Below, in pieces: positions 1 through 64,000 of a stretch of DNA of 64,000 bases. Location of the stretch: positions 4,650,001 through 4,714,000 of the forward strand of contig NZ_JADWYI010000001.1 in NCBI RefSeq assembly GCF_016904885.1. The letters run 5' to 3'. The notes beneath the pieces are model-generated. The model made no database searches. It was given only the letters and a program-made list of their open reading frames with translations, and was not told where the DNA came from. A program made the translations under genes and the position numbers. Each line of letters starts with the position of its first letter. Position 1 is the stretch's first letter. This DNA is from Archangium primigenium. GTDB lineage: Bacteria > Myxococcota > Myxococcia > Myxococcales > Myxococcaceae.

Positions 1-1
1 C

Positions 2-601
2 GAGCGAGGCGAGCTTGTCCTATTGAGCCAGGACGAGGCGCGCTTTCCCATGGTGCCCACGCTCACGGCGACCCTGGGCCTCAAGGGCGAACGCCCCGTC
101 ATTGGGACCCGGGATTGTAAGGACGTCGTGCACACGTTCGCCTCGGCCAACGTGCTCACGGGGCAGGTGACGAGTCGTCTGTACGGGAGCCTCACCCGAA
201 CTCGCCGCCGCGATGGGCTGTCCAAGATGAAGCGGCTGCAGGTGGCGTTCTGCCACCACCTGCTGGATGTCTCACGGGCCTACCCCGCCGAGACGTACCC
301 CGAAGTCCTTCTCGTCATCGACAACGCGCCCTGGCACCGCGGGCGGCCCGTGGACTGGGCCTTGAATCGCTGTTCCCAGCTGAAGCTCTACCGACTGCCT
401 CCCTACAGCCCTCAACTCCAGCCCATTGAGCGGCTGTGGCGCTCGCTGCGCCGACGTGCCACGCACAACCAGCTCTTCCCGGAGTTGGCGCGGCTTCAGC
501 AGGCACTGCGCTCGGGCCTGGGTTACTTCCGCTCTCGCCCCCAGGCCGTGCTTCAACTCCTTGGCTCTTCCTGGTCTCCGACTGATTCACACGAGCCGTG
601 A
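2..601 (+). CDS. IS630-family transposase, 3' part (5' end outside window)
   Basis: DDE-type transposase that cuts and joins insertion-sequence ends. The reading frame is open to the left edge of the window, so only about the last 199 residues are seen. All three catalytic acidic positions of the IS630/DDE_3 fold are visible: the Asp in SQDEARF near the left edge, the Asp in VIDNAPWH, and the Glu in PIERLW after the usual LPPYSPQLQP stretch. The reading frame looks intact to its TGA stop. The other IS630-type transposase in this window is clearly different in sequence, so these are separate elements. I could not place the right terminal repeat of this element. Family assignment is firm; completeness and activity are unknown. 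Confidence 0.88.
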   Translation, partial: ERGELVLLSQDEARFPMVPTLTATLGLKGERPVIGTRDCKDVVHTFASANVLTGQVTSRLYGSLTRTRRRDGLSKMKRLQVAFCHHLLDVSRAYPAETYPEVLLVIDNAPWHRGRPVDWALNRCSQLKLYRLPPYSPQLQPIERLWRSLRRRATHNQLFPELARLQQALRSGLGYFRSRPQAVLQLLGSSWSPTDSHEP

Positions 602-912
602 ATGAGGGCGGTTCTTGAAGCAAGCCGAGGACAAGCCAGCCTCGGACGCAGTGCGTCCCAAGCGCCTACTCTCCCGCCAATCGGCTTCTCGGTTCCAGAG
701 CTGGCCAAGCGGCGAGACCTGCTCTGGGGTCCCCATTTGGGGATGATTGCTCTGGACCCTGTCAGAGGGACAATCGTGGCGGCGACACCCAAAGGCGCAG
801 CAGAGAGCCGGGGAACTGCCGACTTCACCTTTGGCGCGGCAAGAGCAAGAGGGATGGAGAAGCAGGCAAGCAGCCACAGGCGATACCTCGCATGTCGCCC
901 GGGTCTTGCACC

Positions 913-957
913 GGAGAGCATGTTGTAACATGCTCTCCGACGCATGTTGTGACACGC
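913..957. promoter_or_regulatory. Two related operator-like palindromes
   Basis: Positions 913-924 (GGAGAGCATGTT) and 927-938 form a perfect 12-bp inverted repeat around a GT centre. Its core GCATGTTGTAACATGC (918-933) is followed 24 bp later by a second, imperfect copy GCATGTTGTGACACGC (942-957). Spaced related palindromes are typical of a dimeric repressor site, but no convincing gene starts just downstream, so this may be the remnant of a promoter region cut off by the neighbouring IS. Confidence 0.4.
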
Positions 958-966
958 GTCCACAGG

Positions 967-982
967 CCCCTTGCGGAAGGGG
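967..982. terminator. Small hairpin, possible terminator of the leftward operon
   Basis: CCCCTT and AAGGGG pair around a GCGG loop about 280 bp beyond the stop codon of the leftward nuclease gene. There is no T tract on either side, so terminator function is only a possibility. Confidence 0.2.
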
Positions 983-1258
983 AAGCATCGTGTGGATGGA
1001 TCCTGGGCGCGCCCGTCCAGGGGCTGGATTTGCGTGCATGTAGGCCACTGCATGCCCAGCGCTTTATTCTGTTCCGCGTCTCCGCTCAAAGGACGAGCAG
1101 GGGGTTGTCTGGCTGTCTTTGAGGCAGACGAGCGGGCGTGTTTGCTCGTGGTGGCTGGCTATTTCACTGCATGAGGCTGTGAAATCTCTTGGGGCGCGCT
1201 CCTGCCCCCAGTAGTCCCGCGCTGCCGGTGCTGACTGTGATGCCTCACACCAGGGACG

Positions 1259-3265
1259 TCACGTGCGCGCAGGTCGGCTGCTGTACGTGGTGGTGGAAGA
1301 GGGTTTCACTCGGTTTCCCTGCACCAAGCCGACCACCACGGCATTCTCTTTCGCATTGGCGATCTGAGGGTCGACAGGGAGGCCTGTCACCCAGAAGGCC
1401 TCGTGCAAGCTGTACAGCTTGAAGCCCGGCGTGTCGGGTTGACCTGCCTTACGTACAGCGCGGCGGCGTACCACATGGCGGGCCGCGTTCTCGGCTCGCA
1501 CATCTAGTACGAGCAGGAGAGCCAACCGGTCCCGAGCGGTTGCATAGTCGTCTGTCTGGCCAACATAGTTCGCCTGCACGTGACTGCGGCTCACGTCGCG
1601 GTATTCGGCCTTGATCTCAATGGGGATTTCGCACTCCCGGAAGCGGACGCCAATGTCGCCGCGTCCTCCTCCAATCCGCGAGGGCTCGTACAGCACATTG
1701 CGTCCGTAGTGTTCGCGCAGCCGCTGGAAGACGTGTTCCTGCAGGTCGCTCTCCCCAGCCCTCTGGCCCTTGCCGCCGCCCTCTTCGCAGAGGGCGAAGT
1801 CAGGGAGAATGTCCCGGATGTCCCGGACGATCTGAATGACGAAAACCACCACGTCCACGAATCGCAGCCACTTTGGGCGAGAGTAGTCGCTCCCTAGCCT
1901 CGCACGGGCGGCCTCAAGGAGCGGGCGAACGGCTTCGTCCACGTCAGGGTCATTGCCGTAGCAACTCGGATGGTCGATCGGTAGGAGCAGACTCTCTGGC
2001 GAAGGGCCAGCCGCGACTTCGCGGTCGAGTTGTGACTGTACCTCCGCTCCCTTTGGCGTGCCGCCCGCGTACTCGCCCGCGAGCGTTGCCTCGTACAGAC
2101 GGTGGAGGACAGCCCCTTGCGCGTCTGACCCGTGGCGGCTCTCGTGATTGGCGATGACGCGTCGGAGCCGGACGCGACCGACGACGCGCTCGAGAAATGG
2201 ACCGAGCTGTGGCACGACCACTCTGGATTCGAGTGCGCCCAGCGAGCCCATGAGTCCACTTGGTCCTTCGGTTGTGCCCGAGTCCCACATCAGGCGCAAT
2301 ACCGCAGCCAGCTCGACCAACGCCTCGTCGAAATTGGTCCACTCCTCTGCCCCCTGTATCGCGTCTGTGAGGCGGGCAAACCCGTCCGCAATTCGGTACA
2401 TCCGGTACTCCAGCAGCGCCTCGGAGCCGGATGCGTAGCCGTACCAAGTTCGGCCCATCGGGTTGGCGATGAGCGCCGCCAAGTCCTGGGCCTGCGTCCG
2501 GAGCGCGGATGCATCCGAACTCTCAGAACTCATGGCTGCGAGGTATGCGAGCAGCAAATCAATCACGGCAAGAAACAGTCGGGCGTCCAGGCGATCTTCT
2601 TCGCTCAGTTCCGCGCGTGCGAAGGCCACTCGGGCTTCCTTGAGCCCGTGCCTGACGCCCGCGAGATCCTCGCGCTGCAGCGTGTCGTATAGCCGAAGCA
2701 CCGCCGCCTGCTGGCGCGCTTCCGCGCGCACTGCGTCATCCTCGTGGTCCGCCCAGCGGTCTAGAAGCGTTCGTACGTCCGTGTTGAAGCCGAGGCACTC
2801 AAGCCGAGCGATTACCTTGGCCGCCCGGACCAAGAGGTAACGCGAGTCGGCATCGGTGAGCCTTAGCAGTTGGCTGCGCGTCTCTGCCCGCGCGAGGGGG
2901 TTGCGTACCGCGAGTGTGGCGAGGGCGTCCAGCGCCTCGGGCGCGAGAAAGGCATCATTCCGCCACTCACGAAACTTCGCCGCGAGTTCGTCCACCACAT
3001 CCGTGCGGTTGGCGGGAGCTGTGCGCCCGAGTGCGTGCACGAGTCGCCATTGAGCCGAACTCTCCTGTGCCGCCGCGAGCGCCAGCAGAAGGACGTCGGT
3101 AGACTCGGGGGGAAATCCGCTCGTGGAATTAGCAAGTGCGCCAAGAGTACGTTCAACCAGGGGTCCTGGTTCGGCGCCGGGCTCGAGTGCCCGGAATGTA
3201 GCAAGCAAGTCTGCCCATTTGGCCGGGCCCGAATCGGGATCGACGGGAGCACCGGGACGAGTCAA
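1259..3265 (-). CDS. Putative effector nuclease with helical N-terminus and C-terminal PD-(D/E)XK-like domain
   Basis: About 668 residues. Residues 1 to about 500 look like helical repeats rich in Ala, Leu, Arg and Glu. Around residues 525-560 a GRGDIGV segment is followed by EIPIEIKAEY, the D-x(n)-E-x-K arrangement of PD-(D/E)XK nucleases, and a Gln/Tyr-containing helix (YVGQTDDY) follows. The start used is a TTG at 3265 that overlaps the TGA of the ATPase gene (TTGA), since no good ATG is nearby; this implies translational coupling. It is the last gene of a three-gene operon with an SMC-like ATPase and a small protein, so it probably acts as the nuclease effector released or activated by them. 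A DNA target is an inference; the exact family is not recognised. Confidence 0.6.
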   Translation of the reverse strand: MTRPGAPVDPDSGPAKWADLLATFRALEPGAEPGPLVERTLGALANSTSGFPPESTDVLLLALAAAQESSAQWRLVHALGRTAPANRTDVVDELAAKFREWRNDAFLAPEALDALATLAVRNPLARAETRSQLLRLTDADSRYLLVRAAKVIARLECLGFNTDVRTLLDRWADHEDDAVRAEARQQAAVLRLYDTLQREDLAGVRHGLKEARVAFARAELSEEDRLDARLFLAVIDLLLAYLAAMSSESSDASALRTQAQDLAALIANPMGRTWYGYASGSEALLEYRMYRIADGFARLTDAIQGAEEWTNFDEALVELAAVLRLMWDSGTTEGPSGLMGSLGALESRVVVPQLGPFLERVVGRVRLRRVIANHESRHGSDAQGAVLHRLYEATLAGEYAGGTPKGAEVQSQLDREVAAGPSPESLLLPIDHPSCYGNDPDVDEAVRPLLEAARARLGSDYSRPKWLRFVDVVVFVIQIVRDIRDILPDFALCEEGGGKGQRAGESDLQEHVFQRLREHYGRNVLYEPSRIGGGRGDIGVRFRECEIPIEIKAEYRDVSRSHVQANYVGQTDDYATARDRLALLLVLDVRAENAARHVVRRRAVRKAGQPDTPGFKLYSLHEAFWVTGLPVDPQIANAKENAVVVGLVQGNRVKPSSTTTYSSRPART

Positions 3266-5337
3266 AACGCGTACTTCCCAGCGGCGGGCCCGTACAGCTT
3301 TTGTGGTGCCGTCGCTTCCGCAAAGGGTGGTCTTGCCGTGAAGCAGATGATTTGCAGTTCGTCCGCGTAGTCGCGATCCGTCTCGCGGAGCACGCGCGCG
3401 AACTCTACGAAATCCTCCTCGACCATCTCCGCGGAGCCTGGCTGATCAATCATGAGGAATCCGGGGTGCCGGCCGGCGTGCTCAACTCTGCCCAATCGCA
3501 TCATGGCCAGGAAGAAGGCGAGCTTGACGCGGAGCCGCTCGCCCGGATTCCGGGTATTGTTGAAGGAGACCTCGACGCCATTCTTGCGAAGGCCTACCTT
3601 GCCAAGCGCTGAGCATGTGAGGTCCGTGATGCTCTCAGTGCCGATCCGGCGCGCCATCTCCTGTGTCAAATTGGCGAGGTGGGTCAGCACGGTTTGGTTC
3701 ATCTGCTCGGCTTCCTCACGGAGTACATCCCGCACCCGGTCCTGTACTTGGGCGCGTAGACCGGCACCGTCGCCGCCTGCACTATGGCGTTTGATGATAC
3801 CAGTCTGGAATGTGATACGCACATTGATTGCACCGATTTGCTGCTCCAACCCAGAGCGCTGACGCTGTTCTTCCGGCGTGGGGAGCACGTAGTCGAGCCC
3901 GCGCTTTAGCACCTCCCGCATCCCCGTCTCTTGCCTGTCGAGTCGGTCAAGCTCGGCGCGGCCACTCACAATGGCCTCGTTCAGGTGCTCGCGCATCTGC
4001 ACGTCCGACTTCGCCTGGGATTCCAGTTCGTCGGCCTCCGCGAGCTGCGCCTCCACCTCCGACGGCGAGGACTCATGCGGCGGCTTGCCGCAGAGACGGC
4101 AGATATGCTGTTTGCGCTCCCGCTCGACCGCTTGTGCATCAACATCTGTATCGCAGTTGGGGCAAAGTGAGACCTCCAGACCTGTGAAGTGCAACCGGAA
4201 GTCGACTGCTTCGCGGATGGCGCGAGCGCGCGCCCGCCGACGCTTGATGTTCGTGTTCAGCTCTACCTGTCGCCGCTCGAGTTCCGAAACCTCGGCGGCC
4301 TTGACCTCCTTCTGAGAACGAAGGTCCAGCAGTTGCTGGCCGGAGGTCCCGGTTTCGTAGGTCGAGAGGCGGGCGCGCTGATCCGTATCCAGGCGAAGCA
4401 ACTCGTCCTGGGCACTTTGGAGTTGCTGGCGCAGGTCAGCGACAGCTGCTTCAGCCTGTGCGCGCTCTTCGTCACTAACCTTCTGTTCCTTCCTGGTCTT
4501 TTGCTTCTCGATGAGGAGTTCGTTCAGGGGCTCTACCAGACTGAGCCCCAGCAGAACCGAGAGGATCAGGCCATCCTGGTTTCCCATCGAGTGCTTCTCG
4601 TCCAGCAGCAGGTACTGGTCACTGCTGTCTGGGATCACCAATGCCTGAAAGAAGGTTCGCCAGGTGGTGGTGCGCCGCTCTGCTCCTGTGCTGGTAGCTT
4701 GTGTCCAAGAGAGCCCGGTGATGCCCAGCCGCTTGAAGAAGAACTGGTGGAGCGTGTTTGTTATCGCCTCAGCGCCGATCATGCTCTCCAGGAGTTCAGG
4801 CATGTCATCGGACTCGTCAGCGGGCCGGTCGGTATGTCCCGAGGCGATGTATCCTACGGAGCTGGCTTCCTTGGAGATATGCACCGTAAATGGCGAACCG
4901 TCGATGTAGAACTGGAGCCAGATTCGGTGGAGCCACGACCGCACATCACCGTCGTAGTCGGAGTCGTCGCCCGTGAGCGCGTACTTGATCGTCTTCAAGA
5001 TCGAGGACTTTCCTACGTCGTTGTCCGGGACCAGCAGGACGTTGACGCCGGGTTGGAAGCGCTGGTCGTAGTGAATGGGCGCCGACCCGATTTCCTCAAG
5101 GCGCTTTTCCCCCGTGAACAGAAGACGGCCGAGCCGGAGTCGCGCCGCGCGCCGTCGTCGTGGCTTCGTCAAATTCAGCTTGGAGACAACCTCACGAACG
5201 AGCTCGATCGGGATCTCCTGTCGCTTTCGGGCGCTGTAGCGTGCGTGCACCTTTTCCGCGAGCGTATCCGCCGAGAGCGCCTCCTCGGTGGGCGTGGGCG
5301 GAGACACCACTCTGCCCGTATTGTCCTGTTCAGCCAT
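3262..5337 (-). CDS. SMC/RecN-like ABC ATPase of a three-component conflict system
   Basis: About 691 residues. Near residue 105-115 a P-loop reads PDNDVGKSS (the usual first Gly is Pro). A coiled-coil region follows, with a central CPNC (about residue 390) and CRLCG (about 410) pair, a probable zinc hook that joins two coiled coils. Near residue 630 FLMIDQPG is the Walker B region, followed by an FTA motif. This is the layout of SMC/Rad50-like sensors such as LmuB of Lamassu and the ATPases of ABC-three-component systems. The ATG at 5337 was chosen over an upstream in-frame start because it has GGAG about 6 nt upstream and overlaps the preceding stop by 8 bp. Family level is clear; which named system it belongs to is inference. 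Confidence 0.75.
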   Translation of the reverse strand: MAEQDNTGRVVSPPTPTEEALSADTLAEKVHARYSARKRQEIPIELVREVVSKLNLTKPRRRRAARLRLGRLLFTGEKRLEEIGSAPIHYDQRFQPGVNVLLVPDNDVGKSSILKTIKYALTGDDSDYDGDVRSWLHRIWLQFYIDGSPFTVHISKEASSVGYIASGHTDRPADESDDMPELLESMIGAEAITNTLHQFFFKRLGITGLSWTQATSTGAERRTTTWRTFFQALVIPDSSDQYLLLDEKHSMGNQDGLILSVLLGLSLVEPLNELLIEKQKTRKEQKVSDEERAQAEAAVADLRQQLQSAQDELLRLDTDQRARLSTYETGTSGQQLLDLRSQKEVKAAEVSELERRQVELNTNIKRRRARARAIREAVDFRLHFTGLEVSLCPNCDTDVDAQAVERERKQHICRLCGKPPHESSPSEVEAQLAEADELESQAKSDVQMREHLNEAIVSGRAELDRLDRQETGMREVLKRGLDYVLPTPEEQRQRSGLEQQIGAINVRITFQTGIIKRHSAGGDGAGLRAQVQDRVRDVLREEAEQMNQTVLTHLANLTQEMARRIGTESITDLTCSALGKVGLRKNGVEVSFNNTRNPGERLRVKLAFFLAMMRLGRVEHAGRHPGFLMIDQPGSAEMVEEDFVEFARVLRETDRDYADELQIICFTARPPFAEATAPQKLYGPAAGKYAF

Positions 5338-6058
5338 GCAGAGCTCCGAGTCTGCAGCCGAAGGTTTCGGCAAAGTTCCGTTCGATCTCCTCAATGGCGA
5401 GGTCCGGTATGAATTCGTTCAGTTGCGCCTCCCGATAGGGTGGGTGCGAATACTGCAATGACTTCACTTCGGCTGGTCGGAGCGCGCCGAAGTACCGATG
5501 AATCAGGCTGATCCGATCCTCGTACCACCGGGCATGCCCCACCTTCGCCACCAGCGAGATGGCAATCCGTTCTCCCTCCGGTGTGAGGAAGAAATACTTC
5601 TGGGGACGCACGGGACTGCCCTCTGCGCCGCGGCGCTCGTGCCCTACGAAGACGAGCCCACGCGCGTGCCACCATGCCTCCACGCGATCCAGGCTCTCGT
5701 ACGCCCCCCGCCAGAACCGTCGGAAGGGGTCGGTGCGCAACTCCGGCTCGCGGTCGCCGAGTAGTGTCCGCACGTCCGCCTGCACGGCCGTCGCATCCAG
5801 CGCGCTCAGCACCCCAAGCCGGTGTAACTCAACGAGTTCGTACGCCAAATACGCCGGGTAACGAACCAGGAAATCGAGCTTCTGGAGGTAGTACTCCGGC
5901 GTGAGATAGCGCGATACCACGCGCGCCGGCCAGCAGCGGAGTTGGTGGATTGTGTCATCTGGAGTGGTCGCGAACCGGTTCACGACCAGCAGCAGCCGGG
6001 CCGCGTCTACCTCGACCGGACGGTCCGGAAGGGCAGTCAGGGGCAGGAGAGGGGTCAT
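5330..6058 (-). CDS. Small middle component of the ABC-three-component-like operon
   Basis: About 242 residues, first gene of the leftward operon. I do not recognise a specific family. It is rich in aromatic residues and predicted helices, with segments such as YFFLTPEGERIAISL and a Tyr/Pro-rich C-terminal third. Its size and its place directly upstream of an SMC-like ATPase and a nuclease fit the so-called middle component of ABC-3C systems or the LmuC accessory of Lamassu. It has an ATG start and only a weak ribosome-binding site, and overlaps the ATPase start by 8 bp. Function (bridging ATPase and effector) is inferred from context only. Confidence 0.5.
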   Translation of the reverse strand: MTPLLPLTALPDRPVEVDAARLLLVVNRFATTPDDTIHQLRCWPARVVSRYLTPEYYLQKLDFLVRYPAYLAYELVELHRLGVLSALDATAVQADVRTLLGDREPELRTDPFRRFWRGAYESLDRVEAWWHARGLVFVGHERRGAEGSPVRPQKYFFLTPEGERIAISLVAKVGHARWYEDRISLIHRYFGALRPAEVKSLQYSHPPYREAQLNEFIPDLAIEEIERNFAETFGCRLGALHG

Positions 6059-6091
6059 AGTGTGCCTGTGTACGTGGGCGCAGCCCGGCAG

Positions 6092-6106
6092 ACATAGGGT
6101 TTATGT
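6092..6106. promoter_or_regulatory. Inverted repeat upstream of the three-gene operon
   Basis: ACATA and TATGT pair around GGGTT, 34-48 bp upstream of the first start codon of the leftward operon, in an unusually AT-rich spot for this DNA. It could be an operator or overlap a promoter; no confident -35/-10 pair was found. Confidence 0.3.
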
Positions 6107-6387
6107 AGGCAACGAATGACACGTTCCGCACACAGAGTGGAAGCCTGTGCCGCTGGCTGAGTGGGCTATTGGTCAGTTTTGCACACCATCGGGATTCCGC
6201 CCTCTGTCCCGCTGCGTGACAGGGCTATGGGCGCGTGCACTGGAGCCTTCATCCCGGGACTCGAAGGGGAGAGTCGTCAGGTCCTGCTCAGATGCCCTGA
6301 AACCTGCCGATTTCCGCAGCGCTGACGTATGGAACCGCTTTCGATGCGCAAGGTCCCGAAACCACGAAGGAATGCCGTCACGCGTGT

Positions 6388-6764
6388 TTCGGAAATCATC
6401 GTTTCCGAACCCGAATCTACCACCGCCATTCTCGTTTGCGGAGCCCGCGCGGGTCCCGGGCGATTGCTCCCGAAACGTGCCGTTTCGTGGGACGTCACAC
6501 GTAGGAACCGCCAGTGGCGGCGAGGCGCGCGGAATTACTGGGGAAGTCCGGCGCGCATGTTTCTGAAAACACGGTTTTCCATCGCGCCGCCTGGGAACCT
6601 TGAGCGGTTGCCAGGCGGCGCTCAAGCCGCGGAACCGTCTGAGGACGGTATCCGCTTGAAGTTGCACGGGAAATGGCCCGTGCAACTCTGCCAGATGGCT
6701 CCTGTGCTAGCTGACCCCCCCCCCTCTGTCCCCCCTGGTGGCAGCTTGAGTAGCCATCTGGCAG
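6388..6764. repeat. Run of about eight consecutive hairpins, possible structured RNA or DNA element
   Basis: No gene is visible, yet short perfect inverted repeats follow one another: TTCGGAAA/TTTCCGAA (6388-6409), CGAAACG/CGTTTCG (6471-6487), CCGCCA/TGGCGG (6508-6520), GAAAAC/GTTTTC (6565-6579), CTTGAGCG/CGCTCAAG (6599-6626), an imperfect GCGG..CCGC stem (6628-6653), GTTGCACGGG/CCCGTGCAAC (6661-6686) and CTGCCAGATGGCT/AGCCATCTGGCAG (6688-6700 with 6752-6764). The last encloses 51 nt with a tract of about a dozen C. The arms were checked base by base; what the element does is unknown. Confidence 0.45.
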
Positions 6765-7628
6765 GAAAATAGGCGTCTCGCCCCAGTCTGAGATGTGGCC
6801 AGCCGTGGCTCCGCAACCGCTCCGCCCATTGGGTCGGGCAGGGTCGTGAATCCATGCCGACCGTGTTTCAGGGGGGATGAAAAGGCCGTGTCGTGGTCGC
6901 CTGTTCGGCGCAACCCGTCACCGTTTGAGAGCGTCGGGGTGTCCCCGGCACACTTCGCGCTCATGACGCCTCTCCCTGCGAGAGTTGCACCTCGCTTCCG
7001 CGTCGCCGCGTGCGGCCGAGCTGCGACGTGAGCCACTGCCAACCACCAACGAGGCCTCGCACCAGGGCGACCTCATGTAAGGGGAGTGCCCCGAGAAGGC
7101 CCCAGCGACGGCGAGCTCGCGCTTGCGGTATCGCGGAGGTAGCCCGAGGCCCCCCGCTCGCCTCGCCGTGCCTGTCCCAGTAAAGCGCCACCGGAGCCAC
7201 GGTGTTCCTGCCCTGTCGGGGACGGTGCCCCGCTCAGGGGGCAGCAAGCCCCCTTGCACCCCCCGACGCGCAACGCGGCCATGCGGGCCTGTCCGGTTCA
7301 AGGCCGCTGCGCGCGCCGCCATGGGCGGTGCCCTTCGGGCAGCCTTGAGCCGCCCAGCCCCGCACGGCTCGCGGCGATGCCACTCCCCGCTAGCGCGGGG
7401 AATGGCCAGGGCCATTCACCTCAGACTCCTGCGGCAAACACGGAATGTCTGGAGGTGCCCCGGAGTAGGTGGCGATCTTGTGTCTGGCTCCGCTTCGTCG
7501 CCTGCCGCTGCCCGTGGTGAGGTGCTTTCCGGCGTGACGTCTCAGGTTGGGACTGGCGGACTTACTTATCAATTCCAAATCGCCGAGGAGCTCTCTGCTC
7601 TCTCAAAAGCAGGCTTCTGCCTCTCTGA
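6765..7628. other. Non-coding region with a repeat shared with 20389-20834
   Basis: No convincing gene. It is GC-rich with many short inverted repeats (for example GGGGGC AGCAA GCCCCC near 7240). Two exact words recur downstream in the window: AGCCCGAGGCCCCCCG at 7141-7156 (again at 20389-20404, same strand) and CGGGCAGCCTTGAGCCG at 7336-7352 (again at 20818-20834, opposite strand), with weaker similarity around the second. This suggests decayed copies of a repeated element. The IS5-family insertion lies at its right end. Confidence 0.45.
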
Positions 7629-8692
7629 GAGGGTGTTGAACTGAAACAGGGGGCCTCTGCGCTCCATAGCGGCCTCACAAAAACAAAAGCAGTACCGCTC
7701 CGCTCTGTGCGGTGCCCGCTGCTTTTCGGTCCGCCCCGGCCCTGTAGCCGCAGTCGCGTTGTGGATTGCTCCCGTCCGTTTTGTCCTCCGGTGAAGAGTC
7801 GACCGAGAAGGTAGGAGCGTCGACATGACCGCGCAAGTTGCATTCCTCGCTCGCGTCACTATCTCACAGGGCCATGAGCGACCTTCCCATGCCCGAGCGA
7901 CAGCGCTACCCCACGGACCTGACGGATGAACAATGGGCGCTGATAGAGCCCTTTGTTCGAGCCAGCCACTGCGGCCCGCAGGAAGTGCTGCATCCGCGCC
8001 GAGAAGTGGTCAACGCCATTCTCTATATCAAGCGCACCGGAGCTCAGTGGAGGTACATGCCGCATGACCTGCCGGATTGGCAGCTCGTCTACCACTACTT
8101 CGCGAAGTGGAAGAAGGACGGGACGTGGAAGAAGCTCAACGATGAGCTTCGGCGCAAGGTGCGCAAGAAAGAGGGTCATGCCGAGGAGCCCACCGCGGGG
8201 ATTCTCGATAGTCAGAGCGTCAAGACGATGCAGGAGGCAGAGACCAAGGGGTACGACGCGGGCAAGAAGATAAAGGGCAGGAAGCGCCACTTGTTGGTCG
8301 ACACGCTGGGGCTGCTGCTCGTCGCGTGGATGACGACAGGGGATGTACAAGACAGGGACGCGACCCCTGCGGTGCTACCCCTGGCCGCGCAACAATACCC
8401 CTCCCTCAAAAAGGTCTGGGTGGATGGCGGTTACGCCGGGCCGAAAGTTCAAGCCGTGGCCCAGGAGAGTGGCATTGACGTCGAGGTGGTGAAGCGCTCG
8501 GACCAGGCGAAGGGCTTTGTTCTCCTTCCCAAACGATGGATTGGGGAGAGGACTTTTGGATGGCTGAACCGGCAGCGGCGTCTTTCAAAAGACTACGAGC
8601 GCCAGGAGTCTTCCTCCGAAGCGTTCATTCAGCTCGGCATGATCGACCTCATGCTCCGGCGCCTCGCCTGACTGCCCCACTTCAACACCCTC
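7629..8692 (+). mobile_element. Complete IS5-family insertion sequence with terminal repeats and TGA target duplication
   Basis: The ends are the 12-bp perfect inverted repeat GAGGGTGTTGAA (7629-7640) and TTCAACACCCTC (8681-8692). The element is flanked on both sides by TGA (7626-7628 and 8693-8695), a 3-bp target duplication normal for this part of the IS5 family. At 1064 bp it holds one transposase gene plus about 230 bp of non-coding DNA at its left end. The identical duplications and perfect repeats suggest a fairly recent insertion. Confidence 0.85.
7874..8671 (+). CDS. IS5-family transposase
   Basis: About 265 residues from the ATG at 7874; an in-frame start at 7838 is possible but less likely. 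The N-terminal domain carries the DLTDEQWALIEP motif of DUF4096 transposases. The DDE core shows the first Asp in ILDSQSVKT, the second Asp in VWVDGGYAG, and the Glu in IGERTFGWLNRQRRLSKDYE. This corresponds to the single-frame IS5 transposases that mobilise elements of about 0.9-1.1 kb. No frameshift or stop is seen and the terminal repeats are intact, so it may be active. Confidence 0.92.
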   Translation: MSDLPMPERQRYPTDLTDEQWALIEPFVRASHCGPQEVLHPRREVVNAILYIKRTGAQWRYMPHDLPDWQLVYHYFAKWKKDGTWKKLNDELRRKVRKKEGHAEEPTAGILDSQSVKTMQEAETKGYDAGKKIKGRKRHLLVDTLGLLLVAWMTTGDVQDRDATPAVLPLAAQQYPSLKKVWVDGGYAGPKVQAVAQESGIDVEVVKRSDQAKGFVLLPKRWIGERTFGWLNRQRRLSKDYERQESSSEAFIQLGMIDLMLRRLA

Positions 8693-8812
8693 TGACTGGT
8701 TGGCCTGTTTGTATGACCTGCGCGGTTGGACAGGGCTTCCCTTCCTGTGTTGGCTGTGCTACCTGTTTGGTCGTCAGTTCAATTCCCATTATGCGTTTTC
8801 GGAGGTGCCATC

Positions 8813-9415
8813 GTGCCGAGCGAAATTCTTTCGCGTCGGGAGGAGACTCGTGTCTGCGCGGGTTCCGCCCGTCTCCTGCCGGGCCTGTTCGCCGCGCTCT
8901 CCCTCGTGCTGCTGTGTCCGCTGGCGTGCGCCAGCAACGCGCCGCCCGCGGCGTATGCCACCACCCGGGATGCGCTCGCGGACCTGGACGAGTTCGCCGT
9001 CCTTCTGCTCAAGGCCGGGCTCCCCACGGAGCTGCTGCCCAGGGGCCGGGACTTGTCTCCCCAGGAGGCCAGGCAACTCCGGATGCACTTCCACCTCTTT
9101 CCGCCCAAGGCCTCAGAATATGCCCCGTGGCTCGTAGCGGACGTGCTGCTGCTCGACGTGACGCTCAAGACTGAGGCCGTTCCCCGAGCCGAGCTGGGCC
9201 GGCGCGTCCAGGAGTTCCAACCCCTCGTGGTGCTGCGGCCTGATGGCTACCTGGCCTGGGCGCTCACTGGCAAGGAGCAGCAGTGCGTGGGCCCCGTGGG
9301 AGTGCAGGACGGGGCTTACCGAGCGGGCACTTTCGAGGTGGGCACCTTCTACATGAAGGACGAGACGGACACATGGCGGCCCGTGGCCGTCCCAGTCCTC
9401 GTCGCCACTCATTAG
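8813..9415 (+). CDS. Predicted lipoprotein of unknown function
   Basis: About 200 residues from a GTG at 8813, chosen because GGAGGTG lies 5-10 nt upstream and because it sets a proper signal peptide: a short basic N-region, the hydrophobic LFAALSLVLLCPLAC, and a lipobox PLAC with Cys39. The mature part is a mixed alpha/beta domain ending in a segment with many aromatic and acidic residues (GTFYMKDETDTW). No family is recognised. It sits directly downstream of the IS5 element (120 bp) and 30 bp upstream of two pseudokinase genes with which it is probably co-transcribed. The IS insertion may have changed its native promoter. Most likely exported and membrane anchored. Confidence 0.6.
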   Translation: MPSEILSRREETRVCAGSARLLPGLFAALSLVLLCPLACASNAPPAAYATTRDALADLDEFAVLLLKAGLPTELLPRGRDLSPQEARQLRMHFHLFPPKASEYAPWLVADVLLLDVTLKTEAVPRAELGRRVQEFQPLVVLRPDGYLAWALTGKEQQCVGPVGVQDGAYRAGTFEVGTFYMKDETDTWRPVAVPVLVATH

Positions 9416-9445
9416 GCACTCCCCTCCACTCCCGGGACTCCTACC

Positions 9446-10624
9446 GTGACTGTCTCCTCTCCGCGCCCCGCGCCACGCTTCGGCTTCAAATGGGGCCGCT
9501 ACCGCTACGAAGTCCACGGCGACGTGGGCACCCACCCTGACTATGAGTCGGGGCTGCTCGCCTCCCGCCAGCTCGTCCTCAACGGCTACCCCGAGATGGA
9601 GGGCCAGCCCAGGTTGGTGGAGCTCAGGCCCTTCCTCCCGCACGAGTATCCCTCCGCGACGGTGGACCGCTGCATCGAGGAGGTGCGGTGCGCGGGCCTT
9701 ACACGCCATCCCAACCTCGCTGGCGTCTGGGGCTGCGTCTTCGACGACACGCGGCCCTACATCCTCATGGAGCACCTGCGCGGCTGCTGTCTTCTTACCT
9801 TGCTGGAGGCGGCCGTGGCGGTGGGGCGCAGACTGTCCCCCTCCTTCGTGGCGTACACGGCCACCGAGCTGGCCGACGCGCTCCTCTACCTCCACGGCAA
9901 GAAGGACGAGGACGAGAAACCCCTCCACCTCATCCACCGGGCCGTGGGGCCCCGGCGCATTCGCGTGGGCGTCACCGGCCGCGTTCAGCTCACCCACCTG
10001 GGCGTCATGTACACGGAGTTGCTCGAGCATCCACCCTTTCCAGGGGAACCCATCCGAGGCGACGCGGCCTACACCGCTCCTGAAATCCTTCGCGGCTTCC
10101 GCCAGCCGGAGGAGGGCCACGGGGAGCTACTCTCTCCCCCGGGGCTCGACCAGAGGGCCGATGTCTTCTCCCTGGGCCTGGTGATGCTGGAGATGTTGCT
10201 GGCGCGTTACCCGCGCAACCAGCGCGAGCCGCTGTGGCTCGACCTCAAGGCGCGCTTCCCGTCCAGCCTCCTCGACGACGAGACGGCGCTCGTGAGGCTG
10301 GAGACGCTCGCCAATCGCGTGCTGCACTTCGGGCCCGCGGAGGTGCGGCGTGCGGCGGACGAGCTGCCGGAGGCTCTCCGGCGAATCATGGCGCGGGCCC
10401 TTCGAGACAACCCGGCCGAGCGCTACCCCAGCTCGAGCGACATGCACACTGACTTGTACGGCTACCTGCACACGCTCCAGACGCCCTACGGCGAGAAGGA
10501 GGCCGCTGAGGAAGCCGCTGAAATCCTCATGGAGGCGGCCGACCTCGGGCGGCTCCCGGGCCCTGTTGACGGGCAGGCGGGTAGGCCCGCGCCGCCCGAG
10601 GCGGGGCCCGGAAACATCCACTGA
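9446..10624 (+). CDS. Ser/Thr kinase-like protein, probable pseudokinase (copy 1)
   Basis: About 392 residues from a GTG start. The fold of a Hanks-type kinase is evident: RHPNLAGVWG, the hinge YILMEHLRGC, a catalytic-loop region and DVFSLGLVMLEML in the C-lobe. Key residues are missing: the HRD Asp is replaced (HRAVGPRRIR) and the DFG motif reads HLGV, while no glycine-rich loop is evident. It should therefore bind partners or nucleotide without phosphotransfer. It is followed after 47 bp by a close paralogue, so the pair arose by tandem duplication. Upstream is a lipoprotein and downstream three XRE regulators. A regulatory or scaffold role is inference. Confidence 0.75.
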   Translation: MTVSSPRPAPRFGFKWGRYRYEVHGDVGTHPDYESGLLASRQLVLNGYPEMEGQPRLVELRPFLPHEYPSATVDRCIEEVRCAGLTRHPNLAGVWGCVFDDTRPYILMEHLRGCCLLTLLEAAVAVGRRLSPSFVAYTATELADALLYLHGKKDEDEKPLHLIHRAVGPRRIRVGVTGRVQLTHLGVMYTELLEHPPFPGEPIRGDAAYTAPEILRGFRQPEEGHGELLSPPGLDQRADVFSLGLVMLEMLLARYPRNQREPLWLDLKARFPSSLLDDETALVRLETLANRVLHFGPAEVRRAADELPEALRRIMARALRDNPAERYPSSSDMHTDLYGYLHTLQTPYGEKEAAEEAAEILMEAADLGRLPGPVDGQAGRPAPPEAGPGNIH

Positions 10625-10671
10625 CTCCCCCGCTACCTCCTTTTCACTTCCCTCAAGCCAACGAGCCTTCC

Positions 10672-11850
10672 ATGTCCGAATCGAAAAAACCCGGCGGGCC
10701 CACGCCACACCTGTCCTTCACCGAGGGCGACTTCCGGTACGAGGTGGTGCGCCCCCTCGTCGAGCACCCCGACTACGACACCCTCCTGCTCGCCACGCGG
10801 GAGCCGCTTGGCGGCGGCCCGGTGAAGCTCGTCGTCCTCAAGCCCATTGTCATGGAGCACGGGCGCGAGGCCCGGCACCGGGCGCTGGAGGAGGTGACGC
10901 TCTCCAAGGCCCTGCGCCACCCCAACATCGCCAGGGTGTACGGGTACGTGGTGCACGAGGAGGTGCCCTACATCGTCATGGAGCACCTGCGCGGCTGCTT
11001 CCTCCTCACCCTCATGGACGCGGCCTGGTTGGTGGGGCGCAGGCTGAGCCCCGACTTCGCCGTCTACGTGGCCAGCGAGGTGGCCGACGCGCTCGACTAC
11101 GCGCACCGCTGCGAGGACGAGGACGGCAACCCCCTCAAGCTCGTCCACCGCGCCGTGGGGCCCATGCGCATTCGCCTTGGGGAGAATGGCCGCGTCAAGC
11201 TCACCAACTTCGGCGCGGCCTATTCGGAGCTGCTCGGCCGCATTCCCACGCGCCGCGGGCTGCTGCGCGGAGACCCGGCCTACATCGCCCCGGAAATCCT
11301 CCTCGGTTTCCTCAAGCCGGACTCCCGCCAGAGGGACCCGCTCACCCCGCGCAAGCTGGACGGCAGGGCCGACATCTTCTCCCTTGGCCTCATGCTGCTG
11401 GAGATGCTGCTGGCCCGCTACCCGTTGGACCCGCCCGACAAGCTGTGGGAGGACCTCGACGAGCGGTTTCCCCCCGAGGTGCGCGCCGAGCGCTCCACGC
11501 TGATGCCGCTGGAGACGCTCGCCAACCGCGTGCTGCACTTCGGCCCCGAGGAGGTGGAGCACGCGGCGAAGAACCTGCCCGCCCCTCTGCGGAAGATTGT
11601 CGCCCGGGCCCTGCGGCAGAGCCCCTCCGAGCGCTACGCGACGGCGGACGACATGCGTTACGACTTGCGCGACTTCCTGCACGCCCGCCCGGGGCGGCCC
11701 TACGGCGCGAGGGAGGCCGAGGCGGAACTCAGCGACATTCTCAAGGAGGCCTCGGACTTGCGGAAGCTGCGCGCCCACCCGGACGTGGAGAAAGGCGTAT
11801 TTCCGTTGCCCCCGGACTTGACGGGCCGCGAGCCCGGAGAAACCCACTGA
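10672..11850 (+). CDS. Ser/Thr kinase-like protein, probable pseudokinase (copy 2)
   Basis: About 392 residues, same length as its upstream paralogue and collinear with it. Conserved pieces include RHPNIARVYGYV, YIVMEHLRGC, GDPAYIAPEIL (activation segment end) and DIFSLGLMLLEML. Again the catalytic Asp is lost (HRAVGPMRIR), although the DFG position is closer to normal (NFGA). Sharing the same lost HRD Asp in both copies suggests that inactivity is the ancestral and selected state. The next gene starts 8 bp downstream, implying one transcript with the XRE genes. Substrate or partner is unknown. Confidence 0.75.
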   Translation: MSESKKPGGPTPHLSFTEGDFRYEVVRPLVEHPDYDTLLLATREPLGGGPVKLVVLKPIVMEHGREARHRALEEVTLSKALRHPNIARVYGYVVHEEVPYIVMEHLRGCFLLTLMDAAWLVGRRLSPDFAVYVASEVADALDYAHRCEDEDGNPLKLVHRAVGPMRIRLGENGRVKLTNFGAAYSELLGRIPTRRGLLRGDPAYIAPEILLGFLKPDSRQRDPLTPRKLDGRADIFSLGLMLLEMLLARYPLDPPDKLWEDLDERFPPEVRAERSTLMPLETLANRVLHFGPEEVEHAAKNLPAPLRKIVARALRQSPSERYATADDMRYDLRDFLHARPGRPYGAREAEAELSDILKEASDLRKLRAHPDVEKGVFPLPPDLTGREPGETH

Positions 11851-11858
11851 GGCGCGCC

Positions 11859-12272
11859 GTGGGCTCCATTAACAAGAGGGACTTCTCACTCGCACGGCAC
11901 GTGGGGGCAGCGGCCCGCGAGGCGCGCGCACGCGCTGGGCTGACGCAGGCGGAAGTCGCCGAGCGCGCCGAGCTGGCCACGGAAGTATACGCGCGCCTGG
12001 AGCGCGGCCACATGCTCCCGAGCGTTCCCTCCCTGCTTCGGCTGTGCCGTGCTCTCGGCGTGGACGCCAACTCCCTGTTGGGGCTCGTCTCCGACACGCC
12101 GCCGAGGTGGCTCGCCAAGGCCGCCCCTCCCTCCGAGGAGCGGCCCTCGCTTCGCCGCCTGCTGCGCAGCGTGCGCCGGCTGGGGGCGAAGCAGGTGGAC
12201 GCGCTCACTCACGTGGCCCGCTTCATGGGGACACCCCCTGGCACACGGTCACCGAAGCAGGCCACACGTTGA
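11859..12272 (+). CDS. XRE-family transcriptional regulator (tandem copy 1)
   Basis: About 137 residues from a GTG at 11859, with GAGG just upstream and overlapping the stop codon of the pseudokinase gene. The first 70 residues form a Cro/C1-type helix-turn-helix: ARAGLTQAEVAERAELATEVYARLERG, then MLPSVPSLLRLCRALGVDANSLLGL. The C-terminal half is a short helical tail. Two similar genes follow, so this is the first of a tandem trio. It is predicted to bind DNA as a dimer; targets are unknown and could include its own operon. Confidence 0.8.
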   Translation: MGSINKRDFSLARHVGAAAREARARAGLTQAEVAERAELATEVYARLERGHMLPSVPSLLRLCRALGVDANSLLGLVSDTPPRWLAKAAPPSEERPSLRRLLRSVRRLGAKQVDALTHVARFMGTPPGTRSPKQATR

Positions 12273-12284
12273 GGGAGCACGCTC

Positions 12285-12704
12285 ATGCCCACCCCCCTTC
12301 AACAACACCTCGCCACGGTGGCCAAGGACTCCCGCCTGCGCCTGGGCCTCACCCAGACGCAAATGGCCAGGCGCACCGGCCTCGCGGCTGGCGTCTACGG
12401 CCGCATTGAGCGGGCGCGGATGATGCCCAGCGTGCCCACTCTGCTGCGGCTGTGCGACGCTTTGCAGTTGGATGCCAACACACTGCTGGGCTTCCAGTCG
12501 AAGCAGCCGCCACCCTGGCTCGCACCGACGAGCCAGGCAGAGGCCGACACCCCGGGCGTGCGCCGCTTCCTCCGGACGATTCGCACGCTGAGGCCCGTGC
12601 AGCACGCGGCGCTCGCCACCCTGGCGCGCTCCATGCTCGCCAAGACCCGAGCGAAGAAGTCCGGCGCGAAAAAGGCCGGGAAGCGGGCGCGGCCCGTCAG
12701 GTGA
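12285..12704 (+). CDS. XRE-family transcriptional regulator (tandem copy 2)
   Basis: About 139 residues, ATG start preceded by GAGGGAG. The helix-turn-helix reads RLGLTQTQMARRTGLAAGVY with the family-typical MMPSVPTLLRLCDALQLDANTLLGF afterwards. The tail ends in a very basic Lys/Arg/Ala-rich segment (KKSGAKKAGKRARPVR) that probably adds non-specific DNA affinity and is absent from the other two copies. It starts 12 bp after copy 1. Confidence 0.8.
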   Translation: MPTPLQQHLATVAKDSRLRLGLTQTQMARRTGLAAGVYGRIERARMMPSVPTLLRLCDALQLDANTLLGFQSKQPPPWLAPTSQAEADTPGVRRFLRTIRTLRPVQHAALATLARSMLAKTRAKKSGAKKAGKRARPVR

Positions 12705-12775
12705 GCGGGGCCGTGCAGGAGAGGACGACTGCCTCCAGAGCGCGCTGGCGTGCTGGAAGCCTGTGGAGACAAACC

Positions 12776-13150
12776 ATGGAACACGGACACCTTCAGAAGT
12801 CTCTCGGCGACATCTGCCGCACGGTGCGCGAGCGGCTGGGCCTCACCCAGGCCCAGGTGGCGAAGCAGACGGACCTCGTCCCCGAAGTTTATGGACGTAT
12901 TGAGCGCGGCGGCATGATGCCGTCCGTGCCCACGCTGCGGAAGCTGGCCCTCGCGCTCGGCATTTCCGCCGACGTGCTGCTGGAGCTCAGCCGCACGGAC
13001 GTGGCCACGACGCTGGCCGCGCCCACGCCCGAGGGCAGCCTCTCGCCCGAGCTGCGGCAACTGGTGCGCATGCTGCGCGGGTGGAGCCCCGGGGAGGTGA
13101 AGCGGCTGATGCGCGTGGCCAAGGTGCTGGAGAGCCCCGCCGAGGAGTAG
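12776..13150 (+). CDS. XRE-family transcriptional regulator (tandem copy 3)
   Basis: About 124 residues from the ATG at 12776 with GGAGA about 7 nt upstream. The helix-turn-helix is RLGLTQAQVAKQTDLVPEVY followed by MMPSVPTLRKLALALGISADVLLEL, clearly related to the two preceding genes but diverged in the C-terminal tail. It is the last gene before a large hairpin, suggesting the end of the lipoprotein/pseudokinase/XRE transcript. Confidence 0.8.
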   Translation: MEHGHLQKSLGDICRTVRERLGLTQAQVAKQTDLVPEVYGRIERGGMMPSVPTLRKLALALGISADVLLELSRTDVATTLAAPTPEGSLSPELRQLVRMLRGWSPGEVKRLMRVAKVLESPAEE

Positions 13151-13169
13151 GGCAGGGGCCCAACGAGTT

Positions 13170-13245
13170 GGAGCCGGGGCCGGGGGCTCGTGTGCACACC
13201 CTTTCCGGAGGGGTTTCGGTGTGCGCCGCCCCCGGCTCCGGCCCC
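13170..13245 (+). terminator. Long imperfect GC-rich inverted repeat after the XRE genes
   Basis: A left arm of about 31 nt (13170-13200, containing GAGCCGGGGCCGGGGGC and GTGCACACC) can pair imperfectly with 13218-13245. The loop is about 17 nt. It lies between the last XRE gene and the kinase gene. No T tract follows, so it could be an intrinsic terminator of GC-rich type or a processing hairpin. Confidence 0.4.
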
Positions 13246-13845
13246 AAGCCGTATCGGCGTGAGGCCTTTACCGCTGTGCTAGCGTTTCGAGTGAGGAGGA
13301 GTCGCAGCTCCCATGAAAGCCCCGCCCTTCAAGCCCCCCGCGACCGGAGACATGGTGGGGGACTACCGTATCGTGAGGAAGCTTGGCGACGGGGGCTTCG
13401 GCTTCGTCTACGAGGTGGAGCGCGCGGGCCGCTACTACGCCCTCAAAGTCATCCGCGCCCGCGAGCTGGAGTCCTGGGGCCAGCGCGAAATCAACATTCT
13501 GCGCCACGTGGTGCACCCCAACGTCGTCCGCTTCCGCGCGTGCGACAGGTGGCCGGACCCCGACCATGGCTACCTGTGCTTCGTCATGGACCTGGTGGTG
13601 GGCAGGACGCTGGACGAGTGGGCCCTGGACGAGAACCCCACCGCGCGCCATGTGGTGCGCGTCCTCCTCGAGGTGGCGCGCGCGCTCGCCGATATTCTCG
13701 TGCAGGGCGTGCTGCACCGGGACTTGAAGCGGGAGAACATTCTCATTCGCGATTTGGACGGCCGGCCCGTCCTGGTGGACTTCGGAATTGGGTGGCTCGC
13801 CGGAGAGCCAACCATTACCGGCGAGCGCGAGCCGCCCGGCACTGA

Positions 13846-15077
13846 CTAAACGACCGCCCATGATTCCCGAACGACTCTATGCGGCAAGGGGGGCATACCC
13901 GTTGCGCAGGGTTGGATGAGAAGTGGCGTGGAGGTTGCGGCCTTCGAGGTAGGCGTCCACATCACCCAGAAGGGAGTCCAAGTCCGCGCGACGGTGATTC
14001 CGAGTGACGTGGGCGTGGACGTCCCACCACACCCGCTCAATCTTGTTGGCCGAGGGGCAATAGGGCGGCAGGAAGTGCAGCACGACCCGCCCTCCCAGCG
14101 CCGCGAGTGCACGTCTCGTCTTCTGGCTGTGGTGCATCGAGGCATTGTCCAGGATGACGTGCAGTCGCGTGGCCCGCGGATGCTCCTGGACAAGCGCGTG
14201 CAGCAGCTCGATGAACAGGTCGCTTGTCTTGTTCGCGCCTTTCACCCAGGAGAGGCGTCCCGTCCTGGACTCCAGCGCCCCCGCGACATATCCCTTGCGA
14301 TTGTTCCCGGGCGTTACCAGCAGCCGCCTGTGGCCGGACAGCATCCAGTCACGGCCTGGCTTGGGATTGAGGTGCACGTCCATCTCATCCGCGTAAAAGA
14401 CAGGCTCGTTCGCCGTGGCGTGGGCCGCCAGGCACTTGAGCTGCCACACGCGGCGAGCACGGCGGGGCGCGGGCCAGGGACACAGCACGACGGGTTGAGG
14501 CCGCTTGAGGCTCGCGCCGACTCGCTCCAAGGCTCGGCCCACGCTCGTCACCGAGACCCGAGGCAGACCGCGACGCTCCAACTCGCACGCCAGCAATTCG
14601 CGCGTCCACGTCGTGCGCAACCACCCCATGTCCTGGGGCGTCCCCTCCAGCACGTGTTTCAGCTGGGCCTCATAGGGCTCGCCCACCTTGCGTCGGCCAT
14701 TGCCCGCTCTCCTGTCCAGCAGTCCGTGGCGGCCTGTCTGCTTGTAGCGCCGCACGGCATCCGCCACCGTGGACACCGAGCACAACAACTCGCGAGCCAC
14801 CGCCCGGTACGACAGTCCCTGGCCTACCTTCGCCACCGCCATGCAGCGTCGCAAGGTCAGCGGGCAGCCCTTCTTCTCCGCCCACCGCAGCAGCTTTCTC
14901 CTCTGGCCCGCCCTCAGCCTCAGCACCACCTTGCCTCGAGGGAGGGCTCTTCTCGTCTTCTAGTTCTTGCGCACACAAGGCCGAACGAGTCGGGTTTCTC
15001 CCTCTTCCTTCCCTGAAGTGCCTACCCCTGGCCTGCCTACCCTCCAGGCCGTTCGAGAATCACGGCCTGTCGTTTAG
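13846..15077 (-). mobile_element. Complete IS630-family insertion sequence
   Basis: Both ends start CTAAACGAC and remain similar for about 28 bp (left from 13846, right read inward from 15077), forming imperfect terminal inverted repeats. The right side is followed by TA (15078-15079), the IS630 target dinucleotide; the left side has GA (13844-13845), which looks like a TA with one substitution because restoring TA rebuilds the kinase reading frame. The element is 1232 bp and carries one transposase on the minus strand. Confidence 0.85.
13877..14929 (-). CDS. IS630-family transposase
   Basis: About 350 residues, single frame. The N-terminal third holds helix-turn-helix segments (GLSYRAVARELLCSVSTVADAV) that would bind the terminal repeats. 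The DDE core has Asp in YADEMDVHL, Asp in VILDNASMHHS and Glu in NKIERVWWDVH, preceded by the usual LPPYCPSAN stretch. No stop or frameshift is seen, so it may be functional. It occupies nearly all of the element that interrupts the kinase gene. Confidence 0.92.
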   Translation of the reverse strand: MVLRLRAGQRRKLLRWAEKKGCPLTLRRCMAVAKVGQGLSYRAVARELLCSVSTVADAVRRYKQTGRHGLLDRRAGNGRRKVGEPYEAQLKHVLEGTPQDMGWLRTTWTRELLACELERRGLPRVSVTSVGRALERVGASLKRPQPVVLCPWPAPRRARRVWQLKCLAAHATANEPVFYADEMDVHLNPKPGRDWMLSGHRRLLVTPGNNRKGYVAGALESRTGRLSWVKGANKTSDLFIELLHALVQEHPRATRLHVILDNASMHHSQKTRRALAALGGRVVLHFLPPYCPSANKIERVWWDVHAHVTRNHRRADLDSLLGDVDAYLEGRNLHATSHPTLRNGYAPLAA

Positions 15078-16864
15078 TACCGCTCGCCCGAGCACATTCT
15101 CTTCGAGCGCGACCCCTCCAAGAAGCAGGCAGGCTACCGACCCGATGTGGGGGACGAGCTGTGGGCCCTGGGTGTCACCTTCTACTGGCTGCTTACCGAC
15201 GTGCTGCCCTTTGGCAACCGCACCGAAGGGGGCCTGAACGACCGCATTCTCGCGCAGCGGCCCCCCTCGCCACACGCCTTCAGCTCGCGCGTGCCCCTGG
15301 TACTCAGCGCCCTGTGCATGCGCATGTTGGAGAAGCGTCGGGAGGCGCGCTTCGCCAACTACAAGGAGCTGTGCGGCGCCCTGGAAGTGGCCCTCTCCGC
15401 AGCGGAGGGGGACGCGTCCTGGGACGTGCCCCTCATGGACCCGGACGCGCCCGACGCCACGCCCACGGTGAAGGTGCCGGGCATGGGCCCGCCAGCCGGG
15501 GGGGAGGCGGGCCTCGCGTGGAAGGCGGCCCGTCCCCGACGCGGACGCGGGGACGCTCGCAAGCGCCGCCAGGCGCAGGAGAGCGCCGGCACCCCGGCCG
15601 TCGCCGGCCCCGCGCCCGTGAACGTGGCCCAGCCGCCCGCCCATGCCAAACCGGAAGCCGCCGCTTCGCCCGCCGAGGCCCTCGTCGCGGTGTTGGCGGA
15701 AGTGGAGCCGGAGCGTGCCTGGGAGGCCTTGCCGCCTCCGGTGCCAGACTCCTCCCTGCCGCTTCCGCCACCACCCGCCCGTGCAGCCGTGCAGTCCGCT
15801 GCGGTTGCTGTGCGAGCAGCGCCGCCGTCATCGAGCGAGCCACCTTCACCCACGCGTGTGGTGCGCAGCCCCTTCCATCGCACGCTCTCCCGTTTCATTC
15901 CCTCCGTTGTCGGCGTGTTTCCGCTGCGCGCCATGGCGGTGGACTCCCTCCGGCATGCCGCGCTCTTCCTTGTGGCCCTGGGGGCGCTGGCCGTGGCGAA
16001 CGCGTGGGTGGTGCGCAGCCGCCCGGCTCCTGACACAGTTCCTTCCGTGCAGGCTGTGCAGCACGCTCCGCTCCCTGCCGAGCCCCCCGTCTCGGGCCCT
16101 ACCGTCCGGGCCGGTGCCGTCCGCGAAGTGGCGAATTCCTCGGAGTCGTTTGAAGCTGGGACGGGCGCGGCTTCGTCCCTTGCCTTCACCCCCGCGCTCG
16201 CAACCGCCATGCCTCTTCGCAAGCAAGAGTCCCGTTTGCCGCCCCAGGAGAAGCCCGCCCTCTCGCCCGAGCGCACGGAAGGGCGCTGCGTCCCCAGCAA
16301 AAAGTGGCTGTGCCTCGCCGCAGGCTGCGGCTGGGTACTTGTCGCCTGCCCCGGTGCCCAGGTGCGCTCCACGCCCGGCCCCGAGGATTGCCCCTCCCGC
16401 GCCGTGCGAACGATGGAGGGGGAACTGCGCCTCCCCCTCGGTACGAACCTTACCGTCCGCTTTCCCGGTGCTCGAGGCGGGGAGTACGCGACCGTGCGCG
16501 GAGGTCGTGGGGCCGTCGAGCTGGCCGCAAAGTACGGCGAGCTGGACGAGGGCACCATTCTCACCGGGGACTTCATCCTCGGTGAGACGGTTCTCTACGG
16601 TCGTTTCAAGCAGGCCCAAACGCCCGCAGGAAGAGCGTACCCCGTGTGTATGGAGTTCTTGGGGCGCAGTGTCGAGATCGAGGCCAACGTCGGATCGGAT
16701 GCCGTCAAGGTCTACAACTTGGCCCAGGTCAGGGCCGTGGACAGCTTCGAGTAAGGCACCCGGGCGCTCGACAGCCAGGAGGCTCGAGCCCTTCAAACGG
16801 CGAGCTGTGGTAGAGGCCACACCCCAAGGGGGTTGCCACGCGCCCCCGGTGAGGTTGACTCCCC

Positions 16865-17794
16865 GTGCCCCTTGCGTCCTCCGCCGGCCTCATGGCTCTG
16901 GCCCTGCTCACCTCGACCGCTGACGCCGCCGAGCGCCCACCGCTGCCGCCATGCGAGGCAGGTGACGTGCGCCTGGAAGTGGAGGCGGACGCACCGGCCC
17001 GGGTGCCGGCGCTCTGCATCACCCCCGACCTCACCAGCAACTTCCTTTTCGACGCGAACCTGGCGCGTGTGGAGCTGGAGGGGCGCGAGCACTTCCGCCG
17101 GGTAACGGAGGCAGCCGATTCGTTCATGGTCGTTCCCTCGGAGGCCATGCGCGACATGGAGCCGCTGCGGGTAACTGTCTACTTCGTCGATGGAGCGGCC
17201 CCGGCGAGCCTCTCTTTCCTCCTGGTGGTACACCCCGCCCGGGCTGTGCGGCAGTTGGACGTCATCCGTCAGACTCGCCCGGTGGCCTTCTATAAACAGG
17301 AGGCGCTGGAGGCACGGGCCGAGGTCCAGCAATGCCGCGAGGAGAAGGCGCGCATGCAGGCCGAGCAGAGAGGCCCGGGCGGACTCCGGGGCTTGCGCGC
17401 GGCGGGTCTCCTCGATGACGTGCTCGGCGTCGCCGTCAAACGCATTCACAAGGACATCAAGCCGAGGCCACACAATGCCCTTGGCCTGCTAGCGGCCCTG
17501 TCCGCCCGAGCAGGGAGCGAAGTAAGAGGCCGCGTCGCGGTGGAGGTAGAGCTGAAGAACCCAGGGACGAAGCCTTGGGCGCTCGCGGGTGCCATGCTGC
17601 GAGGGGCGAAGGGCGAGGAGTTCACGCCGCTTCCTGTGGAGGAGACGCCCGTTTCCATTCTCCCGGGCGCGACACCCGGCCTCGTCATGGTCGAGTTCGA
17701 GGCAACCACGAAGCAGGCCCGCGGCGCGTACACCCTGACGCTGTGGGATGCGGACGGGCGCTCCGTCATTCTGGACAACGTGACGTTCCCGTAG
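16865..17794 (+). CDS. DUF2381 (TIGR02268) family exported protein
   Basis: About 309 residues from a GTG start with GAGG upstream. A signal peptide is visible (LMALALLTSTADAAE). The conserved family pattern follows: CITPDLTSNFLFDANLARVELEGREHF, LRVTVYFVDGAAPASLSFLLVVHP, and a C-terminal half with the beta-rich VAVEVELKNPGTKPW and LDNVTFP. I recognise this as the Myxococcus paralogous family TIGR02268, known mainly from myxobacteria and often next to Ser/Thr kinase genes, as here (110 bp after the split kinase). Role unknown; periplasmic or surface location is likely. The last 24 bases including the stop are repeated imperfectly 30 bp downstream (17801-17824). Confidence 0.88.
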   Translation: MPLASSAGLMALALLTSTADAAERPPLPPCEAGDVRLEVEADAPARVPALCITPDLTSNFLFDANLARVELEGREHFRRVTEAADSFMVVPSEAMRDMEPLRVTVYFVDGAAPASLSFLLVVHPARAVRQLDVIRQTRPVAFYKQEALEARAEVQQCREEKARMQAEQRGPGGLRGLRAAGLLDDVLGVAVKRIHKDIKPRPHNALGLLAALSARAGSEVRGRVAVEVELKNPGTKPWALAGAMLRGAKGEEFTPLPVEETPVSILPGATPGLVMVEFEATTKQARGAYTLTLWDADGRSVILDNVTFP

Positions 17795-17973
17795 CTCCAC
17801 TTGGAGAACGTGGCGGACCCGTAGGCTCGCTCTACGAGGGGCTCTTCTCCAGTCACAACTTACCTGCTGCATCCTGCCGCCCTTGGCCTACCCCAAGCTT
17901 GACGGGCGCACCCGTATTTCCGTGTAATTCCAGAGCGGCGGCTTACGCGCGCCGTCGCTTCCGGAGGTGCGCC

Positions 17974-19647
17974 GTGTCCACCCGTCGTGTCGGCTCGCGC
18001 CCACCTGGCGCGTCGCTTCGCCAGCTGCTCGCATACTGGTTCGTCCTCTTCCTCTTCACCCAGTCGGCCTGCGCCACACACGCCCCCTGGGGCGGCCTCA
18101 CGCCGGGCTACCGCTACACCTCCCTCACGCCTCCATCGGCCCCCAAGGCACGTGTGCCCCCGGCATCGGAGCCCGACCTTGAGTCCACCACCGTGTACCT
18201 CGCTGCCTTCCTGGAGCCCGGGGCAGCTGCCACACAGCCAGTGCCCATTCTCAAGCCCGAGTTTCAGAGGGCCTTCCAGCGGCTCGCTCGCGACGTGCGC
18301 ATGGGGCAGAAGACGCCTCGGGACGCCGCCTACGAGTTGCTCAGCGTCGTGCCAGGCATGTCAGGCGACTGGAGGCTGGAGCCTCACGTGGAGCCGCCCT
18401 ACCGCGTCAGCTACGCCTTGATTCCCGAGCGCGAGCACGGGCCAGGTGAGCTCGTTCCCGTGGCCCAGGCCGCCCTCACGGACAGCTACCTCCAGTGGTG
18501 CGTCCCCCGGGGCGGCGGAGACTGCCTGCATGTGCTCAAGAACGGGCGCTACCTGGACGAAGAGGGCCGGTACACCTTCACCCTCGCCCTGGCCTTCGGC
18601 CGGGTGCTCGACGAAACGCGCGACGCCCTCAAGGCCGAGCTGCTCAGCGTGCAGGCCCTCGTTTCCATGGTCGTCTGGACGGTCGCCTTGTACTGCATGA
18701 TGTGGGTAGTACCCGAGCCAACCACCAAGCTGGTGGCCGCCAGCCTGACCGTCATTCTCATGGGCTACCTGGGCCTCAGCACGGTGTACGGCCTGATGGA
18801 CGGCTGGGCCCGGCTCGTGATTGCGGCCCAGAACGCCACCACCTTCGAGGAACTGCGCGCGGCCGGTGAAGAGTTCGGCAAGGTGCTGGGCGAGGATGCG
18901 GCCCGCGCCATGATTATCGCTGTCTCCACACTGGCTGGGCACACGCTGGGGCAGGTGTTGCCCCGGCTCAAGTCCCTGCCGGGCTTCAACCTCGCGGCGG
19001 AGCAATTCGAGGCGCAGGGGGGCGCCGCCGCCATGTCGCACGCGGAGGCCGTGGAGGTGACGCTCGAGACGGAAAGCGCCCTCGCCAAGGCCGTGGCGGT
19101 GACGGAGGAGGTGGCCACCTCCCCACAAGGCCCCCTGGCCGTCGTCATGCTCAAGAGGGGGCATGTCCCTGGCCGGGAGACGGCTCGCGGGGGCCGCTCG
19201 GCGGAAACCGTCATCCGCCACCGGGGTGGCAACCGGCAGGTGGAACTCAGCGACGGCCAACGCTGGCACCTCCCCCCCGGCAAGTCCGTGGCGGACATCC
19301 CCGCCGAGGACAAGGTGGGCGACATGCTCCAGGAAGCCGTCACCAAGGCCGCCAACGAGTGGGGGCCTCACAGGCTCTCTGGTGCCGAAAAGCGGGCCAT
19401 TGCCGAGGCCGAGAAGAACGGCGACTATTGGCTTGCGCGGCTGCTGGAGCGCGAAGCCCGGGGGCGCTTCGTGCACGCCGAGCTGGAGGCACAATTCAAG
19501 GGCCGCCTACAGTTCAACCGCCAGGGCGTCGACGTGGTTGATCTGACGAACAACCGCAAGTACGAGATTCTCTCCGGAACGGAGTCGAACCTGGCAAGGC
19601 ACGGCAGGCGCATGGCGAGCGAGTTCTTCCGGATGCTCACCTTCTGA
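17974..19647 (+). CDS. SitA-like lipoprotein polymorphic toxin
   Basis: About 557 residues from a GTG at 17974 (GGAGG upstream). It has a lipoprotein signal peptide (YWFVLFLFTQSAC, lipid Cys33), a long exported N-terminal part, two hydrophobic helices at about residues 228-275 (LVSMVVWTVALYCMMWVV and the following LVAASLTVILMGYLGLSTVYGL), and a C-terminal module from about residue 430. The module ends VDVVDLTNNRKYEILSGTESNLARHGRRM, similar to restriction-endonuclease-fold toxin ends. In myxobacteria SitA lipoprotein toxins pass between kin cells by TraAB-dependent outer-membrane exchange and are paired with an immunity gene; the next gene fits that. Enzyme type is inference. Confidence 0.65.
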   Translation: MSTRRVGSRPPGASLRQLLAYWFVLFLFTQSACATHAPWGGLTPGYRYTSLTPPSAPKARVPPASEPDLESTTVYLAAFLEPGAAATQPVPILKPEFQRAFQRLARDVRMGQKTPRDAAYELLSVVPGMSGDWRLEPHVEPPYRVSYALIPEREHGPGELVPVAQAALTDSYLQWCVPRGGGDCLHVLKNGRYLDEEGRYTFTLALAFGRVLDETRDALKAELLSVQALVSMVVWTVALYCMMWVVPEPTTKLVAASLTVILMGYLGLSTVYGLMDGWARLVIAAQNATTFEELRAAGEEFGKVLGEDAARAMIIAVSTLAGHTLGQVLPRLKSLPGFNLAAEQFEAQGGAAAMSHAEAVEVTLETESALAKAVAVTEEVATSPQGPLAVVMLKRGHVPGRETARGGRSAETVIRHRGGNRQVELSDGQRWHLPPGKSVADIPAEDKVGDMLQEAVTKAANEWGPHRLSGAEKRAIAEAEKNGDYWLARLLEREARGRFVHAELEAQFKGRLQFNRQGVDVVDLTNNRKYEILSGTESNLARHGRRMASEFFRMLTF

Positions 19648-19661
19648 AAGGGGCGGTGGCC

Positions 19662-20294
19662 ATGGACCGGTTCGGTAACGTCCTCTTCGAGAACAAGGAC
19701 ATTGAAAACGAGCGGCTGGAGTTGACGGATAAGGAAGCGCACTACTTCCTGGGCCCCAACCTGTCGATGCTGAGCTGCACCCTCGTGCTGAAGGTGTCCG
19801 CGCGGCGCCTGTTCTTCGATGGCGCGCGTTTCATCAACTGCACCTTCGAGGTGAAGCAGGAGCTGAAGAACCACCAGCAATGGGTGGCCGCTTCCCTGAA
19901 GGGCTGTCGCTTCAAGGGAAAGCTGACGGGCTGTGACTTCGGATACTGGCCCGAGTACAGCAGCTTGCCGGGCTATCAGCACGGGTTCATCGAGGACTGT
20001 GACTTCACCGAGGCCCGCCTGGATGCCTGCCGCATCATGGAGTGTGACCCCTCCACCATCCGCTTCCCCAAGTGGCCGTGCTTCACCATCCTGAACCCCA
20101 TAGAACGAGCCGCTGAGCTACGCAGCGTCAAGTGGCCGGGCCGGTATGGCTCTGTCGTCGTGGACGAGCTTCACACCCACCCGGCGCGCACCAAGGCGTT
20201 GACCGACCATGCCCCCACTGTTGCAAAGCGGCTTGGCACCACTCCGGAAGAGCTCCGAGCGGTCATCGAGAAGTTCGACTGCATCGTCTACTGA
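19662..20294 (+). CDS. Candidate immunity protein for the SitA-like toxin
   Basis: About 210 residues from the ATG at 19662, 14 bp after the toxin stop; a GTG at 19656 is an alternative. The central part has pentapeptide-repeat-like steps (ARFINCTFEVK, SLKGCRFKGKLTGCDFGYW, GFIEDCDFTEARLDACRI), which would form a right-handed beta-helix. The C-terminal 60 residues are helical. No signal peptide, so it stays in the cytoplasm where it would neutralise the partner toxin. Assignment rests on gene order, size and the absence of other function. Confidence 0.55.
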   Translation: MDRFGNVLFENKDIENERLELTDKEAHYFLGPNLSMLSCTLVLKVSARRLFFDGARFINCTFEVKQELKNHQQWVAASLKGCRFKGKLTGCDFGYWPEYSSLPGYQHGFIEDCDFTEARLDACRIMECDPSTIRFPKWPCFTILNPIERAAELRSVKWPGRYGSVVVDELHTHPARTKALTDHAPTVAKRLGTTPEELRAVIEKFDCIVY

Positions 20295-21025
20295 CGGGGC
20301 CTCGCCGAGAGCCGCCCTGCCGCGCCAACACGACGCAGCGACAACAGCCGCAGGGAGGGGGGCGCCACCGCCAGCGCCACCTCGAAACAGCCCGAGGCCC
20401 CCCGTTCGCACCGCATCAGCCGGCCGGTATGGCACACGGCGGACGCAGCTACAGCCCCCGGGCCTGCCCGCCTTGCCCACTCCGCGGACTTTGCGCCCTC
20501 CGGGCTCTCTGCCCCGGCAACCGCGCCGTTCCGAAGCGTTGACACTCCGGACGGCTGCTGCACGGCGCCAGGCACACTGGCGCTCCGGCTGTTGCCGTGC
20601 ATAGGGCTCCCGGAGAAGGTTGCTGGCCTCCTGCTGCTGGTGCCGAACCTGGACAGCGACGCGGCGCGCAGCTCCCGGAGGGCCTTGCCCGCCCTTCGGC
20701 CCGTGTTCCCCAGGCCTAACTAACTCTTCACCCCCGGTCGCCTGTGGCGGGTGGCCCATGCCATGCCCCGGCCGCAGCAGGGGAGGGGCATCGTGCGCGT
20801 GCTGTGCGCGAGCTGACCGGCTCAAGGCTGCCCGGGCCGGAACGGCTGCTCGGCTTGGCCTGGAACGAGTGCTCACCTTGATGCTGCTCGCGCTGGACAT
20901 CCCAGGTCCGGGGAGCGAGCTTTAGGCGGTCGGCGGCACCGAGCCCATGAGCGAGCCCGTCGGGCCATTGCGTACGCCAAGGACTGGGAGGGAGCAGCGG
21001 GCGACGTGAGCCGCGACCGCGGTTC
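20295..21025. other. Non-coding region with decayed repeat (copies of words at 7141 and 7336)
   Basis: No convincing gene. AGCCCGAGGCCCCCCG recurs at 20389-20404 in the same orientation as at 7141, and CGGCTCAAGGCTGCCCG at 20818-20834 is the exact reverse complement of 7336-7352, with further weaker similarity on the side toward 20750. The region separates the toxin/immunity pair from the BREX locus and may mark an old insertion boundary. Confidence 0.4.
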
Positions 21026-21081
21026 ACCGACTCTGACCGACTCACGTAGTTCCTTGATGGACATGTGGAGCTTGGTATGGT
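21026..21081 (+). promoter_or_regulatory. Putative BREX-locus promoter with tandem ACCGACTC repeats
   Basis: TTGATG (21054-21059) and TATGGT (21076-21081), 16 bp apart, resemble a sigma-70 promoter. The expected start of transcription falls at about 21088, the ATG of the regulator gene, so the first message may be leaderless. Just upstream, ACCGACTC occurs twice with a 10-bp period (21026-21033 and 21036-21043), one helical turn apart, a possible binding site for a regulator. Confidence 0.4.
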
Positions 21082-21087
21082 CTGGGG

Positions 21088-21339
21088 ATGCGAGTCGCGA
21101 CGCAGATTCAACCTGCCGAGCCCTGGGTGTCCGTCGACGTCGTCGCGGCTCACATCGGTGTCGCCAGGGACTCCGTATACCGATGGATTGACTCGAAGGG
21201 CCTCCCAGCCCATCGGATCGGCAAGCTCTGGAAGTTCAAGCTCTCGGAGGTAGACGACTGGGTGCGCGCGGACGGAGCAAATGGGACGCGTGGGCGGGCC
21301 AAGCCAGTGCGCCGCAGCGCGACGAGGAAGAAGAAATGA
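21088..21339 (+). CDS. Small helix-turn-helix (excisionase-type) DNA-binding protein
   Basis: About 83 residues. A MerR/excisionase-type helix-turn-helix is clear: WVSVDVVAAHIGVARDSVYRWIDSKGLPAHRIGKLWKFKLSEVDDWV, followed by a basic tail ending RRSATRKKK. Proteins like this often head defence operons. It lies about 100 bp before the next gene and in the same direction as the whole BREX locus, so it is probably its regulator. The start may be leaderless because the promoter match ends only 6 bp upstream. Confidence 0.75.
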   Translation: MRVATQIQPAEPWVSVDVVAAHIGVARDSVYRWIDSKGLPAHRIGKLWKFKLSEVDDWVRADGANGTRGRAKPVRRSATRKKK

Positions 21340-21445
21340 CCGCCATCCACGCCCGCACCACACGCTTGACGCCGAGGCTGTTCGCTCGTCAGCGCGACGC
21401 GAAGACTCGCCGAGCTAACAGCCACGGCGAGGAGGGAGCGAAGTG

Positions 21446-22147
21446 ATGAGTCCACCGACCTCGCAGGAACGCACGGCCTTCTACAGCGCCGCGGTGGTTG
21501 GCCTCCGCGCCCTCGACGCTCGGGAGCGCGCGGCTCGTCGTTTCGGTGCCGACGCGGACGCCCGATGGACGCAGTTCGCCGGAGCACTTGGGTCCGGTGA
21601 CCGTCTCGACATCCTGCTCCGCGACGCGGCGGGAACGTGGGGCGCCGCGTTCTCCCCCTCGGAGTGCTTCGGCTTCTTCGGTCTTGCCGACGATGAGCCC
21701 TTCGGCCCCGATTGGGGCGGCATCGACGACCACTCCGCGAAGCGGCTGCTTGCCGAAGCGAATGGTCCGGCGACCCTCGACCACGTTGCTTCCGCGCTCG
21801 GCGTGAAAAGTGCGTCCGTTCCGGTTCCACCGCTCACGCCGGCCACCAAGCTCGTCGCCGCGGGCGGCGCTGCGCTCGTCGCCGTTGCCAAGGCATTCGC
21901 CGAGGACCGCGCGCTGTCGTGGACCGATCAGGTAGTGGCTGTCGCGGACAACGCTGCCTTCCGACAGCTTGCAGGCCTTGCTGCCGTCCTGCTGGGGGCG
22001 AGAGGCCGCACGGTCATCGTTCGACCGAGCGCAGATGCAGTGAGCGCATTGCGCGCTCATGGCTTCGCGCACATCGACGCGCCCCTTGTCTCGGCCGACG
22101 CCGAGCCCGAAGCCGCCGAGCTCGCACGCAGCGTGGGGGGCAAGTAG
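21446..22147 (+). CDS. Unknown protein at the head of the BREX type 2 operon
   Basis: About 233 residues from the ATG at 21446 (GGAGGGAG about 8 nt upstream; a GTG at 21443 is in frame). No family recognised. It is Ala-rich, with an acidic/aromatic middle (FGFFGLADDEPFGPDWGG) and a hydrophobic helix (KLVAAGGAALVAVAKAF) that is too short on charge-free residues for a confident membrane segment. It ends 1 bp before the pglW start, so the two are co-transcribed. A role in BREX regulation or signalling is suggested by position only. Confidence 0.55.
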   Translation: MSPPTSQERTAFYSAAVVGLRALDARERAARRFGADADARWTQFAGALGSGDRLDILLRDAAGTWGAAFSPSECFGFFGLADDEPFGPDWGGIDDHSAKRLLAEANGPATLDHVASALGVKSASVPVPPLTPATKLVAAGGAALVAVAKAFAEDRALSWTDQVVAVADNAAFRQLAGLAAVLLGARGRTVIVRPSADAVSALRAHGFAHIDAPLVSADAEPEAAELARSVGGK

Positions 22148-22148
22148 C

Positions 22149-25100
22149 TTGGCATTCACCGAAGGTCGTATTCATCGCGGTCGCCCGACTCCCTACCCAT
22201 GGGAGCGGCAGGCGCTCGACCTCGTCTACAAGCACGAGTCCCTCTCGGACACCGATCCGCACCAGGCGTGGGAGCTTCACGAGCTCTACGACCCTGCGTC
22301 GGGCCGACTGTACGAAATCGATCTGCTCTTCTTGTCTCGTCAGGGCCTGTTCCTCGTCGAAATCAAGAGCCACCCGGGCGCGTTGACGGGTGACATCGTG
22401 GACTGGACCTTCACAGACGGAGGAGGGCGACGCACGATCGAGTGCCCGTATCCCGGCGCCAACCTGAAAGCCAAGGTGCTCGCCGACCTTCTCGAACGGC
22501 AGCTCGGCAAAGAGCGCCCCTACGTGCATGCGGCGGTCTTCCTCTCCCACGTCACCGAAGTGCGTCTCGACGGCGGCCGGCCGCCGTGGCTGCTGCTCCC
22601 GAAGGATGTCGGCTCCAGGCTCGTCAACGGACTCGATGGCCGCGACGCTCAGCGCATCGTCAACCGGCCGATGATGAAGCAGTTGCTCCAAGCAGCTCAT
22701 CGACTCGGCCTGCGCCCGAGCACGACTGCGCGCGTGGTGGGGGGCTACAAGCTCGTCGAGCTCGTCGACGACGGCGATGGCTATCAGGAGCACCTCGCGA
22801 AGAACGCCGCCGTCGAGCGCGATCAAGCGCGCGTCCGCAGTTACCTGGTGCCGGCCGCGACCTCCGCCGAGAGGCGCGCACAGCTTCACCGCGCAGCCCG
22901 ACGCGAAGCACGGACGCTCGCGCAGATCGGGCAGCACCCCGGGATCCTCGCCTACCGCTCCTTCGTCGACGACGCGCCGCTCGGCCCGGCGGTGCTCTTC
23001 GAGGCCTTCGAAGGCTCGCTCCCGCTGCACGCCTTCGTGCGCCAGGAGCCCAACCTGACCTTCGACGAGCGGCTCGGGCTTCTCCAGCAGATCGTCGAGG
23101 CGGTCGCCCACTGCCACCGCTCGGGTGTTCTGCACCGCAATCTCTCGCCCGCCTCGGTGTTGGTCCGGCGCGGGGCGGACGGGCGCATTCATGTGCGCCT
23201 CCATCGCTTTCAAACCGCGGCGTGGCTCGAGCACAGCAGCGTCGGGACCCGCCACTTCCACGAACTGTCGCAGGCGTTGGATCGCCTCTACCAGGCGCCC
23301 GAGGTCCTCGCGGACCCCGAGAAGGCGACGTACGAGAGCGATGTCTTCTCGGTGGGTTGCCTCGCGTGGCTCGTCCTCACCGGACAGCACCCCGCCGCGA
23401 CGCTTGCCGAGCGAGAGCAGCGCATCAAGGGAGCGAAAGATGGCGAAGGTGGTCTTCGCCCCTCGGCGGTTCGCGCCGATCTCGCGATCCTCGACGAGGC
23501 GATCTCTTTCGCGACGCAGCCGAACCCTCATGCTCGCGCCGACGACATCTCCGATTGGTTCAACGCCTTCGTCCTCGAGGCGCTCACGCGCCCGGCGGCC
23601 GACATCGGCGCGGGCGCGGATCCGCGCGAAGCCCAGAAGGGAGACACCCTCCAAGGTGGCCTTCGCGTCGAGCGTCGCCTGGGCTCCGGCGGGACGGCGC
23701 TGGTGCTCCACGTGCGTCGCGAGGGGCGCGACTTCGCGCTGAAGGTCCCCCACGATGTGGGCTGCGGTGAGCGGCTGCTCGCCGAAGCGAAGACGCTGCA
23801 GGAACTGCGGCACGAGCACATCGTCGCGCTGCGCGACGTCCTCACGCTCGGCGGGTTGCCGTGCCTGCTCCTCGAGTTCGCGGGTGATCGGAGCCTGGGT
23901 GACGTGCTTCGCGAGCAGGGGACGTTGCCGCTCGAACTCGCGCGTCGGTACGGCGATGACCTGCTCTCGGCGGTCCAGTACCTCGAAGAGGCTGGCGTCA
24001 CGCACCGCGACATCAAGCCCACCAACGTTGGTTTCACGAGTCTGTCGAAGAAGCAGAGCCACCTGCTCCTCCTCGACTTCTCGCTCTCGTCCGCCGACGT
24101 GACCGCCATCAGCGCTGGCACCGCGGAGTGGCGCGACCCCTGGTTGTATCTGCGCGGCACGTGGGACGCCGACGCGGATCGCTACGCCGCCGCCGCCGTG
24201 CTCTATCACGCGCTCACCGGCGCGCGGCCCGCGCTCCCGCAGGGCGACGCGACCGCCGAGGTGGTCGTCGAGGCCGAGCGTTTCGATGCGGCGGTCCGCG
24301 ACCGGCTGACCTCCTTCTTTCGCCGAGCCTTCGCGCGCGAGACGACGACCCGGTTCTCCAGCGCCGAGGCCATGCGACAGGCGTGGGTGCATGCGCTGTC
24401 GGTCGAGTCGGAGACGGACGACGGCGCGTCCGCCATCGCCCTTGAGCAGGTCCGTCCCGAGACGCCCGTCGATGCCTTGCCGCTGTCGGCGCGCGCACGC
24501 AACGCGCTCGACCGGGCCGGCGTGTCCACGGTCGCTGAGCTGCTGCTCCTGCCGCGCAACCAGCTCTCGGTCGTTCGCGGTGTCGGCACGCATGTCGCGC
24601 GTGAAATCGTGGCGCTCGCCGATCAGCTTCGCGCTCGGTTCGAAGTCGAAAACCGCCCCGTGTTCATGCCGGGCTTTTCGCGCCCACGTCTGCTGTTGGA
24701 GGAGCCGGAGGCCGGCATCGAGGCAAGCACGGTCGACCGCTTGATGGCCGCGGGGCTCAAGACCACCATTGATGCCGCGCTCGCTCCCGCCGCTCGCATC
24801 GAGAAGCTCCTCGGGCGTGCCCGCGCCGACGCGCTTCGTGAGCGGCTCGCGGCCATCGCCGCCGCAGAGCCAACGCCGGGCTCACTCGGCGACTGGGCTC
24901 GCGAGCTCATCGGACGCGCCAGCGCGAACGAGGCGAATCGTCGGCTCCGTGTGCTGGTCGGGCTCGATCCGCTGCCCGACGAACGTCCGGATTCCGGGCT
25001 CCCGGCCGCGCGCACGGTGTCCGAGGTCGCTGGGGCGTTCGGCATCGAGCCCGCGCAGCTCCACTCGAGCCTTCAGTTCCTGCGCAACAAGCGCTGGGCG

Positions 25101-26411
25101 GACAACGCTGCTGCGGCCTCGCTCACGCAGGCCCTGTCATCCGCGCTCGACGCCGCGTCGCCCGCGGCGCCCTTCATGGACCTGGCCCACGCGTTGGCCA
25201 AGGCCCGCACCGAGGGGACGCCCAGCGACGACGACGTGCGCACCGCCGCGGCGCTCGTGCGTGTGGCGCTGGAACTTCGACCCAACCTTCCTGCCACCTG
25301 GCGGCGCATCGGCAGCACGCCTTGGGTGGCGCGTGACCCCGAAGTGCTCGACGCGCTCGCGGCCCTCGCGGAGAGCGCCGACAACCTTGCCGCGATCGAG
25401 CCGCTTCCCTCGTCCGAAGTCGTTCGTGCCTCGCTCGCCGAGGTCGCCGCTGGAACTCCCTTGGCGACGTTGCCGGCCGACCAGCGGCTCACCCTCGCCG
25501 CCCGCGCCAGCGAGCGCGCAGCGGCGTCGGCGCGGCTCGAGCTCTACCCTCGCGGCATGGACGCGGCGCGCGCGCTGTCCCTGAGCCTCGCCGTGCTCTC
25601 GGGCGCGGGGCTCTCCCCGGAAGTCGTCCGGCGGCGCATCGCGGCTCGCTATCCCGAGGCGGTCCCGCTCCCCGAGCGTCCGGCGCTCGACGAGTTGCTC
25701 GCGCCGCACGGCCTCGTCTTCATGCCGGACATCGGCACGGGCGAGTACGCACGACCCGGGCAGCACGCGAACACATCGATGACCGTTGCCTTGCCCTCGC
25801 GCCAGCCCACGGCACCGGGCCTCGTGCAGCGGCGCAGCCCCGAAGCGCAACGCGCCGCCGCCTTTCAGGATCAGCTCGATCGCGGCGTGGCCGCGGGCCG
25901 CTTCCGCGTGATCCAGGTGCGCGCGGACGTCGCGAGCCGTGCGATCGACGCGCTCGCGGGGGCGCTCGAGACACAGGCGGTGTCGCTCGACCACGCTCTG
26001 ACGAACGCCATTCGCCGTCAGGCCGAGGAACTTGGCGTCGACTGGGCCAATGTCGAGGCCGCCGACCGCGCCGGTCCCGGCGGGCCCGACTGGCCACTCC
26101 TCGTCGAGCTGGTACGCCAGGCGACCGACCGCGTCGTCGACGAGCTGCTCCACCGACGCGACCAGACCCTGGTGCTGGCGTGGCCGGGCGCGCTCGCGCG
26201 ATATGGCCTGGCTTCTGCGCTCGCGCGCATCGTTGAAGGCTCCGAGCGCGGCGATGCGCCCGCCATTCTTCTCGTAGTGCCCTCGCACGCTGACGGCACC
26301 GCCCCCTCCATCAACGGTCGGCTGCCCGTACCCGTGCCGCTACCGAGCCAGCGGCTCGTCATGCCCGATGCATGGCTGGCGAACGCCCATAAAGCCGCGG
26401 AGACGCCCTGA
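22149..26411 (+). CDS. pglW: BREX type 2 protein PglW: NERD domain, two kinase-like domains and helix-hairpin-helix
   Basis: About 1420 residues. The TTG at 22149, one base after the preceding stop, is used because upstream in-frame sequence overlaps the previous gene. Residues 1-130 form a NERD nuclease-related domain (EIDLLFLSRQGLFLVEIKS at about 57-75). Residues 250-480 are kinase-like, but the catalytic loop reads HRNLSPASV (Asp lost) near residue 331. Residues 505-740 form a second kinase with LGSGGTALVLHV, ALKV, HRDIKPTNV (about 619) and LDFS, likely active. A helix-hairpin-helix follows near 775-830 (VSTVAELLLLPRNQLSVVRGVG). PglW is the kinase of the Pgl/BREX type 2 phage-exclusion system; Streptomyces PglW has a similar size. 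Confidence 0.93.
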   Translation: MAFTEGRIHRGRPTPYPWERQALDLVYKHESLSDTDPHQAWELHELYDPASGRLYEIDLLFLSRQGLFLVEIKSHPGALTGDIVDWTFTDGGGRRTIECPYPGANLKAKVLADLLERQLGKERPYVHAAVFLSHVTEVRLDGGRPPWLLLPKDVGSRLVNGLDGRDAQRIVNRPMMKQLLQAAHRLGLRPSTTARVVGGYKLVELVDDGDGYQEHLAKNAAVERDQARVRSYLVPAATSAERRAQLHRAARREARTLAQIGQHPGILAYRSFVDDAPLGPAVLFEAFEGSLPLHAFVRQEPNLTFDERLGLLQQIVEAVAHCHRSGVLHRNLSPASVLVRRGADGRIHVRLHRFQTAAWLEHSSVGTRHFHELSQALDRLYQAPEVLADPEKATYESDVFSVGCLAWLVLTGQHPAATLAEREQRIKGAKDGEGGLRPSAVRADLAILDEAISFATQPNPHARADDISDWFNAFVLEALTRPAADIGAGADPREAQKGDTLQGGLRVERRLGSGGTALVLHVRREGRDFALKVPHDVGCGERLLAEAKTLQELRHEHIVALRDVLTLGGLPCLLLEFAGDRSLGDVLREQGTLPLELARRYGDDLLSAVQYLEEAGVTHRDIKPTNVGFTSLSKKQSHLLLLDFSLSSADVTAISAGTAEWRDPWLYLRGTWDADADRYAAAAVLYHALTGARPALPQGDATAEVVVEAERFDAAVRDRLTSFFRRAFARETTTRFSSAEAMRQAWVHALSVESETDDGASAIALEQVRPETPVDALPLSARARNALDRAGVSTVAELLLLPRNQLSVVRGVGTHVAREIVALADQLRARFEVENRPVFMPGFSRPRLLLEEPEAGIEASTVDRLMAAGLKTTIDAALAPAARIEKLLGRARADALRERLAAIAAAEPTPGSLGDWARELIGRASANEANRRLRVLVGLDPLPDERPDSGLPAARTVSEVAGAFGIEPAQLHSSLQFLRNKRWADNAAAASLTQALSSALDAASPAAPFMDLAHALAKARTEGTPSDDDVRTAAALVRVALELRPNLPATWRRIGSTPWVARDPEVLDALAALAESADNLAAIEPLPSSEVVRASLAEVAAGTPLATLPADQRLTLAARASERAAASARLELYPRGMDAARALSLSLAVLSGAGLSPEVVRRRIAARYPEAVPLPERPALDELLAPHGLVFMPDIGTGEYARPGQHANTSMTVALPSRQPTAPGLVQRRSPEAQRAAAFQDQLDRGVAAGRFRVIQVRADVASRAIDALAGALETQAVSLDHALTNAIRRQAEELGVDWANVEAADRAGPGGPDWPLLVELVRQATDRVVDELLHRRDQTLVLAWPGALARYGLASALARIVEGSERGDAPAILLVVPSHADGTAPSINGRLPVPVPLPSQRLVMPDAWLANAHKAAETP

Positions 26412-26413
26412 TC

Positions 26414-29400
26414 ATGACGAACCTGCCCAAGCTGCTGCAGCCCGCGCTCAAGGCGCTCGAGAAGGACCTGCTTGCGCGTGCCAAGACCGAGCGTGTCGAG
26501 GCGGGACTTCGTGCCGCGTGGACCGAAGAGCAGAACGCTGGTCAAACCGGGGTCGGGTTCGAGCCGTGGCGCCGTGAGCGCGTGACCCAGCTCGCTGTCG
26601 CGTGGATTTTATCGGTAGTCTTCGTGCGCACGCTCGAAGATCGCGGTTACGTCGATCCGCGCGTGGCGGGCGCGACGAAGGAAGCGCTGCGTGCGGCCGA
26701 AGACCGCGAGGCGCTCTTCCTCCAGGTCGCGCCGTTCTTGGGCCCGCGCGAGTACCTGCTCGCGATCTTCCGCGAGCTGGCGAAGCTCCCCGGCGCGCGC
26801 GACGTCTTCGACACGCGCCACAACCCGGTCTGGGTGCTCGCACCCTCGAGCGAAGGTGCCAAGGCGCTGCTTGACTTTTTCCGCAAGCCCGATGCGAGCG
26901 GAGCGCCCGCACTCGTGTTCGCGGACGAGGACACGCGCTTCCTTGGCGACCTGTACCAGGACCTCTCCGAAGCGGTGCGCAAGCGCTATGCGCTCCTCCA
27001 GACGCCCGAGTTCGTCGAGGAGTTCATCCTTGAGCAGACGCTCGATCCGGCGATCCGCGAGTTCGGCCTCGCCGAGGTGAACCTGATTGATCCAACCTGC
27101 GGCTCGGGGCACTTCCTGCTGGGTGCTTTCCGCCGCCTCTTGGGTCGATGGCAGGCCCATGCGCCGACGGAGCCCATCGCGGACCTCGCGCGACGGGCGC
27201 TCGGCCAGGTTTACGGCGTCGACATCAACCCCTACGCGGTGGCCATCGCACGCTTCCGGCTAGTGCTCGCGGTGCTCGACGCGGTTGGCATCAAGCGCCT
27301 CGAACGCGCGCCGGACATTCGTCCGAACGTCGTCGTCGCTGACAGCCTCTTGCATCGCTTCGACCAACGCGTGCTCAGCGTGGGTCAGATGTCGATGGAC
27401 GATGACCTACGCTGGGGTGACCGGCTCTTCCGGCTTGAGAACCGCCCCGACGTCGAGCGCGTGCTCACCAAGCGCTACCACGCGGTCGTCGGCAACCCGC
27501 CGTACATCACGGAGAAGGACGCGTCCAAGCGCAAGAAGTACCGCGAGATGTACGAGAGCGCGGCAGGCAAGTACGCGCTGGCCGCGCCGTTCACGGAGCG
27601 CTTCTTTGACCTTGGTGTCGAGGGCGGCTTCGTTGGGATGATCAACAGCAACGCTTGGACGAAGCGCGACTACGGGAAGACGCTCATCGAGAAGGTCTTG
27701 CCGCAGCTCGATGTGCACAAGATCATCGACACTTCGGGGTGCTACCTCCCTGGTCACGGCACACCAACTCTGCTTCTATTTGGTCAGAATCGTGTCGGGA
27801 CAGAGGCGGATATTGTTGCCGTGCTTGGGAAGCGCGGTGAACGAGAAGTGCCTCCTGCTCCGGCAAGCGCGCCCGTATGGACCGAGATCGTACGGCATCA
27901 CAACGATCTCGGATTTGATGGCGTTCACGTTTCGACCGAGGCTGTCTCACGCCGGGAACTGCGCAGGCATCCGTGGATAATGGCCGGTGGTGGCGCTCGC
28001 GGCGTGCTTGAGGACTTTGATGAAAAGGGCGCTGGACTAAAGTCAATCGCGGTAACGGGCGTCTTCGGTATGACGAATGCCGACGACTGCTACAGCTTGG
28101 ACGTTGGTGTCTTCCGTCGATTTGGAGTCGACGCGGCGAACGTTCGCCCGATTCTCTCGGGTGACTCGCCGCGCGATTGGTCCGCTGGGCCGGTCACTCA
28201 CTGTGTGTTTCCCTACGATTCAGATGGAAACCTCATTGATATCCACCTCCTCCCGGCTCTCGGTCGCTTCTTGTGGCCGTATCGCGAGCATCTCTATGCG
28301 CGCGCAACGTTCAACGGTGGGACGTACCGGTCCGACAATCAACCCTGGTGGAAGTGGCACCAAGTGGCTGCGGACAAGCTCCAAGCTGAGAGGAAGATAG
28401 CGTATGGCGAAGTCGCGACTCATAACCATTTCGTTGTCACTGAGCGCTCGACGGTCTGCAAGCAGTCTGCGCCGCTAGTCCTTCTTGGCCGAGACGCAGA
28501 CGCCGGCGACTACAGCGCGCTCTTGGGTCACCTCAACTCGTCAGCGGTCGGTTTTTGGGGGCGCCAAAACTTCTTCCAGAAGGGTGGCGACCAGATAGGC
28601 GCAGGAGCGCGCCTCTCCAAGACGCCGTGGCAGGACCGCCTTCAGATGGCCGGCAATCTGCTTCAACAGCTCCCCGTGCCGAAGCTGGACGCGTTGCGCG
28701 GCGCGCTCCTCGGCCTAGTGCTTGCTGCCGAAGAGACCGTGCGCGAGATGGCCGCGCTCGCGCCCGAGAAGATCGTGGCTGCCATCCTCTCGGCGACGCC
28801 CAAGCTCACAGCGCTTCGCGAGGCCCGCACGCGCTGCCTCGCCGAGCGCGCGCGGCTGCGGGGCATCCTCGTCTCGCTGCAAGAGGAGATGGATTGGCGC
28901 GTGTACGGCCTCTTCGGTCTGCCGACGGTCGAGGCGCCGTCCGTCGATGCCGTTCGCGTCCCCGTCGAGCCGAACCACCGCCCCTTCGAGGTGCGCCTCG
29001 CGCGCGAGGTGAGCACCGACATCTCGGCCTCCGAATGGTTTCGTGTTCACAAGCGCGAGGCGCCCTCGGACGTCGGCGGGCCGCTCGCCGATCTCTATCG
29101 CCAGCGCCTGCGGCTCCTCGACGAGCCCGAGCACGGCAAGCAACTCCGCTTGCTCGAGACGCCGGAGACCAAGCGCCGCTGGTCGCCGCCCGACGACGCC
29201 AAGGCCTTCACGGCGGCCGTTCGTACGTGGCTGCTCGAACGCATCGAGGCCGCCTTCCGAGACCAGAGCACGCCAGAGCTGCGTACGGCACGCCAACTCG
29301 CACTCGAGCTCGGTCGCGATCCTACGGTGCAGGCGGCGCACGAACTGCTCACCGAGGAGAGCGGTCTCGAGCTCGTGCGGCTCATCTCCGACCTCGTCGA

Positions 29401-30217
29401 TGGCGAAGGCGTGCCCTTCCTCGCGGGCTACCGGTACGCCGAGACCGGAATGGAGAAGCGCGCGAGCTGGGAGGAGACCTGGCGGCTCCAGCGCCTCGAA
29501 GACGCAGGCACGCTCGCGCCCGAGCTGAAGCGCCTCGCCCTCAAGGCCATCCCGGTTCCCGACAAGTACGGGCCCAAGGACTTCCTGCGGCACTACTGGG
29601 GCCTGCGCGGCAAGCTCGACGTGCCCAAGGAGCGGTTCGTCACCGTACCCGGCGGCAACACCGACGAGGACACCACGCCGCTCGTGGGCTGGGCGGGCTG
29701 GGACCACCTGCAAGTGGCGCAAGCGCTCTCGGGCCTCTACCAGCGGCGCAAGTCCGAGGATGGCTGGACCAGGGACCGGCTCGTTCCCCTGCTCGCGGGC
29801 ATCGATGAGCGCGTGCCCTGGCTCCTCCAGTGGCACAACGAGCCGTCGGCTGCATTCGGCGAGATGAAGCTCGGCGAGTTCTTCCGCGACTTCGTCGCTG
29901 GCGAGGCGCACACGCTTGGCATCGCGGTGGGCGACCTGCGCGCGTGGACGCCGCCCGCCGCTCCGAAGCGCACGACGGTCGACCCGAGTGACGTGCTCGC
30001 GGCGCTGAAAAGCTGGAAACCCGAGAGCGATGACGATGAAGGCGAAGACGAGGAGGCCGAGCTGCCGGAAGGCCCGACCGAAGCGGACCTCGCGAGCGAA
30101 GTGGGCGTCACGAAGGCCCTCATCAAGAAGGCACTCAAGAAGCTCGAAGCGGACGGGCTGATCGAGAAGCTGGGCGGGCGCCCCGCCCGATACGTGGCGA
30201 CGGAGAGCAGCTCATGA
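26414..30217 (+). CDS. pglX: BREX type 2 adenine-specific DNA methyltransferase PglX
   Basis: About 1267 residues, ATG with GGAGA upstream, 2 bp after pglW. Motif I of N6-adenine methyltransferases is DPTCGSGHFLLG (near residue 226) and motif IV is NPPY (near 361). A variable target-recognition region follows to about residue 720, then a long C-terminal part with a winged-helix-like end (SEVGVTKALIKKALKKLEADGLIEKLGG). It modifies host DNA and is needed for BREX action. The stretch about 27740-28560 is visibly poorer in GC than the rest (for example 30 of 60 bases G+C at 28381-28440), suggesting exchange of the recognition domain. Confidence 0.93.
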   Translation: MTNLPKLLQPALKALEKDLLARAKTERVEAGLRAAWTEEQNAGQTGVGFEPWRRERVTQLAVAWILSVVFVRTLEDRGYVDPRVAGATKEALRAAEDREALFLQVAPFLGPREYLLAIFRELAKLPGARDVFDTRHNPVWVLAPSSEGAKALLDFFRKPDASGAPALVFADEDTRFLGDLYQDLSEAVRKRYALLQTPEFVEEFILEQTLDPAIREFGLAEVNLIDPTCGSGHFLLGAFRRLLGRWQAHAPTEPIADLARRALGQVYGVDINPYAVAIARFRLVLAVLDAVGIKRLERAPDIRPNVVVADSLLHRFDQRVLSVGQMSMDDDLRWGDRLFRLENRPDVERVLTKRYHAVVGNPPYITEKDASKRKKYREMYESAAGKYALAAPFTERFFDLGVEGGFVGMINSNAWTKRDYGKTLIEKVLPQLDVHKIIDTSGCYLPGHGTPTLLLFGQNRVGTEADIVAVLGKRGEREVPPAPASAPVWTEIVRHHNDLGFDGVHVSTEAVSRRELRRHPWIMAGGGARGVLEDFDEKGAGLKSIAVTGVFGMTNADDCYSLDVGVFRRFGVDAANVRPILSGDSPRDWSAGPVTHCVFPYDSDGNLIDIHLLPALGRFLWPYREHLYARATFNGGTYRSDNQPWWKWHQVAADKLQAERKIAYGEVATHNHFVVTERSTVCKQSAPLVLLGRDADAGDYSALLGHLNSSAVGFWGRQNFFQKGGDQIGAGARLSKTPWQDRLQMAGNLLQQLPVPKLDALRGALLGLVLAAEETVREMAALAPEKIVAAILSATPKLTALREARTRCLAERARLRGILVSLQEEMDWRVYGLFGLPTVEAPSVDAVRVPVEPNHRPFEVRLAREVSTDISASEWFRVHKREAPSDVGGPLADLYRQRLRLLDEPEHGKQLRLLETPETKRRWSPPDDAKAFTAAVRTWLLERIEAAFRDQSTPELRTARQLALELGRDPTVQAAHELLTEESGLELVRLISDLVDGEGVPFLAGYRYAETGMEKRASWEETWRLQRLEDAGTLAPELKRLALKAIPVPDKYGPKDFLRHYWGLRGKLDVPKERFVTVPGGNTDEDTTPLVGWAGWDHLQVAQALSGLYQRRKSEDGWTRDRLVPLLAGIDERVPWLLQWHNEPSAAFGEMKLGEFFRDFVAGEAHTLGIAVGDLRAWTPPAAPKRTTVDPSDVLAALKSWKPESDDDEGEDEEAELPEGPTEADLASEVGVTKALIKKALKKLEADGLIEKLGGRPARYVATESSS

Positions 30218-31362
30218 GTGCGAATTGGACATCCCTGATGCCGCACATTCCGGTTCGCCCCGGCGCGACCGAATACGTGCGGCGACCTGGGGGCGCCAGC
30301 GAGGAAATCGCCAATTGGATTCTGGCGAACCGTTCGCCGGTGTTGCTCGGTGGACCCGCCGGAGTTGGAAAGAGCACCGAGCTCGCGCGCGCGGCGCAGC
30401 TGCTCCAGCCGCATCGCGTGGCATGCCTCATCCCGCTTGACCGCTGGGAGAACATGCGACGTCTCGGTCCCGAGCAGATGCTCCAACGCATCGCGGGCCG
30501 CGTTGCATATGTCGCGAAGGAGACACTCCACCTGTCGTTGTCGGAGGGGCTCTTCGAGGAGTCGCAGAAGAGCGTCAGCAGCCGCTGGAGCCCCGCCGGC
30601 CTCGCGCGGCTGGTGCTCGTCGAAGTCGCGCGGCTTTCCAGGCAAGGGCGCGTCACGTTGCTGCTCGACGGCCTGGAGAAGGTGCCCGAAGGTCCGGCGT
30701 CGATGGAGCTGTTCGATGCGCTTGCTGCGCTGCCGGAAGAGGTGGAGTTGGTCGCGGTCATCCCCTGGCATGCTGCCTTCGGTCCTCACGCGGAGACCAT
30801 CATCCGGGCGGGTGAGCGCTTCGTGTCCGCGCGAGCTGTCGAGGTCGACGGCGAGCGCGGTCGCGAGGGTCGCGCCTTCTTGCAGAACGTACTCCTTCGT
30901 CGCCTACAGCTCCCCGAGGAGGTGCTCGATCCCGGTGATGCCGAGACGTTTGTATCGCTTGGTCTCCCCTGGGATGAGGAGCGTGCTCGCGCCGCCGCCA
31001 GAGGAAGCCTCGTCGCCGATGCGGCGATGGCCAGCGGAGGCATCCCTCGCATCTTCCTTCAGCTCATGGCGGATGCCGCCTCGTACGCGAAGCTTCGTCG
31101 AGAAGGAGATTGGCCCATCGTCGAGGACCTGAAGGACGCCTGCACGGACCAGATCGACACCTTCCGTCGCCTCTTGCTTCCGGGAGATACAGACGAAGCG
31201 CGGAACGCTGTGGGTACCGACGGTCGCGAGCTGGAACTGAGCCGCAAGATTCGATTGATGGCGCACGGCATTCTTCTCGAACGCGTGAGGGAGCAGGTGC
31301 CCGTGCTCGAGCTTCACCCCCTGGCGCACATCGCGATTGAGCGGGGAGGCAGCCGTGCGTGA
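30214..31362 (+). CDS. AAA/STAND-like ATPase inserted between pglX and pglY
   Basis: About 382 residues; its ATG overlaps the pglX stop (ATGA). Walker A is LLGGPAGVGKSTELARAA (near residue 48-56) and Walker B is VTLLLDGLEKV (near 150), followed by a sensor-like VAVIPWHAAF. The C-terminal half is helical. It resembles AAA_16/AAA_22-type NTPases that act as switches. It is not one of the six core BREX type 2 genes I know, so it is either a subtype-specific component or a passenger locked into the operon by overlapping starts and stops. Confidence 0.72.
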   Translation: MSANWTSLMPHIPVRPGATEYVRRPGGASEEIANWILANRSPVLLGGPAGVGKSTELARAAQLLQPHRVACLIPLDRWENMRRLGPEQMLQRIAGRVAYVAKETLHLSLSEGLFEESQKSVSSRWSPAGLARLVLVEVARLSRQGRVTLLLDGLEKVPEGPASMELFDALAALPEEVELVAVIPWHAAFGPHAETIIRAGERFVSARAVEVDGERGREGRAFLQNVLLRRLQLPEEVLDPGDAETFVSLGLPWDEERARAAARGSLVADAAMASGGIPRIFLQLMADAASYAKLRREGDWPIVEDLKDACTDQIDTFRRLLLPGDTDEARNAVGTDGRELELSRKIRLMAHGILLERVREQVPVLELHPLAHIAIERGGSRA

Positions 31363-31900
31363 TCCCGTTCAGGCGATGATCAACGCCATCGAACGAGACG
31401 AGGGCGGGGTCGCGATTGTCTGGTGCCCCGACCTCGGCCTGCGAGAGTGGCTCGTCGGCGAGGTCGAGAGCCTCGCCGCGGCGGGAGCCAATCCCGTGCG
31501 CAAGGACGACGTCGAGGGCGCCCTGACAGAGCCCTCGCGTCTGGTCCTTCTCGTCCCGGCCAACGAGCGTGAGGTCGTGCTCGACCTCGATGCGAGCCGT
31601 GATCGCTTGCTCGAAGCGCCCAGGCGCACCCAGCCGATTGTCTTGTTCCTCGTCCGAGAGGGCGACGGGCAACGCGCGCTCGCGGCGGAGGCCATGAGCC
31701 TCGCGAGTTGGGTGGGGGGGAGTGATGCCGATCCCGACGCCCTCGCCCAAATCGATGTGAAGGAGGAGCGCGAAGCGTTCGAACGCGACCTCGGCACGTC
31801 GCCGGAGGAATGGCTGAAGGCCTGGCGAGTTGGCGCTCATCCCAACACCGCGGAGAACTTCAGGATGGCCTATCGCGCCATGCTGCTGGAGGCGACGTGA
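31355..31900 (+). CDS. Unknown small protein of the BREX operon
   Basis: About 181 residues from a GTG at 31355 with GGGGAGG 5 nt upstream, overlapping the ATPase stop by 8 bp. It alternates beta strands and helices (GVAIVWCPDLGLREWLV, RLVLLVPANEREVVLDL, QPIVLFLVREGD), suggesting a Rossmann-like or receiver-like fold without an obvious P-loop. No family recognised. Tight coupling to the ATPase suggests they work together. Confidence 0.6.
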   Translation: MRDPVQAMINAIERDEGGVAIVWCPDLGLREWLVGEVESLAAAGANPVRKDDVEGALTEPSRLVLLVPANEREVVLDLDASRDRLLEAPRRTQPIVLFLVREGDGQRALAAEAMSLASWVGGSDADPDALAQIDVKEEREAFERDLGTSPEEWLKAWRVGAHPNTAENFRMAYRAMLLEAT

Positions 31901-32493
31901 AGACCTGGGTCGAGCTGTACACGAGCCATCGCCAGGTTCGCGCCGGGCCGCCGACGTGGACTGGCGAGGTTCGCAAGAGGCTCATCGCGCTTGCCGAGGC
32001 CGGGCATTGCGACAAGAGCATTCGCGGTCGCTTCAGCCAGCAGCGCTCGGGGGAGCTCGTCGAGTGGTCCATTCGGAAGGACAACGCCCAGGCGGCCGAG
32101 CCGTTGACCGGACTTGCTGACTTGAAGACGGCCCAAATCTCGGTCCTCGGATTGGTCAGCCGGAAGGGGCATCTCCACTCGTTCACCGTCTCCGTCGAAG
32201 GGAAGCGAAGCGATGGCTCGAGCTGGGCGGTCGCGGTGCATCTCCCCGACGACCGGGAGACCGAAAAGAAGCCCAACGGCGATCGCCAGGGTCTGGGGGC
32301 GTGCAGTCACGCCGCCCTGCACTGTCATGTGGGCCCTGATCTCGACACCGGTCCGGAGGTCCGTGTTCCGCTGCCGGCGCTCACCCCAGGCGAAGTGCTC
32401 GACTGGGTCCTCTCGCAGCTCGTGCCCACCCAGGCATTCGAACCCGCGCCGTGGCCCTCGGTTCTCGACGCCATGAAGAAGGCTTCCTCATGA
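31897..32493 (+). CDS. Unknown protein of the BREX operon, upstream of pglY
   Basis: About 198 residues, GTG start overlapping the previous stop (GTGA). The middle has a beta-rich stretch (QISVLGLVSRKGHLHSFTVSVEGKRSDGSSWAVAVHLPDD) and a Cys/His-containing run (ACSHAALHCHVGPD) that could bind metal. No family recognised. Its stop overlaps the pglY ATG by 4 bp, so it is clearly part of the same transcript. A structural or adaptor role is only a guess. Confidence 0.6.
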   Translation: MKTWVELYTSHRQVRAGPPTWTGEVRKRLIALAEAGHCDKSIRGRFSQQRSGELVEWSIRKDNAQAAEPLTGLADLKTAQISVLGLVSRKGHLHSFTVSVEGKRSDGSSWAVAVHLPDDRETEKKPNGDRQGLGACSHAALHCHVGPDLDTGPEVRVPLPALTPGEVLDWVLSQLVPTQAFEPAPWPSVLDAMKKASS

Positions 32494-35400
32494 CACGCAT
32501 CCACGACCTCCTCGATCTGCCGGAAGCCGTTCGGAAGGGCGACTTCGTCCAGGACCTCACGGGTGGCATCGCTCAGCCCGAACGCACGGTGAAGGACTAC
32601 GCGATCACGCCGAAGATCGTGCAGACGTTCGAGCACGCGCTGTCGATCATCGGCAGCGCGCTGCGCGACAGTCGCAGCCAGGCGGCGTACCTGCACGGGT
32701 CGTTCGGCGCGGGCAAGAGCCACTTCATGGCGCTGCTCGACCTGATGCTCGCGGACCACCCGGCGCCGTGGCGTCGTGCCGAGCTGCACGAGCTGCGTGG
32801 CAAGAACCCGTGGATCGGAAAGAAGAAGCTGCTTCAGCTCCCGATTCACATGCTCGGCGCACAAGACATGGAGTCGAAGATCCTCGGCTCCTACGTCGCT
32901 TGGGCTGCCAAGCACCATCCCGATGCGCCCGTTCCCGCAGTGTACGCGGACCAGGGGCTCTTCGACGATGCACGGCGCCTGCGCATCACGCTCGGGGACG
33001 ACACCTTCTTCGGCAAGCTGAACGGCGGAGTCCAGCAGGCTGCGACCGGCTGGGGCAAGCTCGCCGAGAAGCGCAAGTGGGATGCTGCATCGTTCGACGC
33101 CGCGGCCTCCGCCACCTACGTCGGCGAGAGTGATCGAGACGCGCAGAGCCCTCGCGCCAAGCTGTTCAGCGACCTCGTTCGGACGTTCTTCACGTCGTGG
33201 ACGTCGCAGCAGGGACGTTTCGTTGACCTGGACACCGGACTTGGCGTGATGAGTCGGCATGCCAGGTCGCTTGGCTTCGACGCCATCGTGCTCTACCTCG
33301 ACGAGCTGGTGCTGTGGCTTGCCGGCAACTCGAGCGATCTCCCGTTCGTCGGGCGGGAGGTTCAGAAGATGGTGAAGCTGAAGGAGGCGCAGGATGCCGA
33401 TCGCGCCATCCCGATCGTGAGCTTCATCGCGCGGCAGCGAGACCTATCGCAGTTCCTCGGTGAGCAGGCGCAGGGCGCGGTGCGCACGGAGCTATCGCGC
33501 AACCTGTCCCATCACGACGGGCGCTTCGAGACGGTCACCCTCGCCGACAGCAACCTCCCGGCCATCGTCGCTCATCGCGTGGTTCGTCCCAAGGATGACT
33601 CAGCGGCGCAGCGCCTCGCCGACGACTTCGCGAAGACGTGGCGCGCCGCGGGGCAGGCGCAGAGCGTGCTGATCGGCAGCGAGGGCGATGAGGCCGACTT
33701 CAAGAAGGTCTATCCGTTCTCCCCGGCGCTCGTCGAAGCGCTCGTCGCTTTGTCGGACTGCTTGCAGCGCGAGCGCACTGCGATCCGCATCTTGATGGAG
33801 CTTCTGGTCAACCATCTGCCGGACCTCGAGACCGGCCGGGTCGTGCCCGTCGGGGACGCGTTCGACGCCCTCGCGGAGAGCGAAGACCCGATCGACGACC
33901 CGGTGATGAAGGCGCGCTTCGACCGCGCCCGCGACCTCTATCGCGAGAGCTTTCTCCCCATCATCCGTCGCCAACACAACACGGACACGCCCAGCGCATG
34001 TCAGCGCCTGCGGGAAGACCACGACCGCCGGCTCGGCTGCAGCGGCTGCACGCAGCGCACGTGCCGCAACGACAACCGCCTCGCGAAGACGCTGCTCATG
34101 GCCGCGCTCGTCCCCGAGGCCAGGCCGTTCAAGGGGCTCACCGTCAAGCGCCTGGCTCACTTGAACCACGGGACCATCGCCTCGCCGATTCCCGGCGCCG
34201 AGATGCAAGTGGTCGCGCAGCGGCTGCGAGACTGGGCGAGCCAGATCGGTGCGCTTCGCCTGGGCGAGCAGGCCGATCCCGAGGTGAGCATTCATCTCGC
34301 TGGCATCGATCTCCAGCCGATCCTCGCGCAGGCCGCGGAGGCCGATACGCCGGGGGCCCGGAAGGCCACGATGCGGCGCCTGCTGTTCCAGGCGCTGGAG
34401 CTCAACAGCGATGGCACTGTGGTCGAAACCGAGCTGACGTTCTACGGCACGCGCCGGAAGGGGCGCATTCGCTACGGTAACGTCCGCGAGATGGACGAGA
34501 CCACGTTGACCTGCCCGCGCGAGCTCGAGTGGCAGCTCATCGTCGACTACCCTTTCGATGAGCGTGGGCATGGCCCCGACGAGGATCTCCGAACCGTCGA
34601 ACGCTACCGGGACTCGCGGCCCGCCGATGCACCGCCGAACCCGACCGTGGTCTGGCTGCCGACGTTCTTCTCCCACTCGCTCGAGCGCGAGCTCGGCGAA
34701 CTGGTGGTCCTGGAGCACATCCTCGACGGGGATGCTCGCAAGTACCTCGGTCACCTTCGCGTCGAGGATCAGTCGACCACGCGCGCGGACCTCGCAAGCC
34801 TTCGCGCGCAGAAAGAGGCGCTGGTCAAGCGAACGCTCGCGCAGGCCTACGGGCTCGCGATGGCGAATGACAGCGCGTTCCTCGACCAGTCGCGCACGGT
34901 TGATGAGCACTTCATCCCGCTTCTCGGTGACCTCGACATTCGCACCGTCCTCGCGGGCACCATGAAGGAAGGCTTCCGGCAGGTCGTCGATACGATGCTG
35001 TCGAAGAAGTACCCGCATCATCCGCGCTTCGACGGCACGGTGTCGGCGACGCGCATGGAGAGGGTGGGGGCGCTCGTCGAGAAGCTGCTCGACGAGCGTG
35101 AGCGCCGCATGAATGTGGAGCGCGGCGAACGTAACGACCTCCGCGCGTACGCCGATCCGCTCGGCATCACGGAGACCGGCGACGTTGCGGTGCTGCTTCG
35201 GGAGCGGTCGTTCCAAGACATCGAGCAGCAGCGGCAGCAGGCCGGCATGGACACGCCGACGGTCGGTAACGTGCGAGGCTGGCTTGATCCGCAGCGGACG
35301 CGTGGGCTCCCGCCGGAGGTGCAAGACGTCCTCATCTCGCTGTATGCATCGTGGAGTGGGCGAACCTTCCGGCGCGATGGTCGCAGCTTCGCGCCCCCAC

Positions 35401-36188
35401 GTCCCGGGCAGTTCCCCGACGACGTCGAGCTTCTGCGTCCCGAGTTGCCGACGCTCGCCGAGTGGACGGAGGCCCTGAACCGAGCCGGAGACCTGCTCGG
35501 TGTGGCGATTGGAGGACGAGCGCTGGGTGCCCGCAACCTGTCGGCCTTCGCGGACAAGGTGAAAGAGGCGCTTGCCCGTGTTCGCGACGCGAGAGACCTG
35601 CCGGCCGCGCTCGAACCGAAGATTCGTGACTGGGCCGAGCCCGGAGATGCCCCGCGTCTGGCTACGGCACGAGCATGTGCCACGTTGCTCGAGCTGCTGG
35701 GTAGCGGTGACGGAGCTTCGATGGTGCGCGACCTCGCGAGCTTCGCGCCGACGACGTCCCTCACCGCGATGGAGCGGAACTTCAGGACCGCCGCCGCCTC
35801 GAAGCGCTTGCTCGAGGAAGATGCGCGCTGGATCGTCCTTCGACAGGTGAAGGGGCTCCTTGGCGATGCCGAACGTGGCGAGCGCGCGAAGTTGCTTCTT
35901 CAGGACCTCGCCGCGCTGCTCACCGCTGACGAAGTCAACAAGATGCTCGCCGACGGTCTTGCTGATCTGACCCGGCGTGCGGACGAGCTGCTGCGCGTCC
36001 CCACCCCCAAGCCGCCGCGCCCGCCGGTGCAGGATGAGGAGATCGTCCTCGAGGAGTCGAGCGACCTCGGCGACGCGCAAGCTGCTGCCGATGCGCTGCG
36101 GAAGCTTGCGAAGCGCCTCGAAACCGAGGGCAAGGGAGCGTCGCGCATCGTCATCAGGATCACGGCCTGGAAGCGGAGGCCGGAATGA
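32490..36188 (+). CDS. pglY: BREX type 2 ATPase PglY
   Basis: About 1232 residues from the ATG at 32490 (ATGA overlap with the previous gene). Walker A is LHGSFGAGKSHFMALLD near residue 68, and IVLYLDELVLWLAG near 270 is the Walker B region. A cysteine cluster lies around residue 515-530 (GCSGCTQRTC). The long C-terminal part is helical and ends in a charged tail. Size, P-loop position and the place between pglX and pglZ match PglY, the BrxC-like ATPase of Pgl/BREX type 2. Confidence 0.9.
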   Translation: MTRIHDLLDLPEAVRKGDFVQDLTGGIAQPERTVKDYAITPKIVQTFEHALSIIGSALRDSRSQAAYLHGSFGAGKSHFMALLDLMLADHPAPWRRAELHELRGKNPWIGKKKLLQLPIHMLGAQDMESKILGSYVAWAAKHHPDAPVPAVYADQGLFDDARRLRITLGDDTFFGKLNGGVQQAATGWGKLAEKRKWDAASFDAAASATYVGESDRDAQSPRAKLFSDLVRTFFTSWTSQQGRFVDLDTGLGVMSRHARSLGFDAIVLYLDELVLWLAGNSSDLPFVGREVQKMVKLKEAQDADRAIPIVSFIARQRDLSQFLGEQAQGAVRTELSRNLSHHDGRFETVTLADSNLPAIVAHRVVRPKDDSAAQRLADDFAKTWRAAGQAQSVLIGSEGDEADFKKVYPFSPALVEALVALSDCLQRERTAIRILMELLVNHLPDLETGRVVPVGDAFDALAESEDPIDDPVMKARFDRARDLYRESFLPIIRRQHNTDTPSACQRLREDHDRRLGCSGCTQRTCRNDNRLAKTLLMAALVPEARPFKGLTVKRLAHLNHGTIASPIPGAEMQVVAQRLRDWASQIGALRLGEQADPEVSIHLAGIDLQPILAQAAEADTPGARKATMRRLLFQALELNSDGTVVETELTFYGTRRKGRIRYGNVREMDETTLTCPRELEWQLIVDYPFDERGHGPDEDLRTVERYRDSRPADAPPNPTVVWLPTFFSHSLERELGELVVLEHILDGDARKYLGHLRVEDQSTTRADLASLRAQKEALVKRTLAQAYGLAMANDSAFLDQSRTVDEHFIPLLGDLDIRTVLAGTMKEGFRQVVDTMLSKKYPHHPRFDGTVSATRMERVGALVEKLLDERERRMNVERGERNDLRAYADPLGITETGDVAVLLRERSFQDIEQQRQQAGMDTPTVGNVRGWLDPQRTRGLPPEVQDVLISLYASWSGRTFRRDGRSFAPPRPGQFPDDVELLRPELPTLAEWTEALNRAGDLLGVAIGGRALGARNLSAFADKVKEALARVRDARDLPAALEPKIRDWAEPGDAPRLATARACATLLELLGSGDGASMVRDLASFAPTTSLTAMERNFRTAAASKRLLEEDARWIVLRQVKGLLGDAERGERAKLLLQDLAALLTADEVNKMLADGLADLTRRADELLRVPTPKPPRPPVQDEEIVLEESSDLGDAQAAADALRKLAKRLETEGKGASRIVIRITAWKRRPE

Positions 36189-38962
36189 CGGAGTCGCCGC
36201 TCCTTTCGGAGGCTGACGTTCGCTTGGAGGTCGAGCGGCTCTTTCGTCGCGACCACCGTTCGCGTCTCCTTGCGCTCTTCGGCCGAGGTCAGCCGGGGCG
36301 CTTCGAATTGGATGGCCTCGCTTGGGAAATCATCCCGACGGCCTGCGAACTCGAGCTGCGCTCGAAGTTGCCGGCCCCTGGAGAGAAAACGTCGTCGGGG
36401 AGCGTGTACCTCGTCGACTGGGCCGAGGACGCGCTTCCGCTCGACGTTTCCTGCCGGCTCGCGGGCGGTCGCATCTATCACGTCGCTCGTGACGCCCGCC
36501 TCGCTGCGCTGTTCGGCGCACGTCAGGTGGACCCCGGACTCTCCTCGACGGCGCTCGCACGGCTCGTCCTCTCCGGTACCATCGAGGGACTTCTCAAGAT
36601 CACGGGACTTCGGCTGACTCGCAGCGGGCTTTGGCTGCGCTTTGTCGAGGCGCGGTTCGGCATCCCGGAGCGCGCACTTGAGGGGCCCTCCGAGTGGCTT
36701 CGCTGGGTTCGCGGTTCGGACGCAGGGCCTGCATTCGCTCGCGCATGCGAGACGGACGATCTGCTGCGGGCGGTGCGGCGCGAGGCACTCGACTGGATCG
36801 AGGAGTGCCTTGGACCCGTAGGAGTGTTGGGGTTCCGCGCGTGGGAGCTCGGTCTCGTCGACAAGGCACTTCAGGCTCTGCTGCTGTTGGTGGCGGCAGA
36901 GCAGCACCCCGATGCGTATTTGCGCGGCCTCGTCAGCGGTCAGGTCGCGAGCATCGCGCCCGGACTCGCGAGTGAAGTCCGAGCTGCGTACGCTGCGGGG
37001 GGGGCGCCGGCGCTACTGGAAGCCGTGCTGTCCGTGGAGAGCGCTGAGGATCGTCGCCTGCTCGACGAAGCAGAGCAGCATGCTGTCGGCGGTGGCGCTT
37101 CGGCGCTCGCTACGGCGAGCGAGTGGTTGCCGGCCGGTCACAAGGCACGCGAGGCAGCTCTCGCCGAATCCCTGTTGGCGTTCGTCGATGCGCCGAGTCC
37201 CGAGACGCTAGAGGCGGTGCTCGCGGCCTTTGAGCACCTGAGCGCCCATCGGTTGGATCGGGCGATTCGTCGTTCGGAACACGTCGAAGCGCGGCGAATG
37301 GCGGCGCGGCTTGCCGCGTGGATCCTCGGGCGACGCGTGCGGCCGCAACTCGCCGAGCATGGCACCACGTGGCAGGCCGCCCTCGACCTCGCCCGGCGCT
37401 ATGCCGAGGAGGGAGGCTTCCTCGACTGGGCAAGGCAAAGTGTACGCGGAATGCGCGGCGCAGGCGAAGAGCTGATGGTGGCCGTTCGCCGACTGCTCGA
37501 CGCGGTGGATGCAGTTGCGCGAGCAGACGACCAACGCTTCGCACAGGCCTACGTGGCCTGGGTAGATGCCGGAAAGCCGTCGAGCGAGGTGCTCCCGATC
37601 GAGCACGTCACGAAACGTGTCGTGGCCCAGTTCCTCAAGGGCGGCGAGCACCGACGGCTGCTCCTGGTCCTCATGGACGGCATGAGCTACGCGGCGGCCG
37701 TCCAGGTGCTTCAGCGGCTGCGCGATCAACGTCGATGGAGCCCGATCGCGTGGCGTGTGCCTGGCTGGAACGGGCAGCTGCCGATCCCGCCCGTGCTGGC
37801 TGCCGTTCCCACGTTGACCGAGGTGAGTCGGGCCGCGCTGTTCGCCGGGGTGGCTGATCCGCGCTTCGGGGACCAAGGCACCGATCGAGACGACGCTCGC
37901 TGGGCGGAGAATCCGCATGTTCGAGAGCTGGTGGGGGATGAGCCACTCACGGTGTTCTTCCGGCGCGATATCCACGCGGGGCACGCGCTCATCGACGAGG
38001 TAAAGCAGGCCATCGCCAGCGATCACCGGGTCGTCGCCGTAGTGGTGAACGCCATCGACGAGCAGCTCAAGGGCAGCCTGCAGGTCGCGGTCGACTACAG
38101 CCGAACGCCCATTCTGCCGCTCGAGGCGCTCTTGAGCGCTGCCGATGGCGCGGAGCGCGCCGTCCTCCTCGTTGCAGATCATGGCCACGTCGCCGGCGAT
38201 GCGATGCGTGTCGCGGCTGGCCGCCTTCCTCAGGGGAGTACGGGAGGAGCGCGTTGGCGCGCACTGGCCGAAGGCGAGCAGCCGCAGGCCGACGAAGTGC
38301 TCTTGCCGAGGACGTCGTGGAAGCCGCGCGGGGCGGCGGGGGTCGCCGCGCTTTGGGACACGTCGGTCGCGAACCGCGCGCCCCATTACGGAGAGCACGG
38401 CGGGCTGTCGTTGGCCGAGGCGGTTGCTCCTGCGTTCTTGATTGGACCCGAGTGGCTGGACCGCGTTGTTGGCGAGGATGTCGAGCTGTCGTGTCGCGTG
38501 CTTCCTGAACCTGACTGGTGGGCGCTAAAAATCATACGATTGGCAGCCCCGCCCGCTGCCATCCAGCCGACGCAGACCGCGCCTACCACGAAGCAGTTGC
38601 AACTCATTCCCGTGGAGCCCGCGAAGTCGGCCTTGGCGCCGCCTCACGCTCCGAGCGAGCCGGACCTGGTGGTGCGGCTCAGACAGTCCAAGCTCTTTGC
38701 GCAGCAGGTTGCGGGCGTGCTGAAGCCCGAGATCGAGCGTGTGCTCACTTGGCTCGGTGTGCTCGTGGGGGCGGGTGGCAGCATGACCGCCGCGGACTTC
38801 GCCCACGCGTGTGGCGTGCGTCCCCATCAGGTGGGCGGCGTCGTTGCGCGGATGGGTGTCCTGAACGCCGACGGCTTCGCCATCGTTGAACACGACGTCG
38901 CCGGCCGCCGAGTCGTTTTGCAGAAGGCAAGGCTCCTCTCGCAGTTTGGAGTGACCGAATGA
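36185..38962 (+). CDS. pglZ: BREX phosphatase-fold protein PglZ
   Basis: About 925 residues, ATGA overlap with pglY. The alkaline-phosphatase-superfamily core is recognisable: LLLVLMDGMSYAAAVQVL near residue 495 (metal-binding Asp), VVAVVVNAIDEQ near 620, and AVLLVADHGHVAGD near 660 (Asp-His-x-His metal ligands). The N-terminal 480 residues are helical. The C-terminus has a winged-helix-like part (MTAADFAHACGVRPHQVGGVVARMGV). PglZ is the signature gene of all BREX types. Metallo-hydrolase activity is expected from the family. Confidence 0.93.
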   Translation: MTESPLLSEADVRLEVERLFRRDHRSRLLALFGRGQPGRFELDGLAWEIIPTACELELRSKLPAPGEKTSSGSVYLVDWAEDALPLDVSCRLAGGRIYHVARDARLAALFGARQVDPGLSSTALARLVLSGTIEGLLKITGLRLTRSGLWLRFVEARFGIPERALEGPSEWLRWVRGSDAGPAFARACETDDLLRAVRREALDWIEECLGPVGVLGFRAWELGLVDKALQALLLLVAAEQHPDAYLRGLVSGQVASIAPGLASEVRAAYAAGGAPALLEAVLSVESAEDRRLLDEAEQHAVGGGASALATASEWLPAGHKAREAALAESLLAFVDAPSPETLEAVLAAFEHLSAHRLDRAIRRSEHVEARRMAARLAAWILGRRVRPQLAEHGTTWQAALDLARRYAEEGGFLDWARQSVRGMRGAGEELMVAVRRLLDAVDAVARADDQRFAQAYVAWVDAGKPSSEVLPIEHVTKRVVAQFLKGGEHRRLLLVLMDGMSYAAAVQVLQRLRDQRRWSPIAWRVPGWNGQLPIPPVLAAVPTLTEVSRAALFAGVADPRFGDQGTDRDDARWAENPHVRELVGDEPLTVFFRRDIHAGHALIDEVKQAIASDHRVVAVVVNAIDEQLKGSLQVAVDYSRTPILPLEALLSAADGAERAVLLVADHGHVAGDAMRVAAGRLPQGSTGGARWRALAEGEQPQADEVLLPRTSWKPRGAAGVAALWDTSVANRAPHYGEHGGLSLAEAVAPAFLIGPEWLDRVVGEDVELSCRVLPEPDWWALKIIRLAAPPAAIQPTQTAPTTKQLQLIPVEPAKSALAPPHAPSEPDLVVRLRQSKLFAQQVAGVLKPEIERVLTWLGVLVGAGGSMTAADFAHACGVRPHQVGGVVARMGVLNADGFAIVEHDVAGRRVVLQKARLLSQFGVTE

Positions 38963-40272
38963 GCGCGCCGAGCGTGCTGCTCCGCAAGGACGTCACCGAG
39001 GCGCTGCGCCGGGGAACGGTACCGCGTCGAGGTCTCGACTTGTTTGCCGTGGGGACCGACCGCTTCGCTGTCTCGCTGCGCGAGGAGCTCGAACGCTGCG
39101 CGACTGGCGGGGCCGTGTTCAAGGCGCTGCGAGGCGACTTTGGCTGCGGCAAGAGCTTCACCGCCCGCTGGTATCAGCAACAGGCGCTCGCACGCGGCTT
39201 CGCCGTCGCCGAGGTTCAGATCTCGGAGAACGACACGCCGCTGCATCGGCTGGAGACAGTCTACCGAAGAGCCACCGAGGGCTTGCGAACCTCCGAATGG
39301 GACACGGGGGCGTTTCGCGCGATCATCTCGCAATGGCTGATGGGCCTCGAAGAAGAGGTCTCACGCTCGCTCCGAGATCCAGACGACATGAAGGCGCTGG
39401 CTGCGGGCGTGGGCGAGCTGCTCGAAGCACGCCTCAAGGACGTGAGCGCGGTACAGCCGCAGTACGCGGCGGTACTTCGTGCCTACCACACAGCCGAGGT
39501 GGCTGGGGACCATGCGCTGGCCGAGGGGCTCATCGCCTGGCTGATGGGTCAGCCGAACGTCAGCGCGGACATCAAGCGGCAGGCGGGCATCAAGGGCGAG
39601 GTAGACCACACGGGTGCAATGGGCTTCCTGCGGGGCCTGCTCGCTGTCCTCCATCAGTGCGGAAGGCCAGGCCTGATGCTCGTTCTCGACGAGGTGGAGA
39701 CCATCCAGCGGGTTCGCTCCGACAGCCGAGACAAAAGCCTGGAGGCGATCCGAAAACTCATTGATGACCTCTATGGCGGTCGGTTCGCAGGGCTGTACGT
39801 GCTCATCACCGGGACGCCCGCCTTCTTCGATGGGCCGAACGGAGTGAAGCGACTGCCGCCGCTCGCCCAGCGACTGCACGTCGACTTCTCTGGCGACGCC
39901 CGCTGGGACAACCCGCGCGACGTCCAAGTACGGCTGTTCCCGTTCGACCATGAGCGCCTGGTCGAGGTGGGTCGTCGCGTGCGCGACCTGTATCCGACGG
40001 ACGCGCCTGACCGCATGAAGGCCCGCGTCTCCGACGCGGTGCTCTCCGGGTTGGCGACCGAGGTCGCGGGAAAGCTCGGTGGCAAGGTCGGCGTGGCGCC
40101 CCGCATCTTCTTGCGAAAGCTCGTCGCGACCATCCTGGATCGTGTCGACCTCTTTCCCGAGTTCGACCCGAGCAAGGATCTCGACATCCGCATCGATGCG
40201 CAGGAGCTCACGCTCGAGGAGCAGGCCGCAGCCGCCGGCAAGAAGCCGGATGACATCGAGATCAGCCTGTGA
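38959..40272 (+). CDS. brxD: BREX ATP-binding protein BrxD
   Basis: About 437 residues, ATGA overlap with pglZ. Walker A is LRGDFGCGKSFTARWYQ near residue 57-65 and Walker B is GLMLVLDEVETIQ near 235-247, followed by an Arg-rich RVRSDSRDK and GLYVLITGTPAFF (sensor I). This matches the DUF2791 ATPases named BrxD, which occur in BREX types 2 and 6 next to brxHI. It probably works with the helicase encoded directly downstream. Confidence 0.9.
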   Translation: MSAPSVLLRKDVTEALRRGTVPRRGLDLFAVGTDRFAVSLREELERCATGGAVFKALRGDFGCGKSFTARWYQQQALARGFAVAEVQISENDTPLHRLETVYRRATEGLRTSEWDTGAFRAIISQWLMGLEEEVSRSLRDPDDMKALAAGVGELLEARLKDVSAVQPQYAAVLRAYHTAEVAGDHALAEGLIAWLMGQPNVSADIKRQAGIKGEVDHTGAMGFLRGLLAVLHQCGRPGLMLVLDEVETIQRVRSDSRDKSLEAIRKLIDDLYGGRFAGLYVLITGTPAFFDGPNGVKRLPPLAQRLHVDFSGDARWDNPRDVQVRLFPFDHERLVEVGRRVRDLYPTDAPDRMKARVSDAVLSGLATEVAGKLGGKVGVAPRIFLRKLVATILDRVDLFPEFDPSKDLDIRIDAQELTLEEQAAAAGKKPDDIEISL

Positions 40273-42413
40273 CTACCTCGCGAGACGCCATAGACCGCCT
40301 GAGCCCTGCTGTTCGCTACCAGATAGCGAACGGCCTTGGGTGGAGCGGTCTGCGTCCCGTGCAATCGCTCTCGACCGAAGCGATCCTCGACGGCGCGAAC
40401 TGCGTCGTGCTTGCGCCTACTGCGGGAGGCAAGACCGAGGCAGCGTTCTTGCCGTTGCTCTCGAAGATGGATGTCGAAGACTGGCGCGGCGTGTCGGTGC
40501 TCTACGTGGCGCCGATCCGCGCCCTGCTCAACAACCAGGAGGCGCGGCTTCATCGTCTCACCGGCCTCATCGGCAGGCGTGCCGGCAAGTGGCATGGCGA
40601 CGTCAAGGAGCCCGCTCGCCGACGCCAGGTGGACGAGCCGCCCGACGTGTTGGCGATCACGCCTGAGTCACTCGAGGCGATGCTGCTCAGCGCTCGCACT
40701 CCGGTACGGCGCTTCCTTGCTCATGTTCGAGCCGTCGTCATCGACGAGGTCCACGCGTTCGCGGGCGACGATCGTGGTGCCCACCTCGTGGCGCTCTTGG
40801 AGCGCATCTCTCGAATCGCCGAGGCCGACATCCAGCGCATCGGCCTCTCGGCGACCGTAGGCGACCCTGAAGCCATTGTTGCATGGCTCAGCGGCAGCAG
40901 CTTGAGACCGCAACGGATCGTTGACCCTGGTGGCGGGCGGAAGCCGCCGGAGCTTGCGCTCGACTTCGTCGGCTCGCTCGATAACGCCGCGTTGCTCATC
41001 GATCGCCTGTATCCGGGGACGCGGCGGCTCGTCTTCGTTGATAGCCGTCGGCGCGTCGAGGAACTTGGCCATCGTCTCTCCCAGCGAGGCGTGGATGTCT
41101 ACCTCTCGCACTCGTCGCTCGCGCTCTCGGAGCGGACGGCCGCCGAGAAGGCATTCGAGGAGGGCACAAACTGCGTCATCGTCGCGACGTCCGCGCTCGA
41201 GCTCGGCATCGACGTCGGCGATCTGGATCATGTGATTCAGATCGACGCGCCCAGCAGCGTGTCGTCCTTCCTGCAACGGATGGGGCGCACGGGGCGGCGT
41301 GCCGGGACGAAGGCGAACTGCACCTTCCTCGCGACCGATGACGACGCGCTGCTGCGCGCTGCTGCGATCATCGACCTGTTCAGGAACGGCTACGTCGAAC
41401 CAGCAGGACCGTCGTCGTGGTCGCCGCATGTTCTGGCGCATCAGGCCATCGCGCTGTCGATGCAGGAGCGCGGAGCCGCCGCGCATGCCTGGTGGAGCTG
41501 GCTCGAAGGCTGCGCGGCGTTCCGCGAGGTTTCGGCGTCAGAGCGCGAGGCGATCGTTCGACACATGGTGGACAACGACATCCTGATCGAGGCGGATGCA
41601 CGCCTTGCTCTCGGCGCTCGGGGCGAGCGGCTCTACGGCGCACGCAACTTCCTCGAACTCTACGCGGTGTTCTCGACCCCGCGCGTGCTCCGCGTGATGT
41701 ACGGCCAGACGGAGGTCGGCGTCGTGGATGCGGCTTTCTTGCAGGACAAGGAGCGCCAGAGCCCGAACTTCGTGCTCGCGGGCCGGCCGTGGCGAATCGT
41801 CGGAGTCGACTGGAAGGGCGGGACCTGCTCGGTGGCGCCTGCGGAGGCGGGTAGCTATCCACGTTGGTATGGACAGCCCGTAACCCTGGCGCGCTCGCTC
41901 TGTCAGGCCATGCGACGAGTCCTGCATGGCTCGGAGCACGATGCCTCCTGGTCGAAGCGGGCGGTCACAGCCATCGAGGCTCAACGCGCCTCGCATGCAT
42001 TCCTCGATGATGCACCGCTTCCGCTCGAGCAGGGCTCGGACGGTCGGTGCCGGTGGTGGACGTTCGGCGGTGGCGCAGGCAACCGCGTTCTCGCGGGACT
42101 TCTCGAAGCGGAGCTCGGGGCGCGCGTGTCGCCGGGCAACACCTTCATCACGTTTGTCGACGGCGCCGCCGAGAGCATGGTCGCGATTCGGCAGGCCATC
42201 GATGCGCTCGCCGCGCGCGCACCGCTCGGCTGGGCCGATGGTGCTCGCCTGGTTGACCCCGACCAGCGATCGCGCGTGTCGAAGTTCCAGCCGTGCCTTC
42301 CGACGGAGATCGAGCACGGGCTCATTGCGCGGGAGACGATGAGCGTCGACGACGCGAACGAGACCCTCGCGGCGTGGAAGCGCAGCGCATCGAACCCCGA
42401 GGGCGGTGCATGA
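40269..42413 (+). CDS. brxHI: BREX helicase BrxHI (Lhr-like superfamily 2)
   Basis: About 714 residues; a GTG start overlaps the brxD stop (GTGA). Superfamily 2 motifs: Q-motif region VRYQIANGLGWSGLRPVQ, Walker A APTAGGKTEAAF near residue 49, DEVHAF near 159, LSATVGD, ATSALELGIDVGD and QRMGRTGRRAG near 336. This is the Lhr/DEAD-type arrangement of BrxHI, characteristic of BREX type 2. Last gene of the operon, followed by a hairpin. Confidence 0.93.
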   Translation: MTTSRDAIDRLSPAVRYQIANGLGWSGLRPVQSLSTEAILDGANCVVLAPTAGGKTEAAFLPLLSKMDVEDWRGVSVLYVAPIRALLNNQEARLHRLTGLIGRRAGKWHGDVKEPARRRQVDEPPDVLAITPESLEAMLLSARTPVRRFLAHVRAVVIDEVHAFAGDDRGAHLVALLERISRIAEADIQRIGLSATVGDPEAIVAWLSGSSLRPQRIVDPGGGRKPPELALDFVGSLDNAALLIDRLYPGTRRLVFVDSRRRVEELGHRLSQRGVDVYLSHSSLALSERTAAEKAFEEGTNCVIVATSALELGIDVGDLDHVIQIDAPSSVSSFLQRMGRTGRRAGTKANCTFLATDDDALLRAAAIIDLFRNGYVEPAGPSSWSPHVLAHQAIALSMQERGAAAHAWWSWLEGCAAFREVSASEREAIVRHMVDNDILIEADARLALGARGERLYGARNFLELYAVFSTPRVLRVMYGQTEVGVVDAAFLQDKERQSPNFVLAGRPWRIVGVDWKGGTCSVAPAEAGSYPRWYGQPVTLARSLCQAMRRVLHGSEHDASWSKRAVTAIEAQRASHAFLDDAPLPLEQGSDGRCRWWTFGGGAGNRVLAGLLEAELGARVSPGNTFITFVDGAAESMVAIRQAIDALAARAPLGWADGARLVDPDQRSRVSKFQPCLPTEIEHGLIARETMSVDDANETLAAWKRSASNPEGGA

Positions 42414-42594
42414 CAGGCTCAGCCTGGCGCGTTCGTGCCAGAGTCCGGGATGCCGCTCCGCGTCCTCCCCAATCGCCAGAAAGGGGCTGGCCAGTCAACC
42501 AGAAGCCGACCTGTCCAGCGCGAAGGCCCTCCGCTGTTGTCGTGCCCGCCGAAGGTCGAAGGTCGCGGAAACGTGGGGGAGAAAAGCGACGGCC

Positions 42595-42612
42595 CCGGAG
42601 ATCGCTCTCCGG
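42595..42612. terminator. Hairpin between convergent brxHI and the sacsin-like gene
   Basis: CCGGAGA and TCTCCGG pair perfectly around TCGC, with an outer GGCC/GGGCC extension, in the 274-bp gap between two convergent genes. No T tract, but position suits a bidirectional terminator. Otherwise this gap holds nothing recognisable. Confidence 0.45.
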
Positions 42613-42687
42613 CAGAGGGCCGGATGGCCATCTTCGAATGCATCGAGGGCTGGTACAACCCACACCCCAGCTGCTCCAGCTCCGATT

Positions 42688-45600
42688 TCAACCGCCATCC
42701 TCCTCATCCCTCACTTCCCGGTACCGCACCCTCATTCCAGCCTCATCAATGATGAATCGATCCCGCTGGTCCTGATCGTATGGGTTCGGGAGAAATCGTA
42801 CACGGGGTTCACTGTTGAGGTTGCCAATGTGCAGGATGCGGTATCGCTGGCGGCGCTTGTTGGCCAATTTGAGGGCTTCGCGCACCTCAGATGAACCCAG
42901 CTCGAACTGTTCGCTGGCGTCCAGTGAGGCCTTGACCTCGATGTGCCATGTGCAGCGGCCGTCCACCACCCGGAAGTCGTAGCCGAGGCTATCGTCCCCC
43001 TCGTTATCGGTGAAGACGTAGGCGCTGTTCTTCGAGCACCACGCGCTCGCGCCGACTGCAGTCTCTCCAAAGCGCTTCTGCAGGATGCGGAACGCGAGGA
43101 TCTCGCCGATGAGGCCCACGATGCGCTTCTGGCCGTCGCTCATCTGCGAGCCCTTGCGATTTCCTCCGCTGCCTCCTCCGTTGCCCTTCGTCTGCCGTCT
43201 CTTTCCGCCACGCTCGAGCACCTCCAGATTCGTACCTTCCAGGGAGGACGTCAGTGCGCCGAGCTCCGCATCGGAAAACTTTTTCGAGAAATCCACCCAG
43301 AGCTGCGCTCCCAGTGTTGGCGCATCAGGGTCATATTCGCCGCCGCACACGCGCGCCAGGCGTCCCCTACGCTGCGCTTCCTGCTGGGCATTCGTGATTG
43401 GCGCCGCCGCCGTCGCCTCATCCTCGGCGGTGACGCCCAGGCGCGTGCGCACGTCCGCGATGCTCGTGCCGCCTTCAATGGTGGACCAGAATGAGGGATC
43501 TGGCACCGCACTCTCGATGTATTCGCGAAGCCGACGCAGCGCTTCGGCGTCATCGAAGCGCGACAGGTATCCATCACCGCGCATCAATCCCTGGCGCACG
43601 TGGGTCAGCAGCAAGTTCGTGGTTTGTGCCCAGGGTCCGATGGGTTGTGATCGCTTCAACCGCCATGCGGCGGCGCAGTTCTGGATTAGCCCCAGGAGCT
43701 GTCCACACCGGTCCAGGTTGTCACGTAGGAGGCTCGATGGATCAAGGCGTGGCTCAGCGCCTTCCAGCTCACGTTCGATGGCGGCGCAGAGCATGTTGAT
43801 GTCTGTCGCTGTCTCGAGGAGGGCGAGGGCTGCATCCGCACCGGGGAGTTCGCCGAACGCGCCGCGAAGTTCACGGAGCGCCGCGTGGAATGGCACCTCC
43901 CAATAGGTATGTGCAAGGTGTGTCGCTTCGGGATCCTTCTGAAGCGCTCCGACGACGCGCACGTAGTCGCCTGGCTGGTTCTGTTTCGCGGCGAGCCAGC
44001 GTGCAATCGAGAGCAGCGGGATCAGCGTGGCCGCGCGGTGGGTGCGAAGCTGAGCGCGCCACTCAGGATTATCGAGTTCCCTGTACTCGGGGCCGGACGC
44101 GCGCAACGCCGCGTTCCAGGCCAGCAACTCCGCCCGGCCGCCTAGCCGCCCCCAGAGTGCCAGACCCATCGCGCGATCGTCACTCTCTCGGGCCTGCGCG
44201 ACGAGCCATGCGGCGTCGAGCTCCGGCTCCACCCAGGGGCTGATGTAGGCCAGCACATCATCGATGGAGCCGAGCGTTGCCAGCTGGCCGACGTGGAAGT
44301 TGGGATGGAGCAGCTTCATCACTGGTCGCAGCCGCTCGACGACCCACTGAAGGTTATTGAACCACCGCTGCCGGACCTCCTCGTGCTGCTCGTTCGTGAT
44401 GCCGACTGAGGCCAGCGCGCGGTGCTGGGTCTCCATATCGGGCTCGCGCGTATTCCCAAGGCGGGTCAGCGCGAGGCGGAGATGAGAGACCAGGTCATAC
44501 CTGTCGAGGACCTGCTGAAGGGGGCTGGCCATCGCCTCGAGCCACTCCTTCGATGTTGGATCGTAGAGGAGCGTCCTGGACTCGGCATGCCACAGTGCCT
44601 GCCCCGGTTCGGCGCCCCCGTCCCCGAGCCCCTTCACGCGCACCGCCAGCCCCTCGACTGGCTCGATCCGTATTGCACGCAACAGGGCCTGAGCTTGAGC
44701 GAACTGCTTCGTCTGGGTTCCGTACTGCTCCCCAGCAAAAGCGGACACCGTCAGCGCGAACGGCGCCAGCCAGCTCAGCGAACTCTTATCCAGCCGCTCG
44801 TTGGTCGAGGAAGGCGTCCATGCGACGTCACCTCGCATGGGCTCAAGCTGCAGGCTCGACAGAGCGCGCACGCGGTCGCCGAGCACCTGCTGCAGCGTCG
44901 GTCGCAGGAGGGTGGCCACCTTCGGCGCGATCTGCAGGAGCGGTAGCTTCGCTGAAAGGGTCCGCTCAAGCCCACGCGCCGCGATGTCCGGGACGTACAG
45001 CGGGTCTTCCGGCGTTGGCTCCATTGCCAGAGGCCCTTGACTGCCACGCATGACGATGAACCGGCGTGGGAACTGTGGCGGACTCGCGGGCTCGAAGGCC
45101 GCCCACGCATCGCGCGCCTGAGCCAGGAACACCGATCGGTGCACGGGATCGAACCGCTGCTCGGCCGCGCTCGAGGCCAAGTCGTCAAGGAGCCGGGGGC
45201 TGGACGAGACCTGCTCGAAGTCGAGTCGCGGCATTCCGAGCGCGACGAGCTGTTCCACGGGCGATGGGTTCATCGTAATGGCGGTGCGCACGACGGAGAG
45301 CGGCGCTGGCCGCAGGTGCTCGAACTGTCGTGCCTGACGGCGATCGACGGCCTGCTGCACGAACCATCGATCGCGGGGGCGCGCCCCCTTTGCCTCTTCG
45401 TCAACCCATATCCACTCCAGCTCTTCGAGCGCGTGCCCGAGGAACGAGAGCGGCGAAATGGTATCGGGCCGTCCCCCGAGCTTTCGAAGAGTGGTGGTGC
45501 TCCACCCAGACGGCCAGCATGAGAGCGAGTGCAGAAGAACCTGCGTCAGAGCGGCCCGTCCCGCCGGAGAGAGCGCGTCGAAACCATCGAGCGCGGCGAT

Positions 45601-48213
45601 ACGCTGTTGTCCCTCCCATTCATACGTGAAGTTGCCCCAGAAGGTCGAAGTGATGGTCTGACGGCACCGCTGGAGGTAGGCTCGCCACTGTTTAGGAAAT
45701 ACCCCGCGAGGTGCCTGCTCCGGGAACTCCGAGACCCTGCCTTGGGCGAACCAGCAGAAGGGGACCCAGTCTGTGAATGGACGCAGTCTCAGCCCGCGGG
45801 TGGTGCCTGCCTGCTCCAGCCATGTTGCCAGGACTGTTCCGTGTCCTGACCAGCTCGGATCATCCGGTGGCAGCAGCAGCCGGTCCCGCTCGTGGGCAGC
45901 CTCTTCGGTGTTGGCTTCATCGAGCAAAGCTAGAAGCGCCTCTCCTCCGCGGTGCGCCCATCCTGGTCCAAATGCCGCGTCCGATGCGACGAACCATCCC
46001 CCGCGGCAGGGCACCAGCAGCTGACCCAACAGTGGTATCAGCGAGGCGTGCTCGCGCGAGCCCCGGATGATGCGCAGCGCGAAGTCGAGCGCCTCCCTGC
46101 AGCGAACCGCCTCCTGTGTGCCCTCGGTGATCCTTCCGCTCGGCAATGAGGGGATGACGACATTGCGTAGAATGGGCTGAGCGCTGTACTCGTCGACCAG
46201 TGTCTCTCCGAGATACCGGCGGACGGCTGTCTTCTCTCGCCTGCCACTCGAGGCTACCTGGAGGAGCGGAATACGGTCCGAGAGGAACGCAATGCGGCCC
46301 TTGAGCGAGCGGGGCACCTCGATCCGGCTCATTCCCTCTGCCGCAGTGGAATCATCCTCTTCGCCTCTACCCGGTTGGAAGAAGATCTTCGACGCGGAGC
46401 TCGCCAACAACTCACCGTCCCGGGAGAGCAGCACGCACTGATCGCGCAGCACCCGCGCATGCGTGCGAGGAATGAGTTGCTCGGTTTCGAGCCAGAACGT
46501 CACCCACTCCGCTCCATCCTCCGTGGGCTCCTGCTGAGTGCGGGCGTGGAGGGCACGTGCCACGCCCTGCAGGGTGACTGCGAACTCGTGATGGGTGGGT
46601 CTCTCCTCGAGTTGAAGCTGGCGGAACAGGTGGGTGAGAGCCGTTCGACGCGACTCGAGCGCTTGGTGGATGGCGGCGAAAGAGGCATGGTGCCGAAGTT
46701 GGTCCGCTCCCAGGAGTCTCATGCCTGCGAGCCGGGGGATCAGCCTTGCTTGCTGGGGCGTCTTCCAGCCCTTGTCCGTGAGCAGCAACTCGACGTTCTT
46801 GAGACCCGGGAGGATGCTCTCCGCCGCGCTGCTGCTTCCTTGTAGCGGCGCTAACAGGTCGACGATCGCGAGCGCATCCTCGACCTCTCCTCCAGCAAGG
46901 TACTGGTGCACGAGTTCGCCGATCCACCCGAGCACATAGCGGCGCAGCAGTTCATTGAGAGGGTTCTCCCAGTCGATGTCCTTGCGGCTGAGGTCTCCGT
47001 AGAAGGGTGCATGCAGGTGTGCGGCAACTCCCGTGGAACGCTTCGTCGGAAGGTGGATGAAGTACAGCCCTTTCGCGGGGCGGTCGCAGCGCACGGCAAC
47101 AGCGAGAGAAGCCTCGCGTAGCTTCTTCCAGCTATCCGGAAGCTTCTGCACGGCGGCCTGAAGCTCCGCTGTTTCGACTTCATTCGCGCCGCCTGCGGTC
47201 CGCTCCCAGAGCCGGAACACGGCTTCCCCCTCGACGCCATCCTGAGTGACACGAACTCTGCGTTCGACGCTCCCGGGCGATGCTGCTACCGTGGACTTGC
47301 GATAGCTGCGGGACTTCCCGCTCTCGACGTGCAGCTCGAGGTGCGAGAGCGCGTGCAGGAAGAGGAAGGTCTCTTCGTCGATCTCCGCGAGTCGCTCGAG
47401 CGTCTTTTGGTGGGAGGCCTTGTCGCGGAGTCGGAGCCGTACCACCGTGCTGAAACCGCGGGACGCGTAGGTGTCGACATGGGGGTCGGGCGCGGTTGCT
47501 GGCAGTGGCAGCAGGTACGCCGACAGCAGCCGCGCCTCCCTCATGGGATCCGTTCCGGTCGCACCAAGCCGATCTCGATAGCGCTCCGCCTCCACAGACC
47601 CGGTTGAGAGCACAACGCCATCCAACCTGACGTGCGCCTCGTTGCCCCCTTTCTGCAACTCGAGCGCCGCCTCGCCGATGGCGATGATGATGTCTGGCGT
47701 GAAACGGAAACAGTAACCGTCGAACCGTGTCGCCCCGGAGCCGAGATCCGGGGCGTCCGGTGCGCGTGAGTAGATCTCCGGCGCATCGCACACTTCCAGC
47801 ACGCTGCGGAACCCGAGCCCCTTGTGACCGATGGACTGGGTCGGATCCTTGTTGCTCTGCCCGAGGCGGGTGAGCGCGAGGAAGTTGTCGTAGTGGAAAG
47901 GCCGCCCGTCGTTGGCGACATAGAGCGATGCCGCGCCCGAGGGCTCCGTCACCAGTGCTACCTCGATACGTCCTTTGCCTACGTCTGGCGCCGCAAACAG
48001 GGCATCGTGTGCGTTCTGCAGCAGCTCGATGATGAAGCGAGAGTGGTACTGATGCTCGATCTGCTCGGTGAGGCTGTGGACGGTGCGGTATTGCGTCGTC
48101 CCGTTCCCCAACTCGGCGATGAAGGTGCGGATCTCGCCGATGGTCTTCTCTCGGATGCACTCACCGGGCTCCTGGGTCCGAGAAATGTCACCCTCTGTCT
48201 TCTTGTTCGCCAT
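42688..48213 (-). CDS. Giant sacsin-like HATPase protein with C-terminal DUF3883/PD-(D/E)XK-like domain
   Basis: About 1841 residues, ATG start. The N-terminus is a GHKL/Hsp90-type ATPase like that of sacsin: IIELLQNAHDALF near residue 60-72 (N box), NDGRPFHYDNFLALTRLGQSNK (G1) and GHKGLGFRSVLEV near 125-135 (G2). About 1500 residues of mostly helical sequence follow. The C-terminus has a DUF3883-type domain: GYDFRVVDGRCTWHIEVKAS near 1745-1765, the D-x(n)-E-x-K signature of PD-(D/E)XK nuclease folds. Single-gene HATPase-plus-nuclease proteins are found in defence islands. It starts 211 bp from the stop of the sigma-54 activator gene and may be independent. Function as an anti-phage sensor-nuclease is inference. 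Confidence 0.75.
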   Translation of the reverse strand: MANKKTEGDISRTQEPGECIREKTIGEIRTFIAELGNGTTQYRTVHSLTEQIEHQYHSRFIIELLQNAHDALFAAPDVGKGRIEVALVTEPSGAASLYVANDGRPFHYDNFLALTRLGQSNKDPTQSIGHKGLGFRSVLEVCDAPEIYSRAPDAPDLGSGATRFDGYCFRFTPDIIIAIGEAALELQKGGNEAHVRLDGVVLSTGSVEAERYRDRLGATGTDPMREARLLSAYLLPLPATAPDPHVDTYASRGFSTVVRLRLRDKASHQKTLERLAEIDEETFLFLHALSHLELHVESGKSRSYRKSTVAASPGSVERRVRVTQDGVEGEAVFRLWERTAGGANEVETAELQAAVQKLPDSWKKLREASLAVAVRCDRPAKGLYFIHLPTKRSTGVAAHLHAPFYGDLSRKDIDWENPLNELLRRYVLGWIGELVHQYLAGGEVEDALAIVDLLAPLQGSSSAAESILPGLKNVELLLTDKGWKTPQQARLIPRLAGMRLLGADQLRHHASFAAIHQALESRRTALTHLFRQLQLEERPTHHEFAVTLQGVARALHARTQQEPTEDGAEWVTFWLETEQLIPRTHARVLRDQCVLLSRDGELLASSASKIFFQPGRGEEDDSTAAEGMSRIEVPRSLKGRIAFLSDRIPLLQVASSGRREKTAVRRYLGETLVDEYSAQPILRNVVIPSLPSGRITEGTQEAVRCREALDFALRIIRGSREHASLIPLLGQLLVPCRGGWFVASDAAFGPGWAHRGGEALLALLDEANTEEAAHERDRLLLPPDDPSWSGHGTVLATWLEQAGTTRGLRLRPFTDWVPFCWFAQGRVSEFPEQAPRGVFPKQWRAYLQRCRQTITSTFWGNFTYEWEGQQRIAALDGFDALSPAGRAALTQVLLHSLSCWPSGWSTTTLRKLGGRPDTISPLSFLGHALEELEWIWVDEEAKGARPRDRWFVQQAVDRRQARQFEHLRPAPLSVVRTAITMNPSPVEQLVALGMPRLDFEQVSSSPRLLDDLASSAAEQRFDPVHRSVFLAQARDAWAAFEPASPPQFPRRFIVMRGSQGPLAMEPTPEDPLYVPDIAARGLERTLSAKLPLLQIAPKVATLLRPTLQQVLGDRVRALSSLQLEPMRGDVAWTPSSTNERLDKSSLSWLAPFALTVSAFAGEQYGTQTKQFAQAQALLRAIRIEPVEGLAVRVKGLGDGGAEPGQALWHAESRTLLYDPTSKEWLEAMASPLQQVLDRYDLVSHLRLALTRLGNTREPDMETQHRALASVGITNEQHEEVRQRWFNNLQWVVERLRPVMKLLHPNFHVGQLATLGSIDDVLAYISPWVEPELDAAWLVAQARESDDRAMGLALWGRLGGRAELLAWNAALRASGPEYRELDNPEWRAQLRTHRAATLIPLLSIARWLAAKQNQPGDYVRVVGALQKDPEATHLAHTYWEVPFHAALRELRGAFGELPGADAALALLETATDINMLCAAIERELEGAEPRLDPSSLLRDNLDRCGQLLGLIQNCAAAWRLKRSQPIGPWAQTTNLLLTHVRQGLMRGDGYLSRFDDAEALRRLREYIESAVPDPSFWSTIEGGTSIADVRTRLGVTAEDEATAAAPITNAQQEAQRRGRLARVCGGEYDPDAPTLGAQLWVDFSKKFSDAELGALTSSLEGTNLEVLERGGKRRQTKGNGGGSGGNRKGSQMSDGQKRIVGLIGEILAFRILQKRFGETAVGASAWCSKNSAYVFTDNEGDDSLGYDFRVVDGRCTWHIEVKASLDASEQFELGSSEVREALKLANKRRQRYRILHIGNLNSEPRVRFLPNPYDQDQRDRFIIDEAGMRVRYREVRDEEDGG

Positions 48214-48364
48214 GGCTTGGAGCGCGGGAGGATATCAAGTCGGCGAAGCCCCAGATTTCGGCCAACGATGGGCAACTCCTGCTTGGGGCTGGTGCGCAGC
48301 CGGGTGCGGTAGGGCTGGAACTCAAGTCGGGCGAGCGGCCCGGTGCGAGGCTCCGACGCCAAGC

Positions 48365-48385
48365 GCGCGGGCTGGGTCCCCGCGC
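48365..48385 (-). terminator. Hairpin after the sigma-54 activator gene
   Basis: GCGCGGG and CCCGCGC pair around a 7-nt loop, about 40 bp beyond the stop codon of the activator gene in its direction of transcription. No T tract. The 211-bp gap it lies in also must hold the promoter of the sacsin-like gene, which I could not place. Confidence 0.25.
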
Positions 48386-48423
48386 AGCCACGGAGGAGAA
48401 GGCCGAGCAGCAGAGCCAGGTTC

Positions 48424-50061
48424 TCAACGAAGTGTCTCCTTCCAGTACTCCGCATACCGGGTCCAGCGTTTTTTGAAGGAATCCGTGGGGTTGCCCTTCT
48501 CCCGCTCTCCCTGGAAGGGCAGGAGATTGCGTTCACGTATCCAGCGCCAGGCCTCCGCGTGGTTCCGGGTGGCGCGCCTGGCCTGGAGGAGCCATCGGGC
48601 CTCCCATCGCTCCAGCTCCGACAGAGACTCCACCGCACCAGCCTGCATCGCCTCTTCCAGGTCCGCCCAGGTGCTCCGTTCGGCTGGCTTGCCGGGAGGT
48701 ATGGTGCCCCAGCGCTCCTGGAGGAAATGGGTCTCCTGCGCTACGATATCGGTGCCGATGCCCACGCGTCTCGTCTTCCCACGCCGGTGCGACCAGGCCA
48801 GAAGCGCGAGCCGCTCGGTGGACTGCTCCACGTCTCGGAAGTTCCAGGTCCATTGGCTCTCCGATGAGAACGCGAAGTGTTGGAGTGCCTCGATGGCGTC
48901 CCGGTGGAGGATGAAACGCACCGTTCCCCCAGCGCGGTGGGCGACGTGTTGCTCCATCAACTCCAGGCGATCCAGGTACGCTCCGAGTATCCGGTGCCGT
49001 GAGCCGGTCAGGGCGGGGAGGGCCACGGCATGGGTGGAGATTCTGCCGAGCAGATCAAGCCTGAAGCGCCCCGCAGCTGCGTCCTCCCACAGGTTGCGGT
49101 GGGTGCCGAGCACCACGCGGACATCCACCGGGTGCTCCTTTTCTCCGCCCACGGGGCGGATGTGGCGGACCCAGAGTCCCCCCTCGTTCCGAAGCTCGAG
49201 AGCGGTGAGCAGTTTGGCTTGCAGCGCCAACGGCAACTCTCCGACTTCATCGAGAAAGACGGTCCCCCGGTGCGCGGAGCGGAAGAGTCCCTCCCGGGTG
49301 TGGGTGGCACCCGTGAAGGAGCCCTTCTCGTGGCCGAAGAGCTCCGCCTCCAGGAGGTCCGCGGGAATGCCCGCACAATTGATGGGCCGGAACTCGCCCT
49401 GCCGCTCCAGGTGTTTCGCCCAGCTCGCGTGGAGTCTCCGCGCGGCGTGTGACTTGCCTACGCCCGTGGGCCCGGTGAGCAGGACGTTCCAGGCGAAAGG
49501 CGAGTGGCCCAGCAAGCGGAACTGCTGCTCGGGGTGCTGACCCTGGGCCGGTCCCGCCGGGGCCTGGAGCCGCTGGACGATGAAGCGTCCATCCGCGCCC
49601 TCTCGTACCAGCGAGGCCATCACGCCCTCCTGCTCAAGCTCCTCGATGAGAAGAGTCCATTGTGCTGGGGGGCCCGTTACGGTCGAGACGACGAACTCAG
49701 TGGTTGCCAGCCGGGAGCCGAACTGGCGCAGAAACGTCTCGAGGAAGCGTCGGATGGGCTCTCGGGCTTCGCTTCTGCGCGAGGGGTCCGTCCACGCGCT
49801 TCCCCTGCCCAGGGCGAGCGGTTTACCGCGCGAGCGAGGCCTCTCCTGTTGGATGTCCTCGACCAGCTCTCGAGCCACGCGCTCCACGGCGCTGTCATCC
49901 GCCTTGTAGAGGACCACCACGTCATCGAAGAGACCCCGGCCATCGACGTCACGGAGCGCCAGCTCCAAGCCGGGGCGGTGCTTGCGACCGCGCGCGTTGC
50001 GCTGGGAGCCAGCGAGCTGGAGCAGGATGCGTCGGTGAATGGGGGGTGGGGCGGGTTGCAT
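48424..50061 (-). CDS. RtcR-like sigma-54 enhancer-binding activator
   Basis: About 545 residues from the ATG at 50061 (AGGAGAGG upstream, 14 bp after the preceding gene); longer readings would run into that gene. Residues 1-170 look like a CARF/RtcR-type sensor (VVVLYKADDSAVERVARELVEDI, then EFVVSTVTGPPAQWTLLIEELE). The AAA+ domain shows LTGPTGVGKSHAARRLH near residue 197, ELFGHEKGSFTGATHTREGLF near 247 (the loop that contacts sigma-54), and GTVFLDEVGELPLALQAKLL near 268. The C-terminus (GNPTDSFKKRWTRYAEYW) resembles that of RtcR rather than a classic Fis helix-turn-helix. It very probably activates the divergent sigma-54 promoters at 52722-52877. RtcR senses RNA ends; the ligand here is unknown. 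Confidence 0.8.
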   Translation of the reverse strand: MQPAPPPIHRRILLQLAGSQRNARGRKHRPGLELALRDVDGRGLFDDVVVLYKADDSAVERVARELVEDIQQERPRSRGKPLALGRGSAWTDPSRRSEAREPIRRFLETFLRQFGSRLATTEFVVSTVTGPPAQWTLLIEELEQEGVMASLVREGADGRFIVQRLQAPAGPAQGQHPEQQFRLLGHSPFAWNVLLTGPTGVGKSHAARRLHASWAKHLERQGEFRPINCAGIPADLLEAELFGHEKGSFTGATHTREGLFRSAHRGTVFLDEVGELPLALQAKLLTALELRNEGGLWVRHIRPVGGEKEHPVDVRVVLGTHRNLWEDAAAGRFRLDLLGRISTHAVALPALTGSRHRILGAYLDRLELMEQHVAHRAGGTVRFILHRDAIEALQHFAFSSESQWTWNFRDVEQSTERLALLAWSHRRGKTRRVGIGTDIVAQETHFLQERWGTIPPGKPAERSTWADLEEAMQAGAVESLSELERWEARWLLQARRATRNHAEAWRWIRERNLLPFQGEREKGNPTDSFKKRWTRYAEYWKETLR

Positions 50062-50075
50062 CCATCCTCTCCTGC

Positions 50076-52697
50076 TCAACGGAAGTTGAAGGGAAGGCAG
50101 CTCTCGAGAAGGGCCAGGGGGCCTCGTTCCCACCGACCTTCCAGCGCCGCAGTGACCGTGCTCCAAGGCGCCTGGGGGAGTGCGCGTCGCAGGGCCTCCA
50201 CCTCGGGGCGAGGCCAGTGGATCGCCAGGCCGAGCTGCGTGCCGACCAGACCGATGGTCAATCCGATGAAGGAAAGGGTCGGCCCTTGCTCTCCAGCCAG
50301 TGCAAGCTCCACCCCGCTCAGGAGGCGGGTCTCGGACTCCGGGATTTCTCCTGCCTGGTGGTGCAGGAGCCCCCGGTAGAGCTCGATGAGCGGCCACGGG
50401 TGCCCTTCTCCCGTCCGCCAGCCCTCTCGCTCGTCCAGGTAGGCCCGCCGCTCCTCCGGGGTGCCATGCGAGACGAGGAAGCGCAGCAGGAGGTGGTGAG
50501 CGAACTTCTCGCTCACCGCGGAGCTGTGTGCCACCCTCCGGATGGAGTCCGTGGAGAGGGGGACGATGGCCGAGACGCGCTCGCGGATTCGCTCGGGCGA
50601 AGCGCCGGGCGTGTCCAGGGTCGCGATGGCAAGATATGTGGCCGTGTGGCGCTGCTCGGCCCGCGCGACGTCCTCGTCCGACAGCAGGGAGAAGGCCTGG
50701 AGCGCGGAGAGGAACAACTGCTCGGCTTCGGCGTACAGGCCGGTGAAGGCGGCATGTTGCCCGAGCGAGCTCTGGATTCGTCCGTAGTGCTGGAGCCCCG
50801 GTACGGCGGGGGCGACGTCCGTCCAGCGGGCCAGCGCCCGGGTCGCCGCCCTGAAGTCGAACCGATTCGTCGCGAGCACGGCGCGATCCAGATCGGCCTG
50901 ACACACCAGCACGGGGGCTTCGTCCCGAAGCCGGCTCCCGAGCGCCTCGAGCTCCTGCTCCAGGGCGTTGTCCACCTCGCCGGCATGGTTGGCCCGCTCC
51001 AGCCGTGCCGTGAGCCAGGCCAGACGCAACAGGGGCTTGAGGCTGTGGCCCTGGGGCATGCAGGAGGCGAGGAAGGCCACCTCCCGGCCCAGCTCGCGCA
51101 GCCGGACAGCCTTGCTGTCGAGGTGGGCCCGCACCGAGTCGAGGAGCGCCTGCCAGTAAAGGGGGGACTGGAGACAGCTCTCCCGCACCCGGGACAGGAG
51201 GAGGTAGGGGATGGAGCCCGACACCTCCGCGTCCGGCTGCTGGACGAGGGCCCGCCACTGCTCACCCGAGAGCCGCTTGCCGCCGCTGCTCGCCTCCCAG
51301 CTCTCTCGAAGGACCCGAGCCTGTGCCGAGTGCAGGCAGCCCTCGCGCAGCCCGCTCTGCTTCAGCCGGGCTACGCTCGCCCCACTCGTGCTAGCCCAGG
51401 TGAAGGCGAGGGCATCCACGTAGCCGTTGAGCACCGAGTCGCTCTTCCTGATGAGACGCAGGTCGAGGGAGAGCTGCCGGAAACGATCCGGCTCCTGCTC
51501 GGTGAGATGCCGGAGCAGCTCGGTGGCCGTGGCCTTCCAGCTCGTATCCGCCACGTACTCGCCCCGCTGCTCGATGAGTACGGTGAGGTGGGCCGCTCCC
51601 TCCAAGGGGAGGAGGCGGCAGACCCAGTGGATGAGGTCCAGGACACCGGTGACCCAGCGGTCGCCGCGTGAGGGCGGGAGCGCGTCCAACTCGAGTCCGA
51701 GCACGCCCACGGGCGCATCGAGGACGTCCTGCACCACCGCGTCGATGGCCCTGGGGTCCCGTTGAGCCACGGCGTGCCAGCCCGGCTTCAGCGGGGGAAG
51801 AGGGGTGGGCTCCGGGACGAGCAGGCCCACGAAGCGGCCTCGGGGCAAGGAGGTGGGGGCGGAGCCATCCTCGGGGATGGCGCCCGCCTCGTCGATGAGA
51901 AGCGTCCAGCGGGAGGAGGGCCGCAGCAGGTGGATGCGGTGGTCGATGGCGCCCGGCCGGACGGTGGAGGCGGGGCCGCCCACCCTCTGGGCCAACCGGC
52001 GCGCGCGCGCGGCATCCGCCTGTTGGAGCGTGCTGAGCGCTTTCTTACGGAAGCCCGTCCACCAGGTAACCCGCCGCACGGCCTGCTCGAGGGCCACCCG
52101 GGTCTCCGGGGCCTCCGCGCCGTACTTCCTGGCCAGGACGTTCAGCTTGTCCAACTCCTCGGAGAGCTGCTCTCCCTGGCGGATGGCTCGCTGAGCGGCC
52201 GCACCGTCATCGGCCCGCGCTTCGGGGAAGCTCAGGACCAGGGCCTGCGCTTCCTGGGTCTTTTGCGCCTGCCGGCCATACCAGCTGGCCGCGCGTTGGA
52301 GCTCGTAGAGCGCCCTCTCATAGGTGGGGGGCGGCGGCTCGCGCGGGGGAGCCGGGGCCTTCGTCTCTTTTCCAGGGACTGATACAGGGCCCCGCTCATC
52401 CGTGCATTTCACCTGGGAGGCGAGCGTGACGTCATCCCAGCCGCCTGGTGCGATGGAGGCCAGGGCCAGCGCGAGCTGGAGCGACTCGTCGGGCACCACG
52501 AGCTGAAGCCGCTTCCCCTCGGCTCGCCGGGCCGCGAGCTGGGGCCCCAGCTGCTGGCGAAGCAGGTCGAGCCTGGCCTCGAGCGAGCTCCCCATCCTCC
52601 CCGTGAGCGTGTGAGGCGTGCCCTCACCATCCAGGGTGAACTGCCTTCCCTGCGTCGTGTTCGTCACGCGCAGGGTCCATCGAGACGTCGTATCCAT
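50076..52697 (-). CDS. Unknown 873-residue protein with IDEAG motif, first gene of the activator operon
   Basis: About 873 residues from the ATG at 52697; longer readings begin upstream of the promoter proposed here. The N-terminal 100 residues are a beta/alpha domain, then a helical part. Near residue 264-270 WTLLIDEAG resembles the first acidic motif of DUF3800 (RNase H-fold) proteins, and later segments (GRFVGLLVPEP, LTVLIEQRGEYV, VLDLIHWVC) could complete such a fold. The C-terminal 350 residues are TPR-like helices. It lies 14 bp from the activator gene and shares its sigma-54-type promoter. A sensor, nuclease or modulator role is possible; the DUF3800 link is tentative. Confidence 0.6.
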   Translation of the reverse strand: MDTTSRWTLRVTNTTQGRQFTLDGEGTPHTLTGRMGSSLEARLDLLRQQLGPQLAARRAEGKRLQLVVPDESLQLALALASIAPGGWDDVTLASQVKCTDERGPVSVPGKETKAPAPPREPPPPTYERALYELQRAASWYGRQAQKTQEAQALVLSFPEARADDGAAAQRAIRQGEQLSEELDKLNVLARKYGAEAPETRVALEQAVRRVTWWTGFRKKALSTLQQADAARARRLAQRVGGPASTVRPGAIDHRIHLLRPSSRWTLLIDEAGAIPEDGSAPTSLPRGRFVGLLVPEPTPLPPLKPGWHAVAQRDPRAIDAVVQDVLDAPVGVLGLELDALPPSRGDRWVTGVLDLIHWVCRLLPLEGAAHLTVLIEQRGEYVADTSWKATATELLRHLTEQEPDRFRQLSLDLRLIRKSDSVLNGYVDALAFTWASTSGASVARLKQSGLREGCLHSAQARVLRESWEASSGGKRLSGEQWRALVQQPDAEVSGSIPYLLLSRVRESCLQSPLYWQALLDSVRAHLDSKAVRLRELGREVAFLASCMPQGHSLKPLLRLAWLTARLERANHAGEVDNALEQELEALGSRLRDEAPVLVCQADLDRAVLATNRFDFRAATRALARWTDVAPAVPGLQHYGRIQSSLGQHAAFTGLYAEAEQLFLSALQAFSLLSDEDVARAEQRHTATYLAIATLDTPGASPERIRERVSAIVPLSTDSIRRVAHSSAVSEKFAHHLLLRFLVSHGTPEERRAYLDEREGWRTGEGHPWPLIELYRGLLHHQAGEIPESETRLLSGVELALAGEQGPTLSFIGLTIGLVGTQLGLAIHWPRPEVEALRRALPQAPWSTVTAALEGRWERGPLALLESCLPFNFR

Positions 52698-52721
52698 GCT
52701 CGGACCCCCACCGTCGACTCT

Positions 52722-52738
52722 AGCAACAAGCTCGCCAG
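52722..52738 (-). promoter_or_regulatory. Sigma-54 promoter for the activator operon
   Basis: Read on the minus strand the sequence is CTGGCGAGCTTGTTGCT. Compared with YTGGCACGRNNNTTGCW, it has the invariant GG and GC exactly 12 bp apart and a perfect TTGCT box. Transcription would start near 52711, 14 bp before the ATG at 52697. It also contains a half copy of the CTCGCCA operator word, so activator binding could interfere with or autoregulate it. Confidence 0.7.
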
Positions 52739-52770
52739 GGGCCATTCCCTGGGACGTGGAGGGGATTGGA

Positions 52771-52807
52771 CTCGCCAGATGGCGAGAAGTGCTCGCCATC
52801 TGGCGAG
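52771..52807. promoter_or_regulatory. Palindromic upstream activating sequence shared by two sigma-54 promoters
   Basis: CTCGCCAGATGGCGAG (52771-52786) and its exact reverse complement CTCGCCATCTGGCGAG (52792-52807) are separated by AAGTG. Each 16-bp arm is itself an almost perfect palindrome (CTCGCCA and TGGCGAG). Two adjacent dimer sites about 30 bp from one promoter and 55 bp from the other are what an oligomerising enhancer-binding protein uses. Confidence 0.75.
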
Positions 52808-52860
52808 GGTTGCTTCGCCCATCCACGAGGGGAAGCCCCGTCCTCCCCTGCTCGAACGCT

Positions 52861-52877
52861 CTGGCATCATGGGTGCA
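52861..52877 (+). promoter_or_regulatory. Sigma-54 promoter for the CoCoNuT-like operon
   Basis: CTGGCATCATGGGTGCA matches YTGGCACGRNNNTTGCW at nearly every conserved position, with GG (52863-52864) and GC (52875-52876) 12 bp apart. Predicted start near 52888, leaving a leader of about 65 nt before the ATG at 52953. It lies 54 bp downstream of the palindromic enhancer site. Confidence 0.7.
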
Positions 52878-52952
52878 GGTGTGACGGGGCGAGCTGCCGC
52901 GATATCTTCCAACACGTATCGGTGGGTTCATTCCTGCCCGGGGGAGAAGTGG

Positions 52953-55778
52953 ATGACTGTCGAGACGGGTTCTGAGGGGAAGTCTGACGCGCGCGAGAGC
53001 GCGGCTCTAACGGAGGCGGCAGGTCTGCGTGAGCGCATCGAGTCCGTCTCACGCGAGTCGGATAAGGCCCTGCGAGAGCTGAGCGCGCGGGTCGAGGCCA
53101 TCTACCGGGCGGTCGACGACCAGAAGCGCGGCGCCTCCTCCTCTGCGAAGCGGCAGGAGGAGATCGCGACCCGGCTCCAGGAGCTCTCGAAGCAGCTGGC
53201 CGGCATGGCCGAGGGAGAGGTGTTCCAGAGCACGCTCGAGCGCGCGGTGACCGGAATCAAGCGGGGGGCGGAGGCTCAGCTCGAGGAGGAGCGCGAGGAG
53301 TCCCGGCGCAAGCTGGAGCGGTCGCAGCAGGAAATCCTGGCGGAGATCGTCCGTGCGACCACCCGGGTGGACAAGGCCCTCCAGGAGCTGAGCGCCCAGT
53401 CCGATGAGCTCCAGATGACCATGGAGGAGCGGCGCAAGCTCATCCGGGACTACAAGCCGGGGACGATCGAGGAGCAGAACCAGCGGATCGCGGTGCTGCG
53501 TGGGCAGATCCACGAACTCGAGAAGGAGCGCCTGGAGTTGAGGAAGGAACGGGAGGAGCGGGTCCTCGAGCTGAAACGGCTGCAGTCGAGCCAGGGCCAC
53601 CTCTCTCAGGAAGAGCTGGAGGCGAGGCGCAAGTCCCTGGATGCCCGCGAGGCTCGGATTGGCAATGCGGAGGAGGTCCGGGTCGAGCGTGATGCGCTGC
53701 GCAAGCAGCTCGACGAGATCGAGCCCGTGCGTCTGGCCTACGAGCGGGGCCAGCAGGCCATCCGGCTGGACGCGACCCTGCGCACCCAGAACGCGGCGCT
53801 GACCAAGCAGGTCGACCAGCTCCTGGCGGACAAGGAGGAGCTGCTGGCCCAGTTGGGCAGGCGGGAGCAGGCCCTCGAGAGCAGGGACAAGCGGCTCGCG
53901 GAGCACAAGCGGACGCAAGACGAGCAGGTCAAGCGCCTGCTGGCACTGGAGGCCGACAAGGCCGACAAGGAGAAGCGCATCCAGGAGCTTGAGACCAGCG
54001 TGGAGGTCGAGCGTGAGCGCTGTGGCAAGCAGCTGGAGAGCCTCCAGGAGAAGCGGGCGGAGCTGGAGGCGTGGCACCGGCGCCTGAAGGAGGCGGAGCA
54101 GGCCGCGTTCGCCAACCGGCTCGAGGAGCGCAAACAGTTCGACACCTGGAAGCAGGAGCGCCAGCGTGAGCTCGACCTGGCGGAGAGGACGACCGAGGAG
54201 ACGGTCCGGAGGCGGGTGGCGGCGGAGAACGACGCCCAGGTGGCGGAGCTGAAGCGCTCCCTGGGAGATGCCAACGCGCAGCTCGCGAGCGTGAAGCAGA
54301 TCAAACAGCGACTCGAGTCCGAGCTGGAAGCCGCCCAACAGGCGCGTGTGGCGTTCCTCTCCGAGAAGGCGCAGCTGGAGGCGGAGGTGGAACAGGCACG
54401 TCGGGAGATGGAGGCGCTCGACCAGCGGGCCCGGGCGACGGAGCAGCATCTGGCCCAGCTGACCCCCCAGCTTGAGGGGCTCCGGGCGAGGAAGGCCGCC
54501 CTGGAGGAGGAGAACAAGGTCGCGCTTCAGGGCTTCGAGGAGCGCCGCCAGCGTGAGAAGGCGGAGCTGGACGCCCTCATTGAGCAGCGCAAGCAGCTGG
54601 AGGAACGGACGGTCGACAAGAAAAAGCGGCTCGAGCCCATCCAGTCGCACTGGGAGGCTCCCCGCCGCCGCCCGATGGTGGAGCAGCGCGAGGAGCAGCG
54701 CTGGCTCGCTGACGTGGCGGAGCGAATCGAGAGGACGGGGTTCAAGTTCCCCCGCCGTCTCCTGGAGGCCTTCCACACCTCGCTGAAGATTGCCTCGTGG
54801 GCCCCGCTGACCGCGCTCGCCGGCGTGAGCGGCACTGGTAAGTCCGAGCTCCCCCGGCTCTACGCGCACTGCGGGGGAATCCGCTTCCTCTCCGTTCCCG
54901 TCCAGCCCAACTGGGACAGCCCCCAGGATCTCTTCGGCTTCTTCAACTACATGGATGGGCGCTTCCGGGCGACGGACCTCGTGCGTGCGCTCTACCAGAG
55001 CCAGCAGCCGCCAACGGAGGGGTTCAACGATGGCATGCTCCTCGTGCTGCTCGATGAGATGAACCGCGCCCGGTTCGAGCTCTACTTCAGCGAGCTGTTG
55101 AGTCGGCTGGAGTCACGCCGCGGAGCGGGGACGGAAGATGAGAGGTGCTTGCAGGTGGACCTCGGGGCGGGGGTCAATCCACTCAAGCTCCCGCTCGGGC
55201 AGAACGTGCTCTTCGTCGGCACCATGAACGAGGATGAGAGCACGTACAGCCTCTCGGACATGGTGCTCGATCGCGGCAACGTGCTGTCCTTCCCGCGGCC
55301 CCGCCGCCTGAAGCGCCGCGAGTTCTTGCAGACCCTGACGCCGCGGAACGAGGTGCTGTCGCACGACACGTGGAGTGGGTGGATTCGAGAGCCCGCGAAG
55401 CTGCCGGACGAGGCGCGGGAGGCCATCACCCGGACGCTCGAGCAGGTGAACGAGGCGCTTGCACTCGTGAACCGCGCCATCGGTCACCGCGTGCTCCAGG
55501 CTGTCGAGAGCTACGTGGTGAACTATCCTGGGGACCTCACCTCCGAGCAGGCCTGGACGACGGCGCTGGAGGATCAGCTCGCCCAGAAGATCATGCCCAA
55601 GCTCCGGGGCATCGAGCTGGACAGCCAGGCGGGAGGCGAGTGCCTCGACGCCATCTCCTCGGTGCTCCAGGAGCAGGCTCCCGCGCTGCGCCGCGACTTC
55701 GAGCAGTCTCGCGAGCGCTCGCAGGGGGCCTTCATCTGGTCCAGCTCCTCCTACCTCGACGGGAAGGGGGATGCTTGA
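52953..55778 (+). CDS. Coiled-coil McrB-like AAA+ NTPase (CoCoNuT CnuB-like)
   Basis: About 941 residues from the ATG at 52953, chosen because it follows the sigma-54 promoter and has GGGGGAG about 8 nt upstream. Residues 20-560 are a very long heptad-rich coiled coil (Glu, Lys, Arg, Leu and Gln dominate). The AAA+ domain follows: Walker A LAGVSGTGKSELPRLYA near 620-635, Walker B LLVLLDEMNRARFELYFSELL near 695-715, and VGTMNEDEST near 755, the McrB-type sensor/nucleotide-specificity motif. A long coiled coil fused to an McrB-type domain is the hallmark of CoCoNuT systems, a class of type IV restriction relatives proposed to act on RNA. GTP use and target are inferences. Confidence 0.78.
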   Translation: MTVETGSEGKSDARESAALTEAAGLRERIESVSRESDKALRELSARVEAIYRAVDDQKRGASSSAKRQEEIATRLQELSKQLAGMAEGEVFQSTLERAVTGIKRGAEAQLEEEREESRRKLERSQQEILAEIVRATTRVDKALQELSAQSDELQMTMEERRKLIRDYKPGTIEEQNQRIAVLRGQIHELEKERLELRKEREERVLELKRLQSSQGHLSQEELEARRKSLDAREARIGNAEEVRVERDALRKQLDEIEPVRLAYERGQQAIRLDATLRTQNAALTKQVDQLLADKEELLAQLGRREQALESRDKRLAEHKRTQDEQVKRLLALEADKADKEKRIQELETSVEVERERCGKQLESLQEKRAELEAWHRRLKEAEQAAFANRLEERKQFDTWKQERQRELDLAERTTEETVRRRVAAENDAQVAELKRSLGDANAQLASVKQIKQRLESELEAAQQARVAFLSEKAQLEAEVEQARREMEALDQRARATEQHLAQLTPQLEGLRARKAALEEENKVALQGFEERRQREKAELDALIEQRKQLEERTVDKKKRLEPIQSHWEAPRRRPMVEQREEQRWLADVAERIERTGFKFPRRLLEAFHTSLKIASWAPLTALAGVSGTGKSELPRLYAHCGGIRFLSVPVQPNWDSPQDLFGFFNYMDGRFRATDLVRALYQSQQPPTEGFNDGMLLVLLDEMNRARFELYFSELLSRLESRRGAGTEDERCLQVDLGAGVNPLKLPLGQNVLFVGTMNEDESTYSLSDMVLDRGNVLSFPRPRRLKRREFLQTLTPRNEVLSHDTWSGWIREPAKLPDEAREAITRTLEQVNEALALVNRAIGHRVLQAVESYVVNYPGDLTSEQAWTTALEDQLAQKIMPKLRGIELDSQAGGECLDAISSVLQEQAPALRRDFEQSRERSQGAFIWSSSSYLDGKGDA

Positions 55779-58700
55779 GCACCGCCGCCACGTCGCCGGG
55801 AGTCGGCGAGCCCGACCCGGACGAACTGGAGCGACGTGCCTCCGAGGTGAGGAGGGGCGGAGCGGATGCGCTCGGGGCCCGGTGGGCCGCGCTCGTCCTG
55901 GCCGAGCACGTCATCGCCACCGCGGCCGAGCTGGATGTCTCGACGGGTCGGCCGTTGGCGACGCCGTTGCTCCAGGCCCTCGCCCGCCTTCGGGAAGACA
56001 CGCGTGAGGGGCGCTGGCCCCTGCCTCGCGACGGGCTGGCTCGGATGGTGGGCCTCGCGGTGGAGGCGCTTGAGCGCATCGTGGCCTCGCCCCGCTGGCG
56101 TCCTCAACGGACGCGAGTCCGGCTCCAGCCCGAGAAGGTTCGCCAGCAGGACGTGAAGTGCCTCACCTGGCTGGCGCGCCAGCCGGGCGTCACGTTGCAG
56201 GAGAAGAGCGTGTCGGCCCGTCAGGTGCTCGGCGTCGTCCGGGAGCGCAACCACGACACCCCCGAGAATCGCCTCGTGCAGCGGGTGCTCCTGGGGCTCG
56301 ACCGGCTCGTCCGGAAGCGGCTCGAGGCCTGTCACCAGAAGGAGTTCGACCTGTTGGTGCCAGCCCTCGAGGAGGAACTGCGGCGGCTGCGCCGGCTGGT
56401 GCGTCGGGAGTTGGAGGCCTCGCCGCTGGCCGGTGTGGTGCCGAGCCTCCGTCCCGAGCCCAACAACGTGCTCCTGGGAGACCCGGACTATTCCCGGGCC
56501 TGGCGTGCCTTCCGCTGGCAGGGCTCCCGGGACGCGCAGGCCGCGCGGATCCTACGGCAGCAGGACGCGCGACTCTCGGCGGCGCTGGGGGCTCTGGTGC
56601 TCGCGACGATGGCCGGGCGCAAGGATGTCGTCCTCGAGAACGTGCTCGTTGGGGCCGAGCTGGAGGGGCTGCCCGGGTCGGGCTTCGGGCTGAGCATCCC
56701 GAAGACGCCGCTGCTGGCCGCGCCGTCCGCGGGGCGGGTGGGACTTCTCCTGTTCGAAGCCCGGAGCGCGGAGGGCTGGCACCTCGAACAGCGCCTCTTC
56801 GCCGGGGAGGCCATTCTGGAGCAGGTCGACGTCCGGGCCTTCACGCTCTCCGCCACCTTTCAAGAGGACGCGGAGCCTCTCCCGGGGCGGGGGCTCCCCG
56901 GGCGGGTCCTCCTTCGGGCCGAGGGCCACGAGGAGTCGCTCGAGTTCCTCGCGGATGCCGAGGGGTTGCGGAGCGTGGGCCGGGTGCTCTCGGAGCGCTG
57001 GTTGGGACCCGAGGCGGATGCCTCCGCTGTCCTCCTCCTGCCGCGTGAGGGAATGCCCAGGCGGGAGGGGGCCCGGTGGGTAGGGTGGGACGTTTCCACG
57101 CCCACGCTCCAGGTGGCGTCCGGGCTGGACGCCTCCTCGCACAGGGGACTGTCGCTCGTCGGTCGCCAGCGCTCGGATGGGCGATGGTTCGTTGGGAGCG
57201 AGGGCCTCTCGCTGCTGGGCGCGGCGCCGAGCCTCGGGGGACCGGAGGTGCTCGCGCGTCTCACCCGCGTGGGGACGGAGCCCGCTCTGCAGGAGCAGGC
57301 CAGGACGGTGATGTCGACTCTGTTCCGTGCGGCGCTCGAGGCGGGAAACGGCCCGGGCGTGGGGGGCTCCCTGGCCATCGCGGTTCCGGACGGCACCGAC
57401 GAGCTCGGGTTGAGCCTGCTGCGCGAGGCGCTCCCCGCGAGCCAGCTCGGCGCGCTCTTCGTTCCTTCCTCGGTCGCGATGGCGCTCGAGTGGCGTCGGG
57501 GGCGGGGCTCTCCTCCCGTCGACAAGTCGGAGCCGGTGATCGTGCTGAACTCCCAGGCGCCAGGGCTCACGGTGACGTACCTCGAGCTGCTGCGCGACAA
57601 GGAGGCTGACAAGGCCGAGGAGCCCTTCGTCTGGCAGCGTGCGCTCCCATTTGAGGCGCTCGATGAGGCTCACGGCGTCTCCGCGTTGGCCTGGGAGCGG
57701 ATGCTGGCGCGAGAGGCCGTTGTCCGGGCCTCGGGAGGCTCCCTGGAGGATCCCCTGCTGCGGAGGAGCGCCGAGCGCCTGGTCGAGGGTGGGTTGCTCT
57801 CGGCCCTCCTGGAGGATCCGGCGGGGCGGCCGGTGCTCGTTCCCCTCGGCGAGGAGGGACGTGGCTGGCTGCGTCTCGAGCGTCACCACGTCGAGCCGGC
57901 CGCGGCCGTGCCTATCTGGCTGGACGCCTTCCGCCGCTGGCTGGATGCGTTCGAGCGGAGCGGGGGCGGGGAGCGGCTCCGGGCCCAGGTGAATGGACGG
58001 CCTTTCACGTTCCTCCTCGCGGGAGCGCCTTTCGACCAGGCTGCCCTCCGAGACGGCGCGCGCGCCGAGCTGACCCGCTACTACGCACCGAAGCATGTCG
58101 AGGTGCTCGAGGGCGGAGCGGGGGCGCTCGCACGAGGAGCCCGGGAGGCCCTGACGCGGCGTGCTCGCGGTGTGCCCACCTGGAGTGACACGCTCCCGCC
58201 CCTCCGGCTGGAGATTGACACCGAGCGGGGGCCCGAGTGGATTGACCTGCTCGACGGGAATCGCACGGTTCGTCCGGGCGAGCGTGTCGCGGTGACCATC
58301 TCCCAGCAGCTCGTGCTTCCCTCCGGCGAGCGCCGCATCTTCTTCCCACTGTCGCGGGATCGCGGCTCGGACCGGGCCACCGCCGGGTTCGTCGCCGCCC
58401 TCGAGCACGAGTCCTTTCCGCTGACGCAGCCGGTGAAGGTCCGGCTCTCGGTGGACTTCCACTACGCGCAGGATGCCTTCAGGGTCCACGTGCTCCCCGT
58501 CGAGTCCGCCCCCTTCACGGCGCTCGAGTTCCGCTGGGAGGCGGGCACTCGTGATGCACGTGAGGACATCTGCGACCTGGCGCCGGAAGTCCCAGAGGGG
58601 CTCCCCTGGGACGAGTCCGATCCCGACGTGGGTCGGCTCGTCGAGGCCGTGGGGAGGTTGCGCGAGCGGAGCGTGAAGCTCTTCCGGGGGAATGTGATCG

Positions 58701-59620
58701 CGGACGTGAAGGACCCCAAGAAGCGGGCTACATTCCTCGAGGGCGTGAAGGAGGTGCTCAAGTGCCTCTCGGACGTGGAGTCGGGGATGAAGGGCCTGTG
58801 GTGTGGCTCGCGGCTCCCAGGCCCTCCCGTGTGCGTCACGTCCACGCTCCTGGAGCTGCTGCCCCTGCTGCTGGAATTCGGTGGCCTTCCGGAGGAGCCC
58901 GCTCGCGGCTCCAAGAAGAGCCAGCCCCTGACGAAGTCCTCGCTGTGGTCGGACAAGCAGGTCGGGACGGAGCTCGACAAGCTGCGGAGCGCGGCGCTCG
59001 TGACGCTCGGGCTCCTGCGGGGGGATGCACCCGCGGCGGTGCTCCCCGAACTCCTCAAGCGCGCCCGCCAGGAGCCCGGAGCGCAGCGCCTCGTCGAGGC
59101 TGTCGGCCGGCAGCTCTCTTCGAGCAACAGGCCCGTGGTCGCGGAGGCCCTGCGGTGGCTCGGGGCGCAGCTCGAATGGGGTGACAGGGTGCGGCCCCAG
59201 TCGCTCAAGCTGCCGCTCTGGGCCCTGGCCACTGGCTTCTGGTCGACCCCGTCCGCCGTGTCGGAGCTGTCCGCCGAGGACACCTCGCGCCTGGCGACGT
59301 CCTGTGAGGCGCTGCTCACGCGGATCGCCGACGAGTGGCATGCCGAGCGGGTGGGTGCGGATCTCTATACGGAGACGTTGGCGGTGTTGCTCGGCCTGCT
59401 ACGATTGCGCCCCGACACGCGGGAGCAGCGGCTGGTGGCGGGGACTCCAGAGGCGGAGCGTCTGGCGATCGTGACCGAGCGCGCCGCCGCGGCGCTCTCG
59501 AGGGCGGAGCGGCCAACGCGCTTCCGATTGAAGCTGGGGGATGGGGAGAATTTCTCCAACGTGGTGTGCAACGCGCTCCGCGGGCAGCGGCGTGTGCGTG
59601 TCTGGGCATTCGAGGAATGA
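55775..59620 (+). CDS. DUF2357 (McrC-type) protein with Hsp70/actin-like (ASKHA) middle domain
   Basis: About 1281 residues. The TTG at 55775 overlaps the previous stop (TTGA) and has AAGGGGG upstream. Residues 1-330 look like DUF2357, the N-terminal part of McrC relatives (TPENRLVQRVLLGLDRLV near 164; PLAGVVPSLRPEPNNVLLGD). From about 430 to 800 an Hsp70-like pattern appears: WVGWDVSTPTLQVAS, LAIAVPDGTDELGLSLL, LGALFVPSSVAMALEW, PVIVLNSQAPGLTVTYLEL and VEVLEGGAGALARGAREAL, matching phosphate-1, connect, phosphate-2 and adenosine motifs in order. The phosphate-2 glycines are partly lost, so ATP hydrolysis is doubtful. A beta-rich part and a helical C-terminus follow. I see no PD-(D/E)XK nuclease, unlike usual McrC. 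Confidence 0.6.
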   Translation: MSTAATSPGVGEPDPDELERRASEVRRGGADALGARWAALVLAEHVIATAAELDVSTGRPLATPLLQALARLREDTREGRWPLPRDGLARMVGLAVEALERIVASPRWRPQRTRVRLQPEKVRQQDVKCLTWLARQPGVTLQEKSVSARQVLGVVRERNHDTPENRLVQRVLLGLDRLVRKRLEACHQKEFDLLVPALEEELRRLRRLVRRELEASPLAGVVPSLRPEPNNVLLGDPDYSRAWRAFRWQGSRDAQAARILRQQDARLSAALGALVLATMAGRKDVVLENVLVGAELEGLPGSGFGLSIPKTPLLAAPSAGRVGLLLFEARSAEGWHLEQRLFAGEAILEQVDVRAFTLSATFQEDAEPLPGRGLPGRVLLRAEGHEESLEFLADAEGLRSVGRVLSERWLGPEADASAVLLLPREGMPRREGARWVGWDVSTPTLQVASGLDASSHRGLSLVGRQRSDGRWFVGSEGLSLLGAAPSLGGPEVLARLTRVGTEPALQEQARTVMSTLFRAALEAGNGPGVGGSLAIAVPDGTDELGLSLLREALPASQLGALFVPSSVAMALEWRRGRGSPPVDKSEPVIVLNSQAPGLTVTYLELLRDKEADKAEEPFVWQRALPFEALDEAHGVSALAWERMLAREAVVRASGGSLEDPLLRRSAERLVEGGLLSALLEDPAGRPVLVPLGEEGRGWLRLERHHVEPAAAVPIWLDAFRRWLDAFERSGGGERLRAQVNGRPFTFLLAGAPFDQAALRDGARAELTRYYAPKHVEVLEGGAGALARGAREALTRRARGVPTWSDTLPPLRLEIDTERGPEWIDLLDGNRTVRPGERVAVTISQQLVLPSGERRIFFPLSRDRGSDRATAGFVAALEHESFPLTQPVKVRLSVDFHYAQDAFRVHVLPVESAPFTALEFRWEAGTRDAREDICDLAPEVPEGLPWDESDPDVGRLVEAVGRLRERSVKLFRGNVIADVKDPKKRATFLEGVKEVLKCLSDVESGMKGLWCGSRLPGPPVCVTSTLLELLPLLLEFGGLPEEPARGSKKSQPLTKSSLWSDKQVGTELDKLRSAALVTLGLLRGDAPAAVLPELLKRARQEPGAQRLVEAVGRQLSSSNRPVVAEALRWLGAQLEWGDRVRPQSLKLPLWALATGFWSTPSAVSELSAEDTSRLATSCEALLTRIADEWHAERVGADLYTETLAVLLGLLRLRPDTREQRLVAGTPEAERLAIVTERAAAALSRAERPTRFRLKLGDGENFSNVVCNALRGQRRVRVWAFEE

Positions 59621-62600
59621 TCGTGAACCACCATCGCAACTTCCTGCATTGGACCATCGGCTTTACCCGCTCCTGGCCCGTCCGTTGCCCGGCGAGTGAG
59701 CTCCCTCCCGCGGACCGTGAAAGGCTCCACCGCTGGGGCCAGGTGGTGGACGGTCCCCGGCTCACCCTTCTGGTGGAAGGCAAGCATGTGCCGCTCTCGT
59801 TTCCGAATCCGGCCCTCGTGCGCGAGGTGCGGCAGGCCCTCCGGCAGGCCAGCCCTCCAGTGGCCTTCCGCATCCGGCTCGAGAAGGAGGCGGACCGCAC
59901 GGATTCGTGGGCCGGTGAGCTGGAGCTGGTGCAGACCTCCCTGCCGGCCTCCCTCGAGGGCACCGTCGGGATTGTTTTCCCGGAGGCTCTCTGGGGGAGC
60001 CTGCCGGACACGGAGCGTCAGCGGGTGTTGGGGGGAATCCGGGGGGCGTTGACCTTCGAATGTGGCGGAGCGCCCACGCTCGTGGTGGATGCGCCCCTGC
60101 TGTCGCTGGAGTCAGAGCGGGGGGCTCCGCGGCTTGAGCTCGTCCTCGATGACCGACGTCGCCTCGTGGTGCGGATCGACGGGGTCCCGGGGCAGCAGTG
60201 GCTGGTCGTGGAGGCCATCCAGCCAGCCAAGGGAGGAGTCGAGCTGCATGCCGGGCGGCTCATCTCCCTGCAACGCGAGCCGGTGCTCACCGTCTCCGAG
60301 TCGACCGGGCCGCGCTCGGACCTGACCGCGCTGGTGCCACCGACCCAGGAGCTCCTGCGCGCGTGGCTGCAGTACGAGGGGCTCGAGTATGCGCGGGACC
60401 AGGAACTCTTCGAGCGTCGCGGCGAAGCGCCTCTGGAGTTCAACGAGATGGAGATCGCGGACTCCGAGAGCTTCGACGTGGCGATTGTCAATGCCACGGC
60501 CGCCGAGCAGTGGCTCGGAGAGCGAGGGCGCATGGGCGGCAATCTCGGCATCGACGTGCAGGTCGCCGCCATGGCTGGAAACGAGCCTCCGCGGCTGGCG
60601 ATCCTTGAGCGCTTTCTCGAGCGCAAGGACGAGGGACGGCTCTTCGCGCGCCTGCGCTTCGAATCGGAGTCGGATCGGCCGCCGACCCTGGGGCGCATCC
60701 TGGTCCGGGAGAACCAGGGGTCCGCGTCCGCGCGCAAGCGCCGCGCCAAGGTTCTCGAGCGGCTACGGAGCGGAAAGTTCGCCAGCCCCCGGCTCCTGGA
60801 GCACCTGCTCGACCCCTCAAGGGTTCAGCCCGTCACCGCGAAGCTGGAGACATTTCTCCGGAAAAATCGCAAGAAGTCGCTGGAGGAGCGGCAGGCCGAG
60901 GCGGTCGCCAAGGCCGCGAAGCTGCCCGCGCTGTTGCTCATCCAGGGACCCCCGGGCACGGGAAAGACGGAGGTCATCGTGGAGCTCGTGCACGAGCTCC
61001 GGGCCCGTTATGGAGAGCGCCAGGAGGGGGTGGGGCCCTTCCGGGTCCTGATCGCGGGAGCCCACAACGATGCCGTGAAGAACGCCTTCCGCCGCCTGGA
61101 CGGCATGGTGGTTCGCGTGGTGACGGCGGAGAAACAGGAGCAAACCTCGCTTGAGGAGCAGAGTGCCCGGCGCGGTCAGGACATCGCCAGAAAGGCCCGG
61201 GCGCGGATCGCGGGCAGCGTGACCTTCCAGCTCATTCAAGCGCAGAGGGAGCTCCGGGATCGGCTCGTCCTCGCTCGGCGGGCCATCCTCGACAGCGGCG
61301 TGGAGCAGGCGATGCCGCGCCTGGCCGAGTTGGTGGAGATGGGGCTCGAGCGGCTGTTGACCGGCAGCCACCTCCAGGAACTCCAGGCGCTGCTGGGTCG
61401 GCTCGAGGCGCTCCGGAGCGCGGCGGAGTGCGCACCGGCTCGGGACGAGGGGAGCGCCGCGGTGAGCGCCGCGCTCCAGCGGCTTGTTCAGGTTCCGCTC
61501 CCCGGACCCGGCGCGAGTCCGACGGCCCTGCTGGCACCCCTCGGGGAGCTCGAGGCGGCGCGGGAGGCCGTCTTGAGCAGCCAGGAGACCCTCTCCGAGG
61601 AGTTGCTCCTCCAGGCGGATGCCTGGCTCTCGCTGAAGCCCCGCATCGAGCAGGCGGTGAATCGTGGGAGCGGCTGGAGCCAAGCGTTGCACGCGCGCGC
61701 GGCCGAGTTAGTCCGGATGGAGGTCCTCCCTTCTGATCCCTCCCCGCCCGCCGCGAGTACGCCCACGGTGCACGAGGAGGTGCTGCACTCCCTTGAGCGT
61801 GAGGGCCTGCTGTGGTGCGAGGAGGCGCTTCGGCTGATCTCCGGGCAGCTGACGGAGCTGATGCGGCGGGAGGAGGTCGTACTCGACCAGTGGATCCGCG
61901 CGTTGGAGGAGGATCCCCGCCTCTTTCATACGCTTCAGTCCACGTACGCGCCCATCTCCGCCGCGACCTGTCAAAAGGCCGCCGACACGCTCGACGCGGA
62001 GGATGACTTCTACGACGTCGTCATCGTGGATGAGGCCGCGCGGGCGGGGATCGACGTGTTGATTCCCATGGCGCTCGGGCGACACGTCATCCTGGTGGGA
62101 GACCACCGGCAGCTGCCTCCGTATGTCGAGGAGCAGATCTGGCGGCAGCTCGATAGCGGACTCCAGGAGCGTGTCGACATGGGGTCCTCCCTCTTCGACT
62201 GGCTCCGGCAGCGGCTGCCGAAGGAGAACTTCATCGCGCTCGACAAGCAGTTCCGGATGCACGAGGAGATCGGCCGCCTAGTCTCAAGGGCCTTCTATGA
62301 GCCCGAGGTCGTGCTCCGGCACCACTGGGAGGGCCCGCGGGCCGAGGAGCGCAAGCTCGACCTGGGGCTCTTCGGCAATCAACCCACCGTGTGGGTGGAC
62401 ACGAAGGATCGGCCTGACAAGGAGTGCGACTGCAACGAGGAGAACGGGTACGAGGAGGAGGTGATCTTCAAACTCCTGGAGTCGATTCCGCGCGAGAAAC
62501 TCAGCGCCTTGCGTGAGAAGCACGGGGCGGTTCCCATCGCGGTGCTCGCGTTCTACAAGCGGCAGCGGCAGCGCCTGGAGGAGCGCCTCCTGAGCAAGCC

Positions 62601-62922
62601 CTCCTGGCTGAGGGAGGCCGTGGAGATCACCACCGTCCAGAGCTCCCAGGGGCGCGAGTTTCCGCTGGTCCTCATCGCCACGACAAAGAGTACGCGGCAG
62701 CGGAAGATCGGCTTCCTCAAGGATCAGAGCTCGGCCAACGTGGCCATCTCGCGTGCGCAGTCCCAGGTCATCATCCTCGGCGACTCGGAGACGCTCGCGG
62801 CGGAGCAGCACGGGCGAGGAGAGCCGCCGTGGCGGAAGGTGTTCGGTCTGCTTCAAATCCAGAGCGTCGAGCTGCCTTCCCCGAACATCGTCCTCGCTTC
62901 AGAGGTGCGCTCATGGACTTGA
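59617..62922 (+). CDS. UPF1-like superfamily 1 helicase (CoCoNuT CnuH-like)
   Basis: About 1101 residues; ATG at 59617 overlaps the previous stop (ATGA). The first 420 residues are a family-specific N-terminal region. Helicase motifs: GPPGTGKTEVIVELVHEL near 443-460 (I), VVIVDEAARAGID near 800 (II), HVILVGDHRQLPPYVEEQ (III), LDKQFRMHEEIGRLVSRAFY (IV), TTVQSSQGREFPLVLIATTK (V) and NVAISRAQSQVIILGD (VI). A helical insertion of about 300 residues lies between motifs I and II. UPF1-type SF1 helicases unwind RNA or DNA 5' to 3'; they accompany CoCoNuT gene pairs, supporting that assignment. Confidence 0.85.
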   Translation: MIVNHHRNFLHWTIGFTRSWPVRCPASELPPADRERLHRWGQVVDGPRLTLLVEGKHVPLSFPNPALVREVRQALRQASPPVAFRIRLEKEADRTDSWAGELELVQTSLPASLEGTVGIVFPEALWGSLPDTERQRVLGGIRGALTFECGGAPTLVVDAPLLSLESERGAPRLELVLDDRRRLVVRIDGVPGQQWLVVEAIQPAKGGVELHAGRLISLQREPVLTVSESTGPRSDLTALVPPTQELLRAWLQYEGLEYARDQELFERRGEAPLEFNEMEIADSESFDVAIVNATAAEQWLGERGRMGGNLGIDVQVAAMAGNEPPRLAILERFLERKDEGRLFARLRFESESDRPPTLGRILVRENQGSASARKRRAKVLERLRSGKFASPRLLEHLLDPSRVQPVTAKLETFLRKNRKKSLEERQAEAVAKAAKLPALLLIQGPPGTGKTEVIVELVHELRARYGERQEGVGPFRVLIAGAHNDAVKNAFRRLDGMVVRVVTAEKQEQTSLEEQSARRGQDIARKARARIAGSVTFQLIQAQRELRDRLVLARRAILDSGVEQAMPRLAELVEMGLERLLTGSHLQELQALLGRLEALRSAAECAPARDEGSAAVSAALQRLVQVPLPGPGASPTALLAPLGELEAAREAVLSSQETLSEELLLQADAWLSLKPRIEQAVNRGSGWSQALHARAAELVRMEVLPSDPSPPAASTPTVHEEVLHSLEREGLLWCEEALRLISGQLTELMRREEVVLDQWIRALEEDPRLFHTLQSTYAPISAATCQKAADTLDAEDDFYDVVIVDEAARAGIDVLIPMALGRHVILVGDHRQLPPYVEEQIWRQLDSGLQERVDMGSSLFDWLRQRLPKENFIALDKQFRMHEEIGRLVSRAFYEPEVVLRHHWEGPRAEERKLDLGLFGNQPTVWVDTKDRPDKECDCNEENGYEEEVIFKLLESIPREKLSALREKHGAVPIAVLAFYKRQRQRLEERLLSKPSWLREAVEITTVQSSQGREFPLVLIATTKSTRQRKIGFLKDQSSANVAISRAQSQVIILGDSETLAAEQHGRGEPPWRKVFGLLQIQSVELPSPNIVLASEVRSWT

Positions 62923-64000
62923 ACCAGCTCCAGCCCCGCAGTGTCTGGGTGGAATTGCCCTCGCGGTGGATTCGTGTCGTGGCCCGCTTCTCGCGACCGC
63001 GCTCGCTGGACCCCCTCGAGTCGACCATCCTCCAGCTTGTCGGGCTGATCCCCCGGACAGACGCCGAGCTGGCTGAGATGCTCGGGGACATGCCGGTGGA
63101 AGTGGTCACCTCGGCCCTGCGCACGTTGCAGGCGATGGACCGGGTCCACGAGCAACCCGGGGATGTCCCGCGCTGGATGGCACCGCCCGAGCCCATGGAC
63201 GGGCTGGAGGACCCGGAGGTGGGGTGGGTGGCGCTCTGTCCCCATCGGGAGGCCGTCATCCCCGAGCTTCTGCCCGGTCATGCTCCCCGTCAGGTGAGGA
63301 AGGAGCCTGGTGGCCACCAGGAACTCTTCTTGGATGAGAGCGGCATTCAGCCCGAGTTGCCCGACGGTATTCCGGAGCTGCTGCGGCGGGCCGTCCGGTT
63401 CGGGATGTCACGCCTCGTGAAGGTCGAGCACGACGAGGGCCGCTCAACGGGGGCTCCTGGGGACTGGCAACCACTCTCGGTCGGTGCCATGGACGCGGAG
63501 CGTGGGCCACGTGTGACCTCGCTGCTCGTGGACTGGGAGCAGCAGGGGAAGAAGCCCACGGTGGTGCAGCAGACGCGGACCTGCTGGGCGCTGCTGGAGA
63601 TTCTCCCGGGTCTGACAGGCCGCACCACGCTCATCTTCCACGAGCCCCAATGGGTCCCGGAGCTGGACGGTGTGCGCCCGATTTCTCCACTCCTGGGGGG
63701 ATGGATCCAAGAGCACCTGCCGGGCACGTGGCGGCGGATAGAGCAGTTGCAGCGGGAGGTACGGGTCGACCACTCTTGGGTGCTCCAGCTCGCGAACATC
63801 AAGGACATGGACTCGCTTGAGGCGCTCGTCGACCGGCACCGCTCCGGGTGGAGGACGAAGCTCCCGGGGGCCGAGGACTTCTTCCTGGGATGGGGAGACC
63901 CACAGCTCAAGGACTTGCTGCGCGATGCACACCGCTGGCTGCTGTTGTGGCAACAGCGGCCAGGGTTCGTCCGCCAGGCCGTCGATGCCTACGGACACGC
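62913..64000 (+). CDS. Unknown protein with N-terminal winged-helix-like domain (runs off the window)
   Basis: The ATG at 62913 overlaps the helicase stop by 10 bp and the frame stays open to the last base, giving at least 362 residues. Residues 30-85 look like a winged helix (LDPLESTILQLVGLIPRTDAELAEMLGDMPVEVVTSALRTLQAMDRV). The rest is mixed, with TTLIFHEPQWVPELDGV and a helical stretch rich in Trp (HRWLLLWQQRPGF) near the edge. No family recognised. Overlap with the helicase shows it belongs to the sigma-54 operon, which must continue to the right. Confidence 0.7.
   Translation, partial: MDLNQLQPRSVWVELPSRWIRVVARFSRPRSLDPLESTILQLVGLIPRTDAELAEMLGDMPVEVVTSALRTLQAMDRVHEQPGDVPRWMAPPEPMDGLEDPEVGWVALCPHREAVIPELLPGHAPRQVRKEPGGHQELFLDESGIQPELPDGIPELLRRAVRFGMSRLVKVEHDEGRSTGAPGDWQPLSVGAMDAERGPRVTSLLVDWEQQGKKPTVVQQTRTCWALLEILPGLTGRTTLIFHEPQWVPELDGVRPISPLLGGWIQEHLPGTWRRIEQLQREVRVDHSWVLQLANIKDMDSLEALVDRHRSGWRTKLPGAEDFFLGWGDPQLKDLLRDAHRWLLLWQQRPGFVRQAVDAYGH

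Follow-up and report, generated by a model that had tools for sequence, protein, structure and literature searches.

In type I BREX operons, accessory defence genes such as PARIS and BrxU are nested between pglX and pglZ, and an ATPase + DUF4435 pair carried by these operons is dispensable for methylation, as described in the available portions of PMC11341690 and PMC9009780. Auxiliary or backup BREX effectors are treated in the accessible part of PMC12839542, which also assigns the iSTAND of BREX type 2 to the C-terminus of PglW, and HEPN genes in Pgl operons are reported in the sections at hand of PMC3710099. MoxR-vWA-iSTAND ternary systems, according to the excerpted text of PMC7159879, are enriched in bacteria of multicellular habit.

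The window, a 64,000-nucleotide stretch of Archangium primigenium DNA, contains the whole BREX type 2 (Pgl) core set in one collinear operon on the plus strand. It comprises pglW (22059–26411; NERD, pseudokinase and kinase; PADLOC PglW, E 0), the adenine methyltransferase gene pglX (26414–30217; NCBIfam BREX_2_MTaseX, 1151 bits, cut-off 400), pglY/brxC (32490–36188; PADLOC BrxC, E 0), pglZ (36185–38962; NCBIfam BREX_PglZ_2, 434 bits, cut-off 200), brxD (38959–40272; NCBIfam BREX_BrxD, 604 bits, cut-off 350), and brxHI (40269–42413; PADLOC BrxHI, E 1e-266). The PADLOC matches of pglW and pglY are full length despite NCBIfam scores below the cut-offs, narrowly for BREX_PglW (965.8 bits, cut-off 990) and more widely for PglY (820 bits, cut-off 1700), and PglW retains its C-terminus at full length. 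The operon differs from the type 2 core by three genes, here called P1, P2, and P3, inserted between pglX and pglY on the same strand.

The inserted block extends from ATGA junction to ATGA junction (30214–32489, 2276 bp). The pglX stop overlaps the start of P1 (30214–31362, 382 aa) by 4 bp in the ATGA at 30214; P1 overlaps P2 (31355–31900, 181 aa) by 8 bp, the P2 start being the GTG at 31355; P2 and P3 (31897–32493) share the GTGA at 31897, and the P3 stop and the pglY start share the ATGA at 32490, each with an overlap of 4 bp. P3 is most likely a protein of 198 aa and not the product of a 227-aa ORF because of its GTGA overlap with P2. The GC3 of the trio (0.76–0.81) resembles that of the rest of the operon (0.76–0.84), and base composition thus gives no signal of a recent foreign insertion.

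P1 is a STAND/AAA-like P-loop NTPase with Walker A and B motifs in a STAND/AAA_16-like domain. The single sequence matches Pfam AAA_16 with an E-value of 1.1e-5 and a score of 26.4, below the cut-off of 32.6; among 19 homologues, AAA_16 is matched in all and nSTAND_NTPase5 in 13, and their alignment shows an invariant Walker A (GPxGxGKSTE) and Walker B-like motif (DGLEK). The Walker lysine of P1 is K53. Searches of P1 against PADLOC gave weak matches at most (best E 0.0028) and linked it to no known antiphage system, and PDB sequences returned generic P-loop proteins only. P2 and P3 had no PADLOC match, no credible Pfam or NCBIfam match, and no match among PDB sequences. Scanned member by member, neither the P2 alignment (19 members, every one adjoining P1) nor the P3 alignment (18 members) pointed to a coherent family, the best result for P2 being DUF7804 in 3 of 19 members (E 5.5e-4). 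The P3 alignment is marked by an H-x3-H-x-H motif, with H138, H142, H144, R156, and P158 invariant in its 18 members. The P2 alignment (A7) lacks a P-loop motif, and profile comparisons of P2 with P1 and with the PglW C-terminus (hhalign probability 0.2%) gave no match; they lend no support to P2 as the BREX-2 iSTAND, and PglW retains its own C-terminus. AlphaFold models of P2 (pLDDT 48.7) and P3 (pLDDT 46.4) were too poor and were not used. The original prediction had described, from the sequence of this region, a BREX type 2 operon with three extra genes at 30214–32493 between pglX and pglY, joined by overlaps of 4–8 bp, coupled to the operon, and encoding an ATPase with clear Walker motifs and two proteins without known family; in all these respects it agrees with our data.

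The full set P1-P2-P3, in conserved order, is found in 18 of 25 P1 loci, and the three genes are not chance ORFs, since 17 further loci carry homologues of all of them in this arrangement. P1 without detectable P2 or P3 occurs in 6 of the 25 (one of these ends at a contig end), and the trio is therefore not strictly obligate. No BREX genes are present in the surrounding DNA examined for 16 of the 18 full trios. Where the flanks of stand-alone trios were read by eye, they consist of ordinary-looking chromosomal genes, and this argues weakly against a purely defensive function; the conserved-neighbour analysis of 22 P1 loci revealed no common defence partner, and no trio was detected in the plasmids and viral contigs searched.

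Among the 31 compared BREX-2 loci with pglX and pglY, only two, the window and Nannocystis punicea, carry the trio, which is absent from the other 29. The census covered 12 of the 13 non-window BREX-2 genomes in the phylum of the window (G150 was left out, its BREX-2 pglZ being spread over two contigs) and, in a second phylum, 50 of the 62 BrxD places above the cut-off, 33 of these 50 being without a detectable pglX and pglY pair. The remaining 12 places mostly had too little upstream contig, and one was the L084 genome itself. In the closest relative (G133, 93% DNA identity), the site is empty and pglX and pglY share one ATGA; the site is likewise empty in G032 and G125. The original prediction had proposed that the trio might define a BREX type 2 variant with an added NTPase switch. 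The BREX-2 assignment, the extra genes, the single NTPase, and the coupling stand; the variant is not supported, given the scarcity of the trio across BREX-2 loci, its absence from the closest relative, and the prevalence of full trios without BREX nearby. The same distribution rules out the three genes as new core parts of BREX-2.

The pglX-pglY junction itself has the appearance of a cargo slot, in which several unrelated modules find a place. A gap of at least 1.7 kb separates the two genes in 12 of the 31 loci, against 1 of 31 (at least 1 kb) at pglY-pglZ (Fisher p 0.0011) and 4 of 31 at pglZ-brxD (p 0.040); pglW-pglX gaps could not serve as a control because the search fell short of the PglW C-terminus in divergent loci. 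Other occupants of the slot include DarTG, three HEC-01 AAA_21 + DUF4276 pairs, CHAT, SLFN_AlbA_2 (a Schlafen-type protein), a DUF2326/LmuB-like protein, and HTH-M78, and strong PADLOC matches mark no fewer than four of the ten occupants other than the trio (L080, L192, L194, and L203). Three relatives with 94–95% DNA identity have, at one and the same ATGA, an LmuB-like gene, nothing, and DarTG, respectively.

The two embedded trios have identical overlaps (4, 8, 4, and 4 bp), and in both loci PglY begins with MTRIHD, compared with MTTRIHD in L074 and L075. They are sisters in the trio tree (UFBoot 100), which was built without L112 (P1 only), and the AU tests did not reject alternative placements (p 0.13 and 0.16). 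The common junction details and the sister position point to a single origin of the embedded trio, but the core tree separates the two carriers, the nearest relative of each having an empty site, and the flanks agree with the core tree as far as the junction; loss, exchange, or parallel insertion may account for this history.

At the level of sequence, these comparisons establish three points: the trio is found as a unit where BREX is missing, the closest BREX-2 relatives lack it, and its slot holds other defence modules elsewhere. We consider it fairly probable that the trio forms a STAND-type NTPase module complete in itself and sits in the BREX-2 pglX-pglY slot as accessory defence cargo. 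It would be a patchily distributed, portable three-gene unit and, between pglX and pglY, translationally coupled cargo, its location leading to co-expression with BREX; it may act as an accessory antiphage module of a back-up or abortive kind. P1 would be a small STAND-type NTPase switch, P2 its partner or a sensor-adaptor, and P3, judging by the conservation of its His triad, most likely a metal-dependent effector. Tentatively, and at slightly less than even chances, we also propose that the trio makes up a STAND-NTPase defence system of three components, as yet undescribed, with P3 as a new His-triad effector family, and that the slot exchanges modules at a reusable ATGA stop-start overlap. 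Reuse of this overlap by each cargo would couple it translationally to the adjoining methyltransferase and ATPase genes.

The shared overlaps and altered pglY start of two embedded copies from distantly related genomes, along with their sister position, as though adapted to BREX, may also be read as the mark of a functional subunit set of one BREX-2 lineage, in which P1 gates methylation or restriction and P2 and P3 extend sensing, for instance by serving as iSTAND parts of the BrxB kind; P2, like iSTANDs, has no P-loop. We regard this as unlikely in view of the rarity of the trio in BREX-2 loci and its frequency outside them, the intact PglW C-terminus, which is the place of the BREX-2 iSTAND according to the accessible part of PMC12839542, the failure of P2 to match that domain, and the alternative tree placements left unrejected. 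The ordinary surroundings of the stand-alone copies and the lack of a conserved neighbour would suit a module for regulation or stress, without a link to phage, that came into the operon by chance, as a hitchhiker. That appears improbable, as reading frames and junctions are preserved in two BREX loci and so many strong PADLOC matches among the other slot occupants are not expected of random cargo. The presence in the same slot of DarTG (L080) and of a DUF4258 + HTH set (L076) brings to mind a toxin-antitoxin-like addiction cassette stabilising the BREX operon, with P3 toxic and P1 and P2 restraining it; three conserved genes, a large NTPase, no DNA-binding antitoxin signature, and no match of P3 to known toxin families make this improbable too.

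If the cargo interpretation is true, an undescribed three-gene module joins the antiphage repertoire, and a single fixed point in BREX-2 operons repeatedly acquires defence modules of unrelated kinds, DarTG and HEC-01 among them. A survey of the pglX-pglY junction across genomes would therefore be a simple finder of new defence genes. It follows as a caution that a BREX variant should not be named from cargo genes.

The trio resembles the MoxR-vWA-iSTAND systems, as the excerpt of PMC7159879 presents them, in being a three-gene unit with a STAND-related component, and differs from them in that no vWA and no MoxR were recognised in it and P2 is at most a putative iSTAND. The BREX backup effectors and HEPN genes of the portions cited above likewise represent backup modules lodged within BREX or Pgl loci; they are nucleases or RNases, whereas the trio has no recognised nuclease. 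The terms DarT and ADP-ribosyl are absent from the main text of PMC12839542. Cargo of the PARIS/OLD-TOPRIM type was considered and rejected: P1 is AAA_16-like and not AAA_21/OLD, and P2 and P3 have no TOPRIM, DUF4435, or DUF4276 match. As far as the available portions of their sources describe them, PARIS and BrxU in type I BREX are likewise separate defence modules inside a BREX operon; the trio differs from them in its place, the pglX-pglY junction of BREX type 2, and in being an unnamed three-gene NTPase module.

The six core genes of a BREX type 2 system, recognised by PADLOC and NCBIfam models, form with three additional genes a nine-gene plus-strand operon: pglW (22059-26411), pglX (26414-30217), P1 (30214-31362), P2 (31355-31900), P3 (31897-32493), pglY (32490-36188), pglZ (36185-38962), brxD (38959-40272) and brxHI (40269-42413). 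PglW and PglY score below the curated cut-offs of their NCBIfam models, which makes this a somewhat diverged BREX-2 clade. The presence of three extra genes between pglX and pglY was confirmed, with overlaps of 4 bp (pglX/P1), 8 bp (P1/P2), 4 bp (P2/P3) and 4 bp (P3/pglY). The probable start codon of P3 is the GTG at 31897, from which the homologues align and which overlaps the P2 stop, giving 198 aa instead of the 227-aa ORF originally proposed. On the minus strand, an adjoining 1841-aa ORF (42688-48213) matches PADLOC TmtA (E 6e-259), so the window may represent a defence island extending beyond BREX.

P1 belongs to the AAA_16/STAND-type P-loop NTPases. Its 19 aligned members match AAA_16 (19/19), AAA_22 (17), nSTAND_NTPase5 (13) and NACHT (13), and the Walker A motif and a DGLEK Walker B stretch are invariant. 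P2 lacks a P-loop motif, and neither P2 nor P3 fell into a recognised family, either as a single sequence (PADLOC, Pfam, NCBIfam) or across 19 and 18 members, respectively. P3 carries the motif G-x-G-x-x-x-H-x3-H-x-H and, further on, R-x-P; the three histidines and the arginine are invariant in 18 members, and the histidine motif is a putative metal site.

The search for P1 gave matches in 3 of 59 relatives, 41 at E <= 1e-3 (7 of them strong, E < 1e-60) in the 195-genome phylum set of genome G000, and 39 at E <= 1e-6 in the 377-genome phylum set of genome G195; in a wider genome contig collection one search found none, and the matches listed in another include a locus of Nannocystis punicea (L084). 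Among 25 strong-P1 loci (24 and the window), P1-P2-P3 occur in order in 18 (17 and the window), P1-P2 with no detectable P3 in one (L070), and P1 without P2/P3 in six, one of which (L114) is cut by a contig end. In five weak-P1 loci (L123-L127) neither P2 nor P3 was found, and 22 P1 loci share no conserved neighbour beyond closely related pairs. BREX genes are absent around 16 of the 18 full trios within the stretches examined, some of which stop at contig ends. The trio thus appears to travel on its own, apart from BREX. The original prediction of a BREX type 2 variant with an added NTPase switch is supported for the BREX-2 core and for P1 as an NTPase, but not for the variant, as only 2 of 31 BREX-2 loci carry the trio and most trios show no BREX genes in the stretches examined. 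In one full trio (L117, 3749-4906, minus strand) P1 is split across two reading frames, through either decay or misassembly. Nannocystis has, in addition to its embedded trio, another that stands alone (L106, 6691-8985, minus strand). A highly diverged trio (L071, 4952-7472, minus strand; 24-26% identity) lies in genome G125, where the slot of the BREX-2 locus is empty; by eye, the genes adjoining this trio resemble polymorphic-toxin genes.

The pglX-pglY junction itself was surveyed in 31 loci with both genes: the window, 12 others of its phylum, L084, and 17 out of 50 BrxD regions taken from a second phylum. In 12 loci the gap is at least 1.7 kb, and in the other 19 it does not exceed 249 bp, whereas gaps of at least 1 kb occur at pglY-pglZ in one locus and at pglZ-brxD in four (Fisher p 0.0011 and 0.040 against pglX-pglY, guides only since the loci are related). 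For a fair rate the window, having been picked by the original observation, should not be counted, which leaves 11 of 30 slots filled. The junction looks like a cargo slot, and the trio occupies 2 of the 12 filled ones. In L080, DarT (E 2e-63) and DarG (E 7e-134) sit exactly in the slot (6258-7979) with an ATGA stop-start overlap at each outer edge. Three loci hold an AAA_21 and DUF4276 pair matching HEC-01 (ATPase E 8.5e-98 in L192, 3e-157 in L194, 1e-111 in L203). L178 has an 806-aa CHAT protein with a DAC-like C-terminal stretch (9348-11765, minus strand), then two proteins without a Pfam match. Other slots contain a DUF2326/LmuB-like protein (L078), an HTH-M78 protein (L186), a SLFN_AlbA_2/RecG-type protein (L083), small genes including DUF4258 (L076), and a 7.6-kb stretch that by eye includes a NERD-like and a helicase-like ORF, with one ORF reversed (L196). 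L078, L079 and L080 are 94-95% identical across about 9.7 kb; with ATGA as the boundary, L078 carries the LmuB-like gene, L079 is empty and L080 has DarTG.

The window's closest relative, G133 (locus L075), has 11 bases where the window has the trio; its DNA is 93% identical to the window from 32492 onward and 87-89% upstream of 30206. In the trio-free L073, L074 and L075 pglX and pglY share a single ATGA, while two ATGA overlaps flank the embedded trio of the window and that of Nannocystis punicea (NZ_CP114040; L084/L107), and both have the same junctions (4, 8, 4, 4 bp). PglY begins MTRIHD in these two and MTTRIHD in L074 and L075. The two embedded trios are sisters (UFBoot 100), with two alternatives not rejected by AU tests (p 0.13 and 0.16). 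Yet the core tree reads ((window, L075), (L073, (L074, L107))), and the flanking DNA agrees with it right to the junction. Presence of the trio is therefore patchy. A single origin of the embedded arrangement, with later loss or exchange, is favoured without being proven. Across the window (26414-30217), L073-L075 and L107, pglX is 69-82% identical against 82-98% for pglY, pglZ, brxD and brxHI, as expected if target specificity changes.

The best-supported reading is that the trio would be an accessory module expressed together with BREX. Judging from conservation and order, P1 would act as the NTPase switch, P2 as partner or sensor and P3 as effector. By guilt by association, the slot occupants would tie the trio to abortive or back-up defence, and through the slot its function can be tested directly. 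No description of the trio or the pglX-pglY slot was found in the literature searched (largely open-access articles, main text); nested defence modules in BREX are themselves of a known kind. About 7000 of about 9000 genomes with co-localised pglZ and pglX have genes between BREX components, BrxU and PARIS among them (PMC11341690). The definition of BREX-2, with iSTAND placed at the PglW C-terminus, comes with a catalogue of auxiliary nuclease effectors of BREX (PMC12839542), in whose main text neither DarT nor ADP-ribosyl occurs. HEPN genes inside Pgl operons (PMC3710099), iSTAND ternary systems (PMC7159879) and an ATPase and DUF4435 indel dispensable for methylation (PMC9009780) have also been described.
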